Assembly: GCA_030145055.1 (NCBI GenBank)
Contig: JAQYWK010000002.1
Span: 372,001 to 436,000, forward strand
Length of the DNA stretch: 64,000 nucleotides
Source of the DNA: Desulfovibrio sp.
GTDB taxonomy: Bacteria; Desulfobacterota; Desulfovibrionia; Desulfovibrionales; Desulfovibrionaceae
Direction: 5' to 3'
The position numbers and the translations under genes were made by a program. Below the pieces are notes generated by a model. That model was not told the origin of the DNA, searched no databases, and saw only the letters and a list, made by a program, of their open reading frames with translations. Below, piece after piece: positions 1-64,000 of this stretch (its first letter is position 1; every line of letters begins with the position of its first letter).

Positions 1-2869
1 AAATAAGCTTCAACCCATCTTTACCGGACTCAAGATTATGAACCTGAGCAAGGTACCGCTTCATGCTGCGAGCTTCTTCGATTGTTCTCACGAACGGCAA
101 CATCAAGTGTAAGTTGGTTCCGCCGAAAACCCCGCGAGACAGTTTGAACGCCTCGAGTTCCCAATCATGAACATCTCTTGAAACACCGCGATACCCAAGC
201 ATAGGATTATCTTCATGGTTTTCAAAAAGAAGTCCGCCAAGCAGGTTATGATATTCGTTGGTTTTAAAATCTGTTGTCCGGTAAATGATATCTTTACCAT
301 AAAAAGCCATGGAAAATAGAGCAAGACCCTGCGATAGAGTTTGAATATAATTCTCTTTACCAGAACGGAGTCCACGTGATTGAAGGAGAGAAAAGATGCG
401 CTGACGTAAAGTGCGGACTTCATCCATTTCGGATTTAAGTCCCATCTTAAGCGCAACTTCTTCACGTAAAGCTTTAATATTTTCATTAATCTCAATGACC
501 ATCGGATTCTCGGAGGCTTTCGCAACCATGTCAGAAATTTCATCCGACGACTCCGAGCGTCTGAAAATAAACTTGGAATCTGTAACTTCTTCCGCCCCGG
601 GCTGAATACCTAGTGCAGCCCTAACATGATCCTCTATTTTCACAGAGGTTTTTAAGACATATAAACTTTCAGCCGCATGTTCGAGGTAATGATCAAGCTT
701 TTTATCAAGCTCTCTAAGCTTACGATGCATTGCAAGAACTTCTTCCGTGCCGCGAGCCGTGTCACCGCTGGCAAGAGCATCCATCTCGACGGACAGCCCA
801 GTAAGTGCGCCTACATATTCCCTTAACTTAAGATTCAGTGAAATAAGCCCTGAATCAAGCTGAGATTTCATAACAGTGGTAAGTCTGCCATCCAGCTCAT
901 CAAGCTTATGCTGAACAAGTTTATCGAGTTCTCCGTTATCGTACGCTTCAAGAGCAAGTGGATGTGCACCAACATTGCCGAGCATGAATTCTGCTCTAAG
1001 CAGACCGACTTCGAAATCAGGAACTTCTCTCAGACGGGACAAAAACAGCGACTGACCAACATCCGCAAGAATAAGTCCGACCTTAGTCTTTGTTTCCGGC
1101 AGAGTTGAGGTATCAATAGTACCGCCAACTTCTCTAAGAGGAAGTAATCCGCGGTAGACCTTGCCTCTTGAGCCATCAACAGTAATCTCCTGTCCATCTA
1201 GAGAACGGAGAATTTCAAGGCGCTGAATTCCGATAATTGCCGGAATTCCCAGTTCGCGCGAAGTAATCGCAGCATGACTGGTATCACCGCCAACATCCGC
1301 CAGAATCCCTGCAGCAATACGCATACCCGGAACCATATCAGGATCTGTGCGTTCAGCCGCCAGAATATCACCTTTATTAATTTTGTTAAGCTCAAGAGCA
1401 GATCGTAAATATTTAACAGTCCCCTGCCCAGCTCCACGAGAAGCTCCATTACCTTCAAGAATAACTTCCGCATCCTCGAGAGCCTTTGGATCAACTTCAA
1501 GCCTGCGCATAAAGATGGTATCAGGATGATGCTCGAAGTCTTCATTCCAGCGAGTTTCCGGACGAGCCTGTACGAACCACAGCCGGTCCGATGCATCGAG
1601 ACAAAACTCGGTATCCATGATCATGCCATCATACGCATGACTGATGGAGCGAACGCCTTTGGCAACCTCTTCAGCCTGAGCCAAAGACAAAGACCATCGG
1701 TAAACTTCATTAGGCTGAACCTTTACGACCTTAGTCCCGCCCTTCTCGCTGTAAACAATCTTTTTATCCTTACTACCCATATAACGGACAACAACCTCTG
1801 AGCCGTCATCACGCTGGAAAACATAAAATTTATCTGGAGTAACCATTCCGCCAACAACAGCTTCGCCGAGACCGTAACTAGCATCAATAGATACAAGGTC
1901 CTTACGGTCAGTTCCACGGCAACCTGTGGAGGTATCAGCGCTAAACGCAGTACCTGAAATAACGGGATTAATCATGCGCATGATACAAACGGAAAGGGAG
2001 GTATTTTCGATAGCCCATTCTTTCTTCGCAACTTCTGCAATAGAAGCATCTCCGGTATTTTCAGCCAGAGTTACAGCGTCAAGAATCGCTTCACGGCGAT
2101 AAGTCATACTACGAAGATTATATGCCGAGGCACAATCCCAATGATATGCTTCGGAACAATTATCATCACCGATGATATTCAAATAAGTATCTTGAAGTCC
2201 GGCAAAAGCTTTTTTACGGCTATCTTCACCTGCTGCGGAGGATCTAACTGCAACGGGCTCATTCTCAAGCCCGGCATCCTTGCAAATACCGAGATATGCA
2301 AACTTAACAGCTTCATCAACCTCTTTTGGAAGATCAACTGAAAGAATAGCACTCTGCACCAAAACAGATCTTTTGCGTAATTGATCAATGCCTTCAGGAG
2401 ATGTTGCAAAACCTTCAACAACATTATTGATGAAAGTTCTAAGCTGAATCATAGTGTCAGAATGTTTTTCTGCTTCTTCTCTGATAACGAAAGAGATCGA
2501 ACGAACAAAGTTCTGAATAAATTCGGTGTCGCTGTTAACTTCTTCACTGTGCCAATCCACAGCATTATATTGAGCGTCAACAACAGACCTTACAACGCTG
2601 GCATGGACTTTTGTTTCATCGAGTAATTTATGAAAAGCGAGAGAGGATATAGCTCGAAACTGCGGAGATCTGATACCTTCAACCTGACTGATCAGAGCCG
2701 TATTATAGTTCTTACCACCAACAAGAAGCTCTGCATCTTCACCAATTTTAACAATATCAGAGCCAGCCAAAACCATTTGTTGCTCAAGTTGCTTTACAAC
2801 TTGGCTTTTCTTAGGAGCGGCAGCCTCATCTTTATTAGCGGACCCAGTTTTTCCAGTCTTACCAGCCAT
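1..2869 (-). CDS. ppsA: Phosphoenolpyruvate synthase-type enzyme, C-terminus beyond window edge
   Basis: Open from an ATG at 2869, behind a strong GGAGG ribosome site, to the window edge (956 codons, 3' end missing). It should convert pyruvate, ATP and water to PEP, AMP and phosphate for gluconeogenesis. The N-terminal half has the ATP/pyruvate-binding signature (AVRSSAAGEDS followed by FAGLQDTYLNI). The swivelling phosphohistidine domain shows GGDTSHAAITSREL, with the histidine near residue 532. The visible C-terminal part starts the PEP-binding barrel (LMLPFVRTIEEA). E. coli PpsA is about 790 residues, so this is the long form I associate with Desulfovibrio; the extra length is a helical, charged region between about residues 600 and 850. 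A pyruvate,phosphate dikinase-like role cannot be fully excluded. Confidence 0.85.
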   Translation of the reverse strand, partial: MAGKTGKTGSANKDEAAAPKKSQVVKQLEQQMVLAGSDIVKIGEDAELLVGGKNYNTALISQVEGIRSPQFRAISSLAFHKLLDETKVHASVVRSVVDAQYNAVDWHSEEVNSDTEFIQNFVRSISFVIREEAEKHSDTMIQLRTFINNVVEGFATSPEGIDQLRKRSVLVQSAILSVDLPKEVDEAVKFAYLGICKDAGLENEPVAVRSSAAGEDSRKKAFAGLQDTYLNIIGDDNCSEAYHWDCASAYNLRSMTYRREAILDAVTLAENTGDASIAEVAKKEWAIENTSLSVCIMRMINPVISGTAFSADTSTGCRGTDRKDLVSIDASYGLGEAVVGGMVTPDKFYVFQRDDGSEVVVRYMGSKDKKIVYSEKGGTKVVKVQPNEVYRWSLSLAQAEEVAKGVRSISHAYDGMIMDTEFCLDASDRLWFVQARPETRWNEDFEHHPDTIFMRRLEVDPKALEDAEVILEGNGASRGAGQGTVKYLRSALELNKINKGDILAAERTDPDMVPGMRIAAGILADVGGDTSHAAITSRELGIPAIIGIQRLEILRSLDGQEITVDGSRGKVYRGLLPLREVGGTIDTSTLPETKTKVGLILADVGQSLFLSRLREVPDFEVGLLRAEFMLGNVGAHPLALEAYDNGELDKLVQHKLDELDGRLTTVMKSQLDSGLISLNLKLREYVGALTGLSVEMDALASGDTARGTEEVLAMHRKLRELDKKLDHYLEHAAESLYVLKTSVKIEDHVRAALGIQPGAEEVTDSKFIFRRSESSDEISDMVAKASENPMVIEINENIKALREEVALKMGLKSEMDEVRTLRQRIFSLLQSRGLRSGKENYIQTLSQGLALFSMAFYGKDIIYRTTDFKTNEYHNLLGGLLFENHEDNPMLGYRGVSRDVHDWELEAFKLSRGVFGGTNLHLMLPFVRTIEEARSMKRYLAQVHNLESGKDGLKLI

Positions 2870-3025
2870 CACTTCCTCCTTACGCACCATGATAAAAGTT
2901 ATCCTACGAAAGAATTAATTACACTAAAAGCAATCCGCCAATATAAAGTTGTAAACTTACAATTTTTAACTTTGAATTCTTATTTATCTATATACGCTAT
3001 TTGTCGCAAAAAACAGGATTAAATT

Positions 3026-3064
3026 CAAAAAACTTGGGCAACTTAATAAAAAATTGTCCAAGTT
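3026..3064 (-). terminator. Intrinsic terminator after birA
   Basis: An 11-bp stem (AACTTGGGCAA at 3031-3041 with TTGTCCAAGTT at 3054-3064, one G-U pair) is followed by a short T-run on the minus strand. It lies in the 266-bp gap between birA and ppsA, so ppsA probably has its own promoter. I see no other convincing element in that gap. Confidence 0.55.
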
Positions 3065-3135
3065 TATTTCAAATTCATAGATCAAATTAACTTAACTAAA
3101 AGAGTCATTTAAGAGCTCTAAAAACATTTCTGGAT

Positions 3136-4059
3136 CTAGAGAGGCATCACGCTTCCAGAATAAACACTATGTTTTACTCCATCTTTCTCAATTATTAATC
3201 CGCCATCAGGACAAAGACCACAAATGCGCCCCTCCGTAACATCCTTCGGACCATCCACTATTCTAACTTCTTCTCCGAACCACACTAACTGATCCGCGAG
3301 TTCTGCAAGAAAATCTTCTGGATCTTGAGTAGAAACAATCGAATCAAAATTTTTTTTGAAATAACTCACTAGCTCAATCCAAGTTTCAAGCGGGCCAAGT
3401 TCCATTTTATCAGTATTAATTCTTGCAGCTTCAACGGCATGATCAGGGCGAAGTGCATCTTTCTCAGGCGCAGAAGCAGTATTTAAACCAATACCGACAA
3501 TAACAGCAGAACCACGCTCCTCAATAAGCATGCCGCCGACTTTTTTGCCATTCATAAGAATATCATTAGGCCATTTTAGCTGAGCATCAACGCCGATATC
3601 TTTAAGAGCTTTGCAAGTAAGATAGCCAACGATTAAGGGTAAAATTCTAGTCCACACAGGACGCTCTTCACCGGGAGCAGCAGTCGGCAATGCTGGCCAC
3701 TTAATTGCGCCATAAACATTGCCGGGAGGAGAAATCCACTCACGTCTGATTTGGCCTCGCCCGGTATGCTGCTCAAGCGAAAGTACGCTTCCCCACTCAG
3801 GCAGATCTTCCAAAGAATTCAGCCGCCATGCAACATCAAGACTAGAGAGACAGCATCCGCTTATGGCAATCGGGATACCCTTACGAGCGCCGGACAACCA
3901 TGTTGAGTAGGTTCTGTATTCAGCATTTTCGCTGTTCCACGGACTGAACTGTTCAATATCTCTGGCCCATAGAGGGTGGGATTGAAAAATTTGTTCAGGA
4001 GTTACTTTGGGAATGGGGCTTTCATCTTTTCCGCTGACAATGGTAATTCGTGTTATCAT
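3136..4059 (-). CDS. birA: Biotin-[acetyl-CoA-carboxylase] ligase, no DNA-binding domain
   Basis: A 307-residue biotin protein ligase that activates biotin to biotinyl-AMP and attaches it to a carboxylase lysine. The biotin/ATP-binding loop reads GRGQIRREW and is followed by GNVYGAIKWP. The catalytic-core motif KWPNDILMNGKKVGGMLIE is intact, and a small SH3-like BPL_C domain closes the protein (VRIVDGPKDVTEGRICGL). The first 80 residues do not look like the winged helix of E. coli BirA, so it should be a ligase and not a repressor. No biotin-dependent carboxylase gene is in view; it lies between a terminator-bounded ppsA and unrelated signalling genes. Confidence 0.9.
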   Translation of the reverse strand: MITRITIVSGKDESPIPKVTPEQIFQSHPLWARDIEQFSPWNSENAEYRTYSTWLSGARKGIPIAISGCCLSSLDVAWRLNSLEDLPEWGSVLSLEQHTGRGQIRREWISPPGNVYGAIKWPALPTAAPGEERPVWTRILPLIVGYLTCKALKDIGVDAQLKWPNDILMNGKKVGGMLIEERGSAVIVGIGLNTASAPEKDALRPDHAVEAARINTDKMELGPLETWIELVSYFKKNFDSIVSTQDPEDFLAELADQLVWFGEEVRIVDGPKDVTEGRICGLCPDGGLIIEKDGVKHSVYSGSVMPL

Positions 4060-4143
4060 GGCTTATTATCTCACATACTAAGGTTTCATGGCAAGAGCCG
4101 ATAGCCCAGTTTATACACACTTTTGATACTCGGTAGTAAACCG

Positions 4144-5298
4144 CTACTCTTTTTTATTTAGTTTAATTTCCCTGATCATATCGAGCAATTCTTCTTCCAC
4201 TTCATCAGCTTCATTAAGGTCAATAGCATCCGCACCTTTTGAATCTTTCATTATGGCAGTAACAATTTTTTTAGAAGTAGCTTCAAGAATCCGTGCTCTC
4301 CCTTCCTCTCCGGCAGTTGAAAGCAGAATTCCAAGTTTATAATAACCAAGCCGATTAAAGACCTGCTTTAACGTTCCAAGATCAACAAAAACGATATCAT
4401 CAATGGATTCCAATTCTTCCACAGACTTCCGTACACGTTTCTTTTCCTTGAAGTAATCATGCCCCTTGTTCTTCACCCATCTGGACGTTGCTTCCTTATG
4501 TAGAACGCATATATCTTCTGGAAAATCACCTACGCCAACTTTATTGTAAATGACTTCAGGCAAAGAACCAAACATAACCGAAAAATCATTAATATCAATA
4601 TAATCGGTATAGCAGAGTTTTCCACTAAGATTATTAACATCCTTTGATAAAGTTTCAGCAACTTCCAAAAAGTGTGCAGGATCAGATATTTCGATAAAAA
4701 CTCTACTGCAAACAGTATTCATCGTAATCAAGTTAAAAGAGATTGCCGCCTTAAGCATCCTTTCAATCTCAAAATCAGAAATATTTATTATACTGCATAG
4801 TTCGGCGCAAAAATCTTTATGACAAATACCTGGATCTTTATCGCTGACAGGACCATTGACACGGACAGGCTCATTAACAAAAATTCTGTACTTCAAATCT
4901 AAGAGACGACATAAGGTCATCCACGTATTTCCACTTCTATTTTCAACAATTTTTTTATCAGCGGCCGCAAGTCTTGAAGAAAGGACACGCGCGAGATGGA
5001 AGACCGTAGGATGACTTTTTTTAAGTAAAAGCAGTACGAGTTTGGACGTTAGAACTAATAAAGTACAGTCGGTCGAAGCTTCCGCTCCGGCAACACGTGT
5101 ATTGCGTGAAATGATAGCCATTTCACCAAATATTTCACCAGAACCAAGTGTCGCCAAAACGTTTTTAATGCCGTTGATCTCTTTAACAATATTCACACTT
5201 CCCTTGTGAATCAAATAAGCAAAATCACCAATATCTCCTTCACGAAAAATCAATTCGCCTTTAGAATATAATTTCGATTCAGGTTTTAGGGAACTCAC
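4144..5298 (-). CDS. Cyclic nucleotide-binding protein with HTH-like and FliG-C-like regions (copy 1)
   Basis: 384 residues. Residues 1-120 form a CRP-type cNMP-binding barrel (ELIFREGDIGDFAYLIHKGS; phosphate cassette FGEMAIISRNTRVAGAEA). There is no CRP-type winged helix. Around 232-295 lies a segment of the form 'F..-IY.K...-FP-..-W...-..F', which resembles AlpA/MerR-like small HTH domains (weak). Residues about 298-352 (DDIVFVDLGTLKQVF through EGRARILEATSKK) follow the FliG C-terminal consensus 'F.dlv.lDdr.lq.lL ... ekil.n.SkR'. It is a tandem paralogue of the next gene upstream, 44 bp away. No enzymatic domain is visible. I infer a second-messenger-responsive protein; its partner is unknown. 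Confidence 0.7.
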   Translation of the reverse strand: MSSLKPESKLYSKGELIFREGDIGDFAYLIHKGSVNIVKEINGIKNVLATLGSGEIFGEMAIISRNTRVAGAEASTDCTLLVLTSKLVLLLLKKSHPTVFHLARVLSSRLAAADKKIVENRSGNTWMTLCRLLDLKYRIFVNEPVRVNGPVSDKDPGICHKDFCAELCSIINISDFEIERMLKAAISFNLITMNTVCSRVFIEISDPAHFLEVAETLSKDVNNLSGKLCYTDYIDINDFSVMFGSLPEVIYNKVGVGDFPEDICVLHKEATSRWVKNKGHDYFKEKKRVRKSVEELESIDDIVFVDLGTLKQVFNRLGYYKLGILLSTAGEEGRARILEATSKKIVTAIMKDSKGADAIDLNEADEVEEELLDMIREIKLNKKE

Positions 5299-5342
5299 TT
5301 AGCAACTCCTTCAAAAGTCAGACATTCATAAGCACGCATTAA

Positions 5343-6545
5343 CTATAAACCTTTCATTTTTTTAACTATGTCAAGAATTTCATCAGAACACTCTAGAACC
5401 TCAATATCATCCGCTTCACGAGATGCAGGAGGTTCATCAGTAAGTATTCTGGCATTCTTCTTGGTAATATTATATAAAATTTTCTTTTTGTTTCGCTCAT
5501 CAGCTGCAGAATAAAGTACAGAAATTTTGTAATAGTTAAAACCCTTAAGAGCTGCTTGTAACGTTGGATTATCAATAAAAACAAAATCATCAACATTATG
5601 AATTTCGCTAAGTGACTTTTTAGGAAGCTTGAATTTTTTAAAAAAGGAAGGATCCTTATCTTTGCTCCAATCAAGCGCTTTTGCCCGGTTGAAGAAAAAA
5701 AGATTCTCAGGAAACTCAGCCTTCATAATCTTACTGTAGATAAAGTCATCCTTACAACCTGTTCGCTTAGCAAGATCAGAAAAAGAGATAAAGTTCATTT
5801 TAAGTACAAGCTCGGATCCCAGCTCCTGAACTTCCGCACATAGCCTCCTGAGCGAAGGTAAGAACTCATTATGATCCTCAATTTTTATATACCGCTCAGC
5901 GAATGCGCTTTTGCCATCTTTCTTTATGGACTTAAGATCGATCATCCTGAAATTAAAAACTGTCTGCAAAAAAGTATCTATTTCAATAGTAGAAAAAACC
6001 GCGAGCCCTTTAACTACTTCTGTAAAAGTCGTAACTGACAATCCCAAATCATAATTTTCTATTTTGAACTTTTCGGCTCTCGGGGTGTAAGCGTAATCTT
6101 TGTAAGCAAGGTCAAGTATTGTTGCTAGGGAAATAAGCGGCCCACCAAGCTTCGAAGTGCTATTTACCGCATTATTATCAACTCTTAAAACCCGCTCAGC
6201 AAGCAGCTCAACCATCTTTTTCACTGTCACAGGGGAGGCATCAAGAAACCGATTCAAAATATCTGTCGTAAGCGGAACGAGTTCACAATAAGTGGCAGCT
6301 TCAGCATTTGCAGTTCGCCGTTTATTAGCAAGCAGTGCCATCTCTCCAAAAATATCACCACGTTGCAGAGTCATCAGAATAGTCTTTTTATTGTTAATAT
6401 TTTTGAACATATTAACCGAACCAGACTTGATCATGTAAGCAACGTTACTTTCCTGACCTTCATGGAAAATAACTTTACCACGATGATAATTCCGAATCGT
6501 GGGTGACGTCTTTGTCGTCATGGACATTAATGGTGATTTCGCCAT
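5343..6545 (-). CDS. Cyclic nucleotide-binding protein with HTH-like and FliG-C-like regions (copy 2)
   Basis: 400 residues, same order of parts as the adjacent downstream copy. The cNMP barrel covers residues 15-135 (KVIFHEGQESNVAYMIKSGS; cassette FGEMALLANKRRTANAEA). A long helical stretch follows, then an AlpA/MerR-like segment at about 250-312 (LAKRTGCKDDFIYSKI, then FPENLFFFNRAKALDW). A FliG-C-like segment follows at about 317-370 (DDFVFIDNPTLQAALKGF, KKKILYNITKKNARIL). The two copies agree best in the barrel and the last 150 residues, so they look like an old duplication. Copies 2 and 1 are probably co-transcribed. I know no named family with this order of parts. Confidence 0.7.
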   Translation of the reverse strand: MAKSPLMSMTTKTSPTIRNYHRGKVIFHEGQESNVAYMIKSGSVNMFKNINNKKTILMTLQRGDIFGEMALLANKRRTANAEAATYCELVPLTTDILNRFLDASPVTVKKMVELLAERVLRVDNNAVNSTSKLGGPLISLATILDLAYKDYAYTPRAEKFKIENYDLGLSVTTFTEVVKGLAVFSTIEIDTFLQTVFNFRMIDLKSIKKDGKSAFAERYIKIEDHNEFLPSLRRLCAEVQELGSELVLKMNFISFSDLAKRTGCKDDFIYSKIMKAEFPENLFFFNRAKALDWSKDKDPSFFKKFKLPKKSLSEIHNVDDFVFIDNPTLQAALKGFNYYKISVLYSAADERNKKKILYNITKKNARILTDEPPASREADDIEVLECSDEILDIVKKMKGL

Positions 6546-6575
6546 ACTTACGTAAAATTCCTTATCAGTCTTAAG

Positions 6576-7259
6576 TTATTTCTGACTTTTCCGCTTCTTA
6601 ACAAGAGCTAAAACCTTTTTTACTACCAGTGGGAATAAACCTAAAATAACAAATGATATTAGAACGCTAGGCTGAATAATTCCTACCAGAGAAGTTATCT
6701 GCCCCAATTCCTTTCCTGCATTTACGAAAACCATTGTGCCAGCTAGCATTCCTACTTGAGAAACCCAGTAAAAGGTTCCTAATTTAATAGGAGTTAATCC
6801 CATAACAAGGTTAATAACAACAAAAGGGATAGCCGGAATTAGGCGCATTGTGAATAGATAAAATGCACCTTCTTTTTTTATTCCTTCGTTGACTTTTTCC
6901 AGTTTATCTCCAAACTTACGTTGGACATGATCTCTGAAAAGATAACGAGAAAAGAAACAGGCAATGGTAGCACCTATACTGCTTGCAAAAGATATCGTAA
7001 CAACAGCCACTGTAAAGCCGAATAAAGCTCCACCAGCAAGCCCAAGAACCGCCGCCCCGGGCAGATTCAACCCCACAATAACAACATAAACTAAGAAAAA
7101 TGCAGCAACAGCTTTAACGGGATGCAAATCATAAAAAGATTGAAATTCCAGCCGTGAGCTTTTTAAGTAATCTAAGGTTAGGAATCGACCAAGATCGAAT
7201 GCAAAAAATGCAACAATCCCAACCACAAGCAATATAAATATTAAGATTTTGTTTTTCAT
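6576..7259 (-). CDS. TVP38/TMEM64 (DedA-like) inner-membrane protein
   Basis: About 227 residues with five or six membrane segments. The SNARE-associated/VTT signature is clear: GAAVLGLAGGALFG, then FFSRYLFRD, then the re-entrant TMRLIPAIPFVVINLVMGL. Members of this family are linked to lipid scrambling and membrane-potential homeostasis; the substrate here is unknown. I take the ATG at 7259; an in-frame TTG two codons upstream (7265) is equally possible because neither has a strong ribosome site. The next gene (copy 2 of the cNMP proteins) starts 30 bp downstream on the same strand, so they may share a transcript. Confidence 0.85.
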   Translation of the reverse strand: MKNKILIFILLVVGIVAFFAFDLGRFLTLDYLKSSRLEFQSFYDLHPVKAVAAFFLVYVVIVGLNLPGAAVLGLAGGALFGFTVAVVTISFASSIGATIACFFSRYLFRDHVQRKFGDKLEKVNEGIKKEGAFYLFTMRLIPAIPFVVINLVMGLTPIKLGTFYWVSQVGMLAGTMVFVNAGKELGQITSLVGIIQPSVLISFVILGLFPLVVKKVLALVKKRKSQK

Positions 7260-7337
7260 TAACAATAAGATACCATCTACAGTGATTTTGGCAAGAGTTC
7301 TTAATATATTATTAACTAAAAAATAGAGCCGTATACA

Positions 7338-8483
7338 ATGATTAACGCCAGTAACATGATATCCATTTTAGCGGTCGGAGGCTCAGTCAGAGATCTGATT
7401 CTGGGCAGACAGCCGAATGATTTTGATTTCTTAGTTGCCAAAGGAACCGTAGCAGACTTCCAGAAAGCATTCCCGAGAGCAAAGCCTGTGGGCAAATCAT
7501 ATGAAGTATTCTTCCAGAACGGACTTGAATTTTCGTTTCCAAGAGTTACAGGAACCAGCACCGAAGACACCATCGATCTTGATCTTGCGGCCAGAGATTT
7601 TACTATAAATTGTTTCGGTCTGGATCAGGATGGCGAACTTTACGTACACCCTAAGGGACTTGAAGATTACGCATCCAAAACCTTGCGCCCCGCCTTCGCA
7701 GACACATTTAAAGTTGACCCACTGCGTGTTTTCAGAGCGGCAACCTTCCTTGCCAGATTTCCTGACTTCAAGGCTCATCCATCCCTCATCAAAGGAATGC
7801 GGGAAGCAGGAAAACAAGGATTACTGGAAAATATAGCTCCTGACAGAGTCGGCGTAGAACTTATCAAAGCCATGAAAAGCGCTAAACCGGGGAATTTTAT
7901 AAGAATACTAAATGAAGCGGATTGCCTTCTGCCGTGGTTCAAAGAGCTTGCAAACTCCGATCAAATTCCTGCTGGACCAACAAAATATCATGACAAATCT
8001 ATCCTCGGTCATATAGCTGAGGTGATGGATAAAGTGGCAGGAAATCCGATAACCAGTTGGATGGCAATGTGCCACGATCTAGGCAAAGTCTTAACATCTG
8101 AGAAGTATTTACCCTCGCATCGAGGGCACGACAAAAAAGGGGTACTACCTGCGAAAGAACTAGGTAGCAGACTGCTACTCCCGAACAAATATATCAAAGC
8201 TGGAGAACTAGCTCCAGAGCTTCACATGGATGGTGGCAATTACACCATTCTGCGCCCCGGAACAAAAGTAGATCTGTTGATGAAACTTAATTCACAAGGA
8301 TTGGTAGAAAACATGGCAGATCTATGCAAAGCCGATAGAGGCGTTGATTCCATGGAAAAAGCGCACTCTGACTTAGAAGAAATTCTAAAAGTGCACTTAG
8401 CGGAAGAAGACCGCAATCTAGGTAAAAAGTCGGGTAATAAGCTCAGAGAACTTAGAGCGCAGCGGCTGAAAGAATTAAGTTAA
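7338..8483 (+). CDS. cca: tRNA nucleotidyltransferase / poly(A) polymerase family protein
   Basis: 381 residues. The class II nucleotidyltransferase head is at the N-terminus (AVGGSVRDLILGRQPNDFDF, with the DFDF metal-binding pair), then TIDLDLAARDFTINCF and DPLRVFRAATFLARF, the usual tRNA-CCA/PcnB signature. An HD-type site follows (MAMCHDLGK near residue 237). CCA-adding enzymes with an HD domain act on tRNA 3' ends; motif reading alone cannot separate CCA-adding from A-adding or poly(A) enzymes. Both visible tRNA genes in this window already encode CCA, so a repair role is likely. Start ATG at 7338; an internal ATG at 7356 would also keep the whole nucleotidyltransferase core. Confidence 0.85.
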   Translation: MINASNMISILAVGGSVRDLILGRQPNDFDFLVAKGTVADFQKAFPRAKPVGKSYEVFFQNGLEFSFPRVTGTSTEDTIDLDLAARDFTINCFGLDQDGELYVHPKGLEDYASKTLRPAFADTFKVDPLRVFRAATFLARFPDFKAHPSLIKGMREAGKQGLLENIAPDRVGVELIKAMKSAKPGNFIRILNEADCLLPWFKELANSDQIPAGPTKYHDKSILGHIAEVMDKVAGNPITSWMAMCHDLGKVLTSEKYLPSHRGHDKKGVLPAKELGSRLLLPNKYIKAGELAPELHMDGGNYTILRPGTKVDLLMKLNSQGLVENMADLCKADRGVDSMEKAHSDLEEILKVHLAEEDRNLGKKSGNKLRELRAQRLKELS

Positions 8484-8510
8484 AGCTCTCCCCACTTCTA
8501 CCCGCTTACC

Positions 8511-9002
8511 TTATTGAAACAAAAACTTATATTGCTCCGCAATTTTATCAGTCGCATTCATCAACTTCGCCGCAGTAGTTTCAACAGTCCGTAAATTCAC
8601 AGTCCCGATGCTTTCACTGAGGTAAAATGGAACTACATCCTCGCTCTCAGCAAAAGTCCAAATCACCGCATAAATCGATCCAATTTCAGGACGTTCACTA
8701 AATTCGCTACGTGATAGCACCTTTATTCTGATAGATTTTAGAGACTTATCCGCAAGCTTAAACAAAACAGATTTCCTAAAGTTCTCCTTTAATTTTAGTG
8801 CCAAAGTGCCGCCAATTTCGTCATCTCCGACATGGTCAACAACAATAGCAACTCCATCTTTCTGCACAGCTTCTTTCACGTCTTTGACGACTTCTGCAGG
8901 CTTAGATTTAGCATTTGGAACTTCTTTAGCCTGCTCGGCAAAAGCATATGAACTGAAACACAGCAAACTTATTGCAAATAGTGTAAAAATTGTTTTTTTC
9001 AA
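8511..9002 (-). CDS. Secreted protein of unknown function
   Basis: 163 residues starting at a TTG (9000-9002) with a GGAG ribosome site about 8 bases upstream; no ATG fits better. Residues 1-22 form a signal peptide (KKTIFTLFAISLLCF, cleavage after AFA). The mature protein is lysine-rich at first, then has alternating strands. I recognise no family. It follows the 258-residue gene upstream by 14 bp on the same strand and converges on cca with only 27 bp between, without a visible terminator. Confidence 0.7.
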   Translation of the reverse strand: MKKTIFTLFAISLLCFSSYAFAEQAKEVPNAKSKPAEVVKDVKEAVQKDGVAIVVDHVGDDEIGGTLALKLKENFRKSVLFKLADKSLKSIRIKVLSRSEFSERPEIGSIYAVIWTFAESEDVVPFYLSESIGTVNLRTVETTAAKLMNATDKIAEQYKFLFQ

Positions 9003-9016
9003 TTTAATACTCCAAA

Positions 9017-9793
9017 TTAAGATTTTGTATTTAACTTTTTCAAAAGAGACTTCACTTCCGATTTATTCTTCGCATACATTTTCGAGCAAAATTTACAGAC
9101 AAATGAAGGAATCTTTTCGTCAGCAGGGAGATCAGGAAATTCAGGAAAATTAAGCTCTTCAATATTGATCGTTTTAAAAGCCATATCGTTATCTATTATG
9201 TCGCATTCAGGCCCAACACACCCAGTAATGTTTTGTTTTGCGACAGCAACAGGATCGAGAGATTTCGTGAATTTAAGAACTTCAGACGGAGTAGAATTAG
9301 TATTAACTTTAACGATCTTGGCATTAATATCCTCAGCAAACAGATAAAAATCAATGCGGTTTAAAGATCTTATTTTACGCCCCTGATCAGCTTTGCTGGA
9401 AGTAACAATCCCATGCATATATTTCTCAACGCTATGCGCAAGCTGATGATAAGCAAGGCTAACCCACTTAATGTATTCACCTTTATTTGTGATAGAAAAA
9501 GATGGTTTGTCAGTGAAAGTGGTTGGTTCAGTTCCACTCGGAATATTAAAAAGAGAGGGATCAATTCCCGCACATTTACAGAACTCATTATACCCGTCCT
9601 CGCCAAAGCAAACGAGCCGTAACAAAGCGCAAGATTTATGAATATCTTCGATTTGCTCAAGAAGCTGACCAGATAAAGACTCGAAATATTCTAAGGTATC
9701 ATCAATATCTTTTCTCGCACCAAAAAAATTAGTGGCCATGTCATTTAAGAATTCGTCGGTTAACGCATTTGATAAATCTTTAAGGGCTGCCAT
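9017..9793 (-). CDS. Unknown cytoplasmic protein with a C-terminal CxxC pair
   Basis: 258 residues, ATG at 9793 behind AAGGA. Mostly helical in the first 150 residues, with no membrane segment or signal. Cysteine pairs occur at CVGPEC (about residue 193) and CKFCSKMY (about residue 233), the latter followed by a lysine-rich tail; they could bind zinc, but no four-cysteine site is obvious. It is probably co-transcribed with the secreted protein downstream. I do not recognise a family. Confidence 0.65.
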   Translation of the reverse strand: MAALKDLSNALTDEFLNDMATNFFGARKDIDDTLEYFESLSGQLLEQIEDIHKSCALLRLVCFGEDGYNEFCKCAGIDPSLFNIPSGTEPTTFTDKPSFSITNKGEYIKWVSLAYHQLAHSVEKYMHGIVTSSKADQGRKIRSLNRIDFYLFAEDINAKIVKVNTNSTPSEVLKFTKSLDPVAVAKQNITGCVGPECDIIDNDMAFKTINIEELNFPEFPDLPADEKIPSFVCKFCSKMYAKNKSEVKSLLKKLNTKS

Positions 9794-9974
9794 TTGTTTA
9801 TCCTTTACTGCTATTTCACAATAAAAAGCACATCATTAAAAAAATAATTAAACTACCTTAGACAGCAGAATACATACATCAATGCCGTTTTGGCAAAAAA
9901 AAACAGAATAGAATTCATTAATTAAACTTGAGAGTGCCATATAATTGCATTATACGCTATTGGCATTAGTCCCG

Positions 9975-9993
9975 ACCAAAAATATGTTTTGGT
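9975..9993. promoter_or_regulatory. Inverted repeat, possible operator upstream of the SucCD-like gene
   Basis: ACCAAAA-ATATG-TTTTGGT is a perfect 7-bp inverted repeat with a 5-base centre. It lies 10 bases upstream of the best -35 candidate in the 329-bp gap 9794-10122, a typical operator position. The binding protein is unknown. Confidence 0.35.
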
Positions 9994-10002
9994 GAGATTA
10001 TG

Positions 10003-10030
10003 TTGATATTTTAGCAGATTGAAATACATA
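10003..10030 (+). promoter_or_regulatory. Candidate sigma-70 promoter for the SucCD-like gene
   Basis: TTGATA (10003-10008), a 16-base spacer and TACATA (10025-10030). It lies about 90 bases before the start codon. In the rest of this gap I see only AT-rich sequence and the palindrome just upstream. Confidence 0.35.
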
Positions 10031-10122
10031 ATTAATTTGTTTCTGCTTTCTGATATACTTTTAAGGTGATTTTTATTCCAATTAACTCATGAAGTTATAA
10101 CCGTAGACATGCTGGAGGGAAT

Positions 10123-12213
10123 ATGCTGCTCAATGAACATCTTAGCAAGACACTTCTTAAGGAAGCTGCCGGGATCCCTGTACCTACAGGCGTTAAAATC
10201 ACTCTGAAAGACCTCCCAAATCTAGAACCTTACTTTCCTCTTCCATGGATTCTAAAAGCGCAGGTTCCAGTTGGTGGACGTGGAAAAGCAGGAGGAATCC
10301 AAAAAGTTAATTCCCGTGAAGATTACGAAAAGATCGCCCGCGAAATTTTAACTATGGAAATCAAGGGTAACAAAGTTCCCTTTATTAGAGCCGAACCGGC
10401 TGTTGATATCCGCCAAGAATTTTATCTATCACTCACCCTTTCTCGTCAGCGCCGAAAAGTTATAATGACCGTTGGCCGTGAAGGCGGAGTTGAAATAGAA
10501 AACATGGGCCCTGACAACTTACTCGTTCAAGAAATAAGCCTGCCGGGTGGATTACAACCGAACCAGATCCGCGCCGCATTTTTCCACATCGGAATAGCGA
10601 AAGAGCTTTTTGCTGACTTCAGTGGAATTGTCAGCAACCTCTATAAATCAATGATTGATTACGGTTTGCTACTTGCCGAAATCAACCCACTCGCACTTAC
10701 TGGTTACGGCAAACTCCTTGCCCTAGACGGTAAAATTGAGATGGATGATAACATCGTAGATATCAATCCCGCCTTCGAAAAATTTTATCAGCCTGAGCAT
10801 TCAACCGCAGAAGAAAATATTGCGCGCGATGCCGGAATGAGCTTTGTATCCCTCAAAGGATGGGTAGGATTAATCGCTAACGGTGCAGGCCTTGCTATGG
10901 CCTCAATGGACGCACTTAACTTCTCAGGGCTACCTGCAGCGAACTTTCTTGACCTTGGCGGAGCCGCAGACCAGAAAAGAATCGAAACAGCCTTAGGGTT
11001 ACTCTTTAAGGATAAACAGGTCGAAGCGATTTTCATAAACTTGTTCGGTGGTATTCTTTCCTGTGAACTGGTTGCAAAAGCGCTGGTTGCTGCTCTTGGC
11101 GGTAAAGAGCTAGAGAAACCAATCGTTGTTCGCATGTCAGGAAACAGCGCAGATGAAGGGTTAAATATTCTAAAAGAGCTAGGAAGTGATAAACTGCACC
11201 GCGCTCATAATATGAGTGAGGCAATCGAAATACTTCGTACGCTTGAGCCTGCAAACACACCAAAAATTGAGTTTCCAGATCCGATATCAGCAATGCCCGA
11301 CTCTACGCCGCAAGACGTAGGTTACAAATCATCATCCATCTTTGAAATTGATAAGGACACACCTATTCTCGTTCAGGGAATAACTGGGCAAGAAGGACGT
11401 TTGCACACGTCGTTAATGCTCGAATACGGCAGTAACATCGTCGCCGGCGTTACCCCATTTAAAGGCGGTCAGGAAGTCTTGGGCGTACCTGTATACAACA
11501 GCATTAAGGAAGCACAGCTTCACCACGAAATTGGCGCATCCATAATTTTTGTTCCGCCAAAGCTGGCAACTGACGCGATACTAGAAGCCGCATCCTGCGA
11601 AATCCCTTGGGTTGTATGTATAACCGAAGGAATCGTTCAGAGTTCTATGCTGAATGTTCTTGAACAGATCAAGGGTGGTAAAACCAGAGTAGTCGGACCT
11701 AATACTCCCGGCCTGATTGTGCCAGGGCAGACAAAAATAGGAATTTTACCAACCACTCCATTCTCACCCGGTCCTGTCGCTGTTCTTTCACGTAGCGGGA
11801 CCCTGACATATGAAGTTGCTGATCGCTTAAATCAGGTTGGTATCGGCCAATCATTAAGCGTAGGTATCGGCGGAGATTCCTACATAGGAACCACATTTGC
11901 GGATATGTTTGAAATGCTTCGCAATCATGATGAGACCAAGGCTGTCATGGTTTTAGGTGAAATTGGCGGAACCGCAGAGCAGGATTTAGCTGACTACGTA
12001 ATTGAAACAGGATTTGACAAACCCGTACTTTCCTTTATTGCTGGGCAGACCGCGCCTCCCGGGAAACGTCTCGGACATGCCGGTGCTATTTTACAGGAAG
12101 GAACCGGAGTTCAAGGCAAGCTGGAAAAAATGCGTTCAGCAGGCTTCACAGTCTGTCCAAGTCTTGAATCAATTGCACAGCTCACAGCGGACGCTCTCGG
12201 AATAAAAATATAG
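10123..12213 (+). CDS. Fused succinyl-CoA synthetase-type acyl-CoA ligase (SucC-SucD in one chain)
   Basis: 696 residues. Residues 1-390 match the beta subunit (SucC): LLNEHLSKTLLKEAAGIPVP, the ATP-grasp core, then NLFGGILSCELVAKAL. Residues about 410-696 match the alpha subunit (SucD): PILVQGITGQEGRLHT, GGVTP-like AGVTPFKGGQ, and the phosphohistidine motif RLGHAGAIL with the histidine near 652. Separate subunits are usual, so this is a beta-alpha fusion. The expected reaction is acyl-CoA + ADP + phosphate to acid + CoA + ATP; succinate is the likely but not proven substrate. Start ATG follows GGAGGGA. The next gene begins inside its stop codon, suggesting coupled translation. Confidence 0.88.
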   Translation: MLLNEHLSKTLLKEAAGIPVPTGVKITLKDLPNLEPYFPLPWILKAQVPVGGRGKAGGIQKVNSREDYEKIAREILTMEIKGNKVPFIRAEPAVDIRQEFYLSLTLSRQRRKVIMTVGREGGVEIENMGPDNLLVQEISLPGGLQPNQIRAAFFHIGIAKELFADFSGIVSNLYKSMIDYGLLLAEINPLALTGYGKLLALDGKIEMDDNIVDINPAFEKFYQPEHSTAEENIARDAGMSFVSLKGWVGLIANGAGLAMASMDALNFSGLPAANFLDLGGAADQKRIETALGLLFKDKQVEAIFINLFGGILSCELVAKALVAALGGKELEKPIVVRMSGNSADEGLNILKELGSDKLHRAHNMSEAIEILRTLEPANTPKIEFPDPISAMPDSTPQDVGYKSSSIFEIDKDTPILVQGITGQEGRLHTSLMLEYGSNIVAGVTPFKGGQEVLGVPVYNSIKEAQLHHEIGASIIFVPPKLATDAILEAASCEIPWVVCITEGIVQSSMLNVLEQIKGGKTRVVGPNTPGLIVPGQTKIGILPTTPFSPGPVAVLSRSGTLTYEVADRLNQVGIGQSLSVGIGGDSYIGTTFADMFEMLRNHDETKAVMVLGEIGGTAEQDLADYVIETGFDKPVLSFIAGQTAPPGKRLGHAGAILQEGTGVQGKLEKMRSAGFTVCPSLESIAQLTADALGIKI

Positions 12214-13304
12214 TGAATAAAAACGTTTGTTTTTTTAATAGTAATAAAGCCTGGGGTGGCGGGGAAAAGTGGAATCACCATTTTTCCCTGCTCCTTCGGG
12301 ACAAAGGTTATAATGTTTTTGTGGTGACAAACCATGAATCAGAGCTCAAAAACCGTTTGATAAACGAGCCTGGAATCACCCTTCACAGCGAATCAATCGG
12401 CAATCTTTCCTTTCTTAATCCCGCAACAATGTTGCGGCTTAGATCCTTTTTTAAGGAAAATAAAATTAAAACTATCGTTACAGCGCTGCCCTCTGATGTA
12501 AAAAGTGGAGGAATGGCGGCTAAGTTAGCAGGTGTTTCCAAGGTAATTTATCGCCGTGGAATTGCCGTTCCAGTTAATGATTCACTACTGAATAGATTCA
12601 TATTTTCAACGATAGTTGACCGATTAATAGTGAATTCTCTTGAAACAAAACGTACTGTTCTCGCAAATAACCCGGACCTTATTCATGAATCTAAGATCAG
12701 ACAAATATACAACGGATTCGATGTTGCGGAATACGACAAGCAGGAATCTTCGCCACTTTATGATAAAGAAGATGATGAAATTATCATCGGAAATGCAGCA
12801 AGACTGACCCCTCAGAAGGGACAAAATTTTCTTATTGAAGCTGCCGAAATATTAAAAAAGAAAGATCTTAACTTTCGCATTTTAATAGCTGGCAAAGGTG
12901 AAATGGAAGAAGATCTTAAGGACTACGCCGATAAGCTGGACGTATCTGATGTCGTGAAGTTTGTTGGCTTTGTCGATGACATGAAGTCATTTCATGCATC
13001 GCAGGACATCTTCTGTCTGCCATCATTATGGGAAGGGTTTGGATACGCGCTAGTTGAGGCAATGACCCTTGAAAAGCCCGTTGTCGGTTTCGAAATCAGC
13101 TCAAATCCTGAGGTTGTTAACAATAACAAGACAGGTCTTTTGGTGCCGCCACGTGATGTAAAGTCTCTTGCCGCAGCCCTTGAAATGCTCATTCGCGACG
13201 AAAAGTTACGCACAAAAATGGGTAAATTCGGTAGAGAAAGAGTGCTAAATAAATTTAATACGCCACTTGTTTTAGGAAAATTGATCGACGTAATTGAAGA
13301 ATAA
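12213..13304 (+). CDS. GT4-family glycosyltransferase
   Basis: 363 residues from a GTG that overlaps the TAG of the upstream gene by one base. GT-B fold: N-terminal acceptor domain with a glycine-rich loop (FFNSNKAWGGGEKWNHHF), C-terminal nucleotide-sugar domain with GNAARLTPQKGQNFLIEA, and the E-x7-E region (SLWEGFGYALVEAMTLEKPVVGF). No membrane anchor. Donor and acceptor unknown. Its coupling to a central-metabolism enzyme seems accidental in function. Confidence 0.85.
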   Translation: MNKNVCFFNSNKAWGGGEKWNHHFSLLLRDKGYNVFVVTNHESELKNRLINEPGITLHSESIGNLSFLNPATMLRLRSFFKENKIKTIVTALPSDVKSGGMAAKLAGVSKVIYRRGIAVPVNDSLLNRFIFSTIVDRLIVNSLETKRTVLANNPDLIHESKIRQIYNGFDVAEYDKQESSPLYDKEDDEIIIGNAARLTPQKGQNFLIEAAEILKKKDLNFRILIAGKGEMEEDLKDYADKLDVSDVVKFVGFVDDMKSFHASQDIFCLPSLWEGFGYALVEAMTLEKPVVGFEISSNPEVVNNNKTGLLVPPRDVKSLAAALEMLIRDEKLRTKMGKFGRERVLNKFNTPLVLGKLIDVIEE

Positions 13305-13310
13305 CCTCCG

Positions 13311-13766
13311 CTAAAATTCTTTATCCAGCAATAAATGAGAGAAATATCCTGTCACAAAAGCCACATAATATGGAAGTAAAGTAGGGAAAGGCTGCCCGTA
13401 AACATAGTACGGTAATAGCAACATGGGCATAGGAACAAGTAGCATTGCCCACCATGTGTGAGTCCAACCGCGATGAGCAGTTACTCCCGGAAGCATTGCT
13501 AAAACGCCCAAATACGCCGCCCACTGAAACTCTTTGAAGTAAATAAGTGCCAGAGAAAGAATCAACATTCCTGAATAATAAAGCCTTTTGCCCTTAGAAT
13601 CCGTATCAATATCAGGAAAAAGTGCGCCCAGAATACACAGCACAATCAAAATTGTAAGCTGTTGTGGCTCAATAATATACAGACCAACATTCACAAGCAT
13701 CAAAAGCACCAGTAATCCGGCTACAATTGATCCACATATATGAACTTTATATCCAGGCATTTTCAA
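13311..13766 (-). CDS. YdjM/LexA-binding-type membrane-bound metal-dependent hydrolase homologue
   Basis: 151 residues with about four membrane segments. DUF457/YdjM-like features are ALFPDIDTDSKGKR and HRGWTHTWW, which hold the conserved Asp and His residues thought to bind metal. The function is poorly known even in E. coli. It ends only 6 bp from the convergent glycosyltransferase. Confidence 0.75.
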   Translation of the reverse strand: MKMPGYKVHICGSIVAGLLVLLMLVNVGLYIIEPQQLTILIVLCILGALFPDIDTDSKGKRLYYSGMLILSLALIYFKEFQWAAYLGVLAMLPGVTAHRGWTHTWWAMLLVPMPMLLLPYYVYGQPFPTLLPYYVAFVTGYFSHLLLDKEF

Positions 13767-13801
13767 CCCTGCTGATTTCTACGATTAATAATTCAATACA
13801 C

Positions 13802-13831
13802 AAAAAAAATGCCTCCCCATAAGGAAAGGCA
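13802..13831 (-). terminator. Intrinsic terminator of sufC-sufB
   Basis: A 9-bp uninterrupted stem (13810-13831, with two G-U pairs and a 4-base loop) is followed on the minus strand by eight T. It lies 29 bp after the sufB stop codon. Confidence 0.85.
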
Positions 13832-13859
13832 CTTTAATAATCACTATATTCACAGACAA

Positions 13860-15020
13860 TTACATAGCATCGCTTGAATCAAGTTCTGCAATCTGCTTAT
13901 CAATTTCAATCTGGAGCTTTTTAGGAAGTCCCATATCGTCAACGTTAAGGAACCCGCGTACAATAGTAGAAGTAGCTTCTTCTTCATCCATTCCGCGAGC
14001 CATAAGGTATTCAATCTCTTCCTGAGCAATCTTACCAACAGCAGCTTCGTGGGAAAGCTCTACGCCTTCAACAGTAGCTTCAAGTTCAGGAATCGCATGA
14101 ATGATCCCGCCGCCGAGAAGTAGTCCCTGACACTCAAGATGTCCGCGCGCTGGAGCGTAATTACCCTGAATGTGACCACGGGAAATAATTGTTCCACCAG
14201 TGGTGATAGTACGGGAAATAATCTCACCGCGAGTATTCGGTGCATTCATAATAATACGGGTTCCTGTATCAATATGGGAACCTTCAGGTGCAACCAAAAC
14301 AGAGTTAAAGCGAGCAACAGCGCCCTCGCCATTTAGGAAAATGGTCGGGTAAGATTGAACATCTTTAACCTTTTTGAGCAGTACGTAGTTATTTAAAAGG
14401 ACTCCGCCTTCTTCAACAACTCCGACAGTTCTAGGACGAACGGTAACGTTTTCGCCCCAATTATGAACCATTGTGAAGGTCAGTTTCCCGCCCTTCTTGA
14501 TGTAAATTTCAGAAATACCGAAATGAGCCCCGGTGAACTTACCATGTGAAGCTGCACAACCTGTGATAATCTGTAATTCAGAATCTTCTTCAACAACAAC
14601 GATGTTGTGAATATTCTGGCCTGACTGCTCAGCTTTAAGGAAAAGACAGGACTGCACAGGAGCTTTAATCTTTGCCCCTTTTTTCGTGCGCACAAAATAA
14701 CCACCGTGAAGATTTTCAGCGGCAGACTTTGTGAACTCATCCTTATCTTTATCAACAAGTTTGAAATAATAATCAGGAAGGCCGTCATATTTTTCAAGAG
14801 CCTTTTTGATATCCATAACTTCAACGTCTTTGTTGGTTGAACCACAATGAACGTTAGAATGGTCTACCTGCAAAAAAGTTCCGCTGGTTTCTTCGCTATC
14901 AACGTCAACACCAGCCATAAGCAACTGTTCTTTATCTTCCGCATTAAGGGTAGTTAAATCAGCTACAGCATCGTGTTCGAGGCCATCAAATTTATATAAA
15001 TTGAGATCGACTTTTTTCAT
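13860..15020 (-). CDS. sufB: SufB/SufD-family Fe-S scaffold of the minimal SufC-SufB (SMS-type) system
   Basis: 386 residues with the right-handed beta-helix core of SufB/SufD (ITGCAASHGKFTGAHFGISE, then THTG-like repeats and GHIQGNYAPARGHLECQGLL, ending EAAVGKIAQEEIEYLMARGM). Cysteines are few, including CSS-like CLF and GCA; with SufC it should assemble Fe-S clusters. Only one SufB/D gene is present and there is no SufD, SufS, SufE or SufU next to it, as in the two-gene minimal system of archaea and many anaerobes. That makes it more likely a SufB-type scaffold despite SufD-like length. The start is 26 bp after sufC. Confidence 0.85.
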   Translation of the reverse strand: MKKVDLNLYKFDGLEHDAVADLTTLNAEDKEQLLMAGVDVDSEETSGTFLQVDHSNVHCGSTNKDVEVMDIKKALEKYDGLPDYYFKLVDKDKDEFTKSAAENLHGGYFVRTKKGAKIKAPVQSCLFLKAEQSGQNIHNIVVVEEDSELQIITGCAASHGKFTGAHFGISEIYIKKGGKLTFTMVHNWGENVTVRPRTVGVVEEGGVLLNNYVLLKKVKDVQSYPTIFLNGEGAVARFNSVLVAPEGSHIDTGTRIIMNAPNTRGEIISRTITTGGTIISRGHIQGNYAPARGHLECQGLLLGGGIIHAIPELEATVEGVELSHEAAVGKIAQEEIEYLMARGMDEEEATSTIVRGFLNVDDMGLPKKLQIEIDKQIAELDSSDAM

Positions 15021-15046
15021 AATATTTCTCCGTGGAGTTTATGCTT

Positions 15047-15808
15047 CTACTTCAAGCACTTAACGCATTCTTGGTACCCATATTTGCGAATATGCTCCAG
15101 AATGTCACGCGGTCTGGCTTCACAGCAGAGATGTCCGTTGTAAAGAACCTGTCCACGGTCAGCGTTAATGTAGTCGAGAATATGCCCTGTATGCGTGATA
15201 ATAAGCCCACATGTACTAGAGCCCATTTCCTTCTGCTCTTTCATGCTGAGATCTAGATTCGGGCGAATTTCCCCATCTAGAAGTGTGCGAACCATCTCAC
15301 CGATAAGGTGCATGTTTTCGAGATCGACACCGGATTCAGGTTCATCAAAAAGAACCATACCCGGATTTTGAGCCATCAATTGAAGTAGCTCGGACCGTTT
15401 AATTTCACCTCCGGAAAAACCGGAATTGATATCGCGATCAAGAAAGGTTTCCATATTAACTTTCTTAGCAAGCCGTTCAACATCAACTTTAGAACCATTT
15501 CCACACATTTCTACTAAATGCCTAGTTTTGAGTCCGTGGATGGTTGGAGGGCGCTGGAAAGACATGCCGACACCGAGGCGGGCACGTTCATATATAGGAG
15601 CGTAGGTAATATCTTCGCCCTTAAATGTAATTTTACCTTTAGTTACCGTGTAATTGCTGAACCCCATAAGAGTCATGAGCAAAGAGGTCTTACCGGAGCC
15701 GTTAGGCCCGAAAAGAATAAAGGTTTCGCCTTCTTTTATATGTAGGTTGAGGCCTTTGATGACCTCCTTGTCGCCAATACTGACGTGCAAGTCTTCTATC
15801 TTAAGCAT
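15047..15808 (-). CDS. sufC: SufC ABC-type ATPase for Fe-S cluster assembly
   Basis: 253 residues. Walker A GPNGSGKTS (about 35-43), SufC-type signature GFSGGEIKRSELLQ, Walker B GMVLFDEPESGVD and switch histidine in LIITHTGHILDYI. It supplies ATP-driven motion to the SufB scaffold. A four-cysteine set at the C-terminus and middle (CLK, CEARPR, CGL, CGN) is not a known motif. Start ATG follows GAGGGAA. Confidence 0.9.
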   Translation of the reverse strand: MLKIEDLHVSIGDKEVIKGLNLHIKEGETFILFGPNGSGKTSLLMTLMGFSNYTVTKGKITFKGEDITYAPIYERARLGVGMSFQRPPTIHGLKTRHLVEMCGNGSKVDVERLAKKVNMETFLDRDINSGFSGGEIKRSELLQLMAQNPGMVLFDEPESGVDLENMHLIGEMVRTLLDGEIRPNLDLSMKEQKEMGSSTCGLIITHTGHILDYINADRGQVLYNGHLCCEARPRDILEHIRKYGYQECVKCLK

Positions 15809-16045
15809 TGAGTTCCCTCACTATTACAAACGAAATGTCATACATTTTCAATTTATCTGATTAAGTTCGTTCCAAGAGCTAATAAAATAAGCTTTTCAAG
15901 TCCAGAATAAAAATTATTTATCAATCGCAACCAATAATCCCGAAGACTTATATTTAGGAAATTTATTAAAATACCAAAAAAGTATAGAATTCCATTCGTG
16001 GTAAGCCTAAATGAACCATCCTAGTTGCTAGGTAAATTTCTCAAA

Positions 16046-16070
16046 CATTTTTAACACAGTATTAAAAATG
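16046..16070. promoter_or_regulatory. Inverted repeat between sufC and the Smr gene
   Basis: CATTTTTAA and TTAAAAATG form a perfect 9-bp inverted repeat with a 7-base spacer in the 379-bp divergent gap 15809-16187. It could be an operator for either side or a small hairpin. No IscR/Rrf2 gene is beside it. The rest of the gap is AT-rich with no other clear site. Confidence 0.35.
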
Positions 16071-16187
16071 AGCATGACCCCAAAAAAGTCAAGGAATTAA
16101 AAACAAAAACTCAATTTTTACTCATAGAAAGATTTACTTAAGAAAGAAATATGACTAATTTAAGTCTTCACTTTTAGGAGAATAAAT

Positions 16188-16937
16188 ATGGCAAAAAATA
16201 AAGTTAAGACTCTTGCTGATCTAAAGGCATTAAAGTTCAAAGATGAAAAAAAAGAAATAACCGGCGACCCTAAAATGCCTAAATCTGTACAAAAGGTTTT
16301 AGACGCCCTAAAAAAGAAACCTGAAGTTACGGCGGAATCAGATCCCGAAGAAGTTCCAATTGCTGAAGAGATGGCGTTCATGAATGCCATGTCTGGTGTT
16401 GAACGCATGGAAAGCTCTACAGTGCAGGTTGAGCGAACTAAGCCCGCTACGCCAACCCATTGCACTGATGAGAATGGCAACGCATATAAGAGCAATTTCG
16501 TTGATGGCAGGGTTGAATTTGAACTCGATTACTCCGAGGAGTTCATGTTTGGTCATGTCTGCGGGATTGATACAAAGATTTTCCAGAAGCTTAAAGCTGG
16601 CTCTTATAGCAACGAATCGCGCATTGATCTTCATGGAATGACTTCGGATCAGGCATTTGACAATCTAACGTTTTTCATACGCGAATCCTACCTTCACGGG
16701 TGTAGATGCATACTTGCTGTAACCGGAAAAGGTAAAAATTCGCCAGGCGGACAGTCTGTTCTCAAACGTGAAATGCAGAGCTGGCTGACTCGTGACCCTT
16801 TCCGCCGTGTTGTGCTGGCATTTTGTACCGCTCAGCCCAAAGATGGCGGCGCAGGCGCCGTTTATATTCTTCTGCGCAACCAAAAGAAAGTGAAGGACAA
16901 TGTCACGTGGGATAAGGGAATAAATTGGGACAAATAG
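16188..16937 (+). CDS. Smr-domain protein
   Basis: 249 residues. The last 90 carry the Smr (MutS2-related) domain: RIDLHGMTSDQAFDNL, LAVTGKGKNSPGGQSVLK and CTAQPKDGGAGAVYILL. These are the LDLHG, TGKG and HGG-type motifs, the last changed to DGGAGA. The first 100 residues are charged and low in complexity. Smr domains cleave or nick nucleic acids or assist ribosome rescue; the target is unknown. Start ATG behind TAGGAG. The WecG-like/STAS gene follows after 40 bp. Confidence 0.85.
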   Translation: MAKNKVKTLADLKALKFKDEKKEITGDPKMPKSVQKVLDALKKKPEVTAESDPEEVPIAEEMAFMNAMSGVERMESSTVQVERTKPATPTHCTDENGNAYKSNFVDGRVEFELDYSEEFMFGHVCGIDTKIFQKLKAGSYSNESRIDLHGMTSDQAFDNLTFFIRESYLHGCRCILAVTGKGKNSPGGQSVLKREMQSWLTRDPFRRVVLAFCTAQPKDGGAGAVYILLRNQKKVKDNVTWDKGINWDK

Positions 16938-16977
16938 CCGTTTACTGCTCTATTTCAGCACAAAACGAGGATGTATA

Positions 16978-18018
16978 GTGGATAATTTTATTGAATCACG
17001 CCAGATCAAGATTGCTTTCGGCATTCCGTTTGACAGTCTGGATTTTCACGAACTACTTGTCGCTGTCGGCGAACTTGTAGAATCCAGACGCAAAAAATTT
17101 ATTTTTGCGGTGTCTGCGCCGTGGCTACTAGAATATGGAAGAAATCCATTAAACAGATTAGATGATACTGATATTTTTTTAGCCACAGACTCTACACTGA
17201 CAGACATGGCCCGCAAACACGGCCAGAACATTAAAATGCCCATGGAATATTTTGAATTTCCTGAACAAATTGCCACCATATGCGCGCATTATGGCCATAG
17301 CCTTCTCCATGTTTCCGCAACATCTCTAAAAACAGATATTCTAGTGGCAGATGGCTATGTCCCGCGTTCATTAGATCTATTTACGAATTTCAAAATTTCG
17401 GGAGAATTAGATGAAAAACAAAAGGATTCAATAGTTTCCGCCGCAGCGAATTTAAACCCCGATATTATTTTAATTTCAGCTTCACCAAATGATCTCAGGA
17501 AATATGTTCCTGAAATTTACAAGAACATGCCCAATTGTTTGCTTATCTGCACACCAAGCGATGCAGTAAAATGTAAATTAAAAGATAAAATTTCGAACAT
17601 CCTTTCACCGCTACTTTTAATGCGTCAGGAAACACTTTTCCTGCAACATATAAAAGAATCGTGCTCCATTACAGTTCCAAGCTCCATCAGTTATGATGAC
17701 AAAAAGGAGTATGCGATAATTAAAGTCTCAGGAGTTCTAAGCTCAGCTATAATACCCGAGCTTGGGCGAATGGGAAAAAAGATGTTGCAGCAGAACATGG
17801 ATATAGAGCTTGATTTGTCTAAAACAACAGCCATATCCATCAAAGGTTTGGAAGCAATATTTTACCTAAATAGAATCTGTTTGCACTCTGGCAAAAAAGT
17901 GTCCATTAAAAATATTTCTCCAGAAGTGCTCACGCTCCTGCATCAATCCGGCATCGCTTCGTTTTTTAAAGACTTACCGGGAATCGCCGAAGATGAAGCT
18001 ATTGAGCAAGACGATTAG
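16978..18018 (+). CDS. Degenerate WecG/TagA-like domain fused to a STAS domain
   Basis: 346 residues from a GTG. Residues 8-215 follow the WecG/TagA/CpsF (GT26) layout: AFGIPFDSLDFHELLVAVGE, then ATDSTLTDMAR where active enzymes have a D-G-hG loop, and NPDIILISASPNDLRKYVPE where they have the 'PkQE' loop. Both loops have lost the usual catalytic residues. Residues about 245-335 form a STAS domain (YAIIKVSGVLSS, IELDLSKTTAISIKGLEAI, VSIKNISPEVLTLLHQSGI) of the anti-sigma-antagonist type, with Ser/Thr near the usual phosphorylation position. It probably works as a binding or regulatory protein, not a transferase. I know no named family of this order. Confidence 0.65.
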   Translation: MDNFIESRQIKIAFGIPFDSLDFHELLVAVGELVESRRKKFIFAVSAPWLLEYGRNPLNRLDDTDIFLATDSTLTDMARKHGQNIKMPMEYFEFPEQIATICAHYGHSLLHVSATSLKTDILVADGYVPRSLDLFTNFKISGELDEKQKDSIVSAAANLNPDIILISASPNDLRKYVPEIYKNMPNCLLICTPSDAVKCKLKDKISNILSPLLLMRQETLFLQHIKESCSITVPSSISYDDKKEYAIIKVSGVLSSAIIPELGRMGKKMLQQNMDIELDLSKTTAISIKGLEAIFYLNRICLHSGKKVSIKNISPEVLTLLHQSGIASFFKDLPGIAEDEAIEQDD

Positions 18019-18080
18019 CGATTGCCTCAGGGAACCCCATTTCAGAAGACTAAGCTTAATAAGACATAGCCCGCTCACGC

Positions 18081-20423
18081 CTAAAGCATGTTAACCGGAT
18101 CAAGATCGAGCGTTATTCTAATATTTTTCTTATCGGGACTCAGTCTCATTGCTTCAGCATATAAATCACGCGTTTTTATCCAATCATCAGACTTCACAAG
18201 ACAGTTAAATCTTTTGCGCCCTCTAAGCTGAGACATCGGAGCTGGCACTGGCCCCATCGCCATAAGTCCCGCCTTCGTAGCACTCTCACGGATCTTATCA
18301 AAAAATGTGGGACACAGATCACCGCCACCCCAATTAAGAGGATAACTTATTCTAATAAGCGCGAGTTTAGTGAATGGCGGATAGCGAAATTTTCGCCTTT
18401 TATCAATTTCGCGTTCAAAAAATGTATTGTAATCAGCGGACGAAACAGAACTCCAAATTGGGTTCTCAGGATTTCTGGTCTGAATGATAACTTCACCAGG
18501 CTTCTCTCCCCTACCAGCACGACCTGAAACCTGCACCAACAGCTGAAAAGTACGCTCAGCAGAACGGTAATCTGGGAGATTCAGCCCCAAATCACCCTCT
18601 GAAACAACAACAAGTGTTACACCAGGAAAGTTGTGCCCTTTTGATAACATTTGAGTGCCAACAAGAACCTGAGCATCACCTCTGGCAAAATTTTTAAGAA
18701 TTTCCTCTAACCGTTCCTGCCTGCGAGTGCTGTCACGATCCATGCGCAAAATTTTTGTTTCAGGTGGTAGCGCCTTTGCTACCTGCTCTTCAAGCCGCTC
18801 AGTTCCTCCGCCAAGAGGCAGAAGATTATTGCCACCGCACATAGTGCAAGGCAAAGGGAAATGATGAGCATTGCCGCAATAATGGCAAATTAAACGCTCA
18901 CGCCCCTTATGATAAGTCATGCTGACATTACAATGCGGGCACTTGATCGGCTCTTCACAGTCAATGCAATAAATAAGCGGTGAAAAACCGCGACGATTAA
19001 GCATAATTACAGCTTGCTCACCGCGCGCAATAACTTCTTTTAATCGGTCTTCTGTTTCAGACGCAAACGGCTGTTCGGGATTTTTAATAGTGCTGGTATC
19101 GACTATCTTCACCGTTGGAAGCATGGATTTACCGACTCTTTTCTCCATTGAAATGAGATTAAAAGCCCCCTGCTGAGCCGCATAAAATGTCTTTAAGTCA
19201 GGCGTAGCCGATCCTAATACGAGCAAACTTTTTGTTTTTTGAGCGAGAAAATATGCGACCTCTTTGGCCTGATACGGAAGGCGCTCCTCTTGCTTATATG
19301 ACTCGTCATGCTCTTCATCAATAATAAACAGTCCTGGATTTTGTACAGGCAAGAACAAGGCCGAACGTGTTCCGATAATTAACGTAGGCTTTTTGGCGGT
19401 TGCAACCGCGCGAAAAATAGCTTCTTTGCGCACCGGAGTCTGATAGCCATGGTAAAGATATTTATCTGTATCGGGAAAAAGAGGACAGATGCTATTCCAT
19501 AGAGAATACGCAAGTGCAATTTCGGGCACTAAAACTACAGCGGAACGCCCCTGCTCAAGACACTTACGCGCCGCGGTCATGTAAACAAGAGTTTTGCCGC
19601 TTCCTGTTATTCCGTGCAAAAGCTTAACTTCACTTTTGTCACTATCAAGAGCCTCTTCTAACTCTTCAATCGCTGCTTGCTGTTGCTCAGTAGGCGTGAA
19701 ATCCCATTCATCGGTTGAGACCTTGCACTTCTCGGCAGGATTACGCTCTTCCGCTGGCGGAGGTCCTACTTTTAAGAGTAAGTCAGATTGCAGCTTATTA
19801 ATAACCCCGGTAGTCCAATCTCCCATAATCATTTTAAGGAAACCTTTCTCACGCGGGCCGTTCTCATAAATATATTCAAGAACTTGCAACTGGCGGGCAG
19901 CATTAGGCCGAACGGGCCAAGGTGGATCAGTAGTAAGGCTGACGTACTCTTCTTTTTCTATGGACGCAGGCAAACTGACGCTCATCCTGTCATCATTATA
20001 GATGGAGACGAGATTAAGCCGAGATTCAAAGTCCATGCGGGCGAGGTCCGCACCCTTTATTTTTTTCGGGAAATTTCTATCGGCAATTTTGAAAGCCAGC
20101 TTTGCGCTGCGAAATCTTTTAGGAACAACATTTTCCAAAACTTTGCCGAGCGGTTGCAACTGCCGCGTTGCGATGTTCCGGTAAAGCTGAAAATGAGTTG
20201 AATTGAGTAACGGCTCTTTTTCAAGAGGCCATACGATGGGTTTTAACTCTATATTTTCTGGAGCAACGGGCTGAATTTCAATTAAAAAAGCAACCCTGAA
20301 AGATTTCCCCAATGGAACAAGAACCCGCTGACCTTCAGCTAATTGCGGAAGGTCAGCGGGCGCTGAATAAGTATAAATAGAATATGGAGGACTGGCGAGG
20401 CAGGCCTGCCAGAGGGTAGTCAT
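18081..20423 (-). CDS. priA: Primosomal replication-restart helicase PriA
   Basis: 780 residues. N-terminal 3'-DNA-binding domain, then superfamily 2 helicase motifs (LLHGITGSGKTLVYM, LFIIDEEHDESYKQEE, LGSATPDLKT, GTQMLSKGHNFPGV, VSGRAGRGEKPGEV). The zinc-binding insert is complete (CIDCEEPIKCPHC, CHYCGNAHHF, CTMCGG). It reloads the replisome at stalled forks. It is the last gene of the ftsH-to-priA run and starts 12 bp after the unknown gene. Confidence 0.96.
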   Translation of the reverse strand: MTTLWQACLASPPYSIYTYSAPADLPQLAEGQRVLVPLGKSFRVAFLIEIQPVAPENIELKPIVWPLEKEPLLNSTHFQLYRNIATRQLQPLGKVLENVVPKRFRSAKLAFKIADRNFPKKIKGADLARMDFESRLNLVSIYNDDRMSVSLPASIEKEEYVSLTTDPPWPVRPNAARQLQVLEYIYENGPREKGFLKMIMGDWTTGVINKLQSDLLLKVGPPPAEERNPAEKCKVSTDEWDFTPTEQQQAAIEELEEALDSDKSEVKLLHGITGSGKTLVYMTAARKCLEQGRSAVVLVPEIALAYSLWNSICPLFPDTDKYLYHGYQTPVRKEAIFRAVATAKKPTLIIGTRSALFLPVQNPGLFIIDEEHDESYKQEERLPYQAKEVAYFLAQKTKSLLVLGSATPDLKTFYAAQQGAFNLISMEKRVGKSMLPTVKIVDTSTIKNPEQPFASETEDRLKEVIARGEQAVIMLNRRGFSPLIYCIDCEEPIKCPHCNVSMTYHKGRERLICHYCGNAHHFPLPCTMCGGNNLLPLGGGTERLEEQVAKALPPETKILRMDRDSTRRQERLEEILKNFARGDAQVLVGTQMLSKGHNFPGVTLVVVSEGDLGLNLPDYRSAERTFQLLVQVSGRAGRGEKPGEVIIQTRNPENPIWSSVSSADYNTFFEREIDKRRKFRYPPFTKLALIRISYPLNWGGGDLCPTFFDKIRESATKAGLMAMGPVPAPMSQLRGRKRFNCLVKSDDWIKTRDLYAEAMRLSPDKKNIRITLDLDPVNML

Positions 20424-20435
20424 CGTAGTGCCTTA

Positions 20436-21197
20436 CTAAGGTTTAATGCGGAGACATTTCTTAAGCAGTTCTAAAACTGAACTACTCGGAATACCGCATG
20501 ATGACTCATTTTTAAGAGCTGCTGCGGAGAAAACAGCTGGAGCAATTTTTTGTCTAACTCCAAGCCATTCAATTTTAAATTCAGCGGAATCTTCTCCCAC
20601 TGCGATTACGCCTGTATGTGGAAGCATAAAACCCGCAAACTTTGTGTAAGTACCAAACGAGATGGACCTTCCAGCTCCAAGCGTAATTTTAAGCGGTCCG
20701 AAATTTTCATTATCAAGCCTGATTTGAGGAGAGGAATCATCTGTAGATTCTGCTCCGAAAACAAAGACAGGCAGACCATCATTGAAGCCGTAACTTCTTG
20801 TGGAGTTAGTCATACCGAGACTTTTCCAGTCACTAGTAGGATCATCTGAAACCCAAAATTGCAACGGAGAAACGGGAAGATCCGCATTGACCGGGCACTC
20901 AGCAGACGTTTTAAAATACTGTCCGATAGATTTTGCTGTAACAGTTCCATTGCCATAGGCATTACTAACGAAAGTCTGCTGCCAACGATCATCTCCACGC
21001 TTAATTCTAAGAGATGTTCCCGGCTCAGAAGGGAAAGTAATAAGAGCTTCATAAGAAGTTAACGCACCATATTTCTGATACATTGTATCATCAATGGCTT
21101 CATCTGACGGAAAAAAGGCCCTTGCTGATCTGCACCAAAACAGACTCGCAACAAGGACCATTATGAACAAAAAGACTGGTATTTTTTTTACGAACAA
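20436..21197 (-). CDS. Exported protein of unknown function
   Basis: 253 residues. Residues 1-28 are a signal peptide or anchor (FVKKIPVFLFIMVLVASLFW, then ARAFF). The remainder is rich in short strands with scattered prolines and two late cysteines (SSCGIPSSS, KKCLRI). Its start overlaps the galU end by 10 bp and it ends 12 bp before priA, so it is likely part of the same transcript. I do not recognise the family. Confidence 0.7.
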   Translation of the reverse strand: MFVKKIPVFLFIMVLVASLFWCRSARAFFPSDEAIDDTMYQKYGALTSYEALITFPSEPGTSLRIKRGDDRWQQTFVSNAYGNGTVTAKSIGQYFKTSAECPVNADLPVSPLQFWVSDDPTSDWKSLGMTNSTRSYGFNDGLPVFVFGAESTDDSSPQIRLDNENFGPLKITLGAGRSISFGTYTKFAGFMLPHTGVIAVGEDSAEFKIEWLGVRQKIAPAVFSAAALKNESSCGIPSSSVLELLKKCLRIKP

Positions 21198-22057
21198 GAC
21201 AAAAGCTCCCTCAAACTCTTTACTAAACCATCACGTAACTCTTCATCCTGAAGAGCGAAATAAATATTTGCAGTAAGGTACTCAACCCAGTCGCCTGCGT
21301 CAAATCTCTGCCCGCGCAATTTAACCGCAAGGAGTTTATTGTCCTGAGCAAGGCACTGTAAAGCGTCAGTAAGCTGAATTTCTCCGCCTACGCCTGGTTC
21401 AAGATTTTCGAGATGATCAAATATTTCAGGTAAAAGCACGTAACGTCCAACAATAGCAAGCCTTGATGGAGCCTGCCCAATTGGTGGTTTTTCAACCAAG
21501 TTGCGGACTCGGTACATTCCAGGAGCAAATTCTTCACCCTGAACAATACCATAACGATCAACCTTATTTTCAGGAACCTCGATAACACCTACAACAGCCA
21601 TATTCTCTGTACGAGCTGCGTCGATAAGCTGTTTAATACCCGGCTCCAAGCCAAACATAAGGTCATCTCCAACCATTACAGCGAAGGGATCGTTTTTACA
21701 GACTTCTTTGGCACAAAGTACAGCATGACCTAATCCGAGCTGCTTTTTCTGACGGACGGAGATAATGTTAACCATTTCCGCGACCCTTCGACATTCGGCT
21801 AATATCTCGTGTTTATTCGCACGCTTAAGAACGTCTTCAAGGGACAAGTTATAGTCAAAATGATCTTCAATTATTTTTTTATTCTGGTTTGTAATAAAAA
21901 CAACATCTGTTAGTCCACTAGTCATTGCTTCTTCAACAACATACTGAATGACAGGTTTTCTAAAGATTGGGAGCATCTCTTTAGGTATATTTTTCGTAGC
22001 AGGCAATGATCTTGTGCCCCAACCAGCAACAGGAATAATAACTTTCTTGATGACCAT
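21188..22057 (-). CDS. galU: UTP-glucose-1-phosphate uridylyltransferase
   Basis: 289 residues. The nucleotide-binding N-terminus is VIIPVAGWGTRSLPATKNIP followed by KEMLPI, then QKKQLGLGHAVLCAKE, VMVGDDLM, and VEKPPIGQAPSRLAIVGRYV, all GalU signatures. It makes UDP-glucose for surface glycans. W and S in GWGTRS replace the more usual L and F, which is conservative in position. It is 54 bp downstream of glmM. The UDP-sugar it makes is a plausible donor for the transferases elsewhere in the window. Confidence 0.95.
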   Translation of the reverse strand: MVIKKVIIPVAGWGTRSLPATKNIPKEMLPIFRKPVIQYVVEEAMTSGLTDVVFITNQNKKIIEDHFDYNLSLEDVLKRANKHEILAECRRVAEMVNIISVRQKKQLGLGHAVLCAKEVCKNDPFAVMVGDDLMFGLEPGIKQLIDAARTENMAVVGVIEVPENKVDRYGIVQGEEFAPGMYRVRNLVEKPPIGQAPSRLAIVGRYVLLPEIFDHLENLEPGVGGEIQLTDALQCLAQDNKLLAVKLRGQRFDAGDWVEYLTANIYFALQDEELRDGLVKSLRELLSCS

Positions 22058-22111
22058 CGTTCAGACTCCTTGAATATATTCAGCAACGAATGATTGCGCT
22101 GAACAAATGAT

Positions 22112-23461
22112 TTAAACTAAATGCTTTTCCAGAACGTCTGCAAGTTCAGCAGTATAGAGATCAACCTTAGCCTTGTCTTCTGCTTCAACCATCACTCTAG
22201 CTACCGACTCAGTGCCTGAATAACGGAGTAAAACTCTACCTTTATCGCCAAGTGCTTTTTCAACTTTTTTAAGAGCTTCCTGCACAGCTGGCACTTCCTC
22301 GAAAGGAACTTTTCTCTTAACATGAACATTTACAAGCGATTGTGGATACAGTTTAAGCAAACCTGAAAGTTCAGATAACGGCTTGTTTTTCACACATAGT
22401 ATACGCAATAACTGTAGGGCCGCAAGCAGTCCATCACCTGTAGTACTATACTCTCTAAATATGAGGTGGCCAGACTGCTCTCCACCGAGGACAGCACCTT
22501 CACGGCGCATTGCTTCCATAACATAGCGGTCACCAACTTTAGTCCGTAGCAATGTTCCGCCACGTTCCTTCATGAAGTTTTCAAGAGCCATATTGCTCAT
22601 AACGGTTGCAACAAGCATATTTTTAGCAAGCTTGCCACGTTCCATAAGATCAGCAGCGCATAGAGCCATAAGCTGATCACCATCAAGAACCTGCCCTTTC
22701 TCGTCGACTACAATCAAACGGTCACCGTCGCCATCAATTGCAAGACCGATATCCGCGTTCTCTTCAACAACGCGTTGTCCAACAATTTCAGGATACAGTG
22801 AGCCACATTTGTCATTGATATTAAGACCATTAGGTTTATTACCGATGGTCACAACTTCAGCACCAAGTTCTTCAAACATATGCCCAAGGCTGTAAGTTGC
22901 ACCGTTCGCACAATCGAGTACAAGCTTAACGCCTTTAAGCGTCATTTTGTGAGGAAAGCTGTACTTCAAATAAACAATATAGCGCCCTCTTGCATCTTCA
23001 ATTTTAGCTGCCTTACCAATATTTTCAGACTGAGGATAATTCCAGTTTGGATTCTCAGAGAGTACCATTTCAGCAATTTCATCTTCGAGACCATCAGGAA
23101 GTTTAAAACCATCTTTATCAAAAAGCTTAATGCCATTATCCATAAAAGGATTATGAGAAGCAGAGATTACTATGCCAAGATCAGCGCGCATATTTCGTGT
23201 AAGAAACGAAATTGCAGGAGTCGGCATCGGCCCAACCTGATAAACGTCCATACCCATAGCACAGAGCCCTGCTGTAAGCGCAGACTCAAAAACATAACCT
23301 GAAAGTCTTGTATCTTTACCGATTATAACTTTGGGACGCTGATTACCATTTCTAAAAAAATGACCACAAGCAAGGCCCAGTTTCAAGGCAATCTCAGGTG
23401 TCATCGGAAATATATTAACTTGACCACGCAGGCCATCAGTTCCAAATAAACGTGTACTCAT
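22112..23461 (-). CDS. glmM: Phosphoglucosamine mutase
   Basis: 449 residues. [10 protein letters not shown] at the start, phosphoserine loop [15 protein letters not shown] (about residue 100), metal loop [13 protein letters not shown], sugar loop GGEQSGHLI and phosphate loop [14 protein letters not shown]. It converts glucosamine-6-phosphate to glucosamine-1-phosphate for peptidoglycan and LPS. It sits just downstream of cdaA and the YbbR gene, the classic cdaA-cdaR-glmM order in which GlmM can also inhibit CdaA in Gram-positive bacteria. Confidence 0.96.
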
Positions 23462-23488
23462 CCAGCATCTCCCAAAACAGAATATGGG

Positions 23489-24409
23489 CTATTGATCCAT
23501 TAAAGTCTGTCTTGATATTGTTATAGTTATAGCTTCAGGATTCCTTTTAGTAACTGAGCATCCTGAAGGAACGCTAACATCATAATTAACGATGTTTTCA
23601 CCATTTGGTATTGTCGCATTAATATCTATAGAAGCAGTAATTTCATTTCTAAAATCATTTTTACGGAAGAAGGGTTTAGGACCTTCAACGTAAAGTCTCA
23701 CAAAATTCTGACTGGCCGTAAAATCAATTTCTTCAGGACCCAGAATATACAAGGGAACTTTTACCCACATCTTCGCCTTTCTTACCTTAAAATCAAGCGA
23801 AACGGTAACCATTCCCGGATTAGATTCTACTTCTTCAGGAAGATTCAATGGAATCAACCCCTTCCAAAGTTCAGGAGAATCAGTATCAAGCATTATATCC
23901 TGCGTACGAACTTGCGCAACTTTTTTAAGTATTGAAGCCGGACCGCGAAGAACAACTTCCGTAGGCTCACAGGATTTCCTTTCAATAGTATAGTCTTTGT
24001 TCAGAGCCCCCTTCCATGTTGGGATAACTCTGACCGTTTTCTTCACATACATATCAACAACAAGGCTAATAATCGAAGGTTTAATTTCAACAACTTCCAG
24101 AGCGCTGCCAAGACCGAGCTTCTCGGGAACAACAGCAATAGGATTGTTGCCTACAATAAGGTGTCCAGTATCAAGCGAATAAGCCATTTTTTTAGTATCA
24201 AGATTGCGAATAAGTCCTTTAGGGCCTCTAAGACGGGCAGAAACATTTGTAATCATCCCACTACGAATAATCATGCCCTGAGGCGGATTAACAATTTCCA
24301 AAGGAAATTCAACCCATGTTTCAACAAGATCCCGGCCTGTAACCAGATACCATGTCAAAATGGCCATTGTAATCGCCAGTAGCGCTATTTTCCAGTGTTT
24401 ATCTACCAT
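23489..24409 (-). CDS. cdaR: YbbR-domain membrane protein, CdaA partner
   Basis: 306 residues. One N-terminal membrane helix (WKIALLAITMAILTWYLV) and then repeated YbbR beta-domains (typical LRGPKGLIRNLDTKKM, VVLRGPASILKKV, YVEGPKPFFRKN). YbbR/CdaR proteins bind the membrane and modulate diadenylate cyclase CdaA. It starts 4 bp after cdaA. There are about three repeats visible. Confidence 0.88.
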   Translation of the reverse strand: MVDKHWKIALLAITMAILTWYLVTGRDLVETWVEFPLEIVNPPQGMIIRSGMITNVSARLRGPKGLIRNLDTKKMAYSLDTGHLIVGNNPIAVVPEKLGLGSALEVVEIKPSIISLVVDMYVKKTVRVIPTWKGALNKDYTIERKSCEPTEVVLRGPASILKKVAQVRTQDIMLDTDSPELWKGLIPLNLPEEVESNPGMVTVSLDFKVRKAKMWVKVPLYILGPEEIDFTASQNFVRLYVEGPKPFFRKNDFRNEITASIDINATIPNGENIVNYDVSVPSGCSVTKRNPEAITITISRQTLMDQ

Positions 24410-24413
24410 AGTG

Positions 24414-25160
24414 TTAGCTCAAAGTGTTCTTTAGAACACGTTTTAATCTGACAATATCTAGGCTTGTAGTAAGCTTGCCACCTATCGCAACAGAAATTGT
24501 GCCCCGTTCCTCTGAAACTGCAATCGCTATTACATCTGTTTCTTCGCTGATACCTAGGGCGGCCCTATGCCTTGTGCCGATAGCACTCTTTCTGGTCGAG
24601 ACCTGTGCCAAAGGCAATATACATGATGCAGCAACAATTCTATTAGAATTAATCACCACAGCCCCGTCATGAAGCGGTGTATCCGGCCAAAAAATATTTA
24701 TAAGAAGCTGTTTTGTAATTTTAGAATCAATCTCAACGCCCTTCTCAATAATGTCTCCGAGTGGAACATTCTTTTGAACAACTACAAGAGCCCCTATTTT
24801 GCGGCGAGCCATTGAATCCATTGCAGAACAAATCTCATCAATCACTGCAATTTTAAAGTCATTCTTTCGCCACAAACGGCCTGCGCCCATTTGAGCAAGA
24901 CCTTTTCGGATATCACGCTGAAATAAAATAACTATTATAAGAAAAATTGAACTCAAAAAATTCGTAAGGAGCCAGTTCAGAGTGTATAAACCGAAGACAT
25001 CCGAGGTGTAATAAACAAAAAGGATAACAAACAAACCCCAAATAATAGCCGCAGCACGAGTTCCCCGTACAAGCAGAATTACGTAAAAATAGACGACACC
25101 GACAAGGCCGATATCGAGCAGTTCCTTCCAGGAAATTTGAAATCCTAATAATTCAAACAT
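24414..25160 (-). CDS. cdaA: Membrane diadenylate cyclase CdaA
   Basis: 248 residues. Three N-terminal membrane helices (about residues 10-75), then a DisA_N/DAC catalytic domain with both signature loops intact: PLHDGAVVI and IGTRHRAALGISEETD. It forms c-di-AMP from two ATP. It overlaps the folP end by one base. The second DAC-like protein of this window (40870-42300) has altered loops, so this is the sure c-di-AMP synthase here. Confidence 0.95.
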   Translation of the reverse strand: MFELLGFQISWKELLDIGLVGVVYFYVILLVRGTRAAAIIWGLFVILFVYYTSDVFGLYTLNWLLTNFLSSIFLIIVILFQRDIRKGLAQMGAGRLWRKNDFKIAVIDEICSAMDSMARRKIGALVVVQKNVPLGDIIEKGVEIDSKITKQLLINIFWPDTPLHDGAVVINSNRIVAASCILPLAQVSTRKSAIGTRHRAALGISEETDVIAIAVSEERGTISVAIGGKLTTSLDIVRLKRVLKNTLS

Positions 25161-26002
25161 TAAATATCCTTGGTAAGCTCCTTCACAATCCTCAAGGTCT
25201 GAGCAGTCAGACCCACCTCGTGAACTCTATGAATCGAAACTCCGCGCGCGGCAAGAACCGCTGTTGCGGCCTGGGTTGCGTTTTGACGATCCTGCGGCTC
25301 AAGCCCTAAAAGCTTGCCCCATAATGACTTATTTGAAAGCCCCATGTAAACGGGAAAACCTAATTCCATCAGCACATCAATATTTTTTAGAATCTCAATA
25401 TTGTGTTCAAGAGTTTTTCCAAACCCTATGCCTGGATCAATTACTATGTTTTTTTCGGGTAATCCAGCTTTTAAGAGTTTTTCAAGACTTTTTTTAAAAA
25501 AAACAGAAATTTCTTCAATTACATTATTATAATGTGGTGCAATTTGCATTTTTTCAGGACTACCCTGACTATGCATCAAAACATACCCAGGCTTAACGTC
25601 TGCCACCACTTCGAGAAGGGCAGGATCAGCACTGAAAGCTGAAACATCATTAATAATAGAAGCTCCAGCCTCAAGGGCAGCAAGGGCTACCTCATGCTTA
25701 ACGGTATCAACAGATACAACATGATCCCTGGCAAGTTCTCGAATAACCGGTATTACGCGGCTGATTTCATCAGCTACAGATACCTTGTCCGCGAATGGCC
25801 TTGTACTTTCACCGCCGACATCAAGTATATCCGCGCCCTGCGACGCCAGCATTCTGCCATTGGCAATGGCATGCTCAGGGGAATAGTTAACTCCACCATC
25901 ATAAAAAGAATCAGGAGTTACATTTACTATTCCGGCAATAAAAAAAGGGGAAGGGGTTAAAACCCTTCCCCCCTTAATGGTCCATGTGTAGGTCCGCTTC
26001 AT
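25160..26002 (-). CDS. folP: Dihydropteroate synthase
   Basis: 280 residues. Signatures GIVNVTPDSFYDGG, LDVGGESTRPFADKV, SINDVSA-like IINDVSAFSADP and IDPGIGFGKTLEHN, plus the C-terminal SIHRVHEV. It joins p-aminobenzoate to the pterin pyrophosphate in folate synthesis. It starts 13 bp after ftsH. Confidence 0.96.
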   Translation of the reverse strand: MKRTYTWTIKGGRVLTPSPFFIAGIVNVTPDSFYDGGVNYSPEHAIANGRMLASQGADILDVGGESTRPFADKVSVADEISRVIPVIRELARDHVVSVDTVKHEVALAALEAGASIINDVSAFSADPALLEVVADVKPGYVLMHSQGSPEKMQIAPHYNNVIEEISVFFKKSLEKLLKAGLPEKNIVIDPGIGFGKTLEHNIEILKNIDVLMELGFPVYMGLSNKSLWGKLLGLEPQDRQNATQAATAVLAARGVSIHRVHEVGLTAQTLRIVKELTKDI

Positions 26003-26015
26003 TTAACTATTCCAG

Positions 26016-28070
26016 CTAGTCGGAGCTCTTTTTATCATCAGAAGACTTAACTTCCTCAGACTTTGTTTCGGACTCTTTGCTAGATTTATCAGCTGAATCT
26101 TCAGGTGATTCTTCAAAAGAAAACTCATTGCTTTCGTTTGAATCAACTTCAGCAGTGGCTTCATCCTTCTCTTCAACCGGAGTGTATCCAGCTTTTGCTG
26201 TAGACTCATAAGCCTTAGCAGCATTTGAAGGGGTTGCGGAATTAGCCAGATTTTCCAGCGGAGGTAACACTCCACCGTTCATTAGCGTATCAATTTCATC
26301 TCCAGAGATAGTTTCGCGCTCAAGTAATGCAGCGGCAATCTTGTGGAGATGATCTTTGTTTTCGGTAAGCAACATTTTAGCTTTTTCAAGAGCTGTGTCG
26401 ATAATTCTTCTAATTTCAGAATCAATAAGACGCGCAGTATCTTCACTAAAGTCTTTACCGTGACCGAATTCCTTACCTAGGAAGACCTGATCATTGGTTT
26501 CACCGAAAGTCATAGGTCCGAGTTTTTCACTCATACCCCACTGACAAACCATGCTGCGAGCCATCTTAGTAGCGCGCTCAATATCGTTGCTGGCTCCGGT
26601 AGTCATCTGATCAAGGATTATTTCCTCTGCAACACGACCACCAAGAAGCATCACAAGTGTATCTTCAAGGTATCTTTTAGAATAGTTATGACGATCATCA
26701 ACAGGGAGCTGCTGGGTTACACCAAGAGCTCTACCACGAGGAATAATCGTTACCTTATGGATTGGATCAGTATCTTCAAGAAGCTTAGCTGCAAGAGCGT
26801 GCCCTGCTTCGTGATACGCTGTGGTTTCTTTTTCTTTGTCATTAAGAATAAGACTACGACGTTCTCTACCCATAAGTACTTTATCTTTGGCTTCTTCGAA
26901 ATCCACCATTTTCACGTAGTCCTGATTATTCTTAGCTGCGTAAAGAGCCGCCTCATTGACGAGGTTCTCAAGATCCGCACCAGAAAATCCAGGTGTTCCG
27001 CGAGCAATGACATCAAGATCAAGATCATCTGCCAAAGGTGTTTTGCGTGTATGAACTTTAAGGATATGAGCTCTACCCCTAACATCAGGAGTAGGAACAA
27101 CAACCTGTCTATCAAAACGACCAGGTCTCAGTAGAGCTGGATCAAGAACATCAGGCCTGTTCGTAGCAGCAATAAGGATAACGCCTTCGTTAGACTCAAA
27201 TCCATCCATCTCAACGAGAAGCTGGTTAAGTGTCTGTTCGCGTTCATCATGCCCACCGCCGAGACCGGCGCCACGCTGACGTCCTACTGCATCAATTTCA
27301 TCAATAAAGATCAAACAAGGAGCATTCTTTTTACCCTGAGCAAAAAGATCACGAACACGGGAAGCACCGACACCAACGAACATTTCAACAAAATCCGAAC
27401 CAGAAATTGAGAAAAAAGGTACGCCAGCTTCACCGGCTACTGCTCGTGCAAGCAAAGTTTTACCAGTACCCGGTGATCCGACAAGAAGAACCCCTTTAGG
27501 GATACGACCGCCAAGACGGGTAAATTTCTTAGGCTCACTTAAAAACTGGACGATTTCAACAAGCTCTTCTTTCGCTTCATCAACTCCGGCAACATCCTGA
27601 AATGTTACCTTAGCGCTTTCTTCATTAAGCATACGAGCTTTAGACCTACCGAAAGACATGGCCCCGCCACGTCCTCCGCCACCGCCGCCGCCTTGCATTT
27701 GACGCATGAAAAAGATCCATACCCCAACAAGAAGCAGCATAGGAAACCATGATATAAACAGAGTCATATACCAAGGAGAATCTTCAGCCGGTTCTGCTAT
27801 TACTTCAATTTTATTCTTAATTAAATTCGGAACAAGATTCGGATCATTGGGACTATAGGTAACGAAACGTTTATCGCCAACCATAACTCCACTGATTTTT
27901 TGTCCCTGAATCTTGACTTGTATGACCTCTCCGCTATCAACTTTCATTAGAAAGTCTGTATAGGAAACCTTTTGCTTGGGAGCGGCAGGTTGGTTGAAAA
28001 GATTGAACAAAACAATCATCACCAACATGATGGTTACCCAGACCAAGAGGTTCTTGGCAAAACTGTTCAA
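26016..28070 (-). CDS. ftsH: ATP-dependent membrane zinc metalloprotease FtsH
   Basis: 684 residues. Two N-terminal membrane helices (about 5-25 and 105-125) flank a periplasmic domain. A glycine-rich turn follows, then the AAA module ([27 protein letters not shown]) and the zinc protease motif HEAGHAL near residue 420. The last 50 residues are an acidic, serine- and glutamate-rich tail longer than in E. coli FtsH. It degrades misfolded membrane proteins and selected regulators. It heads the run ending with priA. Confidence 0.97.
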
Positions 28071-28263
28071 ATTTCATCTCCTTCATATTTATCCGGCCCA
28101 TGTCTGCAACACGCAAACCTAAGGTATACGGACTAAAATCAGTTCTTTGTTTAGCTTCAATCAGTATTAATAAGTCTAATTCTAGAAAAGGCAAGGGGAA
28201 TAAGAAAGATTATTAATGCTTGCCCTTATTTCATAAAATTGGTAGCTGATTTTCCTTGAGAAC

Positions 28264-28357
28264 GGAAGTGTTTCGTCACCGGTGTGGCGCCTGGACTTCA
28301 AATCCAGTGGACGGGCTAACCCTCGTCGGTAGGTTCGACTCCTATACACTTCCGCCA
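28264..28357 (+). tRNA. selC: tRNA-Sec (anticodon UCA)
   Basis: An 8-bp acceptor stem (GGAAGTGT/ACACTTCC), discriminator G and encoded CCA. The anticodon arm is CTGGA-CTTCAAA-TCCAG with TCA. A long extra arm (GACGGG...CTCGTC region) and long D-arm fit the selenocysteine tRNA. It is opposite in orientation to ftsH. No selenoprotein with an in-frame TGA is evident in this window. Confidence 0.93.
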
Positions 28358-28509
28358 TTCCTATCTCACTCCCCCCTTTCGGACACTCCTCTGAACTATC
28401 AATAAAATACAAATATTAGCTTCCCAATACGCCCAATAATCAGTAATATAAATCGCGAAGAGGCGCTCCCTTAGCCTTTTTTTTGCATGATAAAAGAAGG
28501 AGCAAAAAA

Positions 28510-28920
28510 ATGGACTCAAAATGTACTAAAAGATCTTTTTTATATACTGGATGCGATGAAATAGACAAACAGCATCAAGGTTTCTTTAGACTTCTGGAAA
28601 AATTTAATTCACAAATTGCTGACCATGAAAACAGTCAAATTGCTGATATTATTTCTGAATTATATCTTTATAGTATCTACCATTTTGAAACTGAAGAAAA
28701 GATATTCAGCCAATACCCATCCATTGATTTTTCGAAACACCTAAACCAACATCAAGCTTTTTCCGACAAAATTGAGCAATTTAATAGCGTTTGCTTACTG
28801 GACAACCCAAAAGAAACCAATAAGATACTTAAATTTATGGAAAATTGGCTCATATCCCACATTCAAAAGATAGATATAGCCGATTTCAAAGCCATAGAAG
28901 ACTTCGAGAATAAAAAATAA
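28510..28920 (+). CDS. Bacteriohemerythrin
   Basis: 136 residues. ATG at 28510 is chosen because AAGGAG lies 9 bases upstream; a TTG 27 bases earlier lacks such a site. The di-iron ligand set is present: DEIDKQHQGFF (His22), YHFETEEKIF, HLNQHQAF and SHIQKIDIADF. A single-domain, soluble O2-binding protein, common in Desulfovibrio for oxygen sensing or storage. It follows the tRNA-Sec on the same strand. Confidence 0.93.
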   Translation: MDSKCTKRSFLYTGCDEIDKQHQGFFRLLEKFNSQIADHENSQIADIISELYLYSIYHFETEEKIFSQYPSIDFSKHLNQHQAFSDKIEQFNSVCLLDNPKETNKILKFMENWLISHIQKIDIADFKAIEDFENKK

Positions 28921-28954
28921 AAAAGCTCCATTCAAATTAAATGGAGCTTTTTTA
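28921..28954. terminator. Bidirectional terminator between bacteriohemerythrin and argH
   Basis: A 12-bp perfect stem (AAAAGCTCCATT / AATGGAGCTTTT) with a 7-base loop. The outer bases supply U-runs in both directions, so it can end both convergent transcripts. Confidence 0.85.
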
Positions 28955-28988
28955 TAACGTATTAAAACCGAATTATAAACAAACTGGC

Positions 28989-30371
28989 TTATTTCTTTAG
29001 CCAACCTTTTAATTCAGCAATCTGTGACTTAACAGATTCAGGTCCGGTTCCACCGGGAGAAACTCTACGTCTTACCGCGGCTTCATAAGAAAGAATCTCG
29101 AAGACATCTTCATCAATTTTATCTGAAAAAGACTTAAGCTCATCAATCGTCATGTCCTCAAGCCCTTTGCCTGCTGTTTCTGCATGAGCAACAGCCGATC
29201 CAGTAATGTGGTGAGCTTCGCGGAACGGAATGCCTTTACCGACTAAATAGTCAGCAAGTTCAGTCGCATTCAAGAATCCTTTTTTCAAAGCACTTTCCAT
29301 GTTCTCGGCATTAAAACCCATAACTTCCATCATATCTGCCATGATGGAAACTGATGCGTAGACAGTTTTATCAGTATCAAAAAATGGCTCTTTATCTTCC
29401 TGCATATCTCTATTGTATGCGAGCGGAAGACCCTTCACAGTTGTGAGCATTGAAATCAAATCACCGAATACTCTGCCCGTTTTACCGCGCATAAGCTCAC
29501 ATACGTCAGGATTCTTTTTCTGAGGCATGATTGATGAGCCTGTAGAGTAGGCATCAGGGAGCTTAATGAAGCCGAAACAAGGGTTCGCCCAAATGATAAG
29601 CTCTTCACAAATTCTACTTAGGTGAGTCATAATCAAGGATCCTGTGAACAATGATTCCATGACGAAATCACGGTCCGAAACAGCATCAAGACTATTGCGG
29701 AAAGTTCCATCCATACCAAGCTTTTCAGCCACAGAAGAAGGGTTCAGAGGATAAGTTGTTCCAGCAAGTGCCGCCGCGCCAAGCGGACTTACATTAACAC
29801 GCTTAATACAATCACAAACGCGCTCGTGATCTCTTTTAAACATCCAAGCATATGCGAGCATGTGATGAGCCAGACTTACAGGCTGAGCCGGCTGTAGGTG
29901 TGTATACCCCGGAAGTAAAACGTCTAGATGACCTTCAGCCTTTGCGGTGAATACGGAAATAAGTTTTTCAAGCACGTCTTTCCATGCTTCGAGACTGCGC
30001 ACGACATATAAACGAAAACCGAGGGCAACCTGATCATTACGGCTACGACCAGTGTGGAGCTTGCCACCAACTGCGCCGACAATTTCAGTAAGCCTGCTTT
30101 CGATATTCATGTGGAGATCTTCCATCTCTTTTTTCCACTCAAATTTGCCAGACTCGATTTCAGCGAGAACAGTATCAAGGCCTTCGACCAACGTCTTAGC
30201 TTCATCAGCAGTGAGAACGCCCTGTTCTGCTAACACCTCAGCATGCGCTTTTGAACCTTCAATATCTTCTCGGTACAGGTTTTTATCATAGCTGACAGAC
30301 TGCGTGTATTCTTCTACTGACGCAGCAGTTTTTTGAGCAAATCTTCCGCCCCATAATTTAATTTCAGCCAT
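28989..30371 (-). CDS. argH: Argininosuccinate lyase
   Basis: 460 residues; ATG at 30371 with GAGG 8 bases upstream, preferred to a TTG two codons earlier. Signatures: [52 protein letters not shown]. It splits argininosuccinate to arginine and fumarate, the last arginine step. The gene lies 163 bp downstream of argG, with a hairpin between. Confidence 0.97.
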
Positions 30372-30493
30372 GTTCAATACCTCGTAATGTCTATGTTTCT
30401 TTTAACTTTAAATAACACCAAAACAAAAAACCCACCTTAAATCAAAGTCTCAGTCCGTAGGATTGAAAATGATCAATATGGGCAGGATCAAAA

Positions 30494-30523
30494 GGCTCAG
30501 ACAGGTTATTACCCACCTGAGCC
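30494..30523 (-). terminator. Hairpin with T-run after argG
   Basis: GGCTCAG/CTGAGCC 7-bp outer arms with an inner GGT/ACC pair, then CTTTT on the minus strand. It lies 11 bp after the argG stop, so argG-argH read-through may be reduced. argH has its own ribosome site but I see no clear promoter. Confidence 0.5.
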
Positions 30524-30534
30524 ATATAATTTAA

Positions 30535-31770
30535 CTATTTATCGCAGCTGTCGCCATCTGAAAGCCAATTGGATCCAGACTCAGCAGTTTTACCTTTCAG
30601 TCTAAGACCAATGAGCTTAATGAACCCTTCTGCATCTTTCTGATCGTAAACGTCATCTTCTTCAAAAGTAGCAAGATCAGCACGATAGAGAGAGTAAGGA
30701 GACTTACGCCCTTCGGGAATAACATTACCTTTGTAGAGTTTAACTCTAACTGTTCCAGTAATTTTCTCCTGAGTTTTATCAATCATAGCCTGAAGAGCTA
30801 TGCGCTCTGGAGCATACCAGTATCCGTTGTATACCATTTCAGCATATTTAGGAATGAGGCTGTCTCTGAGATGCATAACTTCACGGTCCATGCAAAGACC
30901 TTCAAGGTCGCGATGTGCAACGTGAATGATTGTTCCGCCGGGAGTTTCGTATACTCCGCGAGATTTCATTCCGACAAATCTGTTCTCAACCATATCAACT
31001 CTACCAATACCGTGCCTTCCACCGAGTACATTAAGTTTTTCAATTAATGCTGCGGGAGAATGGCTAACACCGTTGATTGCAACAGGATCTCCGCGCTCGA
31101 AATCAATGGTGATAACTTCAGGCTCATTAGGAGCTTTTTCAATAGGAGTGCAGTACCTGTATGATTCAGGAGAAGGAGCATTCCACGGATCTTCAAGCTC
31201 GGAACCTTCAAAACTTACGTGAAGCAGGTTAGCGTCCATTGACCATGGTTTACGGCGCGTAACCGGGATATCAATACCATTATCTTTAGCAAAAGCCATA
31301 AGGTCAGTACGGGACTTAAGATCCCATTCACGCCAAGGGGCAATGTTTTTAAGTCTAGGATTCATTCCCATTGCGCCAAGCTCAAAACGGACCTGATCAT
31401 TACCTTTACCTGTTGCACCATGTGCAACAGCCTGAGCGCCTTCACTCTCGGCAATTTCGACCATTCTTTTAGCAATCAAAGGACGCGCAATGGCAGTTCC
31501 AAGGAGGTAACGACCTTCGTAAATTGCGCCTGCACGAAAACATGGAAAAATAAAATCGCGCGCAAATTCTTCGCGTAAATCTTCAACGAATGCCTTACTA
31601 GCACCAGTTGCAAGAGCTTTTTCTTCAATACCATCAAGTTCTTCACCCTGACCGAGGTCAGCGGTAAGAGTAATAACTTCGCAGTCATACTCCTGCTTGA
31701 TCCATTTCAATATAACGGAGGTATCAAGACCCCCTGAATATGCCAATACTACTTTGTCTACTTTACTCAT
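30535..31770 (-). CDS. argG: Argininosuccinate synthase
   Basis: 411 residues. N-terminal ATP pyrophosphatase loop [13 protein letters not shown], then [10 protein letters not shown] (substrate loop) and [12 protein letters not shown]. It condenses citrulline with aspartate using ATP. The start is 18 bp after argF, in one transcript with it. The C-terminus is about 10 residues longer than the usual enzyme and ends with [10 protein letters not shown]. Confidence 0.97.
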
Positions 31771-31788
31771 TATTATTTCCTTCGAATA

Positions 31789-32766
31789 TTATTCTACTGC
31801 ATGAACATTTGGAATAACAGTAACCGGCCCCATAAGCTTTTCAACAGCATCAAGGTCTACTTCTATACCGTTAACAGCCCATTCAAGAATAGCTTTCTGC
31901 ATATGCAGTCTGTTTTCAGCCTGATCAAATATAATAGATCTTGGCCCGTCAAGTACATCAGCCGTAACTTCCTCACCTCTATGAGCAGGCAAGCAGTGCA
32001 TAACTTTACAATCAGGATGAGCATGAGCAAGAAGCTCCTCGTTAACCTGGTATGGAGCAAAAGCTTTTTCGCGCTCAGTCTGCTCTTCTTCCTGCCCCAT
32101 TGAGGCAAATACATCAGTATTAACGTAACGAGCACCTTTGACCGCTTCAATTGGATCATAGCTCATGTTGATCTTAGCGCCCATAGCAAGTGCACGTCCG
32201 ATAACATCAGAATCAGGCTCATACCCTTCTGGGAAAGACAATGTAAGATAAATTGGGAAGTATATAGCAGCATTAATCCATGAATGCGCCATATTATTAC
32301 CATCGCCAATCCATGTAACATGAAGATTTTCAAGATCAGGGGTTCTTTCGTAAATAGTCAACATATCGCTCAAAACCTGACATGGATGATACCTGTCGGT
32401 GAGAGCGTTAATTACAGGAACAGAGGAATTTTCTGCAAGTACGCGCAATTTCTGCTGTCCGAAAGTCCTTACAACTAACGCATCAGCATAGCGGGATAAA
32501 ACCTTAGCAGTATCTTCAAGAGGTTCACTTCTTCCGAGCTGAGATTCAGCAGGTGTCATGAAAATGGAATGACCACCAAGCTGCTCAATAGCAACGTCAA
32601 AAGAGACTCTCGTTCTTGTTGAAGCTTTTTCAAAAACCATAACAACAGTCTTACCTTCAAGAACATTATTTCTGATTTTATTGTCTTTTAGCTCTTTTGC
32701 CCTAAGCAAGAGCTGACCAAGTTCTGAACGCGGAACATCATTAATTTTAAGCAGATGCCTGATCAT
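31789..32766 (-). CDS. argF: Ornithine carbamoyltransferase
   Basis: 325 residues. Carbamoyl-phosphate site KASTRTRVSF, ornithine-binding region and catalytic loops HPCQVLSDMLT and MHCLPAHRGEEV. It makes citrulline. First gene of the argF-argG-argH group. The 196-bp upstream gap to ybeY is AT-rich; I see no sure ARG box. Confidence 0.97.
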   Translation of the reverse strand: MIRHLLKINDVPRSELGQLLLRAKELKDNKIRNNVLEGKTVVMVFEKASTRTRVSFDVAIEQLGGHSIFMTPAESQLGRSEPLEDTAKVLSRYADALVVRTFGQQKLRVLAENSSVPVINALTDRYHPCQVLSDMLTIYERTPDLENLHVTWIGDGNNMAHSWINAAIYFPIYLTLSFPEGYEPDSDVIGRALAMGAKINMSYDPIEAVKGARYVNTDVFASMGQEEEQTEREKAFAPYQVNEELLAHAHPDCKVMHCLPAHRGEEVTADVLDGPRSIIFDQAENRLHMQKAILEWAVNGIEVDLDAVEKLMGPVTVIPNVHAVE

Positions 32767-32962
32767 TATTAAACTCCAAAATAGTATGTTTAGAAGCTCT
32801 TAAAACAAGAACGTGAAATCATTGCTTATAAGCCCTGCTATTGTAAACTAAAATTTATGGTGAAATTTAAGTGAATAGCATTAAAAATATCTAAAAAAAC
32901 ACAAAAACAGCATTACCAGAATATAAATCCAGTAACATGTCTGAAACGGGCTGGCATAAATC

Positions 32963-33418
32963 CTAGTGCCAACCCACTATTCGATGTCGGAAAAGTGGAG
33001 AAACGGACTCAACTGCCGTGTCCGTAAGTGAATACATTTCCTGACCGTGATCATACCCAGCCAAATGAAGTAGCGCATGAGCAAGGAGCCTGACAAGATG
33101 TTCTTCAGGAGCCTGACCATAAAGCACTGTTTCGCGGGCCAAAGTATCAACCGACAATACGATTTCGCCTAAATACTTATTTTCAGCGATATCGGGTGTT
33201 TCTGAAAACGGAAAACTCAAAACATTGGTAGGCCCAACGCACCCTAAAAATTCCTGATTAACTTCTGCAATTGCTGAGTCATCAGTTATTTTAAGGTCAT
33301 AATCGAAGCCCTCAATCTTAAGCACCTTTAGCAACTGCTCTGACATATGGAGCATCTCTCTCTTGCTTAAAGGGAAATTCGGGTCAGGGTTGCATTCATA
33401 AGTTAATGAAAGGCTCAT
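32963..33418 (-). CDS. ybeY: Endoribonuclease YbeY
   Basis: 151 residues. The zinc signature is HALLHLAGYDHGQE, matching the H-x3-H-x5-H pattern. YbeY is an RNase for 16S rRNA 3' maturation and rRNA quality control. Overlaps the phoH stop by 4 bp, the common phoH-ybeY arrangement. A 9-bp stem around its stop codon (32950-32977) has no following T-run. Confidence 0.93.
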   Translation of the reverse strand: MSLSLTYECNPDPNFPLSKREMLHMSEQLLKVLKIEGFDYDLKITDDSAIAEVNQEFLGCVGPTNVLSFPFSETPDIAENKYLGEIVLSVDTLARETVLYGQAPEEHLVRLLAHALLHLAGYDHGQEMYSLTDTAVESVSPLFRHRIVGWH

Positions 33419-34398
33419 TTATGACAACCTTGGCATTCATATGCATCGTAAGCCTTAACAATTCTTGCAACCAGCGGATGCCTGACAACGTCAGTATCCT
33501 CAAATTTTATGAAATTTATTCCTTCAACATCATGGAGAACATTGCGGGCAACGACTAGGCCAGATGATACATGGCCGGGAAGATCTATTTGCGTTACATC
33601 GCCAGCAATTACAGCCTTGGAACCAGGTCCTAGACGCGTAATAAACATTTTCATTTGCTCAGGAGTAGTGTTCTGCGCTTCATCAAGAATAACAAATGCA
33701 TTGCTAAGAGTTCTGCCACGCATAAATGCTAAGGGCGCAATTTCAATAATATTCTCTTCGATCATATCCTGAACTTTTGGAACGTCGAGCATATCATAAA
33801 GAGCATCGTAAAGAGGGCGCATGTAAGGATCGACTTTATCAACCATATCACCGGGCAGAAATCCGAGTTTCTCGCCAGCCTCAACAGCAGGCCTGGTTAG
33901 AATTATCTTCTTAACCTCTTTACGAGTTAAGGCATACACAGCCATCGCAACAGCCAGATAAGTTTTACCTGTGCCAGCTGGGCCGATGGAAAAAACCATA
34001 TCATTTTCTCGTATTGCGGAAAAATAGGCTCTTTGAGTAAGTGTGCGCGGAGCAATTGATTTCTTACGCGAAACGGAAAAGAGTTCGTCTCTGAAAATTT
34101 TTACAAGGTCCGCGGCTGGATTTTGACAAAGAATTTTATACGCCGCTTCAACATCTTGAGGGAAAACATTTTTGCCAGCTTTAAGGACCGCATAGAGCTG
34201 AGTGAAAGTTTTGGCAACCGGATCAATCAATTCATGGCTGTCGGCTGTCAGTTGCAACGAGTTTCCCCGGCTATCAATCTGAACTTCTGAAAGCTTGGAA
34301 ATAGCAACGAGGTTTGAACTTTGAGCACCAAAAAGCGTACTCGCCAACATTACATCGTCGAATTCCAACTTCACCCGTATCTTCTCATTTTCCGTCAT
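33415..34398 (-). CDS. phoH: PhoH-family ATPase
   Basis: 327 residues. Walker A GPAGTGKTYLAVAMAV (about 144), Walker B AFVILDEAQNTTPEQMKMF, and the PhoH landmark LTRPAVEAGEKLGFLPGDM. Predicted RNA-linked ATPase that acts with YbeY. ATG at 34398. Confidence 0.95.
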   Translation of the reverse strand: MTENEKIRVKLEFDDVMLASTLFGAQSSNLVAISKLSEVQIDSRGNSLQLTADSHELIDPVAKTFTQLYAVLKAGKNVFPQDVEAAYKILCQNPAADLVKIFRDELFSVSRKKSIAPRTLTQRAYFSAIRENDMVFSIGPAGTGKTYLAVAMAVYALTRKEVKKIILTRPAVEAGEKLGFLPGDMVDKVDPYMRPLYDALYDMLDVPKVQDMIEENIIEIAPLAFMRGRTLSNAFVILDEAQNTTPEQMKMFITRLGPGSKAVIAGDVTQIDLPGHVSSGLVVARNVLHDVEGINFIKFEDTDVVRHPLVARIVKAYDAYECQGCHK

Positions 34399-34487
34399 TA
34401 AATATTGCTCTTCTTGAATTTGTCAGAAAAAACGGCAGGTTTTAATATTATGCAACAAACTGCTCTAATATCATCCTCTTAAAATTA

Positions 34488-34856
34488 TCAATTAGAAAGA
34501 AGTTCATCAATGGCTGCAATAATTTCTTTTGAATTAAAAGGCTTAGTAAAAGTATATTTCACACCAAACATTTTAACCCAATCGAGGGAATCATAATTTG
34601 CGGAAGAACTTCCCCCTGAAACGGCAATAATCTTAACATCCGGGTTTTCTTTCATCAATTCCCGGACAGTTTGCACACCCTCTTTCTCAGGCATAAAAAT
34701 ATCAGTTATAACAAGGTCAATTTCGCCTTTATCATAATTATTAATAGCCCTTACGCCATCTTCAGCTTCTGAAATGACGTGCCCTTCCTTCTCGAGCATA
34801 GCTCTAAGGATTTGACGAGATATAGGATCATCATCAACGACGAGAATCCGCGACAT
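34488..34856 (-). CDS. Stand-alone CheY-like receiver protein
   Basis: 122 residues: only a receiver domain. Acidic pair VVDDDPIS, phospho-accepting Asp in LVITDIFMPEKEG (about 53), Thr/Ser in AVSGGSS, Lys in FTKPFNSKE. There is no output domain, and no histidine kinase is next to it. It probably passes phosphate to or from an unlinked partner. Confidence 0.9.
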   Translation of the reverse strand: MSRILVVDDDPISRQILRAMLEKEGHVISEAEDGVRAINNYDKGEIDLVITDIFMPEKEGVQTVRELMKENPDVKIIAVSGGSSSANYDSLDWVKMFGVKYTFTKPFNSKEIIAAIDELLSN

Positions 34857-34927
34857 AAACAGTCTCCTTAACTCAAACGAACTTAATATTTACACTTAAA
34901 ACAGAACTATTTATACTATAGAACAGC

Positions 34928-36094
34928 TTAATGTCTTCGCTTACCACTTCCTTCAAAAATTTCAAATTCAAGCAATCTACATTCAATTTTAGCATTATAA
35001 AAAAGCAATCTGCGCGATGTTTTAAGGCCAATAAGCTTAGCAAGACTTGAATTCCCAGTAAACACATACCCTTTGTAACCCTGACATTTGTTTTTTAAGA
35101 AATCACCAATGCCGGCGTAGACTTTTTCAAGCAGGGTTGTTGCACCCATTCTTTCGCCATATTCTGGATTAAAAAAGATAACGCCCTTTCCCTTTGGAAT
35201 CTCAGTTTCACGAAAATCACAGACTTCAAATTCGATAAGATGCTCAACCCCGGCTGCACGAGCATTTTTACGAGAAGCCTCTATTGCTACCGGATCAATA
35301 TCAGTAGAGATAATTCTGCACTCAAGCGAAGTCTTTTCGCGGTCCTCAGCTTCAATACAAAGATTATCCCAGTATGGTTCATTATATCCGGGCAGGTTCA
35401 TAAACGCGAACTTCTCACGAATAAGTCCAGGAGCCCCCTCAAGCGCAATAAGCGCAGCTTCAATAGCTAGAGTTCCACTACCGCACATGGGAGAAATAAA
35501 GTTTACTCGACCGTTCCACCCTGAAGCTTTAATCAAAGTAGCTGCAAGTGTTTCCTGCAATGGCGCCTTGTGAGGAAGTTTTCTATATCCCCTTTTAGAA
35601 AGAGGCACGCCGGATGTATCTAAATAGATAGTACAATCGTCATCTCTCCAGTGAAGAAAAACTATAATCCCTGTCATATCAGGTCCGGATGTAGGACGTC
35701 TGCCCAGTTTTTCACGGACTTTATCTACGATAGCGTCTTTAACCCTGACATTGGCAAAGCGGGTATCATTAATAGTCTCAGTGATAACAGAGGATGTAAT
35801 GGTAAGGTAGTCGTCAGGAGCTACAATAGTTTCCCATTCCATTTCTCTGACTACATCATACATCTGATCTGGAGTGGCTGCCTTAAATTTCTTAAGCTGG
35901 TATAATACTCTGTGACCGCTACGTGTCCATAGGTTGAGTCTCATGCATTCATTCAGCGAAGCTGTAGTTTCAACCCCGGCAAAGAATTCATTCCTTACCT
36001 TAAAACCCATATTGGCAATTTCATCGGCAAGATAAGGGGAAAAACCTTTGGGACAAGTGACCAGAACCACACTTTTACGTTCAAAATCGAGCAT
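34928..36094 (-). CDS. THUMP-domain RlmL-type 23S rRNA methyltransferase
   Basis: 388 residues. N-terminal THUMP domain (about 50-165), then a class I SAM fold with SPMCGSGTLAIEAALIA, STDIDPVAIEASRKNARAAG and motif IV read as FFNPEYGERMG. In RlmL and relatives that site is usually NPPYG; here the second proline is Glu. N2-guanine methylation of rRNA is likely. It lies upstream of the receiver gene on the same strand. Confidence 0.85.
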   Translation of the reverse strand: MLDFERKSVVLVTCPKGFSPYLADEIANMGFKVRNEFFAGVETTASLNECMRLNLWTRSGHRVLYQLKKFKAATPDQMYDVVREMEWETIVAPDDYLTITSSVITETINDTRFANVRVKDAIVDKVREKLGRRPTSGPDMTGIIVFLHWRDDDCTIYLDTSGVPLSKRGYRKLPHKAPLQETLAATLIKASGWNGRVNFISPMCGSGTLAIEAALIALEGAPGLIREKFAFMNLPGYNEPYWDNLCIEAEDREKTSLECRIISTDIDPVAIEASRKNARAAGVEHLIEFEVCDFRETEIPKGKGVIFFNPEYGERMGATTLLEKVYAGIGDFLKNKCQGYKGYVFTGNSSLAKLIGLKTSRRLLFYNAKIECRLLEFEIFEGSGKRRH

Positions 36095-36224
36095 TATTTC
36101 CTCATTTCGAGATATTAATCTGTATTGTTAATCAAGTTATTTGGTATCGATATACAGAAACACGAAAATCCACAAATCATTTTATCTAAAAAAACAATAT
36201 AAATTGCCAGCCAACACATCTTCA

Positions 36225-36458
36225 CTACTGAATAATTCTACGCTCAGGTACCATCCTACCGACAACAACATATATCTTCGCCGCCATCTCATTGAGACGA
36301 TCTGAATAAACAGTGTTAGTTACGAGAACTGCGGCTTGCTCAGCATGGGCAGCAACAACCAACAATTTTTCCGCACCCTCTTCCATAGAAATATGTCCAG
36401 CCTTCATATCATTAGATATGGCTGCTATTTGGTCTGCGTATTGTTTTAGGTAATTCAT
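36225..36458 (-). CDS. Small unknown protein
   Basis: 77 residues, ATG at 36458. Predominantly helical with a lysine- and glutamate-rich middle, and no cysteine, signal or membrane segment. Amphipathic pattern (QIAAISNDMKAGHISM, then EQAAVLVTNTVYSDR). I do not recognise it; 130 bp separate it from the upstream methyltransferase and nothing is seen there. Confidence 0.5.
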   Translation of the reverse strand: MNYLKQYADQIAAISNDMKAGHISMEEGAEKLLVVAAHAEQAAVLVTNTVYSDRLNEMAAKIYVVVGRMVPERRIIQ

Positions 36459-36490
36459 GGTTATCTTTCACAGCAATAGTTATTTAAAAG

Positions 36491-36520
36491 TTGCCTCTTC
36501 ATCATAATAATCACTATAGT
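36491..36520 (+). promoter_or_regulatory. Candidate sigma-70 promoter
   Basis: TTGCCT, 18-base spacer, TATAGT, about 55 bases before the ATG at 36575. A GAGGGTGAC ribosome site is just ahead of the start. Confidence 0.4.
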
Positions 36521-36574
36521 TAAACACAGCTATCATACACTAAATAAGCAACCAATCAAACAGACGAGGGTGAC

Positions 36575-36952
36575 ATGAGAATTGCTTTAGCAGTAGCACT
36601 TGTAATGTGCTTGTGTTCGGCAGCGATTGCCGACAACAAAAAAGAAATTACCGTTGAACTTCAAGTACCGGACACTACGTGGACTCTCCAAATAAAGGAA
36701 GTATGCGAAGTAGGGAATGAATTATGGGTTGTTTCCAATCTTTCACAAGCTTCAAACATGATGGGCGCGCAGATCATATCCACCATAACGGACTCCATTG
36801 AACTTGGTGCCCCAGATCTACCCATTAAACATTTTGTGATCGGAAAAACATGGAACTGGGATAATAGAGGGGACTATGTCTTCATTAAAAGCATAAAGGA
36901 CATTGAACAAGAACTTGATGCCGGACACACTATCTATAAACCAGGCAAATAA
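36575..36952 (+). CDS. Small exported protein of unknown function
   Basis: 125 residues with an N-terminal signal peptide (RIALAVALVMCLCSAAIA). The mature part has alternating strands, a WTLQIKEVCEVGNELWVVSN core and one cysteine. No family recognised. A terminator follows 20 bp after its stop. Confidence 0.65.
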   Translation: MRIALAVALVMCLCSAAIADNKKEITVELQVPDTTWTLQIKEVCEVGNELWVVSNLSQASNMMGAQIISTITDSIELGAPDLPIKHFVIGKTWNWDNRGDYVFIKSIKDIEQELDAGHTIYKPGK

Positions 36953-36970
36953 GGGGCAAAACCCACAAAA

Positions 36971-37020
36971 AAAAGCTCCCAAGACCGATGTACTAGACAT
37001 CTATCTAAGGAGCTGTTTTT
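36971..37020 (+). terminator. Intrinsic terminator
   Basis: AGCTCC (36974-36979) pairs with GGAGCT (37009-37014), with an inner hairpin GATGT/ACATC, followed by GTTTTT. Ends the gene at 36575-36952. Confidence 0.65.
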
Positions 37021-37028
37021 ATTAAGGT

Positions 37029-37112
37029 TGGTGCGAAAGGAGAGACTCGAACTCTCACGGATTAACCGCTGGATCCTAAATCCAGTGCGTCTACCAATTC
37101 CGCCACTCTCGC
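37029..37112 (-). tRNA. tRNA-Leu (anticodon UAG)
   Basis: Acceptor GCGAGAG pairs with CTTTCGC (one G-U), discriminator A and encoded CCA. The anticodon arm is CTGGA-TTTAGGA-TCCAG, so the anticodon is TAG reading CUA/G codons. A type II extra arm (CGGTTAATCCG) is present. Confidence 0.95.
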
Positions 37113-37123
37113 AACCTTATGTG

Positions 37124-37189
37124 TTCTGTTATTAGTCGGTGACCTCAGAGTGACTCGTGAAAGTCGCTGCCGGAGTCGCCGTAACAGAA
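37124..37189. other. 66-bp imperfect palindrome next to tRNA-Leu
   Basis: Outer arms TTCTGTTA/TAACAGAA (8 bp), then CGGTGAC/GTCGCCG (7 bp with one G-T pair) after a 5-base bulge, then GTGACT/AGTCGC (6 bp with G-T), with loops 6x7 and a hexaloop. It lies between the thiDN stop (37264) and tRNA-Leu, on the same strand as both. It can fold as RNA on either strand. There is no U-run, so it is not a typical terminator. Confidence 0.5.
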
Positions 37190-37263
37190 AATGTTTCTAT
37201 AGGGACCTCTGAATATTGTCAATCAATATTACAACTTATTTTAAAAACAATTCATTTTTCTTT

Positions 37264-38628
37264 TTATTGACCTTTAATAGCGGTAAGCAAAAGGGCTATT
37301 TTTGACTCTAAATCTTCAAAATCTTTAGCCAAAAGACGGACGATAGGTTCCTTACCAATTTCGCCAGGATCGCAGACCACATCAACGTTCGTGGCTTCAT
37401 CGTGATGAGAAAGAGCTTCATTTATTCCCCATTCAAGAGAGCCACTCTCGCTAGATATGTGCTGTTTAGGCTCATCAGCAAGGTCAAACCATGCTTCGGT
37501 GAACTTACACTCTTTAACAGCCTCTAAAATACTTTCGTTATACCTAAGATTAGCTGTGCAGAAAATATCCTGATTAAATTTACGAACCGAAAGCACCACC
37601 GCGGACATATGTGCGGAAGCTCCAAAGTCAGGATGACCGCAAATTATGATCTCACCTTTGCGAGTGCACGATATGCGTCCAGTGTAAGCCGCCACATCGC
37701 TCATCTCAGACGCAAACGGCAGGGCCGCGGCTATATTGAGTCCAATCTCAGGTATAAGTTTACTCAGCCTATCCATACGCGATAGTCGGACTCCACACTC
37801 ATGCATACCAGACATCAGCTCTTCCTTCATACCGGTAATCAGCATAGGAGCCAGATGATTAGGAGGCCCTCCGCCCTCACCCACTTCAAATCCAGCTCTA
37901 AGCCCAAGGTTCAAATATTTCTGCGCGGCTAATATAGACGTAACAAGATTCTGTCCTTTCGCCATGCCAGAAGCAATCGCGGCAGATAGAGTACAGCCCG
38001 TGCCATGCGTATTTCTAGTCTTAACGCGCTGCTGCATAAAAGGGATAGGCTGCTCACCCTTAATTCCAAGCCAATCCGTAGAGGCTACAGAATCAAAGTG
38101 CCCGCCTTTAATGAGCACAGCCTTTGGTCCCATTTCCAGAAGAATCTCGATAGCCTTAAAGATGTCCTCGCGGGTTTTAATCTCCATATCTGCGAAAAGC
38201 TCTGCTTCCGGCACATTAGGAGTAACTAGATCTGCCAAGGGAAATAGCTCTTTCATTGCCTGAACGGCATCTTCTTGCAGAAGTCTTGCGCCACTGGAAG
38301 CCACACAAACAGGATCAACAATCAGTGGAACAGATTTATTTGCCATGGATGAGGCAACTGCTCTGATTATAGGAGCAGAAAACAACATTCCCGTCTTTGC
38401 GGCCTTAACGTCGATATCTGCACAAACGGTTTCTATCTGTAACGCCACAAATTCGGGCGAAACAGCCTCGATACCCGCGACGGTAACGGTATTCTGCGCA
38501 GTAAGGGCAGTTATGGCACTTGCTCCGTAACAACCTAAAATCGTTATGGTCTTAAGGTCGGCTTGAATTCCGGCACCACCGCCGGAATCCGACCCCGCTA
38601 TGGTCAAAACACATGGGAGTGATTTCAT
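37264..38628 (-). CDS. thiDN: HMP/HMP-phosphate kinase fused to a ThiN-type thiamine-phosphate synthase
   Basis: 454 residues. Residues 1-260 are ThiD (TIAGSDSGGGAGIQADLKT, DPVCVASSGARLL, RNTHGTGCTLSAAIASG). Residues about 285-454 are ThiN (RMDRLSKLIPEIGLNIAAAL, ICGHPDFGASAHMSAVV, AWFDLADEPKQ), the replacement for ThiE found in archaea and some bacteria. It phosphorylates HMP twice and joins it to the thiazole phosphate. Start ATG behind AAGGAGG; the ribosome site sits in a weak TGCCT/AGGCA hairpin. I see no TPP riboswitch upstream. Confidence 0.92.
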   Translation of the reverse strand: MKSLPCVLTIAGSDSGGGAGIQADLKTITILGCYGASAITALTAQNTVTVAGIEAVSPEFVALQIETVCADIDVKAAKTGMLFSAPIIRAVASSMANKSVPLIVDPVCVASSGARLLQEDAVQAMKELFPLADLVTPNVPEAELFADMEIKTREDIFKAIEILLEMGPKAVLIKGGHFDSVASTDWLGIKGEQPIPFMQQRVKTRNTHGTGCTLSAAIASGMAKGQNLVTSILAAQKYLNLGLRAGFEVGEGGGPPNHLAPMLITGMKEELMSGMHECGVRLSRMDRLSKLIPEIGLNIAAALPFASEMSDVAAYTGRISCTRKGEIIICGHPDFGASAHMSAVVLSVRKFNQDIFCTANLRYNESILEAVKECKFTEAWFDLADEPKQHISSESGSLEWGINEALSHHDEATNVDVVCDPGEIGKEPIVRLLAKDFEDLESKIALLLTAIKGQ

Positions 38629-38789
38629 TTTGCCTCCTTAGGCAGGCTATATATATCTTTTCTAATAATCCGTTTTGAAATACTTGAATATACAATCTGC
38701 TTTTAACCGCGCCCCTCGTCTTGGTCAACATATCTTGAACGGTATTCATGGACCTTGCCAGCACCCCCGCTCATCTATATGAGTAGCGA

Positions 38790-40790
38790 ATGACAAAAAC
38801 AATTATCGCTCCCAAAAGAAAACAGCCCACATTCCTGCCAATGACTCGCGAAGAGATGGACCGGCTCGGCTGGGATAGACCTGACATACTGCTCGTATCC
38901 GGCGATAGCTATATAGATCACCCAAGTTTCGGAATCCCGCTTCTAGGCCGAGTACTTGCCGCACACGGTTATAAAGTCGCCCTCGTCTGCCAGCCTAATT
39001 GGAATGACACATCGCAAATCGAGGCCCTGGGCCGTCCGCGCCTTTATGCAGGCGTATCAGCTGGCGCGATGGATTCAATGCTCTCCCACTATACTTCCTT
39101 TCGTAAAAAAAGAAGCGACGACGCATACACTCCCGGCGGCAAAGCCGGAGCAAGACCCAACCGCGCATGTATCATATATACCAACCTCGTTAAAAAGGCT
39201 TTCAAAGGGATACCTGTAGTCATAGGTGGCATTGAAGCTTCACTACGTAGAGTATCGCACTTCGATTTCTGGACAGATAAAGTCCGCAAAACAATCCTCA
39301 TGGACAGCAAGGCCGACTTACTGGTCTATGGCATGGGTGAACGGGCCATGCTTGAAGCGGCAAACCGCCTATCTCAAAAAGAATACGGTTCTGCTTCTGT
39401 GCTTAAAGGAATTGGCGGCACTGCCTTTATGGGCACTCCTGAGGATCTCCCAGCGGATGCTGAAGTTATAGAGCTTCCTTCGCACCAAGATATTTTAGAT
39501 GATCCGCAAAAACTCATGACTGCGACACTCGCGCTCGAGGAACAGGTTCATCACGGTACTGCATGGGCGATTCAACCAACAGACAAACGCCATGTGATAA
39601 TTGCGCCCCCGGCTAAGTACCTTTGCACGCAAGAGCTCGATTGGGTCTACACTCTGCCCTTCTCCAGACGTTCGCACCCATCGTATGAGGGCAAAGGACG
39701 TATTCCTGCGGCTGAGATGATCGAATTCAGTATAACCTCTCATCGCGGTTGCGGTGGCGGTTGCTCATTCTGTTCTATTGCTATGCACCAAGGGCGGCAT
39801 ATCCGCTCACGCACTAAAAAGTCTATTATGTCCGAAGCCGCAAACATGAATTCTCATAGTGATTTCAAAGGCTCTATTTCAGATATCGGCGGCCCAAGCG
39901 CCAATATGTGGAATGCTAAATGCTCACTTGAAAGAGAAAAGTGCAAACGCAAAAGCTGCCTTGTTCCGACCGTATGTCCGAATTTTGATTATGATCAGAA
40001 GGCAAATCTTAATCTGTTGAAACAGACTAAACAACTGGAAGGGATTAAACATGTCCGCGTGGCTAGTGGCGTGCGGTTTGACTTGGGAATGAAAGATCGC
40101 AAAAGTTTACGTGAAATTTTTAAAGACTTTGTCGGTGGCCAGCTAAAAGTCGCGCCAGAGCATATTGCTCCGGATGTTCTTAAACATATGCGCAAACCCG
40201 ATCTCCCCGTATTCGAAAGCTTCCTCGAACTGTTCGAAGTAGAATCATCCAATGCGGGCAAAGATCAATACGTCATACCATACCTGATGAGCGCCTTCCC
40301 GGGCTGTACTGACGCAGATATGCGTATGCTGGCAAGCTGGCTAAAAGAAAAGGGCTGGTCTCCTAAACAGGTGCAGTGCTTCATTCCAACTCCTGGAACG
40401 GTTGCCACCGCCATGTACTACACAGGCAAAGCGCCTAATGGCGATCCTATCTTCGTAGCAAGATCAGATGCCCAGCGCCTTAGACAGCACGGCATTCTTA
40501 TTCCAGATTCAGGCCGCGATCCTAGAAGCATACGCCACAAAGGAAACCAATCTGATACGGATAAAAATTCCGATGCAAGCAAAAGTTATAGATCGGATAG
40601 GAATTCTAAACCTGATAAAAAACCTAAAACTGGCAAAAAACCAGCAACAGGGAGAAAGCCTCCCAAAAAAGGTTCTAAAGAAGCTAGAAATTCAAACGAC
40701 TCTAGAAGTTCAAAAGATTTTAAAGGTAAAAACAGTTTCAAAAACAAAGGTAAATCTGACTCGTTCAATAAAAAGAATAAAAAAAGGTAA
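38790..40790 (+). CDS. ygiQ: YgiQ-family radical SAM protein
   Basis: 666 residues. A cobalamin-binding-like N-terminal region (YgiQ type), then the radical-SAM cluster motif HRGCGGGCSFCSIAMHQGR near residue 317, followed by DIGGPSANMWN and VAPEHIAPDVLKHMRKPD. The C-terminal 80 residues are a lysine- and serine-rich low-complexity tail. The reaction is not established for the family. The next gene on the same strand begins after 79 bp. Confidence 0.9.
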   Translation: MTKTIIAPKRKQPTFLPMTREEMDRLGWDRPDILLVSGDSYIDHPSFGIPLLGRVLAAHGYKVALVCQPNWNDTSQIEALGRPRLYAGVSAGAMDSMLSHYTSFRKKRSDDAYTPGGKAGARPNRACIIYTNLVKKAFKGIPVVIGGIEASLRRVSHFDFWTDKVRKTILMDSKADLLVYGMGERAMLEAANRLSQKEYGSASVLKGIGGTAFMGTPEDLPADAEVIELPSHQDILDDPQKLMTATLALEEQVHHGTAWAIQPTDKRHVIIAPPAKYLCTQELDWVYTLPFSRRSHPSYEGKGRIPAAEMIEFSITSHRGCGGGCSFCSIAMHQGRHIRSRTKKSIMSEAANMNSHSDFKGSISDIGGPSANMWNAKCSLEREKCKRKSCLVPTVCPNFDYDQKANLNLLKQTKQLEGIKHVRVASGVRFDLGMKDRKSLREIFKDFVGGQLKVAPEHIAPDVLKHMRKPDLPVFESFLELFEVESSNAGKDQYVIPYLMSAFPGCTDADMRMLASWLKEKGWSPKQVQCFIPTPGTVATAMYYTGKAPNGDPIFVARSDAQRLRQHGILIPDSGRDPRSIRHKGNQSDTDKNSDASKSYRSDRNSKPDKKPKTGKKPATGRKPPKKGSKEARNSNDSRSSKDFKGKNSFKNKGKSDSFNKKNKKR

Positions 40791-40869
40791 CCCGCTGCTT
40801 GGAAATGGTGAGTAAATCATATAACCTACAGCTACGTATTAAATAATAACTCTATGCGGGTAGTAATAA

Positions 40870-42300
40870 ATGAGCTCAGAATCTTTTGCCAACCTGTGCA
40901 TCTTCCATATTATGGACGGACTGCGTGACGGACTTTCGCACTTTTCGCAGACCAGTCGAACGGCTCTGCTTTATGCAGTAAAGCCGGGAGATCCGCTGCG
41001 GGTTTACGATCCGCAGGGGTTGCTGAAAGAACACGAGCCTAAATTAAAAGAAGTTTATATTGATTCAGATGACTGGAGAGCTGGGAGTAATCACGACGAC
41101 AATACCCGCTTAATTGAAGTCATCAGGTCTAGAGACCTTACCCTCGCAGGGCTGATCACTTGTAGCGCACGCTCAAGCAGCATTTACTATCAACGCTGGT
41201 TTACCGAACAGCATCCAAATATGTGCTCCACAGGTCCGACCGAGAGCTGGATGGAATATGCTGCCCTTATACTATCTCAAGACTTCTCTACTCAAAATAT
41301 TTTACGGCTCGAAAGCTCAGGCCACCTCTTACGCGAATACTCAACCCATGCCGTTAGAGATTACATTGTAGATCAACGAAATAGAATCATGGGATGGGAC
41401 ACACAGCTTCGAGTTTATCCGATTCTTGATGCGGTCCTTGGCATATCCAAAACAAAAGAAGAAGGAGCATGGGCGCGCGGCGACCTAATATTTATAGAAC
41501 CATCTGATCTTGATTCGCTCAACTACATGGCAAAGTTCCCAGAAAATGAAAGGCCGGAACTAAAGAACCATAAGCATGTAAGAAAGCTTCTACAATCAGT
41601 TGAAAATTCGACCAGAAAGCTTGTATCCGATGGAAAATGCGTTGTTGGTATTTCTTCTTGCATGCCCCCAAACTCATCTATTTCCGCCAGTTTCAAAGGG
41701 GAATGGGGAATTCTTCAGCTTGCCGGATCCCCAGTCTGCAGCTTTGCAGACGCGACATTTTCCTCCACCAACTACAAGCCGAACTTAGTACATCTGGAAG
41801 AACATCTGCTGGAACTGGATATCAATGCCAATGACCGTCATGATCTATTTAAACTTGCAAACAGAATGGTCACCAGCGCGACTCACCAAAGTCACGGCTG
41901 TACGATTGTTCTTGATTTTAACGATGTCCCTGTAAAAATTGCAGGGCAAACACTTGAAGTACCCCTTGATCTTCGCGAACCAGAAATTAGAGGACTTGCA
42001 AGATCTCTCACCAAATTGGACGGAGCAGTTCACATTGGCAAAGATGTAAAAGTATATGGCTTTGCATGCTTGCTAGATGGTAAATCTGTTTTTGGAGAAA
42101 ATCGCGCCAGAGGGGCCAGGTTTAACTCAGCCCTACGCTTCACAGCGGAACATCCTAACATAATCATTATTGTCGTTTCTTCCGACAAACCAGTGTCTAT
42201 AATTCAACGCGGAGTCGAGCTAACAGCCCGATGTGAATGGACCCAGCACTTTGCCTGCGTCAGTACTCCGCCCACCCTTGAGAAGTGGATAGAAGGATAA
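40870..42300 (+). CDS. Protein with a divergent DAC (DisA_N-like) nucleotide domain
   Basis: 476 residues. Residues 1-250 form a domain I cannot name, opening with FHIMDGLRDGLSHFSQTSR and VYDPQGLLKEHEPKLKEVYI. Residues about 340-445 follow the diadenylate-cyclase fold: GCTIVLDFNDVPVKIAG, LTKLDGAVHI (DGA at 384-386) and RGARFNSALRF (415-420). In active DACs the second loop reads RHR; here it is RFN. It may be an altered cyclase or a nucleotide-sensing relative. No membrane segment is seen. A secreted protein gene follows after 4 bp. Confidence 0.65.
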   Translation: MSSESFANLCIFHIMDGLRDGLSHFSQTSRTALLYAVKPGDPLRVYDPQGLLKEHEPKLKEVYIDSDDWRAGSNHDDNTRLIEVIRSRDLTLAGLITCSARSSSIYYQRWFTEQHPNMCSTGPTESWMEYAALILSQDFSTQNILRLESSGHLLREYSTHAVRDYIVDQRNRIMGWDTQLRVYPILDAVLGISKTKEEGAWARGDLIFIEPSDLDSLNYMAKFPENERPELKNHKHVRKLLQSVENSTRKLVSDGKCVVGISSCMPPNSSISASFKGEWGILQLAGSPVCSFADATFSSTNYKPNLVHLEEHLLELDINANDRHDLFKLANRMVTSATHQSHGCTIVLDFNDVPVKIAGQTLEVPLDLREPEIRGLARSLTKLDGAVHIGKDVKVYGFACLLDGKSVFGENRARGARFNSALRFTAEHPNIIIIVVSSDKPVSIIQRGVELTARCEWTQHFACVSTPPTLEKWIEG

Positions 42301-42304
42301 TATA

Positions 42305-42892
42305 ATGAAAAAAATAGTCGTACTACTTACATTTCTAACTCTAACAGCATTTCTCTGCATTCCTGCAATGGCGGCAGACATTCCCTTTAAAACTTATGTT
42401 TTCAGTAAAAAGAAAGTGTCTAAAGACTGGTCGCCGCGAAAGTCCTTCCCTATAAAGGAAAATCGAGCCTTGGGTCTTTTTAATGACCGCAACAAAAGAT
42501 ACAGCTCACAGACAGTGCTGACCATTAAGGACATTCCTGCCCAATCGTCAGTTAATGTTAAATTTACTATGATTTACGTCGGGAGTTGGGACTCAGGTGG
42601 TAAATTGGCTGACAGTTTCGTTGTTTCTACTGCTGGGGGGACTGAGCTGTTGAAGATCACAGAATTTCCGTGTCTCCTCGAAAACGGAGATGACAATATG
42701 CCTATCAATAATAATGGCCTTGTGCGTGTGGGTGAAAGAGAAAGAGCATATTGGACTCAGCCGCTCACTTTCACTATCCCCAGCTCGGAGATTAATGAAG
42801 GCGTAGTTAAAGTTCAATTCCGTGGATACCTGACAGGGCGTAAAACAGAATTCTGGGCCATGGATAACGTTGAGCTTTATCTCAACCAATAA
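42305..42892 (+). CDS. Exported beta-rich protein of unknown function
   Basis: 195 residues. Signal peptide at 1-23 (KIVVLLTFLTLTAFLCIPAM). The mature part appears all-beta with aromatic-rich strands (FTMIYVGSWDSGGKLADSF, FRGYLTGRKTEFWAMDNVEL). I cannot name the fold with confidence; a carbohydrate-binding or adhesin-like role would be a guess. It is four bases downstream of the DAC-like gene and probably co-transcribed. Confidence 0.65.
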   Translation: MKKIVVLLTFLTLTAFLCIPAMAADIPFKTYVFSKKKVSKDWSPRKSFPIKENRALGLFNDRNKRYSSQTVLTIKDIPAQSSVNVKFTMIYVGSWDSGGKLADSFVVSTAGGTELLKITEFPCLLENGDDNMPINNNGLVRVGERERAYWTQPLTFTIPSSEINEGVVKVQFRGYLTGRKTEFWAMDNVELYLNQ

Positions 42893-42912
42893 CCCAATTA
42901 TATACTAATAAG

Positions 42913-42958
42913 CAGCCTGCAAAGTATCCACTCACGATACCCTGCAGGCTGTTTTATT
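42913..42958 (+). terminator. Intrinsic terminator after the DAC-like/secreted gene pair
   Basis: CAGCCTGCA (42913-42921) with TGCAGGCTG (42943-42951) and inner GTATC/GATAC, followed by TTTTATTT. It separates this pair from the convergent ilvBN. Confidence 0.8.
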
Positions 42959-42969
42959 TCCTGCCAATT

Positions 42970-43236
42970 TTATAACTGAGCTAAAACTTCAGTAAGCGGA
43001 CTATCCTCTACCCGCTTAACTTCAATTACATCATAGAGCTTCTCGAGCTGTAAAACGATCTGCTCAAGCTTGCTGTCATCCGCAACAGTTAAAATCATCC
43101 TGCTTTCATCACCTTTGCCAACAGGCCCGCAAATAATTCCCTCCAAGTTGAAATTTCTGCGTGAAAAAAGCCCTGTAATCTGACTCATCACTCCTGCATG
43201 ATTTCGAACGAGTAAATCTATTCCGTAATTATGCAT
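42970..43236 (-). CDS. ilvN: Acetolactate synthase regulatory subunit
   Basis: 88 residues with a single ACT domain (YGIDLLVRNHAGVMSQITGL, RNFNLEGIICGPVGKGDESR). It is shorter than the E. coli small subunits and lacks the C-terminal extension of IlvH. It gives branched-chain feedback control of IlvB. It starts 3 bp after ilvB. Confidence 0.92.
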   Translation of the reverse strand: MHNYGIDLLVRNHAGVMSQITGLFSRRNFNLEGIICGPVGKGDESRMILTVADDSKLEQIVLQLEKLYDVIEVKRVEDSPLTEVLAQL

Positions 43237-43239
43237 CTT

Positions 43240-44901
43240 CTAGCCCCCTATCATTTCACGGTTGGCGCATTCAGGCGGAACCATGGGCAAAACTTTGTTA
43301 TCAAAATCAATTGGTATATTGATTACGCATGGACCATCCTGCCCGAGCAGTTTTCGCAAAAACAATGACGGATTCTCCTCTTCGCTAAGATCAAAGGCAG
43401 GAACGCCGAACCCTTTAGCTATGGCAACAAAATCCGGGCTACTGTCAAAAGTAGATGCAAAATACCGTTCTTCGAAAAACATAGCCTGCTGCTGCCTTAC
43501 AAGACCAAGTCTATTGTTATTCATAATCAGAACCTTAACATTCAAGTGGTGCTCGGCTAATGTTGCGAGCTCTTGAATGTTCATCAAAATAGACCCGTCT
43601 CCGCTTACGCAAACAACCCGCCTATCAGGATTAGCAAGAGCCGCTCCAATGGCATTAGGTAGTCCAAATCCCATTGTGCCAAGTCCACCGGAAGTTAAAA
43701 GAGTGCGCGGCTTTTTAAATGGATATCCTTTTGCAACCCACATCTGATGCTGACCAACATCAGTTGTTATAATTGACTGCTCGGAAAGTGATTCGCTCGT
43801 AACCCGTAAAAGATTCATAGGGTGGAAGAAATCTTCTTTGTCCGGCAGAATCTCAGGGTGAAGCATACGCAGTGACGAAACGCGAGCGCTCCAGCCTATA
43901 CGTATCGACGGCTCAACACGATCCGCAAATGCTTTAAGAGCGTGACCAACATCACCAACTATGGAAAAGTTAGACGGCTTAATTTTGCCGATCTCAGACC
44001 TATCAATATCAATATGCAGTATGTCCGCGTGCTTGCAGAACTCGCAAGATTTACCAACGGCCCTGTCATCAAAACGAACGCCTAGAGCGATTAAGAGATC
44101 AGCTTCTTCCATGATCATATTGGTTGCGCGCTCACCATGCATACCAAGCATACCAAGGTAATGCGGATCACCATGCGGATATGCACCAAGTCCCATTAAA
44201 GTGGTTACAACCGGAATAGAATTCTTATGTGCAAAACGAATGAGATCATCAGTAGCTCCCGCAGCAATTATTCCGCCCCCTGCGTAAATCACAGGCCTGC
44301 GCGCTCCACTGATCATTGCAACTGCTTTCTCCAAATACTTTTCATTACACATGGGAAGAGGCTGCTTAATTCCTATTTCTGGATAAGATTCAAACTCAAC
44401 CATCTCTTTTTGAACATTCTTCGGTATGTCAACAACAACCGGACCGGGTCTGCCGGATTCAGCAAGCCGGAATGCTTCGGGGATTACAGTCAGCAGATCT
44501 TTCGCGGACTGAACGAGGAAATTATGCTTTGTAATCGGAATGCTGAGTCCATAAGTATCTACTTCCTGAAACGCGTCAGTGCCTATAAGTGAAGCTGAAA
44601 CCTGTCCGGTAATAGCAACAATCGGAATTGAATCAAGACTAGCATCCGCAATGGCTGTGAGCAAATTAGTTACGCCCGGCCCCGAGGTCGCCATGCACAC
44701 CGCCGCCTTTCCGGTTGTTCTCGCCATACCTTGAGACATGAATCCAGCCCCCTGCTCATGTCTGGCTAAAATATGTTTGATAGAGCTATCCCTAAGCACA
44801 TCATAAATCGGAAGATTTGATCCCCCCGGTATGCCGCAAATGAATTCAATACCCTGCCGTTCCAATAACCTAATTACTAATTCCGCCCCACTAATTTCCA
44901 T
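43240..44901 (-). CDS. ilvB: Acetolactate synthase catalytic subunit
   Basis: 553 residues. N-terminal TPP-binding region (ICGIPGGSNLPIYDVLRD, HEQGAGFMSQGMARTTGKAA), FAD-binding middle domain, and TPP/Mg motif CVSGDGSILMNIQELATLA with LIMNNNRLGLVRQQQ. It makes acetolactate and acetohydroxybutyrate, the first common step to valine, leucine and isoleucine. It lies behind a leader peptide and attenuator hairpin. Confidence 0.96.
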   Translation of the reverse strand: MEISGAELVIRLLERQGIEFICGIPGGSNLPIYDVLRDSSIKHILARHEQGAGFMSQGMARTTGKAAVCMATSGPGVTNLLTAIADASLDSIPIVAITGQVSASLIGTDAFQEVDTYGLSIPITKHNFLVQSAKDLLTVIPEAFRLAESGRPGPVVVDIPKNVQKEMVEFESYPEIGIKQPLPMCNEKYLEKAVAMISGARRPVIYAGGGIIAAGATDDLIRFAHKNSIPVVTTLMGLGAYPHGDPHYLGMLGMHGERATNMIMEEADLLIALGVRFDDRAVGKSCEFCKHADILHIDIDRSEIGKIKPSNFSIVGDVGHALKAFADRVEPSIRIGWSARVSSLRMLHPEILPDKEDFFHPMNLLRVTSESLSEQSIITTDVGQHQMWVAKGYPFKKPRTLLTSGGLGTMGFGLPNAIGAALANPDRRVVCVSGDGSILMNIQELATLAEHHLNVKVLIMNNNRLGLVRQQQAMFFEERYFASTFDSSPDFVAIAKGFGVPAFDLSEEENPSLFLRKLLGQDGPCVINIPIDFDNKVLPMVPPECANREMIGG

Positions 44902-44929
44902 GTCCTCATCCTGCCTTATTCAAAATGTC

Positions 44930-44963
44930 AAAAAAAAACCCCCGCAGGCTTAGCCGGCGGGGG
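44930..44963 (-). terminator. ilvBN attenuator terminator
   Basis: GC-rich hairpin (CCCCCGC and GGC arms, TAA loop, one mismatch) at 44939-44963 followed on the minus strand by nine T. It lies between the leader peptide stop (44996) and the ilvB start (44901). A competing pairing exists: AGCCGG inside the leader's last codons (plus 45010-45015 as CCGGCT) can pair with CCGGCT of the terminator's 5' arm (plus 44952-44957). Confidence 0.85.
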
Positions 44964-44995
44964 TTAGAACAACATGTGTTGGTGTAAAATGAAAT

Positions 44996-45115
44996 TTACA
45001 ACCTTCCCTCCGGCTTATTTGTGCCTGTCACGACCACGACAGAAATCACCACCATCACCAATAGGGTGACGGACGTAATGACTGCTAGATTGTGATTTAG
45101 AGAGAATAAATTCAT
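44996..45115 (-). CDS. ilvL: ilvBN leader peptide
   Basis: A 39-residue open frame from an ATG at 45115 to TAA at 44996-44998. Nine Val, six Leu and two Ile; 14 of the 20 residues from 10 to 29 are branched-chain, including a run of four Val (26-29) and the stretch LLVMVV. This is the hallmark of a ribosome-stalling attenuator for branched-chain amino acid genes. Its ribosome site is weak (AAAGAAAA). The 381-bp gap 44902-45282 holds this leader, the hairpin and AT-rich upstream DNA; I found no sure promoter. Confidence 0.85.
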   Translation of the reverse strand: MNLFSLNHNLAVITSVTLLVMVVISVVVVTGTNKPEGRL

Positions 45116-45282
45116 TTAAGTTTTTTCTTTAATTTTTACGGAAATTTACAAACGTTGATAAAGACGTAAGCCAGCAGATTATCAGAATCAAGTCTTTTTT
45201 ATAAAAAAAATTCAATCGCGAGTTAACTAGAAATAATTAACCTAATTTTTGAAACGACTACTTAAACATACCTATAGATCGG

Positions 45283-45993
45283 CTATTTTAACTTATAAAG
45301 TCCAACCCAGCCTGTTTTGTATCCTAGAAAACCGAACGAAAATTTAAACAGAAGCGCACTTACCAAATTGAATACAAGCATTGGAAGATCATTTTTCTTT
45401 AAAAGTAAATTCCGATCATTTTTAACTTTAACCGGACTTTTCCTGAACCTGATATCTTTAAGCTTGAGCTTAAAATTTGAACTGAACCCGACCTGCTCAG
45501 AATCACCGCTATAAAAGTTTTTAATGCCTTGCGGGTAATAAGGCTTCTGGTGATCTAGATCTAGCCAAAAGTGAGGATGCAACATAGGAGTAGCAATAAG
45601 AAGCAGTCCGCCCGGTTTCAAATGTTTCAAATATCCATCTATAAAACTGGTCAGATCTTCGAACTGAAAATGTTCCATAATATGCGACAGGATGAGAAAA
45701 TCAAACTTACTGTCGCCATGGATCTCTTCAAATTCGTCAAGAGTCACAACATTTAACCCTCGCTCATTGCAGCTTGCAACTTGATGCGCGTTCTTCTCAA
45801 CACCTAAAATATTATTAAATCCCTGTGAACGTAGAAAGTCAGTCTTACCGCCACGCCCACAGCCGACCTCAAGCACAGACATACCGCGATCAAGCCCAGA
45901 TAATACTGCTTCCCACTGTCCCATTTCATGTCTGGAAATAACTTTTGTAATGCCCCGAATTCTTTTTCGGATGTCTGGACTAGCCGTTAACAT
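45283..45993 (-). CDS. SAM-dependent methyltransferase of the glycan locus
   Basis: 236 residues. ATG at 45993, six bases after GGAG; a GTG one codon earlier is less well placed. Class I fold: SVLEVGCGRGGKTDFLRSQG, GVEKNAHQVASC, and FDFLILSHIMEHFQFEDL with KHLKPGGLLLIATPML. Methyltransf_23-like; acceptor unknown, probably a sugar or lipid-linked glycan given the neighbours. It overlaps the MurG-like gene upstream by 14 bp. Confidence 0.85.
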   Translation of the reverse strand: MLTASPDIRKRIRGITKVISRHEMGQWEAVLSGLDRGMSVLEVGCGRGGKTDFLRSQGFNNILGVEKNAHQVASCNERGLNVVTLDEFEEIHGDSKFDFLILSHIMEHFQFEDLTSFIDGYLKHLKPGGLLLIATPMLHPHFWLDLDHQKPYYPQGIKNFYSGDSEQVGFSSNFKLKLKDIRFRKSPVKVKNDRNLLLKKNDLPMLVFNLVSALLFKFSFGFLGYKTGWVGLYKLK

Positions 45994-47152
45994 CACATAC
46001 TCCTGCTAGTTCAGACAGATAGCGGGCAGCATTCGCTGCTCCATTAAGAGAAATACTAGAAGGCTTAACAGTTAATTCCAAACATTTTTCAAGCGAAGCA
46101 CGCAGTCCGTCCACTGAAACTTCTTCTTCAGAATAAACGTCAACTATTGCATCTGATGCTTTTTGCAGTGTCGCAACGTGCTCTTCCTGCTCGCCATCTT
46201 TCATTCCCCGTAAGAATACAACGGAAGGAATCCCGGCACTCATGACATCTGTCAAACTATTGTAACCACCGTAAATAATCGCAGATCTTGCGTTTGTAAG
46301 ATCTGTCAAAAATGATGGACCTACCTGTTCAAGAAAAACATTCGGATAACGCGCAAAGAAATCATTAACATCGCAAGATCCAGACTCTTTGAGGTTAATA
46401 TAAACTTTCCAAATCCCTTCAGCGACATCAAAAGAGCCAATAACCTGTGAAATTTTTTCAAGTAATACAAAAGTACCTTCACCGGACCACGGCACAGATA
46501 TAACACCGGCTATCTTTTTATCGGCACAACTATTCACACCTAGTCGCTGTAATTCTTTTAAGCGAGACACATACCCTGCCTCAAAAGGTGTTGTTTTATA
46601 ATGCTCGCGGAGTTTATCAACTTCTGCATTACCAGTTACAGCCGAATCTCCATACCAGAGTAAATTTGAATAGTTAGCACTAAAAACATTTGCCGAAAGT
46701 TCTGACCAGACCTTATCAACATCGCCGACAACAGCACGTACACCAAGAACCCAAATAGTATCTGTTGATCCATTCACAGCGCGCATAAGCTCTTTATGCT
46801 TTCCTTGCGGAGTATGATCGGCAAGCACAACCTTAGGTTTATACGCTTCGACGATATCACTGATGTTGTCAGATCTAAGAGTGCCCAGAAGCTTATCTTC
46901 AATGTTCGCAGGCCCCATTGCGCCGCAGGACTTACCTTCTGAAACTGAAGTTCGGTAAGATGGAAGTTTTAGCCAATCTAAATTGCCACCACCAATAAGC
47001 TCGGCAGTAGAGCCGCAGCCTGTAACAAAAAGTACCGACAAATGTGGAAACATCCTGCGTAAGGCTAAACCGATTGCAACACTTCTACTAACATGCCCGA
47101 GCCCTCTGCCATCGTGTGCATAAATAAGCACATCTATTATTGAACTCATCAT
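45980..47152 (-). CDS. MurG/COG4671-like glycosyltransferase 1
   Basis: 390 residues. The N-terminal loop is IYAHDGRGLGHVSRSVAIGL, the GT-B acceptor side shared with the two other MurG-like genes of this locus. The donor side has GVISVPWSGEGTF and late NARSAIIYGGYNSLTDVMSAG, like the GGxxS/T loop of MurG. No membrane anchor. It diverges from the 47396 gene across a 243-bp gap. Confidence 0.75.
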   Translation of the reverse strand: MMSSIIDVLIYAHDGRGLGHVSRSVAIGLALRRMFPHLSVLFVTGCGSTAELIGGGNLDWLKLPSYRTSVSEGKSCGAMGPANIEDKLLGTLRSDNISDIVEAYKPKVVLADHTPQGKHKELMRAVNGSTDTIWVLGVRAVVGDVDKVWSELSANVFSANYSNLLWYGDSAVTGNAEVDKLREHYKTTPFEAGYVSRLKELQRLGVNSCADKKIAGVISVPWSGEGTFVLLEKISQVIGSFDVAEGIWKVYINLKESGSCDVNDFFARYPNVFLEQVGPSFLTDLTNARSAIIYGGYNSLTDVMSAGIPSVVFLRGMKDGEQEEHVATLQKASDAIVDVYSEEEVSVDGLRASLEKCLELTVKPSSISLNGAANAARYLSELAGVCDVNG

Positions 47153-47332
47153 TAAACCTCTATTTTTTACTAAACTTAATTAAATCAAATTAATATCATA
47201 ATAAACTTTAACCCATAAAACACAAGAAAAGGGATTGCATACATCAAGAAAACAGAATAGAAAATATCACACACTTGGTTGAGCTTTTTTAAGGATTTAC
47301 AGGAGTAACTCTTTTCGCTAGATATTCCATCG

Positions 47333-47351
47333 GTCATTGCTATGCAATGAC
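47333..47351. promoter_or_regulatory. Palindrome at the head of the glycan locus
   Basis: GTCATTGC-tat-GCAATGAC is a perfect 8-bp inverted repeat. Its right arm overlaps ATGACA (47347-47352), which with a 16-base spacer and TATAAC forms a candidate promoter for the rightward genes, so binding here could block the polymerase. The rest of the 243-bp divergent gap is AT-rich. Confidence 0.4.
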
Positions 47352-47395
47352 AATTTAACTCAGTGGCATATAACCCCGGACAATCGGTACGATAA

Positions 47396-48562
47396 ATGAG
47401 TAAGACCTACAATATTTTGATGTATTCCCACGACACTTACGGTCTGGGACACATCCGCCGCACAATGGCAATTGCCTCCCATTTGAAATGTAAGGGAGTC
47501 AACATCCTGATAATTACAGGATCCCCCATTGTCGGTAGATTTGAATTTCCTGAACAGATTGATTTCGTTCGCGTTCCAGGGATGATAAAACAGTCAAACG
47601 ACAATTATATACCACATTCGATAAAGATAGATCCGGTCCACGCCATGTCCATCAGACAGTCCATAATTGATGCGACTGCAAAAAGCTTTCAGCCGGACCT
47701 GTTCATCGTAGACAAAGCTCCACGAGGCCTAAAGCATGAGATCATGCCTACCCTCGAGTGGATGAAACAATATGGCAAAACCAAAACTATCTTAGGTCTC
47801 AGAGATATCATGGATGATGCCGAAAGTACTACTAAAGACTGGACCGACAAAGGAATTTATGACGTTCTTGAGAACCTGTACTCTGAAATATGGGTTTACG
47901 GGCACAAAGAATACTATAACCCTATCGAAGAATACGCCATTCCTGAATCAATTAGCAAGAAAATGATATTTACCGGATATATTCCAAGAAAAGTTCATGC
48001 GCGCACTAGCCCGGAAGTTCGCAAGAACGGTAAAAAGCTTGTGGTTATCACCGCTGGCGGGGGCGGAGATGGTTACCCCATGATGGACGCCTATCTCAAA
48101 GCTCTTGAAAAACACGGTCAACAAAATTTCAGAACAGTAATGGTCACCGGACCATTCATGCCTGCTGACCTTAGGCGCGAACTTGCTGAACGAGCTAAAA
48201 AGCTTTCAGTCACTTTTTACCATTTTTACAGAAGAATGGAAAAATTATTCAGTAATGCGGATCTCGTTGTCAGCATGGGCGGCTATAATACTGTATGCGA
48301 AATCTTATCACATAAACAGGTAGGACTTATCGTCCCGCGCGAAACTCCAAGACTGGAACAGACCATCAGAGCCAATGTGCTGAAAGAGCAGAACCTTGCT
48401 GACTTCATTCCTTGGCATCAACTTGGACCGGACACCATGATGGAGAAGATAGACCTTCTTCTGAATAATTCACAGACAATAAAAGATGCGGTTTCAAACT
48501 TTAAATTTACAGGTCTAGACGTTATGCATCAGCGTGTCGGCCAGTTCAAAGATATTTGCTAA
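47396..48562 (+). CDS. MurG/COG4671-like glycosyltransferase 2
   Basis: 388 residues. N-terminal SHDTYGLGHIRRTMAIASHL and ILIITGSPIVGRFEFPEQID, and donor-site VVITAGGGGDGYPMMDAY and LVVSMGGYNTVCEILSH with LIVPRETPRLEQTIRA. COG4671-type predicted transferase. First gene of a run of six with overlaps or short gaps. Its stop overlaps the next start by one base. Confidence 0.82.
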   Translation: MSKTYNILMYSHDTYGLGHIRRTMAIASHLKCKGVNILIITGSPIVGRFEFPEQIDFVRVPGMIKQSNDNYIPHSIKIDPVHAMSIRQSIIDATAKSFQPDLFIVDKAPRGLKHEIMPTLEWMKQYGKTKTILGLRDIMDDAESTTKDWTDKGIYDVLENLYSEIWVYGHKEYYNPIEEYAIPESISKKMIFTGYIPRKVHARTSPEVRKNGKKLVVITAGGGGDGYPMMDAYLKALEKHGQQNFRTVMVTGPFMPADLRRELAERAKKLSVTFYHFYRRMEKLFSNADLVVSMGGYNTVCEILSHKQVGLIVPRETPRLEQTIRANVLKEQNLADFIPWHQLGPDTMMEKIDLLLNNSQTIKDAVSNFKFTGLDVMHQRVGQFKDIC

Positions 48563-49830
48563 TGATAAATAAAAACCAGCCTGTCCTCGCAATGATTCTC
48601 AAGGGATATCCCCGTATTTCTGAAACTTTTATTTCAAATGAAATTAGGCTCCTCGAAAAAAGAGGTGTTAAAATTCATATTATTTCCATGCGCAAACCGC
48701 GTGAGGAATTTGCACATAAATCAATTTCAGAAATAAAAGCTGAAGTATCATACCTGCCTTCCACTGTAGAAGGATGTTTAGAAGGTCTTTTCGGCTCCAC
48801 CGATGAAGATGCCGGTCTAAAAGATCCCCGCTATGGCAAGGATTCCGAATTTACTGTCCGCATAGATAAAATCTGGGACACTTTACGTGAAACTAAGAGT
48901 CAGGCTTCATTCAAACACATGCTCCAAGCAGAATATATAGTTGAAAAAGTTCTTCCAGGATCTGACATTTTCCATATTCATGCTCACTTCGCACATTCTC
49001 CCACATCTGTTGCGAGAAATGCGAGCAGACTATCCGGCCTCCCTTTCAGCTTCACAGCTCACGCAAAAGATATTTACACTCAGGCTCCATCTAAAATCAC
49101 AGCAAAAATATCAGAAGCAAAATTTGCAGTCACATGCACAGGCTACAACTGCAAATATCTCGAAGAAATCGCCCCTGAAGGTAAGCCTATTCACAAAGTT
49201 TACCACGGCATTGATCTTAAGCTTTTCACTTCCGACAAACCATTTTCATCCGCTCCTCCATATGAAATTTTCACAGTGGCACGCTTTACCCCTAAAAAAG
49301 GATTACCAACGGTATTCAAGGCTCTGAAAAAGCTTGATGAAAAAGGAATTGATTTTTCCTACAAAATAGTCGGTGACGGCGATGATAGAGAGTCCACCTT
49401 AGCTATGGTTGATGAGCTTGGATTATCAAAACGAGTTACATGGCTTGGCACAAAAGCACATGAAGAAGTTCTTGAGCTTTACCGCACTGCGGACCTGTTT
49501 GCATTAGGCTGTGAAATTGCTGAGAATGGAGACCGGGACGGAATTCCGAACGTTCTAGCTGAAAGTATGGCCATGTCAGTTCCAGTAGTTGCAACCACAG
49601 TTTCCGGCATTCCAGAACTGGTTGAGCACGGCAAAACGGGCATGCTTGTCGAATCTGGAGATTACGAAGCTATGGCTGATGCCATGGAAAAAATACTCAC
49701 GGATCAAGACCTTAGACTTGCAATGATTCCTGCGGCAAAAGCCAAAGTTCACGAAATTTTCGACAACCGCTACTGGATTAATGTACTCGCTGATGTTTAT
49801 GAACTTTATGGTATAAAAGCCAGCGCCTAA
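48562..49830 (+). CDS. GT4 glycosyltransferase A
   Basis: 422 residues. ATG at 48562, inside the previous stop (TAATG); an in-frame TTG six bases upstream is possible. Acceptor region KGYPRISETFISNEIRLLEK and HIHAHFAHSPTSVARN; donor domain TVARFTPKKGLPTVFKAL; E-x7-E region GIPNVLAESMAMSVPVVAT. Colanic-acid WcaL-like in pattern. No anchor. Confidence 0.87.
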   Translation: MINKNQPVLAMILKGYPRISETFISNEIRLLEKRGVKIHIISMRKPREEFAHKSISEIKAEVSYLPSTVEGCLEGLFGSTDEDAGLKDPRYGKDSEFTVRIDKIWDTLRETKSQASFKHMLQAEYIVEKVLPGSDIFHIHAHFAHSPTSVARNASRLSGLPFSFTAHAKDIYTQAPSKITAKISEAKFAVTCTGYNCKYLEEIAPEGKPIHKVYHGIDLKLFTSDKPFSSAPPYEIFTVARFTPKKGLPTVFKALKKLDEKGIDFSYKIVGDGDDRESTLAMVDELGLSKRVTWLGTKAHEEVLELYRTADLFALGCEIAENGDRDGIPNVLAESMAMSVPVVATTVSGIPELVEHGKTGMLVESGDYEAMADAMEKILTDQDLRLAMIPAAKAKVHEIFDNRYWINVLADVYELYGIKASA

Positions 49831-49856
49831 CACCGCAAAAGTAAGGAGCATAAAAT

Positions 49857-50978
49857 ATGAGAATTGCTTTTTTTGCTCCTCATAAACACATTCATCATGA
49901 GACTCCTTCAGGTGATTTAATGATCGGCAGAAGCCTGCACGACTTTCTTAAGTCTGAGGGACACGAGCTGATGATTGCCAGCAGGATGAAACTCCGCAAC
50001 ATCCTGATATCCCCGATCAGATGGCACGCTCTCTACCTTGAATACAAGAGAACACTTAAGCGAGTCACAGAATTTAAACCGGATCTTTGGCTGACCTACC
50101 ACAGCTACTATAAGTCTCCAGACTTACTTGGACCATCCATTTCATCAAAACTTGGTATTCCATATATGATTTACCAAGGTGTTTACTCCACTAAACACAG
50201 ACGTGATCCCAAAACATGGCTAGGCTTCATGGCTAATAAAAATGCCCTGCTCCACGCAGACCACGTTTTTGCCAATAAAGAAATCGACCACGAAAACCTT
50301 TCCCGCATTATTCTACCGGAAAAGCTCACACGAACCAGTCCCGGAATTAACCCTGATCTTTTTAAATTCTGCAAAAAAAGTAGAAACGAAACACGAAAAA
50401 AACTGGGTTTAGATGAATCTCCGACTATCATGACTACTGCCATGCTTCGTAGTGGGGTTAAAGAGCAAAGTGTTAATGACCTCATTAATGCTTTTTCAAT
50501 GGTTCTCAAAAAAGCTCCCGATGCAAAGCTCATAATAGCTGGAGACGGCGATGCGCGCGAACGATTGACTTTACTGGCAAACAAAATTTCTCAGGATAAT
50601 ATTATATTTTTAGGAAAGGTTAACCGTTTAGAACTTTTCAAATATTACAGCGCAGCGGATATTTTCGCTTACCCGGGTATTAATGAAGCACTAGGTATGG
50701 TTTATCTCGAAGCTCAAAGTTCCGGACTACCTGTTGTCGCATACTCGACACGCGGTCCATGCGAAGCTGTTAAACAAGATGAAACCGGACTTTTATCTCC
50801 TGAAGGAGATATTTCAGCTCTCGCAAAAAACATGCTCATTCTGCTCAATGACAAATCAAAACGTCACCGCATGGGTGAACGTGGATCATTACATATACAA
50901 GATAAGTTCGACTCAAATTTGAATATGGGACTAGTAGAAGCTAAAATAAGGCAAGTAATCTCAGGGAGGACCTTTTGA
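49857..50978 (+). CDS. GT4 glycosyltransferase B
   Basis: 373 residues. ATG with a clear AAGGAG. Acceptor side HETPSGDLMIGRSLHDFL, donor side LIIAGDGDARERLTLLANK and PGINEALGMVYLEAQSSGLP with VVAYSTRGPCEAVK. GT-B, retaining. The next gene starts inside its 3' end (4-bp overlap). Confidence 0.85.
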   Translation: MRIAFFAPHKHIHHETPSGDLMIGRSLHDFLKSEGHELMIASRMKLRNILISPIRWHALYLEYKRTLKRVTEFKPDLWLTYHSYYKSPDLLGPSISSKLGIPYMIYQGVYSTKHRRDPKTWLGFMANKNALLHADHVFANKEIDHENLSRIILPEKLTRTSPGINPDLFKFCKKSRNETRKKLGLDESPTIMTTAMLRSGVKEQSVNDLINAFSMVLKKAPDAKLIIAGDGDARERLTLLANKISQDNIIFLGKVNRLELFKYYSAADIFAYPGINEALGMVYLEAQSSGLPVVAYSTRGPCEAVKQDETGLLSPEGDISALAKNMLILLNDKSKRHRMGERGSLHIQDKFDSNLNMGLVEAKIRQVISGRTF

Positions 50979-51592
50979 AATCTGTAAAAATTGCTCTAAT
51001 TAGACACTCTGTCACAGTCTGGAACGAAGAAAACAGAATTCAAGGGCACATGAATTCGCCACTGACAAACCACGGAATCGAATTGGCAAAATCATGGAAA
51101 TCTGCACTCTCACCTGAATCTTTTGATGCGGTTATCACCAGTGATCTTGGGCGCACCATTGAAACAGCCAAAATCATTACCGAAGGCCTTGATTTACCAT
51201 TTATTACAGTTCCCGGCCTACGCGAACAAGACTGGGGAGAATGGTCGGGACTGACTTATGATGACCTCGAAGAAAAATGGCCCGGAGTTATGCCGGCAGA
51301 AGAAGCCAAAGGTTGGGATTTTCGCCCCGCCGGTGGAGAAAGTCGCCGCGAAACATCAATAAGAGCAATACAAGCACTCAGCGAAGCCGCGGCTGCGATA
51401 GCCGAAATAGTTGACAGTGACACACCTAAAGTGCTTGCTGTCATACATGAGGGTACACTAAAAACCATAACCTATAACCTAGCGGGGCATGATTTTATGC
51501 CGACCACAAGGAAGCTTATAAAACGCCGCCGTTTGCACTGGGTTAAATGGGATGGAACTTTATCGATAGATAGGCTAAACGACCTTCTATGA
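50975..51592 (+). CDS. Histidine-phosphatase (phosphoglycerate-mutase-like) family protein
   Basis: 205 residues from a TTG with GGGAGGA upstream, overlapping the previous gene. Catalytic head LIRHSVTVWNEENRIQGH (RHG usually; here RHS), then DLGRTIETAKIITEGL, REQDWGEWSGLTYDDLEE and VLAVIHEGTLKTI with the second His. In glycan loci such enzymes often remove phosphate from sugar or glycerate phosphates; substrate unknown. Confidence 0.85.
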   Translation: MKSVKIALIRHSVTVWNEENRIQGHMNSPLTNHGIELAKSWKSALSPESFDAVITSDLGRTIETAKIITEGLDLPFITVPGLREQDWGEWSGLTYDDLEEKWPGVMPAEEAKGWDFRPAGGESRRETSIRAIQALSEAAAAIAEIVDSDTPKVLAVIHEGTLKTITYNLAGHDFMPTTRKLIKRRRLHWVKWDGTLSIDRLNDLL

Positions 51593-52752
51593 AAATAATT
51601 CAGTACTGTCAGCATGTATTGGGCATGGGCCATTTTTTCAGAAGCCTCGAAATTTCACGAGCTTTTGAAAACGATCAGGTAATTTTTGTTGCAGGAGGTT
51701 CACGACCTGACCAGCAATTGCCTGACAATGTCGAATATTTTCAACTTCCCGGCCTATGCATGAATAAAAATTTCGGTGGGCTGATGCCTACCGAGGAAGG
51801 ACGTTCACTTGAAGAAGTAAAAAAAGAGAGGACTGAAACTCTCAAAAAAATATTTGAACAGGAAAAACCTGATATATTTCTGATTGAATTGTTCCCCTTC
51901 GGACGCAAGGCTTTCAGATTCGAACTCCTTCCGATTCTTGATGCAATTAAAGAAGGCAAATACGGCGACGTAAAAGTGGTCTGTTCGCTGAGAGATATTT
52001 TAGTAGAACGGGATGATGGCGGGAAACACGAAAATCGCTGCGTAAAGTATCTGAACAAATATTTTAATCTTCTACTCATCCATTCAGACCCCAAAATTGC
52101 AAAATTGGATGAAACTTTTTCTGTAATCGATGACATTTCCATTCCGCTAATTTATACAGGATTTGCAGCGCGAAAACCTCGCAAAGACGTTAGAAGTGTA
52201 ATTCGCAAAAGACTCGACATCGCTGATGATGTTAAGTTGATGGTTGCCAGTGTAGGTGGAGGAAAGGTAGGTGGTCCACTTCTAAGCGCGATATTAAATG
52301 GTTACATAAAATTGCAACCCATAAAAACCGAACTGTTGATATTAACGGGACCTTTTCTTGATCAACAAAATTTCGAAGAGTTAGTAAAAGAAGCCGCAAC
52401 AATATCCGGCATTAAAATAGAAAGATTTGCATCAGACTTCACAGACCTTCTTATGGGAGCAGATTGTATGATTTCCATGGCAGGGTATAACACTTGTATG
52501 GATATACTTACCACAGGTATCCCAAGCGCAGTCTTCCCTTTTGCCCAAAATCATGAACAGCGCATGCGGGCTGAAAAAATAGCAAAATACATTCCGCTTA
52601 AAATTCTAAACAATGAAGACCTAAACATAAGTAACATGAAAAATATAATCAAAGATCTTTTAGCTAGAGAGCGGACAACTACCGTCCACAATATAAATTT
52701 AGAAGGCGGCCTTGATTCTGCACGCGCAATCCAGAAGATAGGAAATAACTAA
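51589..52752 (+). CDS. MurG/COG4671-like glycosyltransferase 3
   Basis: 387 residues, ATGA overlap with the gene before. N-terminal QHVLGMGHFFRSLEISRAF, donor side MVASVGGGKVGGPLLSAI and MISMAGYNTCMDILTTGIP with FPFAQNHEQRMRAEKI. Same family as the two other MurG-like genes, but divergent in sequence. Ends in a TAATG overlap with the deacetylase. Confidence 0.8.
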   Translation: MKIIQYCQHVLGMGHFFRSLEISRAFENDQVIFVAGGSRPDQQLPDNVEYFQLPGLCMNKNFGGLMPTEEGRSLEEVKKERTETLKKIFEQEKPDIFLIELFPFGRKAFRFELLPILDAIKEGKYGDVKVVCSLRDILVERDDGGKHENRCVKYLNKYFNLLLIHSDPKIAKLDETFSVIDDISIPLIYTGFAARKPRKDVRSVIRKRLDIADDVKLMVASVGGGKVGGPLLSAILNGYIKLQPIKTELLILTGPFLDQQNFEELVKEAATISGIKIERFASDFTDLLMGADCMISMAGYNTCMDILTTGIPSAVFPFAQNHEQRMRAEKIAKYIPLKILNNEDLNISNMKNIIKDLLARERTTTVHNINLEGGLDSARAIQKIGNN

Positions 52753-53543
52753 TGTCATACCGCCCTATTTCTTCTATTTGGAAAAATAATATCTCTGATC
52801 TAATCGAAACCTTCGAAATTTGGTGGGAGAAACTTTCTGAATTAATACCGGAAAAAGGTTGTGATGTATTCTTCAGAGCCGATGATATAGGCTATCCTGG
52901 CAAACAATTTTCAGCAATGATCGAGGTTTTCCAAAAAAACAAAGTGCCCCTTGCGCTTGCCGTTGTTCCAACCTGGGTTAACCAAACCAGAGTTCAAAAA
53001 TTATATGAAACACTCGGTCCGGACATGTCTCTATGGTGTCTGCATCAGCACGGCTATAAACATACCAATCAAGAAAAAGTAGGTAAAAAATTCGAATTCG
53101 GTCCTTCGCGCGACATTAAAAAAGTTCTAGCCGAGCTCACTAAAGGTAAGCTTAAAATGAACAAACTGCTCGGTAATGACATGTGCCAAATCTTTACCCC
53201 GCCGTGGAATCGCTGCACCGAGGAAACAATGACAACACTGAGAGAACTGGGATTCATAGCAATCTCAAGAAGTATAAATGTTGCGCCCTTTCCATTAAAA
53301 GGATTACCTGATCTACCCATAAACATTGATTTGCACACAATTAAAGAAAAGAATCCTGAAGCTGGAATCCTTAATTTAATGGATCAGATTGAAAATGCAG
53401 TTCAAACTGATTACGCCGGATTTATGCTGCACCACCAGCGCATGAATAAAACTTCGGTCCGTTTTTTAGACTTTCTGCTAGCAAGAATTGCAGAAACACC
53501 ATCACTTCGTATCCAAGACATGCGAGACATGCTCCCTAAATAA
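52752..53543 (+). CDS. NodB-like polysaccharide deacetylase
   Basis: 263 residues. Metal-binding Asp in FFRADDIGYPGKQFSAMI, histidines in CLHQHGYKHTN, then IFTPPWNRCTEETMTTL and FMLHHQRMN near the end, fitting the NodB fold. No signal peptide, so it should act in the cytoplasm, on a soluble or lipid-linked sugar. It is the last gene of the rightward run. Confidence 0.8.
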   Translation: MSYRPISSIWKNNISDLIETFEIWWEKLSELIPEKGCDVFFRADDIGYPGKQFSAMIEVFQKNKVPLALAVVPTWVNQTRVQKLYETLGPDMSLWCLHQHGYKHTNQEKVGKKFEFGPSRDIKKVLAELTKGKLKMNKLLGNDMCQIFTPPWNRCTEETMTTLRELGFIAISRSINVAPFPLKGLPDLPINIDLHTIKEKNPEAGILNLMDQIENAVQTDYAGFMLHHQRMNKTSVRFLDFLLARIAETPSLRIQDMRDMLPK

Positions 53544-53603
53544 CCAACCTCACGTCTTTACCACTATCTACTTTGAAATAGACCCAGTTTTAAAGATAAA
53601 ACC

Positions 53604-53615
53604 ATAATGCATTAT
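53604..53615. repeat. 12-bp perfect palindrome
   Basis: ATAATGCATTAT in the 327-bp gap 53544-53870. Short and AT-rich, so chance is possible. The gap also holds the inverted repeat at 53650-53681 and the hairpin at 53750-53791. Confidence 0.3.
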
Positions 53616-53649
53616 CAATTTTAAATTATACACGGTTATAGTGTTCATA

Positions 53650-53681
53650 ATTCTTGATAAACCGTACACTGCATCAAGAAT
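53650..53681. promoter_or_regulatory. 9-bp inverted repeat upstream of the ABC system
   Basis: ATTCTTGAT and ATCAAGAAT with a 14-base spacer, about 190 bases before the permease start. A two-site operator or a stem-loop; regulator unknown. Confidence 0.4.
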
Positions 53682-53749
53682 GATCGTATGATAAATAAGT
53701 ATTTTTACTTTGCATTCCGCGCAGTTTCGGTTACTAAATAGGTATAAAA

Positions 53750-53791
53750 ATACAAAGATATAGCAGGTAAAGCCTGTTTACTTTTTGTATT
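53750..53791 (+). terminator. Possible hairpin upstream of the ABC operon
   Basis: CAGG/CCTG with TAAAG between, flanked by outer ATACAAA/TTTGTAT arms, followed by an AT-rich stretch. It may be a terminator of the preceding glycan genes or part of the 5' leader. Weak. Confidence 0.35.
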
Positions 53792-53870
53792 TTGTAAAAA
53801 TTTTAAGCATGCATTTTTTATGTAACTGTTTATCTGCACGCACTCATTTGGTTTTTTTAAAGAGCATAAA

Positions 53871-54551
53871 ATGGCACAGAAAAAAAGAATACCATTTCAA
53901 GATCCTGACTCTGAAACAGATATTGTTGCTCAGGTCGTTCTTCCTTTTGATAAATCACTTGAAATTAGTATAAAAAGTATCAAGTCCAGATTTCTTAGAA
54001 ATATGGTAACAGTCACATCCCTTATACTTGCCGTTTCTTTTCTGGCATACATACTGATCGGCAGTGATATAACCAATGGTATTTACGGTTCAGGGCAGCC
54101 TGATTTAATGAAAATGCTTGAGAAATCAGGCTATCAAGTTGGCGGCAGCGCCAAAGAGCGTTGGATCGTAATTCTATCACTTCTGGTTTGTACTGTCGGA
54201 ATTATTAACGCACAGCTTATGGCGGTCACGGAAAGATTCCGAGAAATCGGGACCATGAAATGCCTTGGCGCACTCGATAGCTTTGTTCTGCGACTGTTTG
54301 TTCTTGAAGCCTCAATGCAGGGAGTTGTAGGTTCACTTCTCGGAGCACTTGCAGGCGGCGTAATAGCTATTCTCCTTGGGATGCTTCGGTTTGGATTTGA
54401 TGCAATCAAATTTCTCCCTTTATCAGACATAGGCATTTCCGTGCTCTACTCCATTGGAGTCGGCTTCGGACTTAGTCTTGTCGGGGTTTTCTACCCAGCT
54501 TTAATTGCTGCGAAAATGCGCCCCATTGAAGCAATGCGGGTTGAAGAATAA
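53871..54551 (+). CDS. ABC transporter permease, FtsX-like (short subunit)
   Basis: 226 residues. Four membrane segments: one at about 45-65 and three at 100-225, the FtsX/MacB layout. GIINAQLMAVTERFREIGTM and KCLGALDSFVLRLFVLEA form the cytoplasmic coupling region, and the C-terminal YPALIAAKMRPIEAMR is a MacB-type end. It lacks the large periplasmic domain seen in MacB. ATG at 53871. It should pair with the ATPase and giant permease downstream. Confidence 0.85.
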   Translation: MAQKKRIPFQDPDSETDIVAQVVLPFDKSLEISIKSIKSRFLRNMVTVTSLILAVSFLAYILIGSDITNGIYGSGQPDLMKMLEKSGYQVGGSAKERWIVILSLLVCTVGIINAQLMAVTERFREIGTMKCLGALDSFVLRLFVLEASMQGVVGSLLGALAGGVIAILLGMLRFGFDAIKFLPLSDIGISVLYSIGVGFGLSLVGVFYPALIAAKMRPIEAMRVEE

Positions 54552-54628
54552 TTAACGACATTAGTTCACTGATAAGTAATATTTTTGACTATTTTTTAGA
54601 AAACTAAATCAGACAAAGGCGACAATAC

Positions 54629-55363
54629 ATGCCCGATACACATACCATAGTTAGAGTTACCGGAGTTACGAAAAACTTTAAACTCGGCAGCACTAATGTT
54701 CAGGCTTTAAAAGGCGTTGATCTTGAAATATACGCTGGTGAGTACCTCTCGATTATGGGGCCGTCAGGCTCTGGTAAATCTACACTATTCAATATGATCG
54801 GCGGATTGGATAAACCTACCGAAGGTAAAGTTTTCATTGATGAAGTGGATATCGCTCAGCTTGATGCATTCGAACTAGCATGGCTTCGTAACCGTAAAAT
54901 TGGCTATATATTTCAAACATTCAATCTCATTCAGGTAATGACAGCCCTTGAAAACATTACGCTTCCCATGATTTTCGCAGGGGTTCATAATGATGCGGCT
55001 GTGAAAAAAGGAATTGAACTCCTTGATCTTGTCGGACTCCATAAGAGATACAATCACAAACCGCAGGAACTTTCCGGAGGGCAGCAGCAGCGCGTCGCAA
55101 TTGCAAGATCACTTGCCAATGACCCCGCTATTATTCTTGCTGATGAGCCAACTGGTAACCTTGACCTTTCAACAGGTGAAGAGATCATCAAATTGATGAG
55201 CGCACTCAGTAAAGAACGCGGAGTTACTATTATTACAGCTACTCATGACTACAAGATGCTGAATGCTTCTGACCGGGTAGTTTGGATTGAGGACGGCCTT
55301 GTTAAGAAAGTTGAAAATCGAGATCAGCTCAACATTGATGTTGGCTGTATCCGCATGGCCTGA
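54629..55363 (+). CDS. ABC transporter ATPase, LolD/MacB type
   Basis: 244 residues. Walker [20 protein letters not shown]-loop [16 protein letters not shown], signature [16 protein letters not shown], Walker [18 protein letters not shown], switch His in ATHDYKML. Belongs to the exporters that drive mechanical transmission and not usual substrate pumping. It lies between the two permeases. Confidence 0.92.
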
Positions 55364-55382
55364 TCCTCGGAGGCTTCAGTTA

Positions 55383-58300
55383 ATGTCCACCCTTTTGATA
55401 AATAAAACCCGCTTGCAATTTTCAGCACAAAAAGTGTTGATTACTATTGCGATATTGTGCGTGCTGACATTAATCAGCGCACCGCAAAAAGCTTACAGTT
55501 CATCCGAACCATACAAACAGACCATTTCCGAGCTAACAGCTCTTGGAGATCGTTCTTTTGGTACGGATGGTGAAAAAAAAGCTGCGGACTACATCGTAAA
55601 GAGATTTAAAGAACTTGGCGATTTCAAAGTAGGAAAACACCTCTTCCTAGCGCCGACAATGGTTAATTCAGGTGCTGAGCTAACCATAGGTAAAAGCGGT
55701 AAAAAGATTAGCATAAGCCCCGCTAAATTTAATGCAATATCTCCGCCTGCAACATCACGCGAAGGCCTTACAGGCCCCATGATCTATGTAGGTAAGGGGA
55801 GCTTATCTGATTTCAACGGACTGCCCATCCAAAATGCAATAGTCCTGATGGATATTGATTCTGGTAAAAACTGGCTGAACGCCGCAAGTCTTGGCGCATC
55901 CGCTCTTATTTATATTGATTCAGGACCAACACTGAAAGGATTCTTTGAAGAAAAATTAGAACTCTCGCCGCTGGATTTCCCGCGATATTACATGAGTGCC
56001 AGTGACAGCAAAAGTCAACTGGGTCTTACACCTGATGACACTTATAAAGTTGTAGCAAAACAGGCAACCGTAAAATCTTCAGCAAAATGGGAACGCATTG
56101 CCGCTGAAAATATTTACTGCATGATCGAAGGGACTGATCCTAAACTTTCAGAAGATTTGGTCATCATCGAATCTTTCTACGACAGCTCTTCATATATAAT
56201 GGGTAATTCTCCAGGAGCTGACGAAGCGCTATCCATTGCATCACTCTTTGAGATCGGCAAAAAATTTGCGGCTAATCCGCCGAAACGTTCAATTCTTCTT
56301 CTCGCTACTACCGGACACGGTCAATCACTGCGGGGAATGCGTGAATTCGTCAAAGCTATTTCTGGCAAAAGTATCAGTCTAAAAAGAATCAAAGCTCAGC
56401 TTAGTAAGAAAAAGAATAATGCGGCTCAGATTTTAGAAGGATTAGAAATGGATAATCCGCTTGCCACAGAAATGGCAGTCGAGAATCCTGAACTTTTCAA
56501 TCTGATGTACACCGCGCTTAAAAATCAAATAAAAGACGAAGTCGATATTATCAGCAAAGAGCTTATGAAAATGCGCATGAATAAAAGCATGAGCAAAGCT
56601 GAAATTAAAATTGTGGACGACAAGCGAAAACTTTTGCGCCGTATTTCATGGAAGAGTAATTACTCGGCACTTCCCGCAGAGGAAAATGTAGCACTTCGTG
56701 ATCTATTCCCGAAACTTAAAGCTAAAGTACACGCGGTTAAACAAGACATTAAGCAACAGTTAGAAGCCGCAAGAAGTGCGCGAATTCTTCGCAGGATAGT
56801 CAGAGCTAAAGAGCCAGTCTGTACTGTTTCCTTGCACCTTTCAAGTCGCGGTGAAGGAGTTGGAGCATTCGGCCAAGGCTGGTTTTATGATCTACGTCCA
56901 AGAGTAAATCTTTCCAGAACATTCGCTCAGATTAATGATATTTTGGCTGACGCTGCTCCTATAGTTGAAAAAAACATCGGAACAAGCGGATTATTTACTG
57001 ACACCCTGCGCCCGAACAGATCCAGACCATGGCAGACATGGCTACTTGATAAGCCGCAGTTCAGCAGTGAAGTGGCTACAATGGCAGGACTGCTCAGCTT
57101 CACATTTGCAACCGTAAATGACGGCCGACCTTACTGGGGTACGCCATTTGATACTTTAGAAAATGTTAACTGGGATGGAATCGAAAAGCAGGCCGAACTA
57201 GTAGAAGGCCTCACCAGAACCATATCTGAGTCCACCGTACCCCTTACAACAAAACTGCCGCGCAAAGGATTTGCTCTGGTTAACGGTAAAGCCCGTTTCG
57301 TAAGACAGGGTGAACTCTTCGCCGACCAGCCGGCCCCCGATACAATTTTCATGTCCTTTCAGGGCAACACGCGCTTTTACTCTCTAGCCGACATGGAAGG
57401 AGACTTTAAAATTAGCGGAGTTGCGTCAAGTAAGCTAGTTCAGGCAAAGCTTATAGTTGAGGGCTACAAATACAACCCTGACGGCAGAATTGTATGGGCT
57501 ATTGATAAAAAGCAGACAGGCAAGAGTGCATACAGACTTAAAATGCGCCGCCTTGATATGGAAACAAAAGTTGTCATGTTTGCATGTACGCAGACGACTC
57601 TATTCGACCTGCTGACTCCACGAACTTTCAGGTACATGACAAAAGTTGAAGTACTGGATGGAGCGCGCGATGCAGACCCAATGCATTATTGGTACAGCCG
57701 TATTGATACCCGTTCTTCCACAATTGCCAGTGTTTTCCTTGAGCCGAATGTGCCGCTCAAGATGACTCTGTCTGATTCTGTGCTGAACCGTAAAATGATT
57801 CTCATCCACTCCACCCCTGAAGATACCGGAGGTAATGGGTACAACTTAAAAGAATGGCCCATCATACCTGCGACCAATCATAGAGCAGCCTCAGATATGT
57901 GGAACCTTCTCAAGCCGAGAATCGCAAATCTCGAATCTCACGGCATTGTTAATGAACGGATCAGAACCTTGGAAAAGCAAGGAACAGAAGCTCTTGCCAA
58001 GTCTAATAAAGCGTGGAAAGACCGCCAGTATGATGACTTCATGGAAAACTCGCGCACAGCGTGGGCCTTGGCTTCAAGAGTATATCTTGATGTAGACCAA
58101 ACACAAAAAGACGTTCTGGTCGGTGTTCTGTTTTATATCGCGCTATTCATACCCTTTGCATACTGTATAGAAAGAGTAATCTTTGCTTTCGCAGATATTC
58201 ATAAAAGAATTTTAGGATTCCTTGGCATATTAATGACCGTTATTGGGCTCATTTATATGGTCCATCCGGCATTCCAGCTCACCTATAGTCCCATGGTGGT

Positions 58301-60257
58301 AATCTTAGCCTTTTTCATCCTCGGACTATCTGTAATGGTTTCACTAATCATCTTTTTCAGATTTGAAAAAGAAATGATTCTATTGCAACAACGAGCGCAC
58401 AAGACAAGTACGTCCGAAATCAGCAAATGGAAGGCTTTCACATCTGCATTTGTAATCGGCGTCAGTAACTTACGCAGAAGGAAAATCAGAACTTTCCTGA
58501 CATGTCTGACGCTTACTATTCTGACATTTACTATCATGAGTTTCACTGCGGTAAAATCTCTGAGAGAACACACATACGTTCTTTTCAGTGAAAACCAGCC
58601 CTATTCCGGTATTTTCATGAAAAATATGGGCTGGAAAGATCTTCCTCGTGAAACACTTGGAATCGTAAGTAATGACTTCCAAGAAAATGGCATAGTTGCT
58701 CCGCGCGGCTGGCTTGAATTAAAAGATAAAACTATATCAGCAAGCACCCCTGTAAGCTTCGAAGGTAAGCATGAGGAAGTTAAGGGTCTAGTTGGGCTTA
58801 GTCATATAGAAAATAAAATCAGCGGTATTGATACAATTCTAGTCGACGGAACATGGCTTGTTCCTGATCTCAACAGACAGATTATACTTTCCAAGAAGAT
58901 GGCTGACAGACTTGGTGCGTCTGCCGGAGACGAAGTTACTGTATGGGGTAGCAGCTTCATATTAACAGGAACTTTCGACAGCAAAAAGTTCACTGAGCAT
59001 ACGGATCTTGACGGCGAGCCGATGTCGCCTGTTATTTTCCCTTCAGCTACAGCTCAAGAACTTAGCGAAGTTGAGGCTGATGCGATTGAATCAGGCGAAG
59101 ATATCGACACATTCCAAGGTCGCTATACCCATATTCCAGGTGAAGTAACCGCCATCGTTCCATATGATACTCTTATGGCCATGGGCGGAAGTTTGAAAGC
59201 TGTTGCCATTGCACCGCTTAGAGGTGTTTTCTCGAAGGAATCTATTAATGGGCTAGTGGACCGTTATGGACTGCCTATATTCAGCTGTGACACAACGGGA
59301 ACATACATCTGTCAGGCCTCAGACAGTATGAACTACTCCGGTGTATCAAATATTCTCATTCCGCTCATAATATCTGCACTCATCGTGCTGAATACTATGA
59401 TTACGAGTGTTTACGAACGCAAAAAAGAAATTGCCGTTTACACATCCATAGGGATGGCTCCGACCCACGTTTCATTCTTATTTATTGCTGAGGCTGTGGC
59501 CTTCGCAGTAATCAGCGTGGTAATCGGCTATCTCATTGCGCAAACGGCCTCGGGTCTGTTAGCTGGGACACCTCTGTGGGCTGGCATGACCGCCAACTAT
59601 TCATCCATGGCCGGAGTTGCCGCAATGCTTCTTGTTATTGCCGTAACGCTTATTTCAGTGATCTATCCTTCAAGAGTAGCGGCAAACATTGCTATTCCTG
59701 ATGTTAATAGATCATGGAAAATGCCTGACTCAGGATCAGATGATATCGAGGCAACTCTACCCTTCCTGCTCAAACATAATGAGCAAAAGGATGCAGGTGG
59801 ATTTTTGCTTGAATACCTTGAAGCTCATACCGAAGTTTCACACGGACTATTTTCAACTTCGGAAATTGAGGTCAACTTTAGCAGTCGTCCTCTACCTGAA
59901 TCATTAAAGGAAATATCGGAAGATTTCCCTGACCATATTGCTTGTTTCCAGTTCGATGTACGCGTCTGGCTTGCACCATTTGACTTCGGCGTAAAACAAA
60001 TGGTCAGACTTGAATTCAGACCGTCTACTGAATACCCGCAGTTCCTTGAAGCGGCACTGACCATATCTCGTGAATCAGGTGAAATAGGCGCGTGGAAAAG
60101 ACTTAATAAAAGTTTCATCAACGCCATCAGAAAACAGTTCCTTGTGTGGCGTTCACTTGATCCTGAAAAACAAAAGACTTTCCGTGATAAGATTCCAGAG
60201 TTGATGGCATTTGGATTCACAGGACTTGACCTTAAAAAGACTCTTGAAGACCTTTAA
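55383..60257 (+). CDS. Giant FtsX-like permease with an N-terminal degenerate M28-peptidase domain
   Basis: 1624 residues from ATG 55383 (GGAGG upstream; the open frame itself extends further back). A first membrane helix at 15-35 is followed by a large periplasmic part. Residues 50-340 resemble M28 aminopeptidases (RSFGTDGEKKAADYIVKRF; IESFYDSSSYIMGNSPGADE; LLATTGHGQSLRGMREF), but the zinc-binding His of HxD is Phe, and the Glu-Glu of the next motif is absent. Later come a helical part, three membrane helices (about 905-990), an FtsX/MacB_PCD half (helix about 1030, periplasmic domain, helices about 1320-1435) and a 190-residue soluble tail. It should be the main permease of the ABC system. 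Confidence 0.8.
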   Translation: MSTLLINKTRLQFSAQKVLITIAILCVLTLISAPQKAYSSSEPYKQTISELTALGDRSFGTDGEKKAADYIVKRFKELGDFKVGKHLFLAPTMVNSGAELTIGKSGKKISISPAKFNAISPPATSREGLTGPMIYVGKGSLSDFNGLPIQNAIVLMDIDSGKNWLNAASLGASALIYIDSGPTLKGFFEEKLELSPLDFPRYYMSASDSKSQLGLTPDDTYKVVAKQATVKSSAKWERIAAENIYCMIEGTDPKLSEDLVIIESFYDSSSYIMGNSPGADEALSIASLFEIGKKFAANPPKRSILLLATTGHGQSLRGMREFVKAISGKSISLKRIKAQLSKKKNNAAQILEGLEMDNPLATEMAVENPELFNLMYTALKNQIKDEVDIISKELMKMRMNKSMSKAEIKIVDDKRKLLRRISWKSNYSALPAEENVALRDLFPKLKAKVHAVKQDIKQQLEAARSARILRRIVRAKEPVCTVSLHLSSRGEGVGAFGQGWFYDLRPRVNLSRTFAQINDILADAAPIVEKNIGTSGLFTDTLRPNRSRPWQTWLLDKPQFSSEVATMAGLLSFTFATVNDGRPYWGTPFDTLENVNWDGIEKQAELVEGLTRTISESTVPLTTKLPRKGFALVNGKARFVRQGELFADQPAPDTIFMSFQGNTRFYSLADMEGDFKISGVASSKLVQAKLIVEGYKYNPDGRIVWAIDKKQTGKSAYRLKMRRLDMETKVVMFACTQTTLFDLLTPRTFRYMTKVEVLDGARDADPMHYWYSRIDTRSSTIASVFLEPNVPLKMTLSDSVLNRKMILIHSTPEDTGGNGYNLKEWPIIPATNHRAASDMWNLLKPRIANLESHGIVNERIRTLEKQGTEALAKSNKAWKDRQYDDFMENSRTAWALASRVYLDVDQTQKDVLVGVLFYIALFIPFAYCIERVIFAFADIHKRILGFLGILMTVIGLIYMVHPAFQLTYSPMVVILAFFILGLSVMVSLIIFFRFEKEMILLQQRAHKTSTSEISKWKAFTSAFVIGVSNLRRRKIRTFLTCLTLTILTFTIMSFTAVKSLREHTYVLFSENQPYSGIFMKNMGWKDLPRETLGIVSNDFQENGIVAPRGWLELKDKTISASTPVSFEGKHEEVKGLVGLSHIENKISGIDTILVDGTWLVPDLNRQIILSKKMADRLGASAGDEVTVWGSSFILTGTFDSKKFTEHTDLDGEPMSPVIFPSATAQELSEVEADAIESGEDIDTFQGRYTHIPGEVTAIVPYDTLMAMGGSLKAVAIAPLRGVFSKESINGLVDRYGLPIFSCDTTGTYICQASDSMNYSGVSNILIPLIISALIVLNTMITSVYERKKEIAVYTSIGMAPTHVSFLFIAEAVAFAVISVVIGYLIAQTASGLLAGTPLWAGMTANYSSMAGVAAMLLVIAVTLISVIYPSRVAANIAIPDVNRSWKMPDSGSDDIEATLPFLLKHNEQKDAGGFLLEYLEAHTEVSHGLFSTSEIEVNFSSRPLPESLKEISEDFPDHIACFQFDVRVWLAPFDFGVKQMVRLEFRPSTEYPQFLEAALTISRESGEIGAWKRLNKSFINAIRKQFLVWRSLDPEKQKTFRDKIPELMAFGFTGLDLKKTLEDL

Positions 60258-60276
60258 ATAACTTAGGATTCCCTAG

Positions 60277-62250
60277 ATGCATGGTAACATAAGAATACGG
60301 GCGATAGCACTCGGAATCATTTTTGGATTAATAATATGTGCTTTTACGCCATTTAATAATGCCTACTTAAACGCGACTCCGCTGGCAGGTGGTCATTTCC
60401 CTCTGGCGCCGTTTTTTATTCTGGCATGGCTCACAGCAATTTCAGCGTTACATCATAAGATTTTCCGATCTGTCCCGCTTTTAACTGGGCTGGAACTTAT
60501 GACAATGTGGATTCTTACTGTCATTGTTTCAGGGATAGCATTTACCGGCCTTGCCCGAACATTTTTTATCAACCTGACGGCTCCGTTTCATTTCGCGTCC
60601 ATCGGTAACAGATGGAAGGAAGTGCTTCAGCCCTTGATGCCGGAATCACTTCACCCTACTGATCCCAAGGCCATAGAATCCCTATACAATGGTATTAAGG
60701 GCGGATCTTTCATGGACAATGTGGATCTGTTTGCAGCCATTCCTTGGTCTGCATGGGCAATCCCGCTCATGTGGTGGGCGGCCTTCATCCTACTTTGCTA
60801 TTTCATGATGCTCTGTCTGACCAATATTTTCAGTCGTCAGTGGGTTGAAAATGAACGAATCAACTTCCCTCTGCTTCAGTTGCCTAGATTTATGGAAGAG
60901 GCTCTTGATCAAGGATTATACGGTTCATTCCTTACTAATAAGTTTTTCTTAAGCGGTATAACTTTCTGCGTACTCCTTCACACCATGAACGGATTACATT
61001 TCTACATACCGTCAGTTCCAGAAATGCCGACACTCGTACTGGCCGGTAAATATTTCGCGAAAACGGGACTTTTTTCCGGCTTTACTAAACTTAAAATATA
61101 CTTCTACCCCGCTTTTGTGGGCTTCGCCTTCCTTGCTTCACGCCAGATCTCATTTAGCTTCTGGTTCTTTTTCCTGTCGGGCGGACTCTTCTACGGAGTA
61201 TTAAATGCTGCGGGTTTGAATATCCCTGCATCAGCGCTTGGAGTCACATTCGGGCCGACATTGACCAGACCGGAAGAAACACAGATGATCGGTGCATATC
61301 TTGTATTTTTCTGCTTTATCGTCTGGCTGGCAAGGCAACACCTACAACAAGTTTTGCGCGAAGCCTTCGGCGGCGGTCAAACGAAAAGCGCCTCCGAATG
61401 GATGTCCTTGCGATTCTCATTTTGGGGACTGCTGATTTCCGCATGTCTGCTCGTCGCATGGTGCGTAAATTTCGGTGTACCTATGCTTGTAGCGCTCGTT
61501 GTGCTGACGGCATTCTTTATATTCACCTTAGTTGCATCAAAAGCCATTTGTCAGGGTGGTATCGCATACTTCACTTTGACCGCGGCCCCGCTAGACGGCG
61601 TAACTGCCATGTTCGGAACAAAGTTTTTCGGCGCAATCGGAATCGCAATTACCGCCATGTGTCAGAAAATTCTCTTTGTTGACCTTAGAGAATCACTGAT
61701 GCCGTCACTTGTTCACGGATCAAAAGTGAATGAATGGATCAAAAACAAACGTTTATTCCTATCAGGCATAATCATTATTGTGCTGGCTGGTGTCGCGGTA
61801 TCTTTCGCGGCTATGTTATTCGTTTGTTATAAATACGGTATTAGAGAGCTTCATCTGGACTGGGCGACAAGCACATCCATGACTGTGTATGACAGCGTCG
61901 TGCGAGTTATACAAGAACCGGCAGCATCAACCGAATGGGTTACAACCTTTGCAACCGTCGGTGCTATTGTCATGACGACCTTAGTTGTTGCGTATAACAG
62001 ACTGCCATGGTGGCCTCTGCATCCAATCGGATACCTGACTGCCTATAGCTCAGCCATGAAAATCCTCTGGTTCAGCTTTTTCCTTGGATGGATGTGTAAC
62101 CAGCTCACCCTTCGTTACGGAGGAGTCGGGCTGTTTAAACGCGTCAGATACTTTTTCTTCGGATTAATTATGGGCGACTTCTTAATGGGCGGAGGATGGG
62201 CTTTATACGGCTTATGGGCCGGACAAAGTTATCAGGTTCTTCCTGGATAA
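60277..62250 (+). CDS. OPT-like polytopic membrane protein 1 (DUF6785-type)
   Basis: 657 residues, about 14 hydrophobic segments. It opens with IRIRAIALGIIFGLIICAFT and TPFNNAYLNATPLAGGHFP. Later come RPEETQMIGAYLVFF and SKAICQGGIAYFTLTAAP, a pattern I link to the DUF6785/DUF6784 OPT-like families. The name is from memory; substrate unknown, oligopeptide is only a guess. 19 bp after the giant permease, so in one operon. Confidence 0.65.
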   Translation: MHGNIRIRAIALGIIFGLIICAFTPFNNAYLNATPLAGGHFPLAPFFILAWLTAISALHHKIFRSVPLLTGLELMTMWILTVIVSGIAFTGLARTFFINLTAPFHFASIGNRWKEVLQPLMPESLHPTDPKAIESLYNGIKGGSFMDNVDLFAAIPWSAWAIPLMWWAAFILLCYFMMLCLTNIFSRQWVENERINFPLLQLPRFMEEALDQGLYGSFLTNKFFLSGITFCVLLHTMNGLHFYIPSVPEMPTLVLAGKYFAKTGLFSGFTKLKIYFYPAFVGFAFLASRQISFSFWFFFLSGGLFYGVLNAAGLNIPASALGVTFGPTLTRPEETQMIGAYLVFFCFIVWLARQHLQQVLREAFGGGQTKSASEWMSLRFSFWGLLISACLLVAWCVNFGVPMLVALVVLTAFFIFTLVASKAICQGGIAYFTLTAAPLDGVTAMFGTKFFGAIGIAITAMCQKILFVDLRESLMPSLVHGSKVNEWIKNKRLFLSGIIIIVLAGVAVSFAAMLFVCYKYGIRELHLDWATSTSMTVYDSVVRVIQEPAASTEWVTTFATVGAIVMTTLVVAYNRLPWWPLHPIGYLTAYSSAMKILWFSFFLGWMCNQLTLRYGGVGLFKRVRYFFFGLIMGDFLMGGGWALYGLWAGQSYQVLPG

Positions 62251-62322
62251 TTTTTCATCTAATTATATTTCACGTAATATTACATAGATAATTTAAGTTA
62301 ATAACTGCACCGGAAAAAAGAT

Positions 62323-64000
62323 ATGAACAACGATAAAGAACTACAAGAATATCGAGACCTGCTCAAGCCACCAGATCACTTCGAAGAAGGGTTTGACTGG
62401 AAAACAGTTGTCGGCGCGGTTTTCATTGGCTTTTTGATGATGCCGGGTAGTATGTATTTGCAGCTCGTCATCGGACAGGGAATCGGACCTGCCGCTAGAT
62501 GGGTTACAATCATCCTTTTTGCTGAAATTGCAAAACGGTCTTACACTGAACTCAAACAGCAGGAAATATTTCTGCTCTACTATATGGCAGGTGCGGCACT
62601 AGCCTCACCTTTCTCGGGTTTGCTATGGCAGCAGTACCTCGTCCAATCAGATGCCGCACGAATGCTGGGGTTAACTGAGTTTATTCCTGCGTGGATTGCT
62701 CCGCAGCCCGGATCTGAATCGTTACTTGAGAGAACGTTCTTTCACAGGGACTGGATGATCCCGATACTCCTCTTGGTAGGTTCGCAAATAGTTCAGCGAA
62801 TTGACCACTTTGGACTGGGTTACGCCCTGTATCGTATCACTTCTGATGTTGAAAAACTGCCATTCCCGATGGCTCCTGTTGGCGCACTTGGTACTATGGC
62901 TCTTGCTGAATCAACGGAAGAAAAGGAAACCAGCTGGAAATGGAGAGTATTCTCTATAGGAGGTGTTATCGGACTTGCTTTCGGTGCCGTCTATGTACTC
63001 CTGCCAGCGGTCTCAGGACTTATATTTACAGAACCGATACGGCTGATTCCAATACCATGGATTGAGCTGACTCCATATACAGAAAAAATTCTGCCCGCAG
63101 TTGCAACTGGTATCCAGTTTGACCTCGGCCTATTTTTCATTGGTATGGTTTTACCATTCTGGGCTGTCATCGGCGGTCTGATCGGTATTATCGTAACATT
63201 TATTGCTAACCCGATTCTTTTTGAGCACGGCATTTTACACAGATGGCATCCAGGCATGGAAACTGTCGAAACTGTTTTTGCGAACAACTTCGACTTCTAT
63301 ATGAGTTTCTCTATTGGACTTGGACTTGCTATCGGCTTCATCGGTATATGGTCCGTAGTGCAATCTTTCCGCGGAGAACATGCTAAAAGCCGCGCATCGT
63401 GGAGCAACCTCTTCGAGCCGCCAGAAGGTCGCGGTGACATTAACTTCTGGTTCTCCATCGGGATTTATTTCTTCTCAACCCTTGCCTACGTTGGCATGTG
63501 TTTATTTCTTGTACCAAATTTTCCGTGGATATTCTTTTTACTCTACGGATTCATCTATACGCCGCTAATTTCATACATTTCGGCCCGAATGGAAGGTATA
63601 GCCGGCCAATTTGTCAGCTTGCCTCTTGTACGAGAGGCGAGTTTTATCGCTGGTGCAAAATTCTTTGGATATCAGGGAATTGAGATTTGGTATGCACCAA
63701 TTCCAATTCATAACTATGGTGAAGCAACTGTACATTTCCGTGAAATTGAGCTTACCGGAACTTCCATCCGTGGTATAATAAAAGCGGAACTCGTTGTTTT
63801 TCCGGTGGTCATGATTGCCAGTTTACTATTTTCACAGTTTATCTGGCAGCTGGCGCCAATACCTTCGTCAAACTATCCTTACGCGCAGGAATTGTGGCAT
63901 TTGCAAGCTCTAAACAGCTTACTTATGCAGACATCGACGCTGGATGGTAACTCCCTATTTTTCCAAGCTTTAAGTGCACCTATTATATTCTCAGGAATTG
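62323..64000 (+). CDS. OPT-like polytopic membrane protein 2, cut by the window edge
   Basis: At least 559 residues from ATG 62323 (GGAAAAAAG upstream), still open at 64000. Many hydrophobic segments; opening FEEGFDWKTVVGAVFIGFLM, then MMPGSMYLQLVIGQGIGPA, similar in layout to the previous protein and to OPT transporters (KLPFPMAPVGALGTMALAE). The two are probably a pair of subunits or tandem relatives. The 3' end is unknown. Confidence 0.65.
   Translation, partial: MNNDKELQEYRDLLKPPDHFEEGFDWKTVVGAVFIGFLMMPGSMYLQLVIGQGIGPAARWVTIILFAEIAKRSYTELKQQEIFLLYYMAGAALASPFSGLLWQQYLVQSDAARMLGLTEFIPAWIAPQPGSESLLERTFFHRDWMIPILLLVGSQIVQRIDHFGLGYALYRITSDVEKLPFPMAPVGALGTMALAESTEEKETSWKWRVFSIGGVIGLAFGAVYVLLPAVSGLIFTEPIRLIPIPWIELTPYTEKILPAVATGIQFDLGLFFIGMVLPFWAVIGGLIGIIVTFIANPILFEHGILHRWHPGMETVETVFANNFDFYMSFSIGLGLAIGFIGIWSVVQSFRGEHAKSRASWSNLFEPPEGRGDINFWFSIGIYFFSTLAYVGMCLFLVPNFPWIFFLLYGFIYTPLISYISARMEGIAGQFVSLPLVREASFIAGAKFFGYQGIEIWYAPIPIHNYGEATVHFREIELTGTSIRGIIKAELVVFPVVMIASLLFSQFIWQLAPIPSSNYPYAQELWHLQALNSLLMQTSTLDGNSLFFQALSAPIIFSGI

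Follow-up and report, generated by a model that had tools for sequence, protein, structure and literature searches.

Glycan genes of Desulfovibrio as the possible cytosolic part of a bipartite system for an envelope glycoconjugate

What do the glycan genes at positions 45283 to 53543 of this Desulfovibrio DNA make, and do they make it on their own? The window, i.e., the whole stretch of 64,000 nucleotides that was analysed, holds there eight open reading frames, which are real and whose coordinates and strands are borne out: two on the minus strand (45283-45996 and 45980-47152) and six on the plus strand (47396-53543), that is, two arms diverging from a common 243-bp gap, just as the initial annotation described. 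That annotation proposed that these genes could build a small soluble or lipid-linked sugar, perhaps a compatible solute or a flagellin glycan. The locus is indeed of a glycan type, but a self-contained set for a soluble solute or a flagellin glycan is not supported, its core being inherited along with an exporter and a pair of membrane proteins. Nor does it end at 53543: the conserved unit continues beyond the end of the window, its last gene, OPT2, finishing at G000:C3:436284, i.e., at position 64284. The further statement that no flippase lies nearby overlooks the genes of an ABC exporter, separated by 327 bp from the last glycan gene. The eight glycan genes look like one half of a larger system, with the other half an apparent membrane export machine, and the explanation somewhat favoured here as a whole is an envelope glycoconjugate system in two parts, of which they form the cytosolic one. 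Among promoter-like sites between 44800 and 54000, 21 were found versus 20.8 expected, which is chance level; terminator-like sites numbered 12 versus 8.4 expected.

Three of the genes encode MurG-like glycosyltransferases: GTa (45980..47152, minus strand), GTb (47396..48562, plus strand), and GTc (51589..52752, plus strand). The MurG C-terminal domain, PF04101, is matched by GTb (48.1 bits) and by GTc (40.6 bits), while GTa matched none of the Pfam models. That all three belong to one glycosyltransferase family, as first proposed, is upheld by profile-profile comparison using hhalign, with probabilities of 100% for GTb and GTc (E=5e-43), 99.5% for GTa and GTb (E=1e-22), and 99.6% for GTa and GTc (E=3e-24). 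The head motif given for them, GLGHxxR, is present though better written as G[L/M]GHxxR (GTc has GMGHFFR). This C-terminal GT28 domain is what GTb and GTc have in common with MurG/GT28 and the MJ1255/VC2487 family, and among solved structures the one nearest to GTb in sequence is a MurG (7d1i, E 7.7e-07). They are, however, unlike these enzymes in gene context and in score: the MurG equivalog TIGR01133 (cut-off 250.25) is reached neither by GTb (36.9 bits) nor by GTc (31.9 bits), and GTb has 29.6 of the 195.9 bits needed for MJ1255. PF13528 is without a match in the same genome. GTb is 55-64% identical to its counterparts in the other genera aligned.

Pfam agrees as well with the earlier naming of a methyltransferase (MT; 45283..45996, minus strand; SAM-dependent, PF13489, 58.8 bits), of two GT4 enzymes, and of a histidine phosphatase. 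On the plus strand are the GT4 glycosyltransferases G4a (48556..49830; EpsE/WcaL-like, PF00534, 127.7 bits) and G4b (49857..50978; PF00534, 125.3 bits), the latter missing in some relatives, followed by the branch 1, CobC-like phosphatase HP (50975..51592; PF00300, 141.6 bits). More specific models are missed: G4a has 172.5 bits against EPS_EpsE (cut-off 400), HP has 96.6 bits against ribazole_cobC (cut-off 162.9), and the GPMC system family 4 glycosyltransferase model NF038229 (cut-off 400) gives 65.1 bits with G4a and 49.6 bits with G4b. The enzymes fall under the cut-off of every curated LPS or capsule model among the matches listed.

The last plus-strand glycan gene, DA (52752..53543), encodes a cytosolic deacetylase of the DUF2334/NodB type, with RADD, H-x3-H, and PPWNR motifs. 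It passes PF10096 (46.9 bits, cut-off 26) and just misses PF01522 (20.4 bits, cut-off 23.1); a simple scan for hydrophobic stretches came up empty, which fits the signal-peptide-free, NodB-like deacetylase noted before. D44, D45, H100, H104, P150, P151, W152, N153, R154, H227, and H228 are invariant in an alignment of 16 rows. The Asp-Asp, H-x3-H, and PPW-type motifs place DA within the NodB-type polysaccharide deacetylase superfamily, and we take them to be deacetylase residues.

Not every gene of the eight carries the same weight. The GTa-methyltransferase arm, previously treated as an equal part of the set, is instead a minority accessory: of the 119 family genomes 12 carry a close copy of GTa (E<=1e-145), each time adjoining GTb and in a core-positive genome. 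In relatives MT adjoins GTb too, with GTa alongside in most loci that have MT, though not in L027 or L031. The presumed decorating enzymes vary among loci, being MT and GTa here and acyltransferases, GSCFA, radical SAM, or Arn enzymes elsewhere.

Downstream of DA, following a 327-bp gap and all on the plus strand, come the small FtsX-type permease FtsX1 (53871..54551; PF02687, 57.8 bits), an ATPase of the LolD/MacB/DevA class (ABC; 54629..55363; PF00005, 124.1 bits), a 1624-residue FtsX permease with an M28 fold (M28FtsX; 55383..60257), and two polytopic membrane proteins, OPT (60277..62250) and OPT2 (62323..64000, where the window cuts it off; complete gene ending at 64284). PF02687 scores of 49.1 and 57.8 bits (cut-off 25.5), together with 229.9 bits for LolD, identify a type VII ABC transporter, i.e., of the MacB/Lol/FtsEX type, with MacB_PCD at 20.3 bits, under its cut-off of 27. 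It is not an ABC-2 (Wzm/Wzt) exporter, the permeases being of the FtsX type and the ATPase nearest to LolD, MacB (212.9 bits), and DevA (208.9 bits). Nor is it LolCDE proper, LolD being under its cut-off (307.75) as is LolC/E (46.1 versus 362.45 bits). The scanned genes (the eight, FtsX1, ABC, M28FtsX, OPT, OPT2, D298, and PqqD) include among their Pfam matches no Wzx/Wzy flippase, polymerase, or priming transferase, which is not the content of a Wzx/Wzy-dependent locus, nor do they include an HlyD-family adaptor or TolC.

M28FtsX has a signal anchor, ~880 residues on the periplasmic side (an M28 fold that carries insertions), additional transmembrane segments, and a C-terminal FtsX domain. 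The M28 fold is confirmed by fold comparison, mainly of model residues 1-582; the beta-rich part of the model, 585-780, found no match in that comparison. In an alignment to 2ek8, the place of the zinc-binding His is taken by Phe in 27/32 rows and by His in 0/32; the Glu-Glu pair is His (27/32) and then Ala, Gly, Asn, Asp, or Ser, with Glu in 0/32 rows at both places; and the last-His position is Gly, though only in a 0.5-bit alignment piece. By this alignment the domain does not have the conserved zinc ligands plus catalytic Glu of an active M28 peptidase, and catalysis is likely lost. That loss is likely rather than proven because Asp222 (32/32) and Asp235 (31/32) of the metal site are kept and because the title of PDB 2anp describes a general base changed from Glu to His as functional.

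OPT passes the cut-offs of both DUF6785 and DUF6784 (PF20581, 547.5 bits; PF20580, 119.2 bits), families for which paper searches found nothing. OPT2 matches no Pfam or NCBIfam model, nor any PDB sequence at E<=10, yet is the most conserved part of the system, with 70-83% identity to relatives outside the genus. Its AlphaFold model (pLDDT 36.7) was left unused. OPT and OPT2 were rejected as detectable homologues (hhalign probability 0.2); the ‘OPT’ label that they share is by eye only, since hhalign links the two nowhere. After OPT2, in this genome and several relatives, follow a PqqD-domain protein (PF05402) and D298. The latter was rejected as an exclusive partner of the core, being present in 10 of 76 core-negative family genomes.

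What joins the two halves is their inheritance. With genes of relatives placed by tblastn plus codon-trained gene calling, the plus-strand order GTb-G4a-G4b-HP-GTc-DA-FtsX1-ABC-M28FtsX-OPT-OPT2 recurs across the phylum, a grouping beyond chance. With GTc as survey marker, strong GTc matches (E<=4e-96), M28FtsX, and DUF6785 are found in an identical 23 of 345 phylum genomes, and GTc and DUF6785 in an identical 43 of 119 family genomes, including 22 in which they are far apart or on separate contigs. The truncated GTc and G4a of G045, a genome missing DUF6785, fit this pattern. OPT2 is found in 21 of 326 genomes, all within those 23, and DUF6785 in 0/14 control genomes. Going by these searches, the members tested (GTc, M28FtsX, OPT, OPT2) are present or absent together in the genomes searched, and that all of the parts form one system is considered very probable. 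From such all-or-nothing inheritance it is therefore predicted that GT, ABC, and OPT2 mutants would have one common phenotype.

Physical linkage is looser. Among named loci with enough flank, HP is near GTc in 62/66 (at least 2 kb upstream) and G4b is within 7 kb upstream of GTc in 40/55 (at least 4 kb upstream), but linkage is far from universal (DA 49/62, GTb 28/41, ABC 33/42, M28FtsX 29/42, DUF6785 22/41). FtsX1 is syntenic with the core in many relatives. The one scan of named relatives kept the best 80 of 589 and thus is silent on other phyla. Distance correlations across 22 genomes, computed without species-tree control and not used as evidence, were r=0.53 (GTc-OPT2), r=0.58 (GTc-OPT), and r=0.87 (OPT-OPT2).

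How might such a system work? GTb, G4a, G4b, and GTc would build a short oligosaccharide on an acceptor, perhaps a lipid; HP would remove a phosphate from sugar or acceptor; DA would unmask an amino sugar; and accessory enzymes, here MT and GTa, may decorate the oligosaccharide. FtsX1, ABC, and M28FtsX would serve as a type VII (LolCDE/MacB-class) exporter, its degenerate peptidase domain presumably reused to bind the product, as in transferrin receptor or nicastrin, with OPT and OPT2 as putative obligatory partners in the membrane, which would flip the glycoconjugate or pass it on. The product is probably an exported envelope glycoconjugate, as both gene order and phylogenetic profile tie the core to an ABC exporter and two polytopic membrane proteins. 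That it is lipid-linked is rated a little short of even: no priming transferase or lipid A enzyme is among the scanned core genes, and ‘lipid-linked’ therefore rests on exporter class. More tentatively still, this could be a further bacterial glycoconjugate export route: two to three MurG-like enzymes and one or two of the GT4 type would make a short decorated oligosaccharide, probably attached to a lipid, which a type VII exporter with a dead peptidase as its receptor domain would then extract and move together with its obligate DUF6785/DUF6784 and OPT2 partners, OPT2 being flippase or handover channel.

Precedents exist for the individual parts. Among type VII ABC transporters, DevBCA exports glycolipids and LolCDE extracts lipid anchors, as described in part of PMC5985334. 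For a deacetylase working alongside a GT, the GlcN branch of the A. baumannii LOS core is an example (PMC10936431). The heterocyst glycolipid exporter DevBCA (HgdD) and MacAB-TolC share with the present system the ATPase class and an FtsX-type permease. In contrast to these, the scanned genes here lack adaptor and TolC, the two permeases are unlike each other, one bearing a degenerate and very large M28 domain, and a GT cassette and the DUF6785/OPT2 pair are co-inherited. As with LolCDE, to whose LolD the ATPase is closest, two unlike permease chains lie beside one ATPase; unlike LolCDE, the curated cut-offs are missed, and a separate LolC/E gene in the same genome (C5:513694, 391.1 bits) exceeds its own. 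The pseudo-M28 domains of transferrin receptor 1 and nicastrin differ from the present one, which is bacterial and joined in one chain to an FtsX ABC permease. No description of the system was found in the literature (open PMC papers), agreeing with the earlier remark that no known pathway has this content, and it is apparently undescribed so far. If the proposal is true, the glycan-export routes of the Wzx/Wzy, ABC-2, and synthase types would be joined by another, in a sulfate-reducing phylum with a poorly known envelope chemistry, and DUF6785/DUF6784 and the OPT2 family would gain a functional context.

Other readings fare less well. Unlikely is that a glycosylated peptide or metallophore is made and exported, or re-imported, with the GTs decorating, the degenerate M28 domain binding, and the OPT-like proteins taking up. 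M28 is a peptide-binding fold, the PqqD-domain protein and D298 are suggestive, and radical SAM genes adjoin GTb in some genomes; PqqD is seen in 7/25 loci, however, radical SAM is outside of the core, and no precursor was recognised. That a small peptide might be concealed between DA and FtsX1 was rejected, with the ORFs of six own-genus loci including no conserved one in the 53543-53871 gap. Similarly improbable is a variant modification of LPS core or outer core, with GTs acting on lipid A-core and the ABC/OPT half delivering the modified lipid. Here arnBCADT-type genes lie between DA and FtsX1 in two loci (L174 and L185; scored in one), and the A. baumannii LOS core offers precedent, its GlcN branch requiring a predicted polysaccharide deacetylase and a GT, according to part of PMC10936431. 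No waa/lpx-type gene is among the scanned core genes, however, the core GTs are under the cut-off of all curated LPS models among the matches listed, the system is missing from 76 of the 119 family genomes whereas a basal LPS core would not be, and this genome has a separate Wzy_C/ligase-type gene.

Quite improbable is that a glycan cassette and some other ABC system, as envelope modules independent of each other, are co-inherited by chance. The 327-bp gap does split the two gene groups, and in 22 of the 43 family genomes with both GTc and DUF6785 the two lie on separate contigs or >25 kb from each other, but their profiles agree over both the 345 and the 119 genomes, genus g21 has three genomes with both and one (G021) with neither, and G045, missing DUF6785, has truncated GTc and G4a. 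Least probable is the initial idea of a small soluble glycoside such as a compatible solute, widened here to a low-molecular-weight thiol, for although mycothiol synthesis resembles the GT4-phosphatase-deacetylase set and the best curated match of G4b is BshA, G4b misses the models of both BshA (TIGR03999, 94.2 of 273.7 bits) and MshA (TIGR03449, 82.5 of 462.5 bits), and the core lacks a ligase or acyltransferase to complete a thiol but has four GTs and an inheritance shared with an exporter plus a pair of membrane proteins.

Cassettes with GTb-like and G4a-like genes occur also outside of the system, with 34-39% identity, other neighbours, and GTc matches of paralogue strength only; their genomes (G132, G173, G354) are not among the DUF6785 or M28FtsX matches. 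In L105 a MurG-like GT adjoins a G4a-type GT4, followed by a gene with an ABC-type match, and in L106 and L219 further genes lie between the GTb-like and G4a-like genes.

All eight genes of the glycan locus, that is, three MurG-like glycosyltransferases (GTa, GTb, GTc), two GT4 enzymes (G4a, G4b), a methyltransferase (MT), a histidine phosphatase (HP), and a DUF2334/NodB-type deacetylase (DA), were found where the initial annotation had placed them in the window (G000:C3:372001-436000) of this 3.9-Mb genome, with the families proposed for them borne out by Pfam and NCBIfam scoring. GTb, G4a, G4b, HP, GTc, and DA lie on the plus strand, overlapping or almost touching, from the GTb start at 47396 to the DA end at 53543; GTa and MT diverge from these on the minus strand. 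Profile comparison places GTa, GTb, and GTc in a single family, despite no Pfam model matching GTa. Among the NCBIfam models listed (for G4a the best 25 of 36, for G4b the best 25 of 42), none has its curated cut-off reached by any glycosyltransferase of the set. The closest named record found for GTc among the best 80 of 589 relatives, a set from which those nearest to the own genome may be missing, is from Desulfovibrio sp. UBA2564, at 66% identity.

The unit extends beyond the boundary originally drawn at DA. After a 327-bp gap there follow, also on the plus strand, a small FtsX permease (FtsX1, start 53871), a LolD/MacB-class ATPase (ABC, start 54629), a permease of 1624 residues with a degenerate M28 domain (M28FtsX, start best placed at 55383), a DUF6785/DUF6784 membrane protein (OPT, start 60277), and a polytopic membrane protein (OPT2, 62323-64284, the window ending at 64000), with intergenic gaps of at most 77 bp from FtsX1 through OPT2. 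OPT2 has 653 residues and is 70-83% identical to relatives from other genera, and for it no Pfam, NCBIfam, or PDB sequence match was found. In the own genome a protein of no family (D298) and a PqqD-domain protein lie 3' of OPT2 (G000:C3:436434-437715, equivalently L107:9434-10715). The gap between DA and FtsX1 (window 53543-53871) holds, 5' of FtsX1, a short stretch with CTTTGCAT that is common to own-genus loci, with CTTTGC in locus L026; in most other loci measured this gap is shorter, at 68-178 bases.

In the genomes searched, these two halves are inherited together, as followed through GTc, M28FtsX, DUF6785, and OPT2. Across 345 genomes of 225 genera from the phylum (thresholds of E<=1e-15 for GTc, and of E<=1e-20 for DUF6785 and M28FtsX), GTc matches occur in 32 genomes, 23 of them strong (E<=4e-96) and nine at paralogue strength only (3e-51 or weaker), with the cut between strong and weak set after the gap in match strengths was seen. 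DUF6785 and M28FtsX are each found in 23 of the 345, and comparison of genome handles shows that all three sets consist of the same 23 genomes. Every one of these also has a second, weaker GTc-profile match, which presumably is GTb. OPT2 was found in 21 of 326 genomes (E<=1e-5), all within the 23, and is present as well in the last two of them, G443 and G448. In one genome, G222, M28FtsX carries one stop codon.

Within the own family, GTc is found in 45 of 119 genomes (E<=1e-10), two of them weakly (G005, 2.8e-11; G045, 1.3e-11), and the remaining 43 are exactly the 43 possessing DUF6785. Chance would yield such equal sets with a probability of ~1e-36 (345 genomes) or ~1e-33 (119) if genomes were independent; they are not, so that these figures overstate the case. 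GTc and DUF6785 lie within 25 kb of each other in 21 of the 43, are separated by 50 kb to 3.3 Mb of a single contig in eight, and are on different contigs in 14, some of these perhaps being assembly breaks. In genus g21, three genomes (G057, G079, G108) have both genes and one (G021) has neither. D298 is present in all 43 genomes with both GTc and DUF6785 vs 10 of the other 76.

The weak match in G045, a genome lacking DUF6785, falls in a cassette (L218, G045:C1:1558001-1577000, at 6400-9900) that is a natural decay of the system. G4b, HP, and DA are there at full length, the GTc frame has 111 residues, of which 62 align, and the alignment of G4a is limited to 154 C-terminal residues. The 19 kb examined around this cassette yielded none of the set's exporter genes. 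A 42-bit OPT2 match in G045 was taken as chance, as it overlaps the DA gene.

The order GTb-G4a-G4b-HP-GTc-DA-FtsX1-ABC-M28FtsX is kept in many of 40 own-family loci, with the set divided among two or three places in other genera of that family. The 30 loci taken from the wider order and phylum show this same order in several families; in others, GTc-FtsX1-ABC-M28FtsX-OPT form one block and GTb-G4a-G4b lie at another place. Linkage to GTc was counted over 77 named loci from the best 80 of 589 relatives, with titles such as Desulfobacterales, Desulfobulbaceae, and Desulfovibrionaceae, using only loci with sufficient flank: HP is linked in 62/66, G4a in 38/47, G4b in 40/55, GTb in 28/41, and DA in 49/62, and, from the exporter half, ABC in 33/42, M28FtsX in 29/42, and DUF6785 in 22/41. 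OPT2 adjoins OPT in 24 of 25 loci examined around the latter, the exception being L197 (G190), where the two are on separate contigs.

Read from its sequence, the locus is a conserved system of glycan assembly and, probably, of export as well. Its components are members of known protein superfamilies together with one unmodelled family, OPT2, and I found no known pathway to which the set as a whole could be assigned. The initial annotation was right in what it observed; its interpretation was too narrow, however, needing to be widened to the exporter half. In the proposed scheme, the glycosyltransferases would build a short oligosaccharide on an acceptor in the cytosol, HP and DA would trim that product, decoration would follow, and FtsX1/ABC/M28FtsX, with OPT and OPT2, would move it out of the inner membrane. 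For this last step the likeness is to type VII ABC transporters, with DevBCA moving glycolipids and LolCDE extracting lipid anchors, as described in PMC5985334. A glucosamine branch of the A. baumannii LOS core requires a predicted polysaccharide deacetylase plus a glycosyltransferase (PMC10936431). In the open PMC literature no paper was found on DUF6785 or DUF6784, nor on COG4671 together with glycosyltransferase, nor on any combination tried of three among OPT family, PqqD, FtsX, and glycosyltransferase, nor by a narrow search on Desulfovibrio EPS, and among the papers listed there no title or abstract describes the locus itself; absence from that literature is not proof.

A fixed core with variable decoration is typical of surface glycans. 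Close copies of GTa (E<=1e-145) occur in 12 of the 119 family genomes, all having both GTc and DUF6785, and adjoin GTb. Near the core in other loci are SAM methyltransferases, GNAT and hexapeptide acyltransferases, GSCFA proteins, radical SAM proteins, a STELLO-type glycosyltransferase, and extra NodB enzymes. Genes resembling arnB-arnC-arnA-arnD-arnT lie between DA and FtsX1 in two loci (L185:12112-18866 and L174:3072-9842). In the first, ArnA scores above its cut-off and the other four fall below (617/631, 488/529, 363/382, and 489/567 bits); those of the second are assigned by resemblance only.

In genera g25 and g41 a protein of ~1200 residues, CBS/PAS-like as judged by eye, is encoded 5' of HP (L041:9950-13636, L050:5749-9375), and in genus g9 GGDEF-like and HDOD-like genes, likewise by eye, stand beside GTb. 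Cassettes of another kind, in which an ABC-type match lies close to GTb-like and G4a-like genes (34-39% identity), are seen at L105:5020-10579 and L219:5097-11222.
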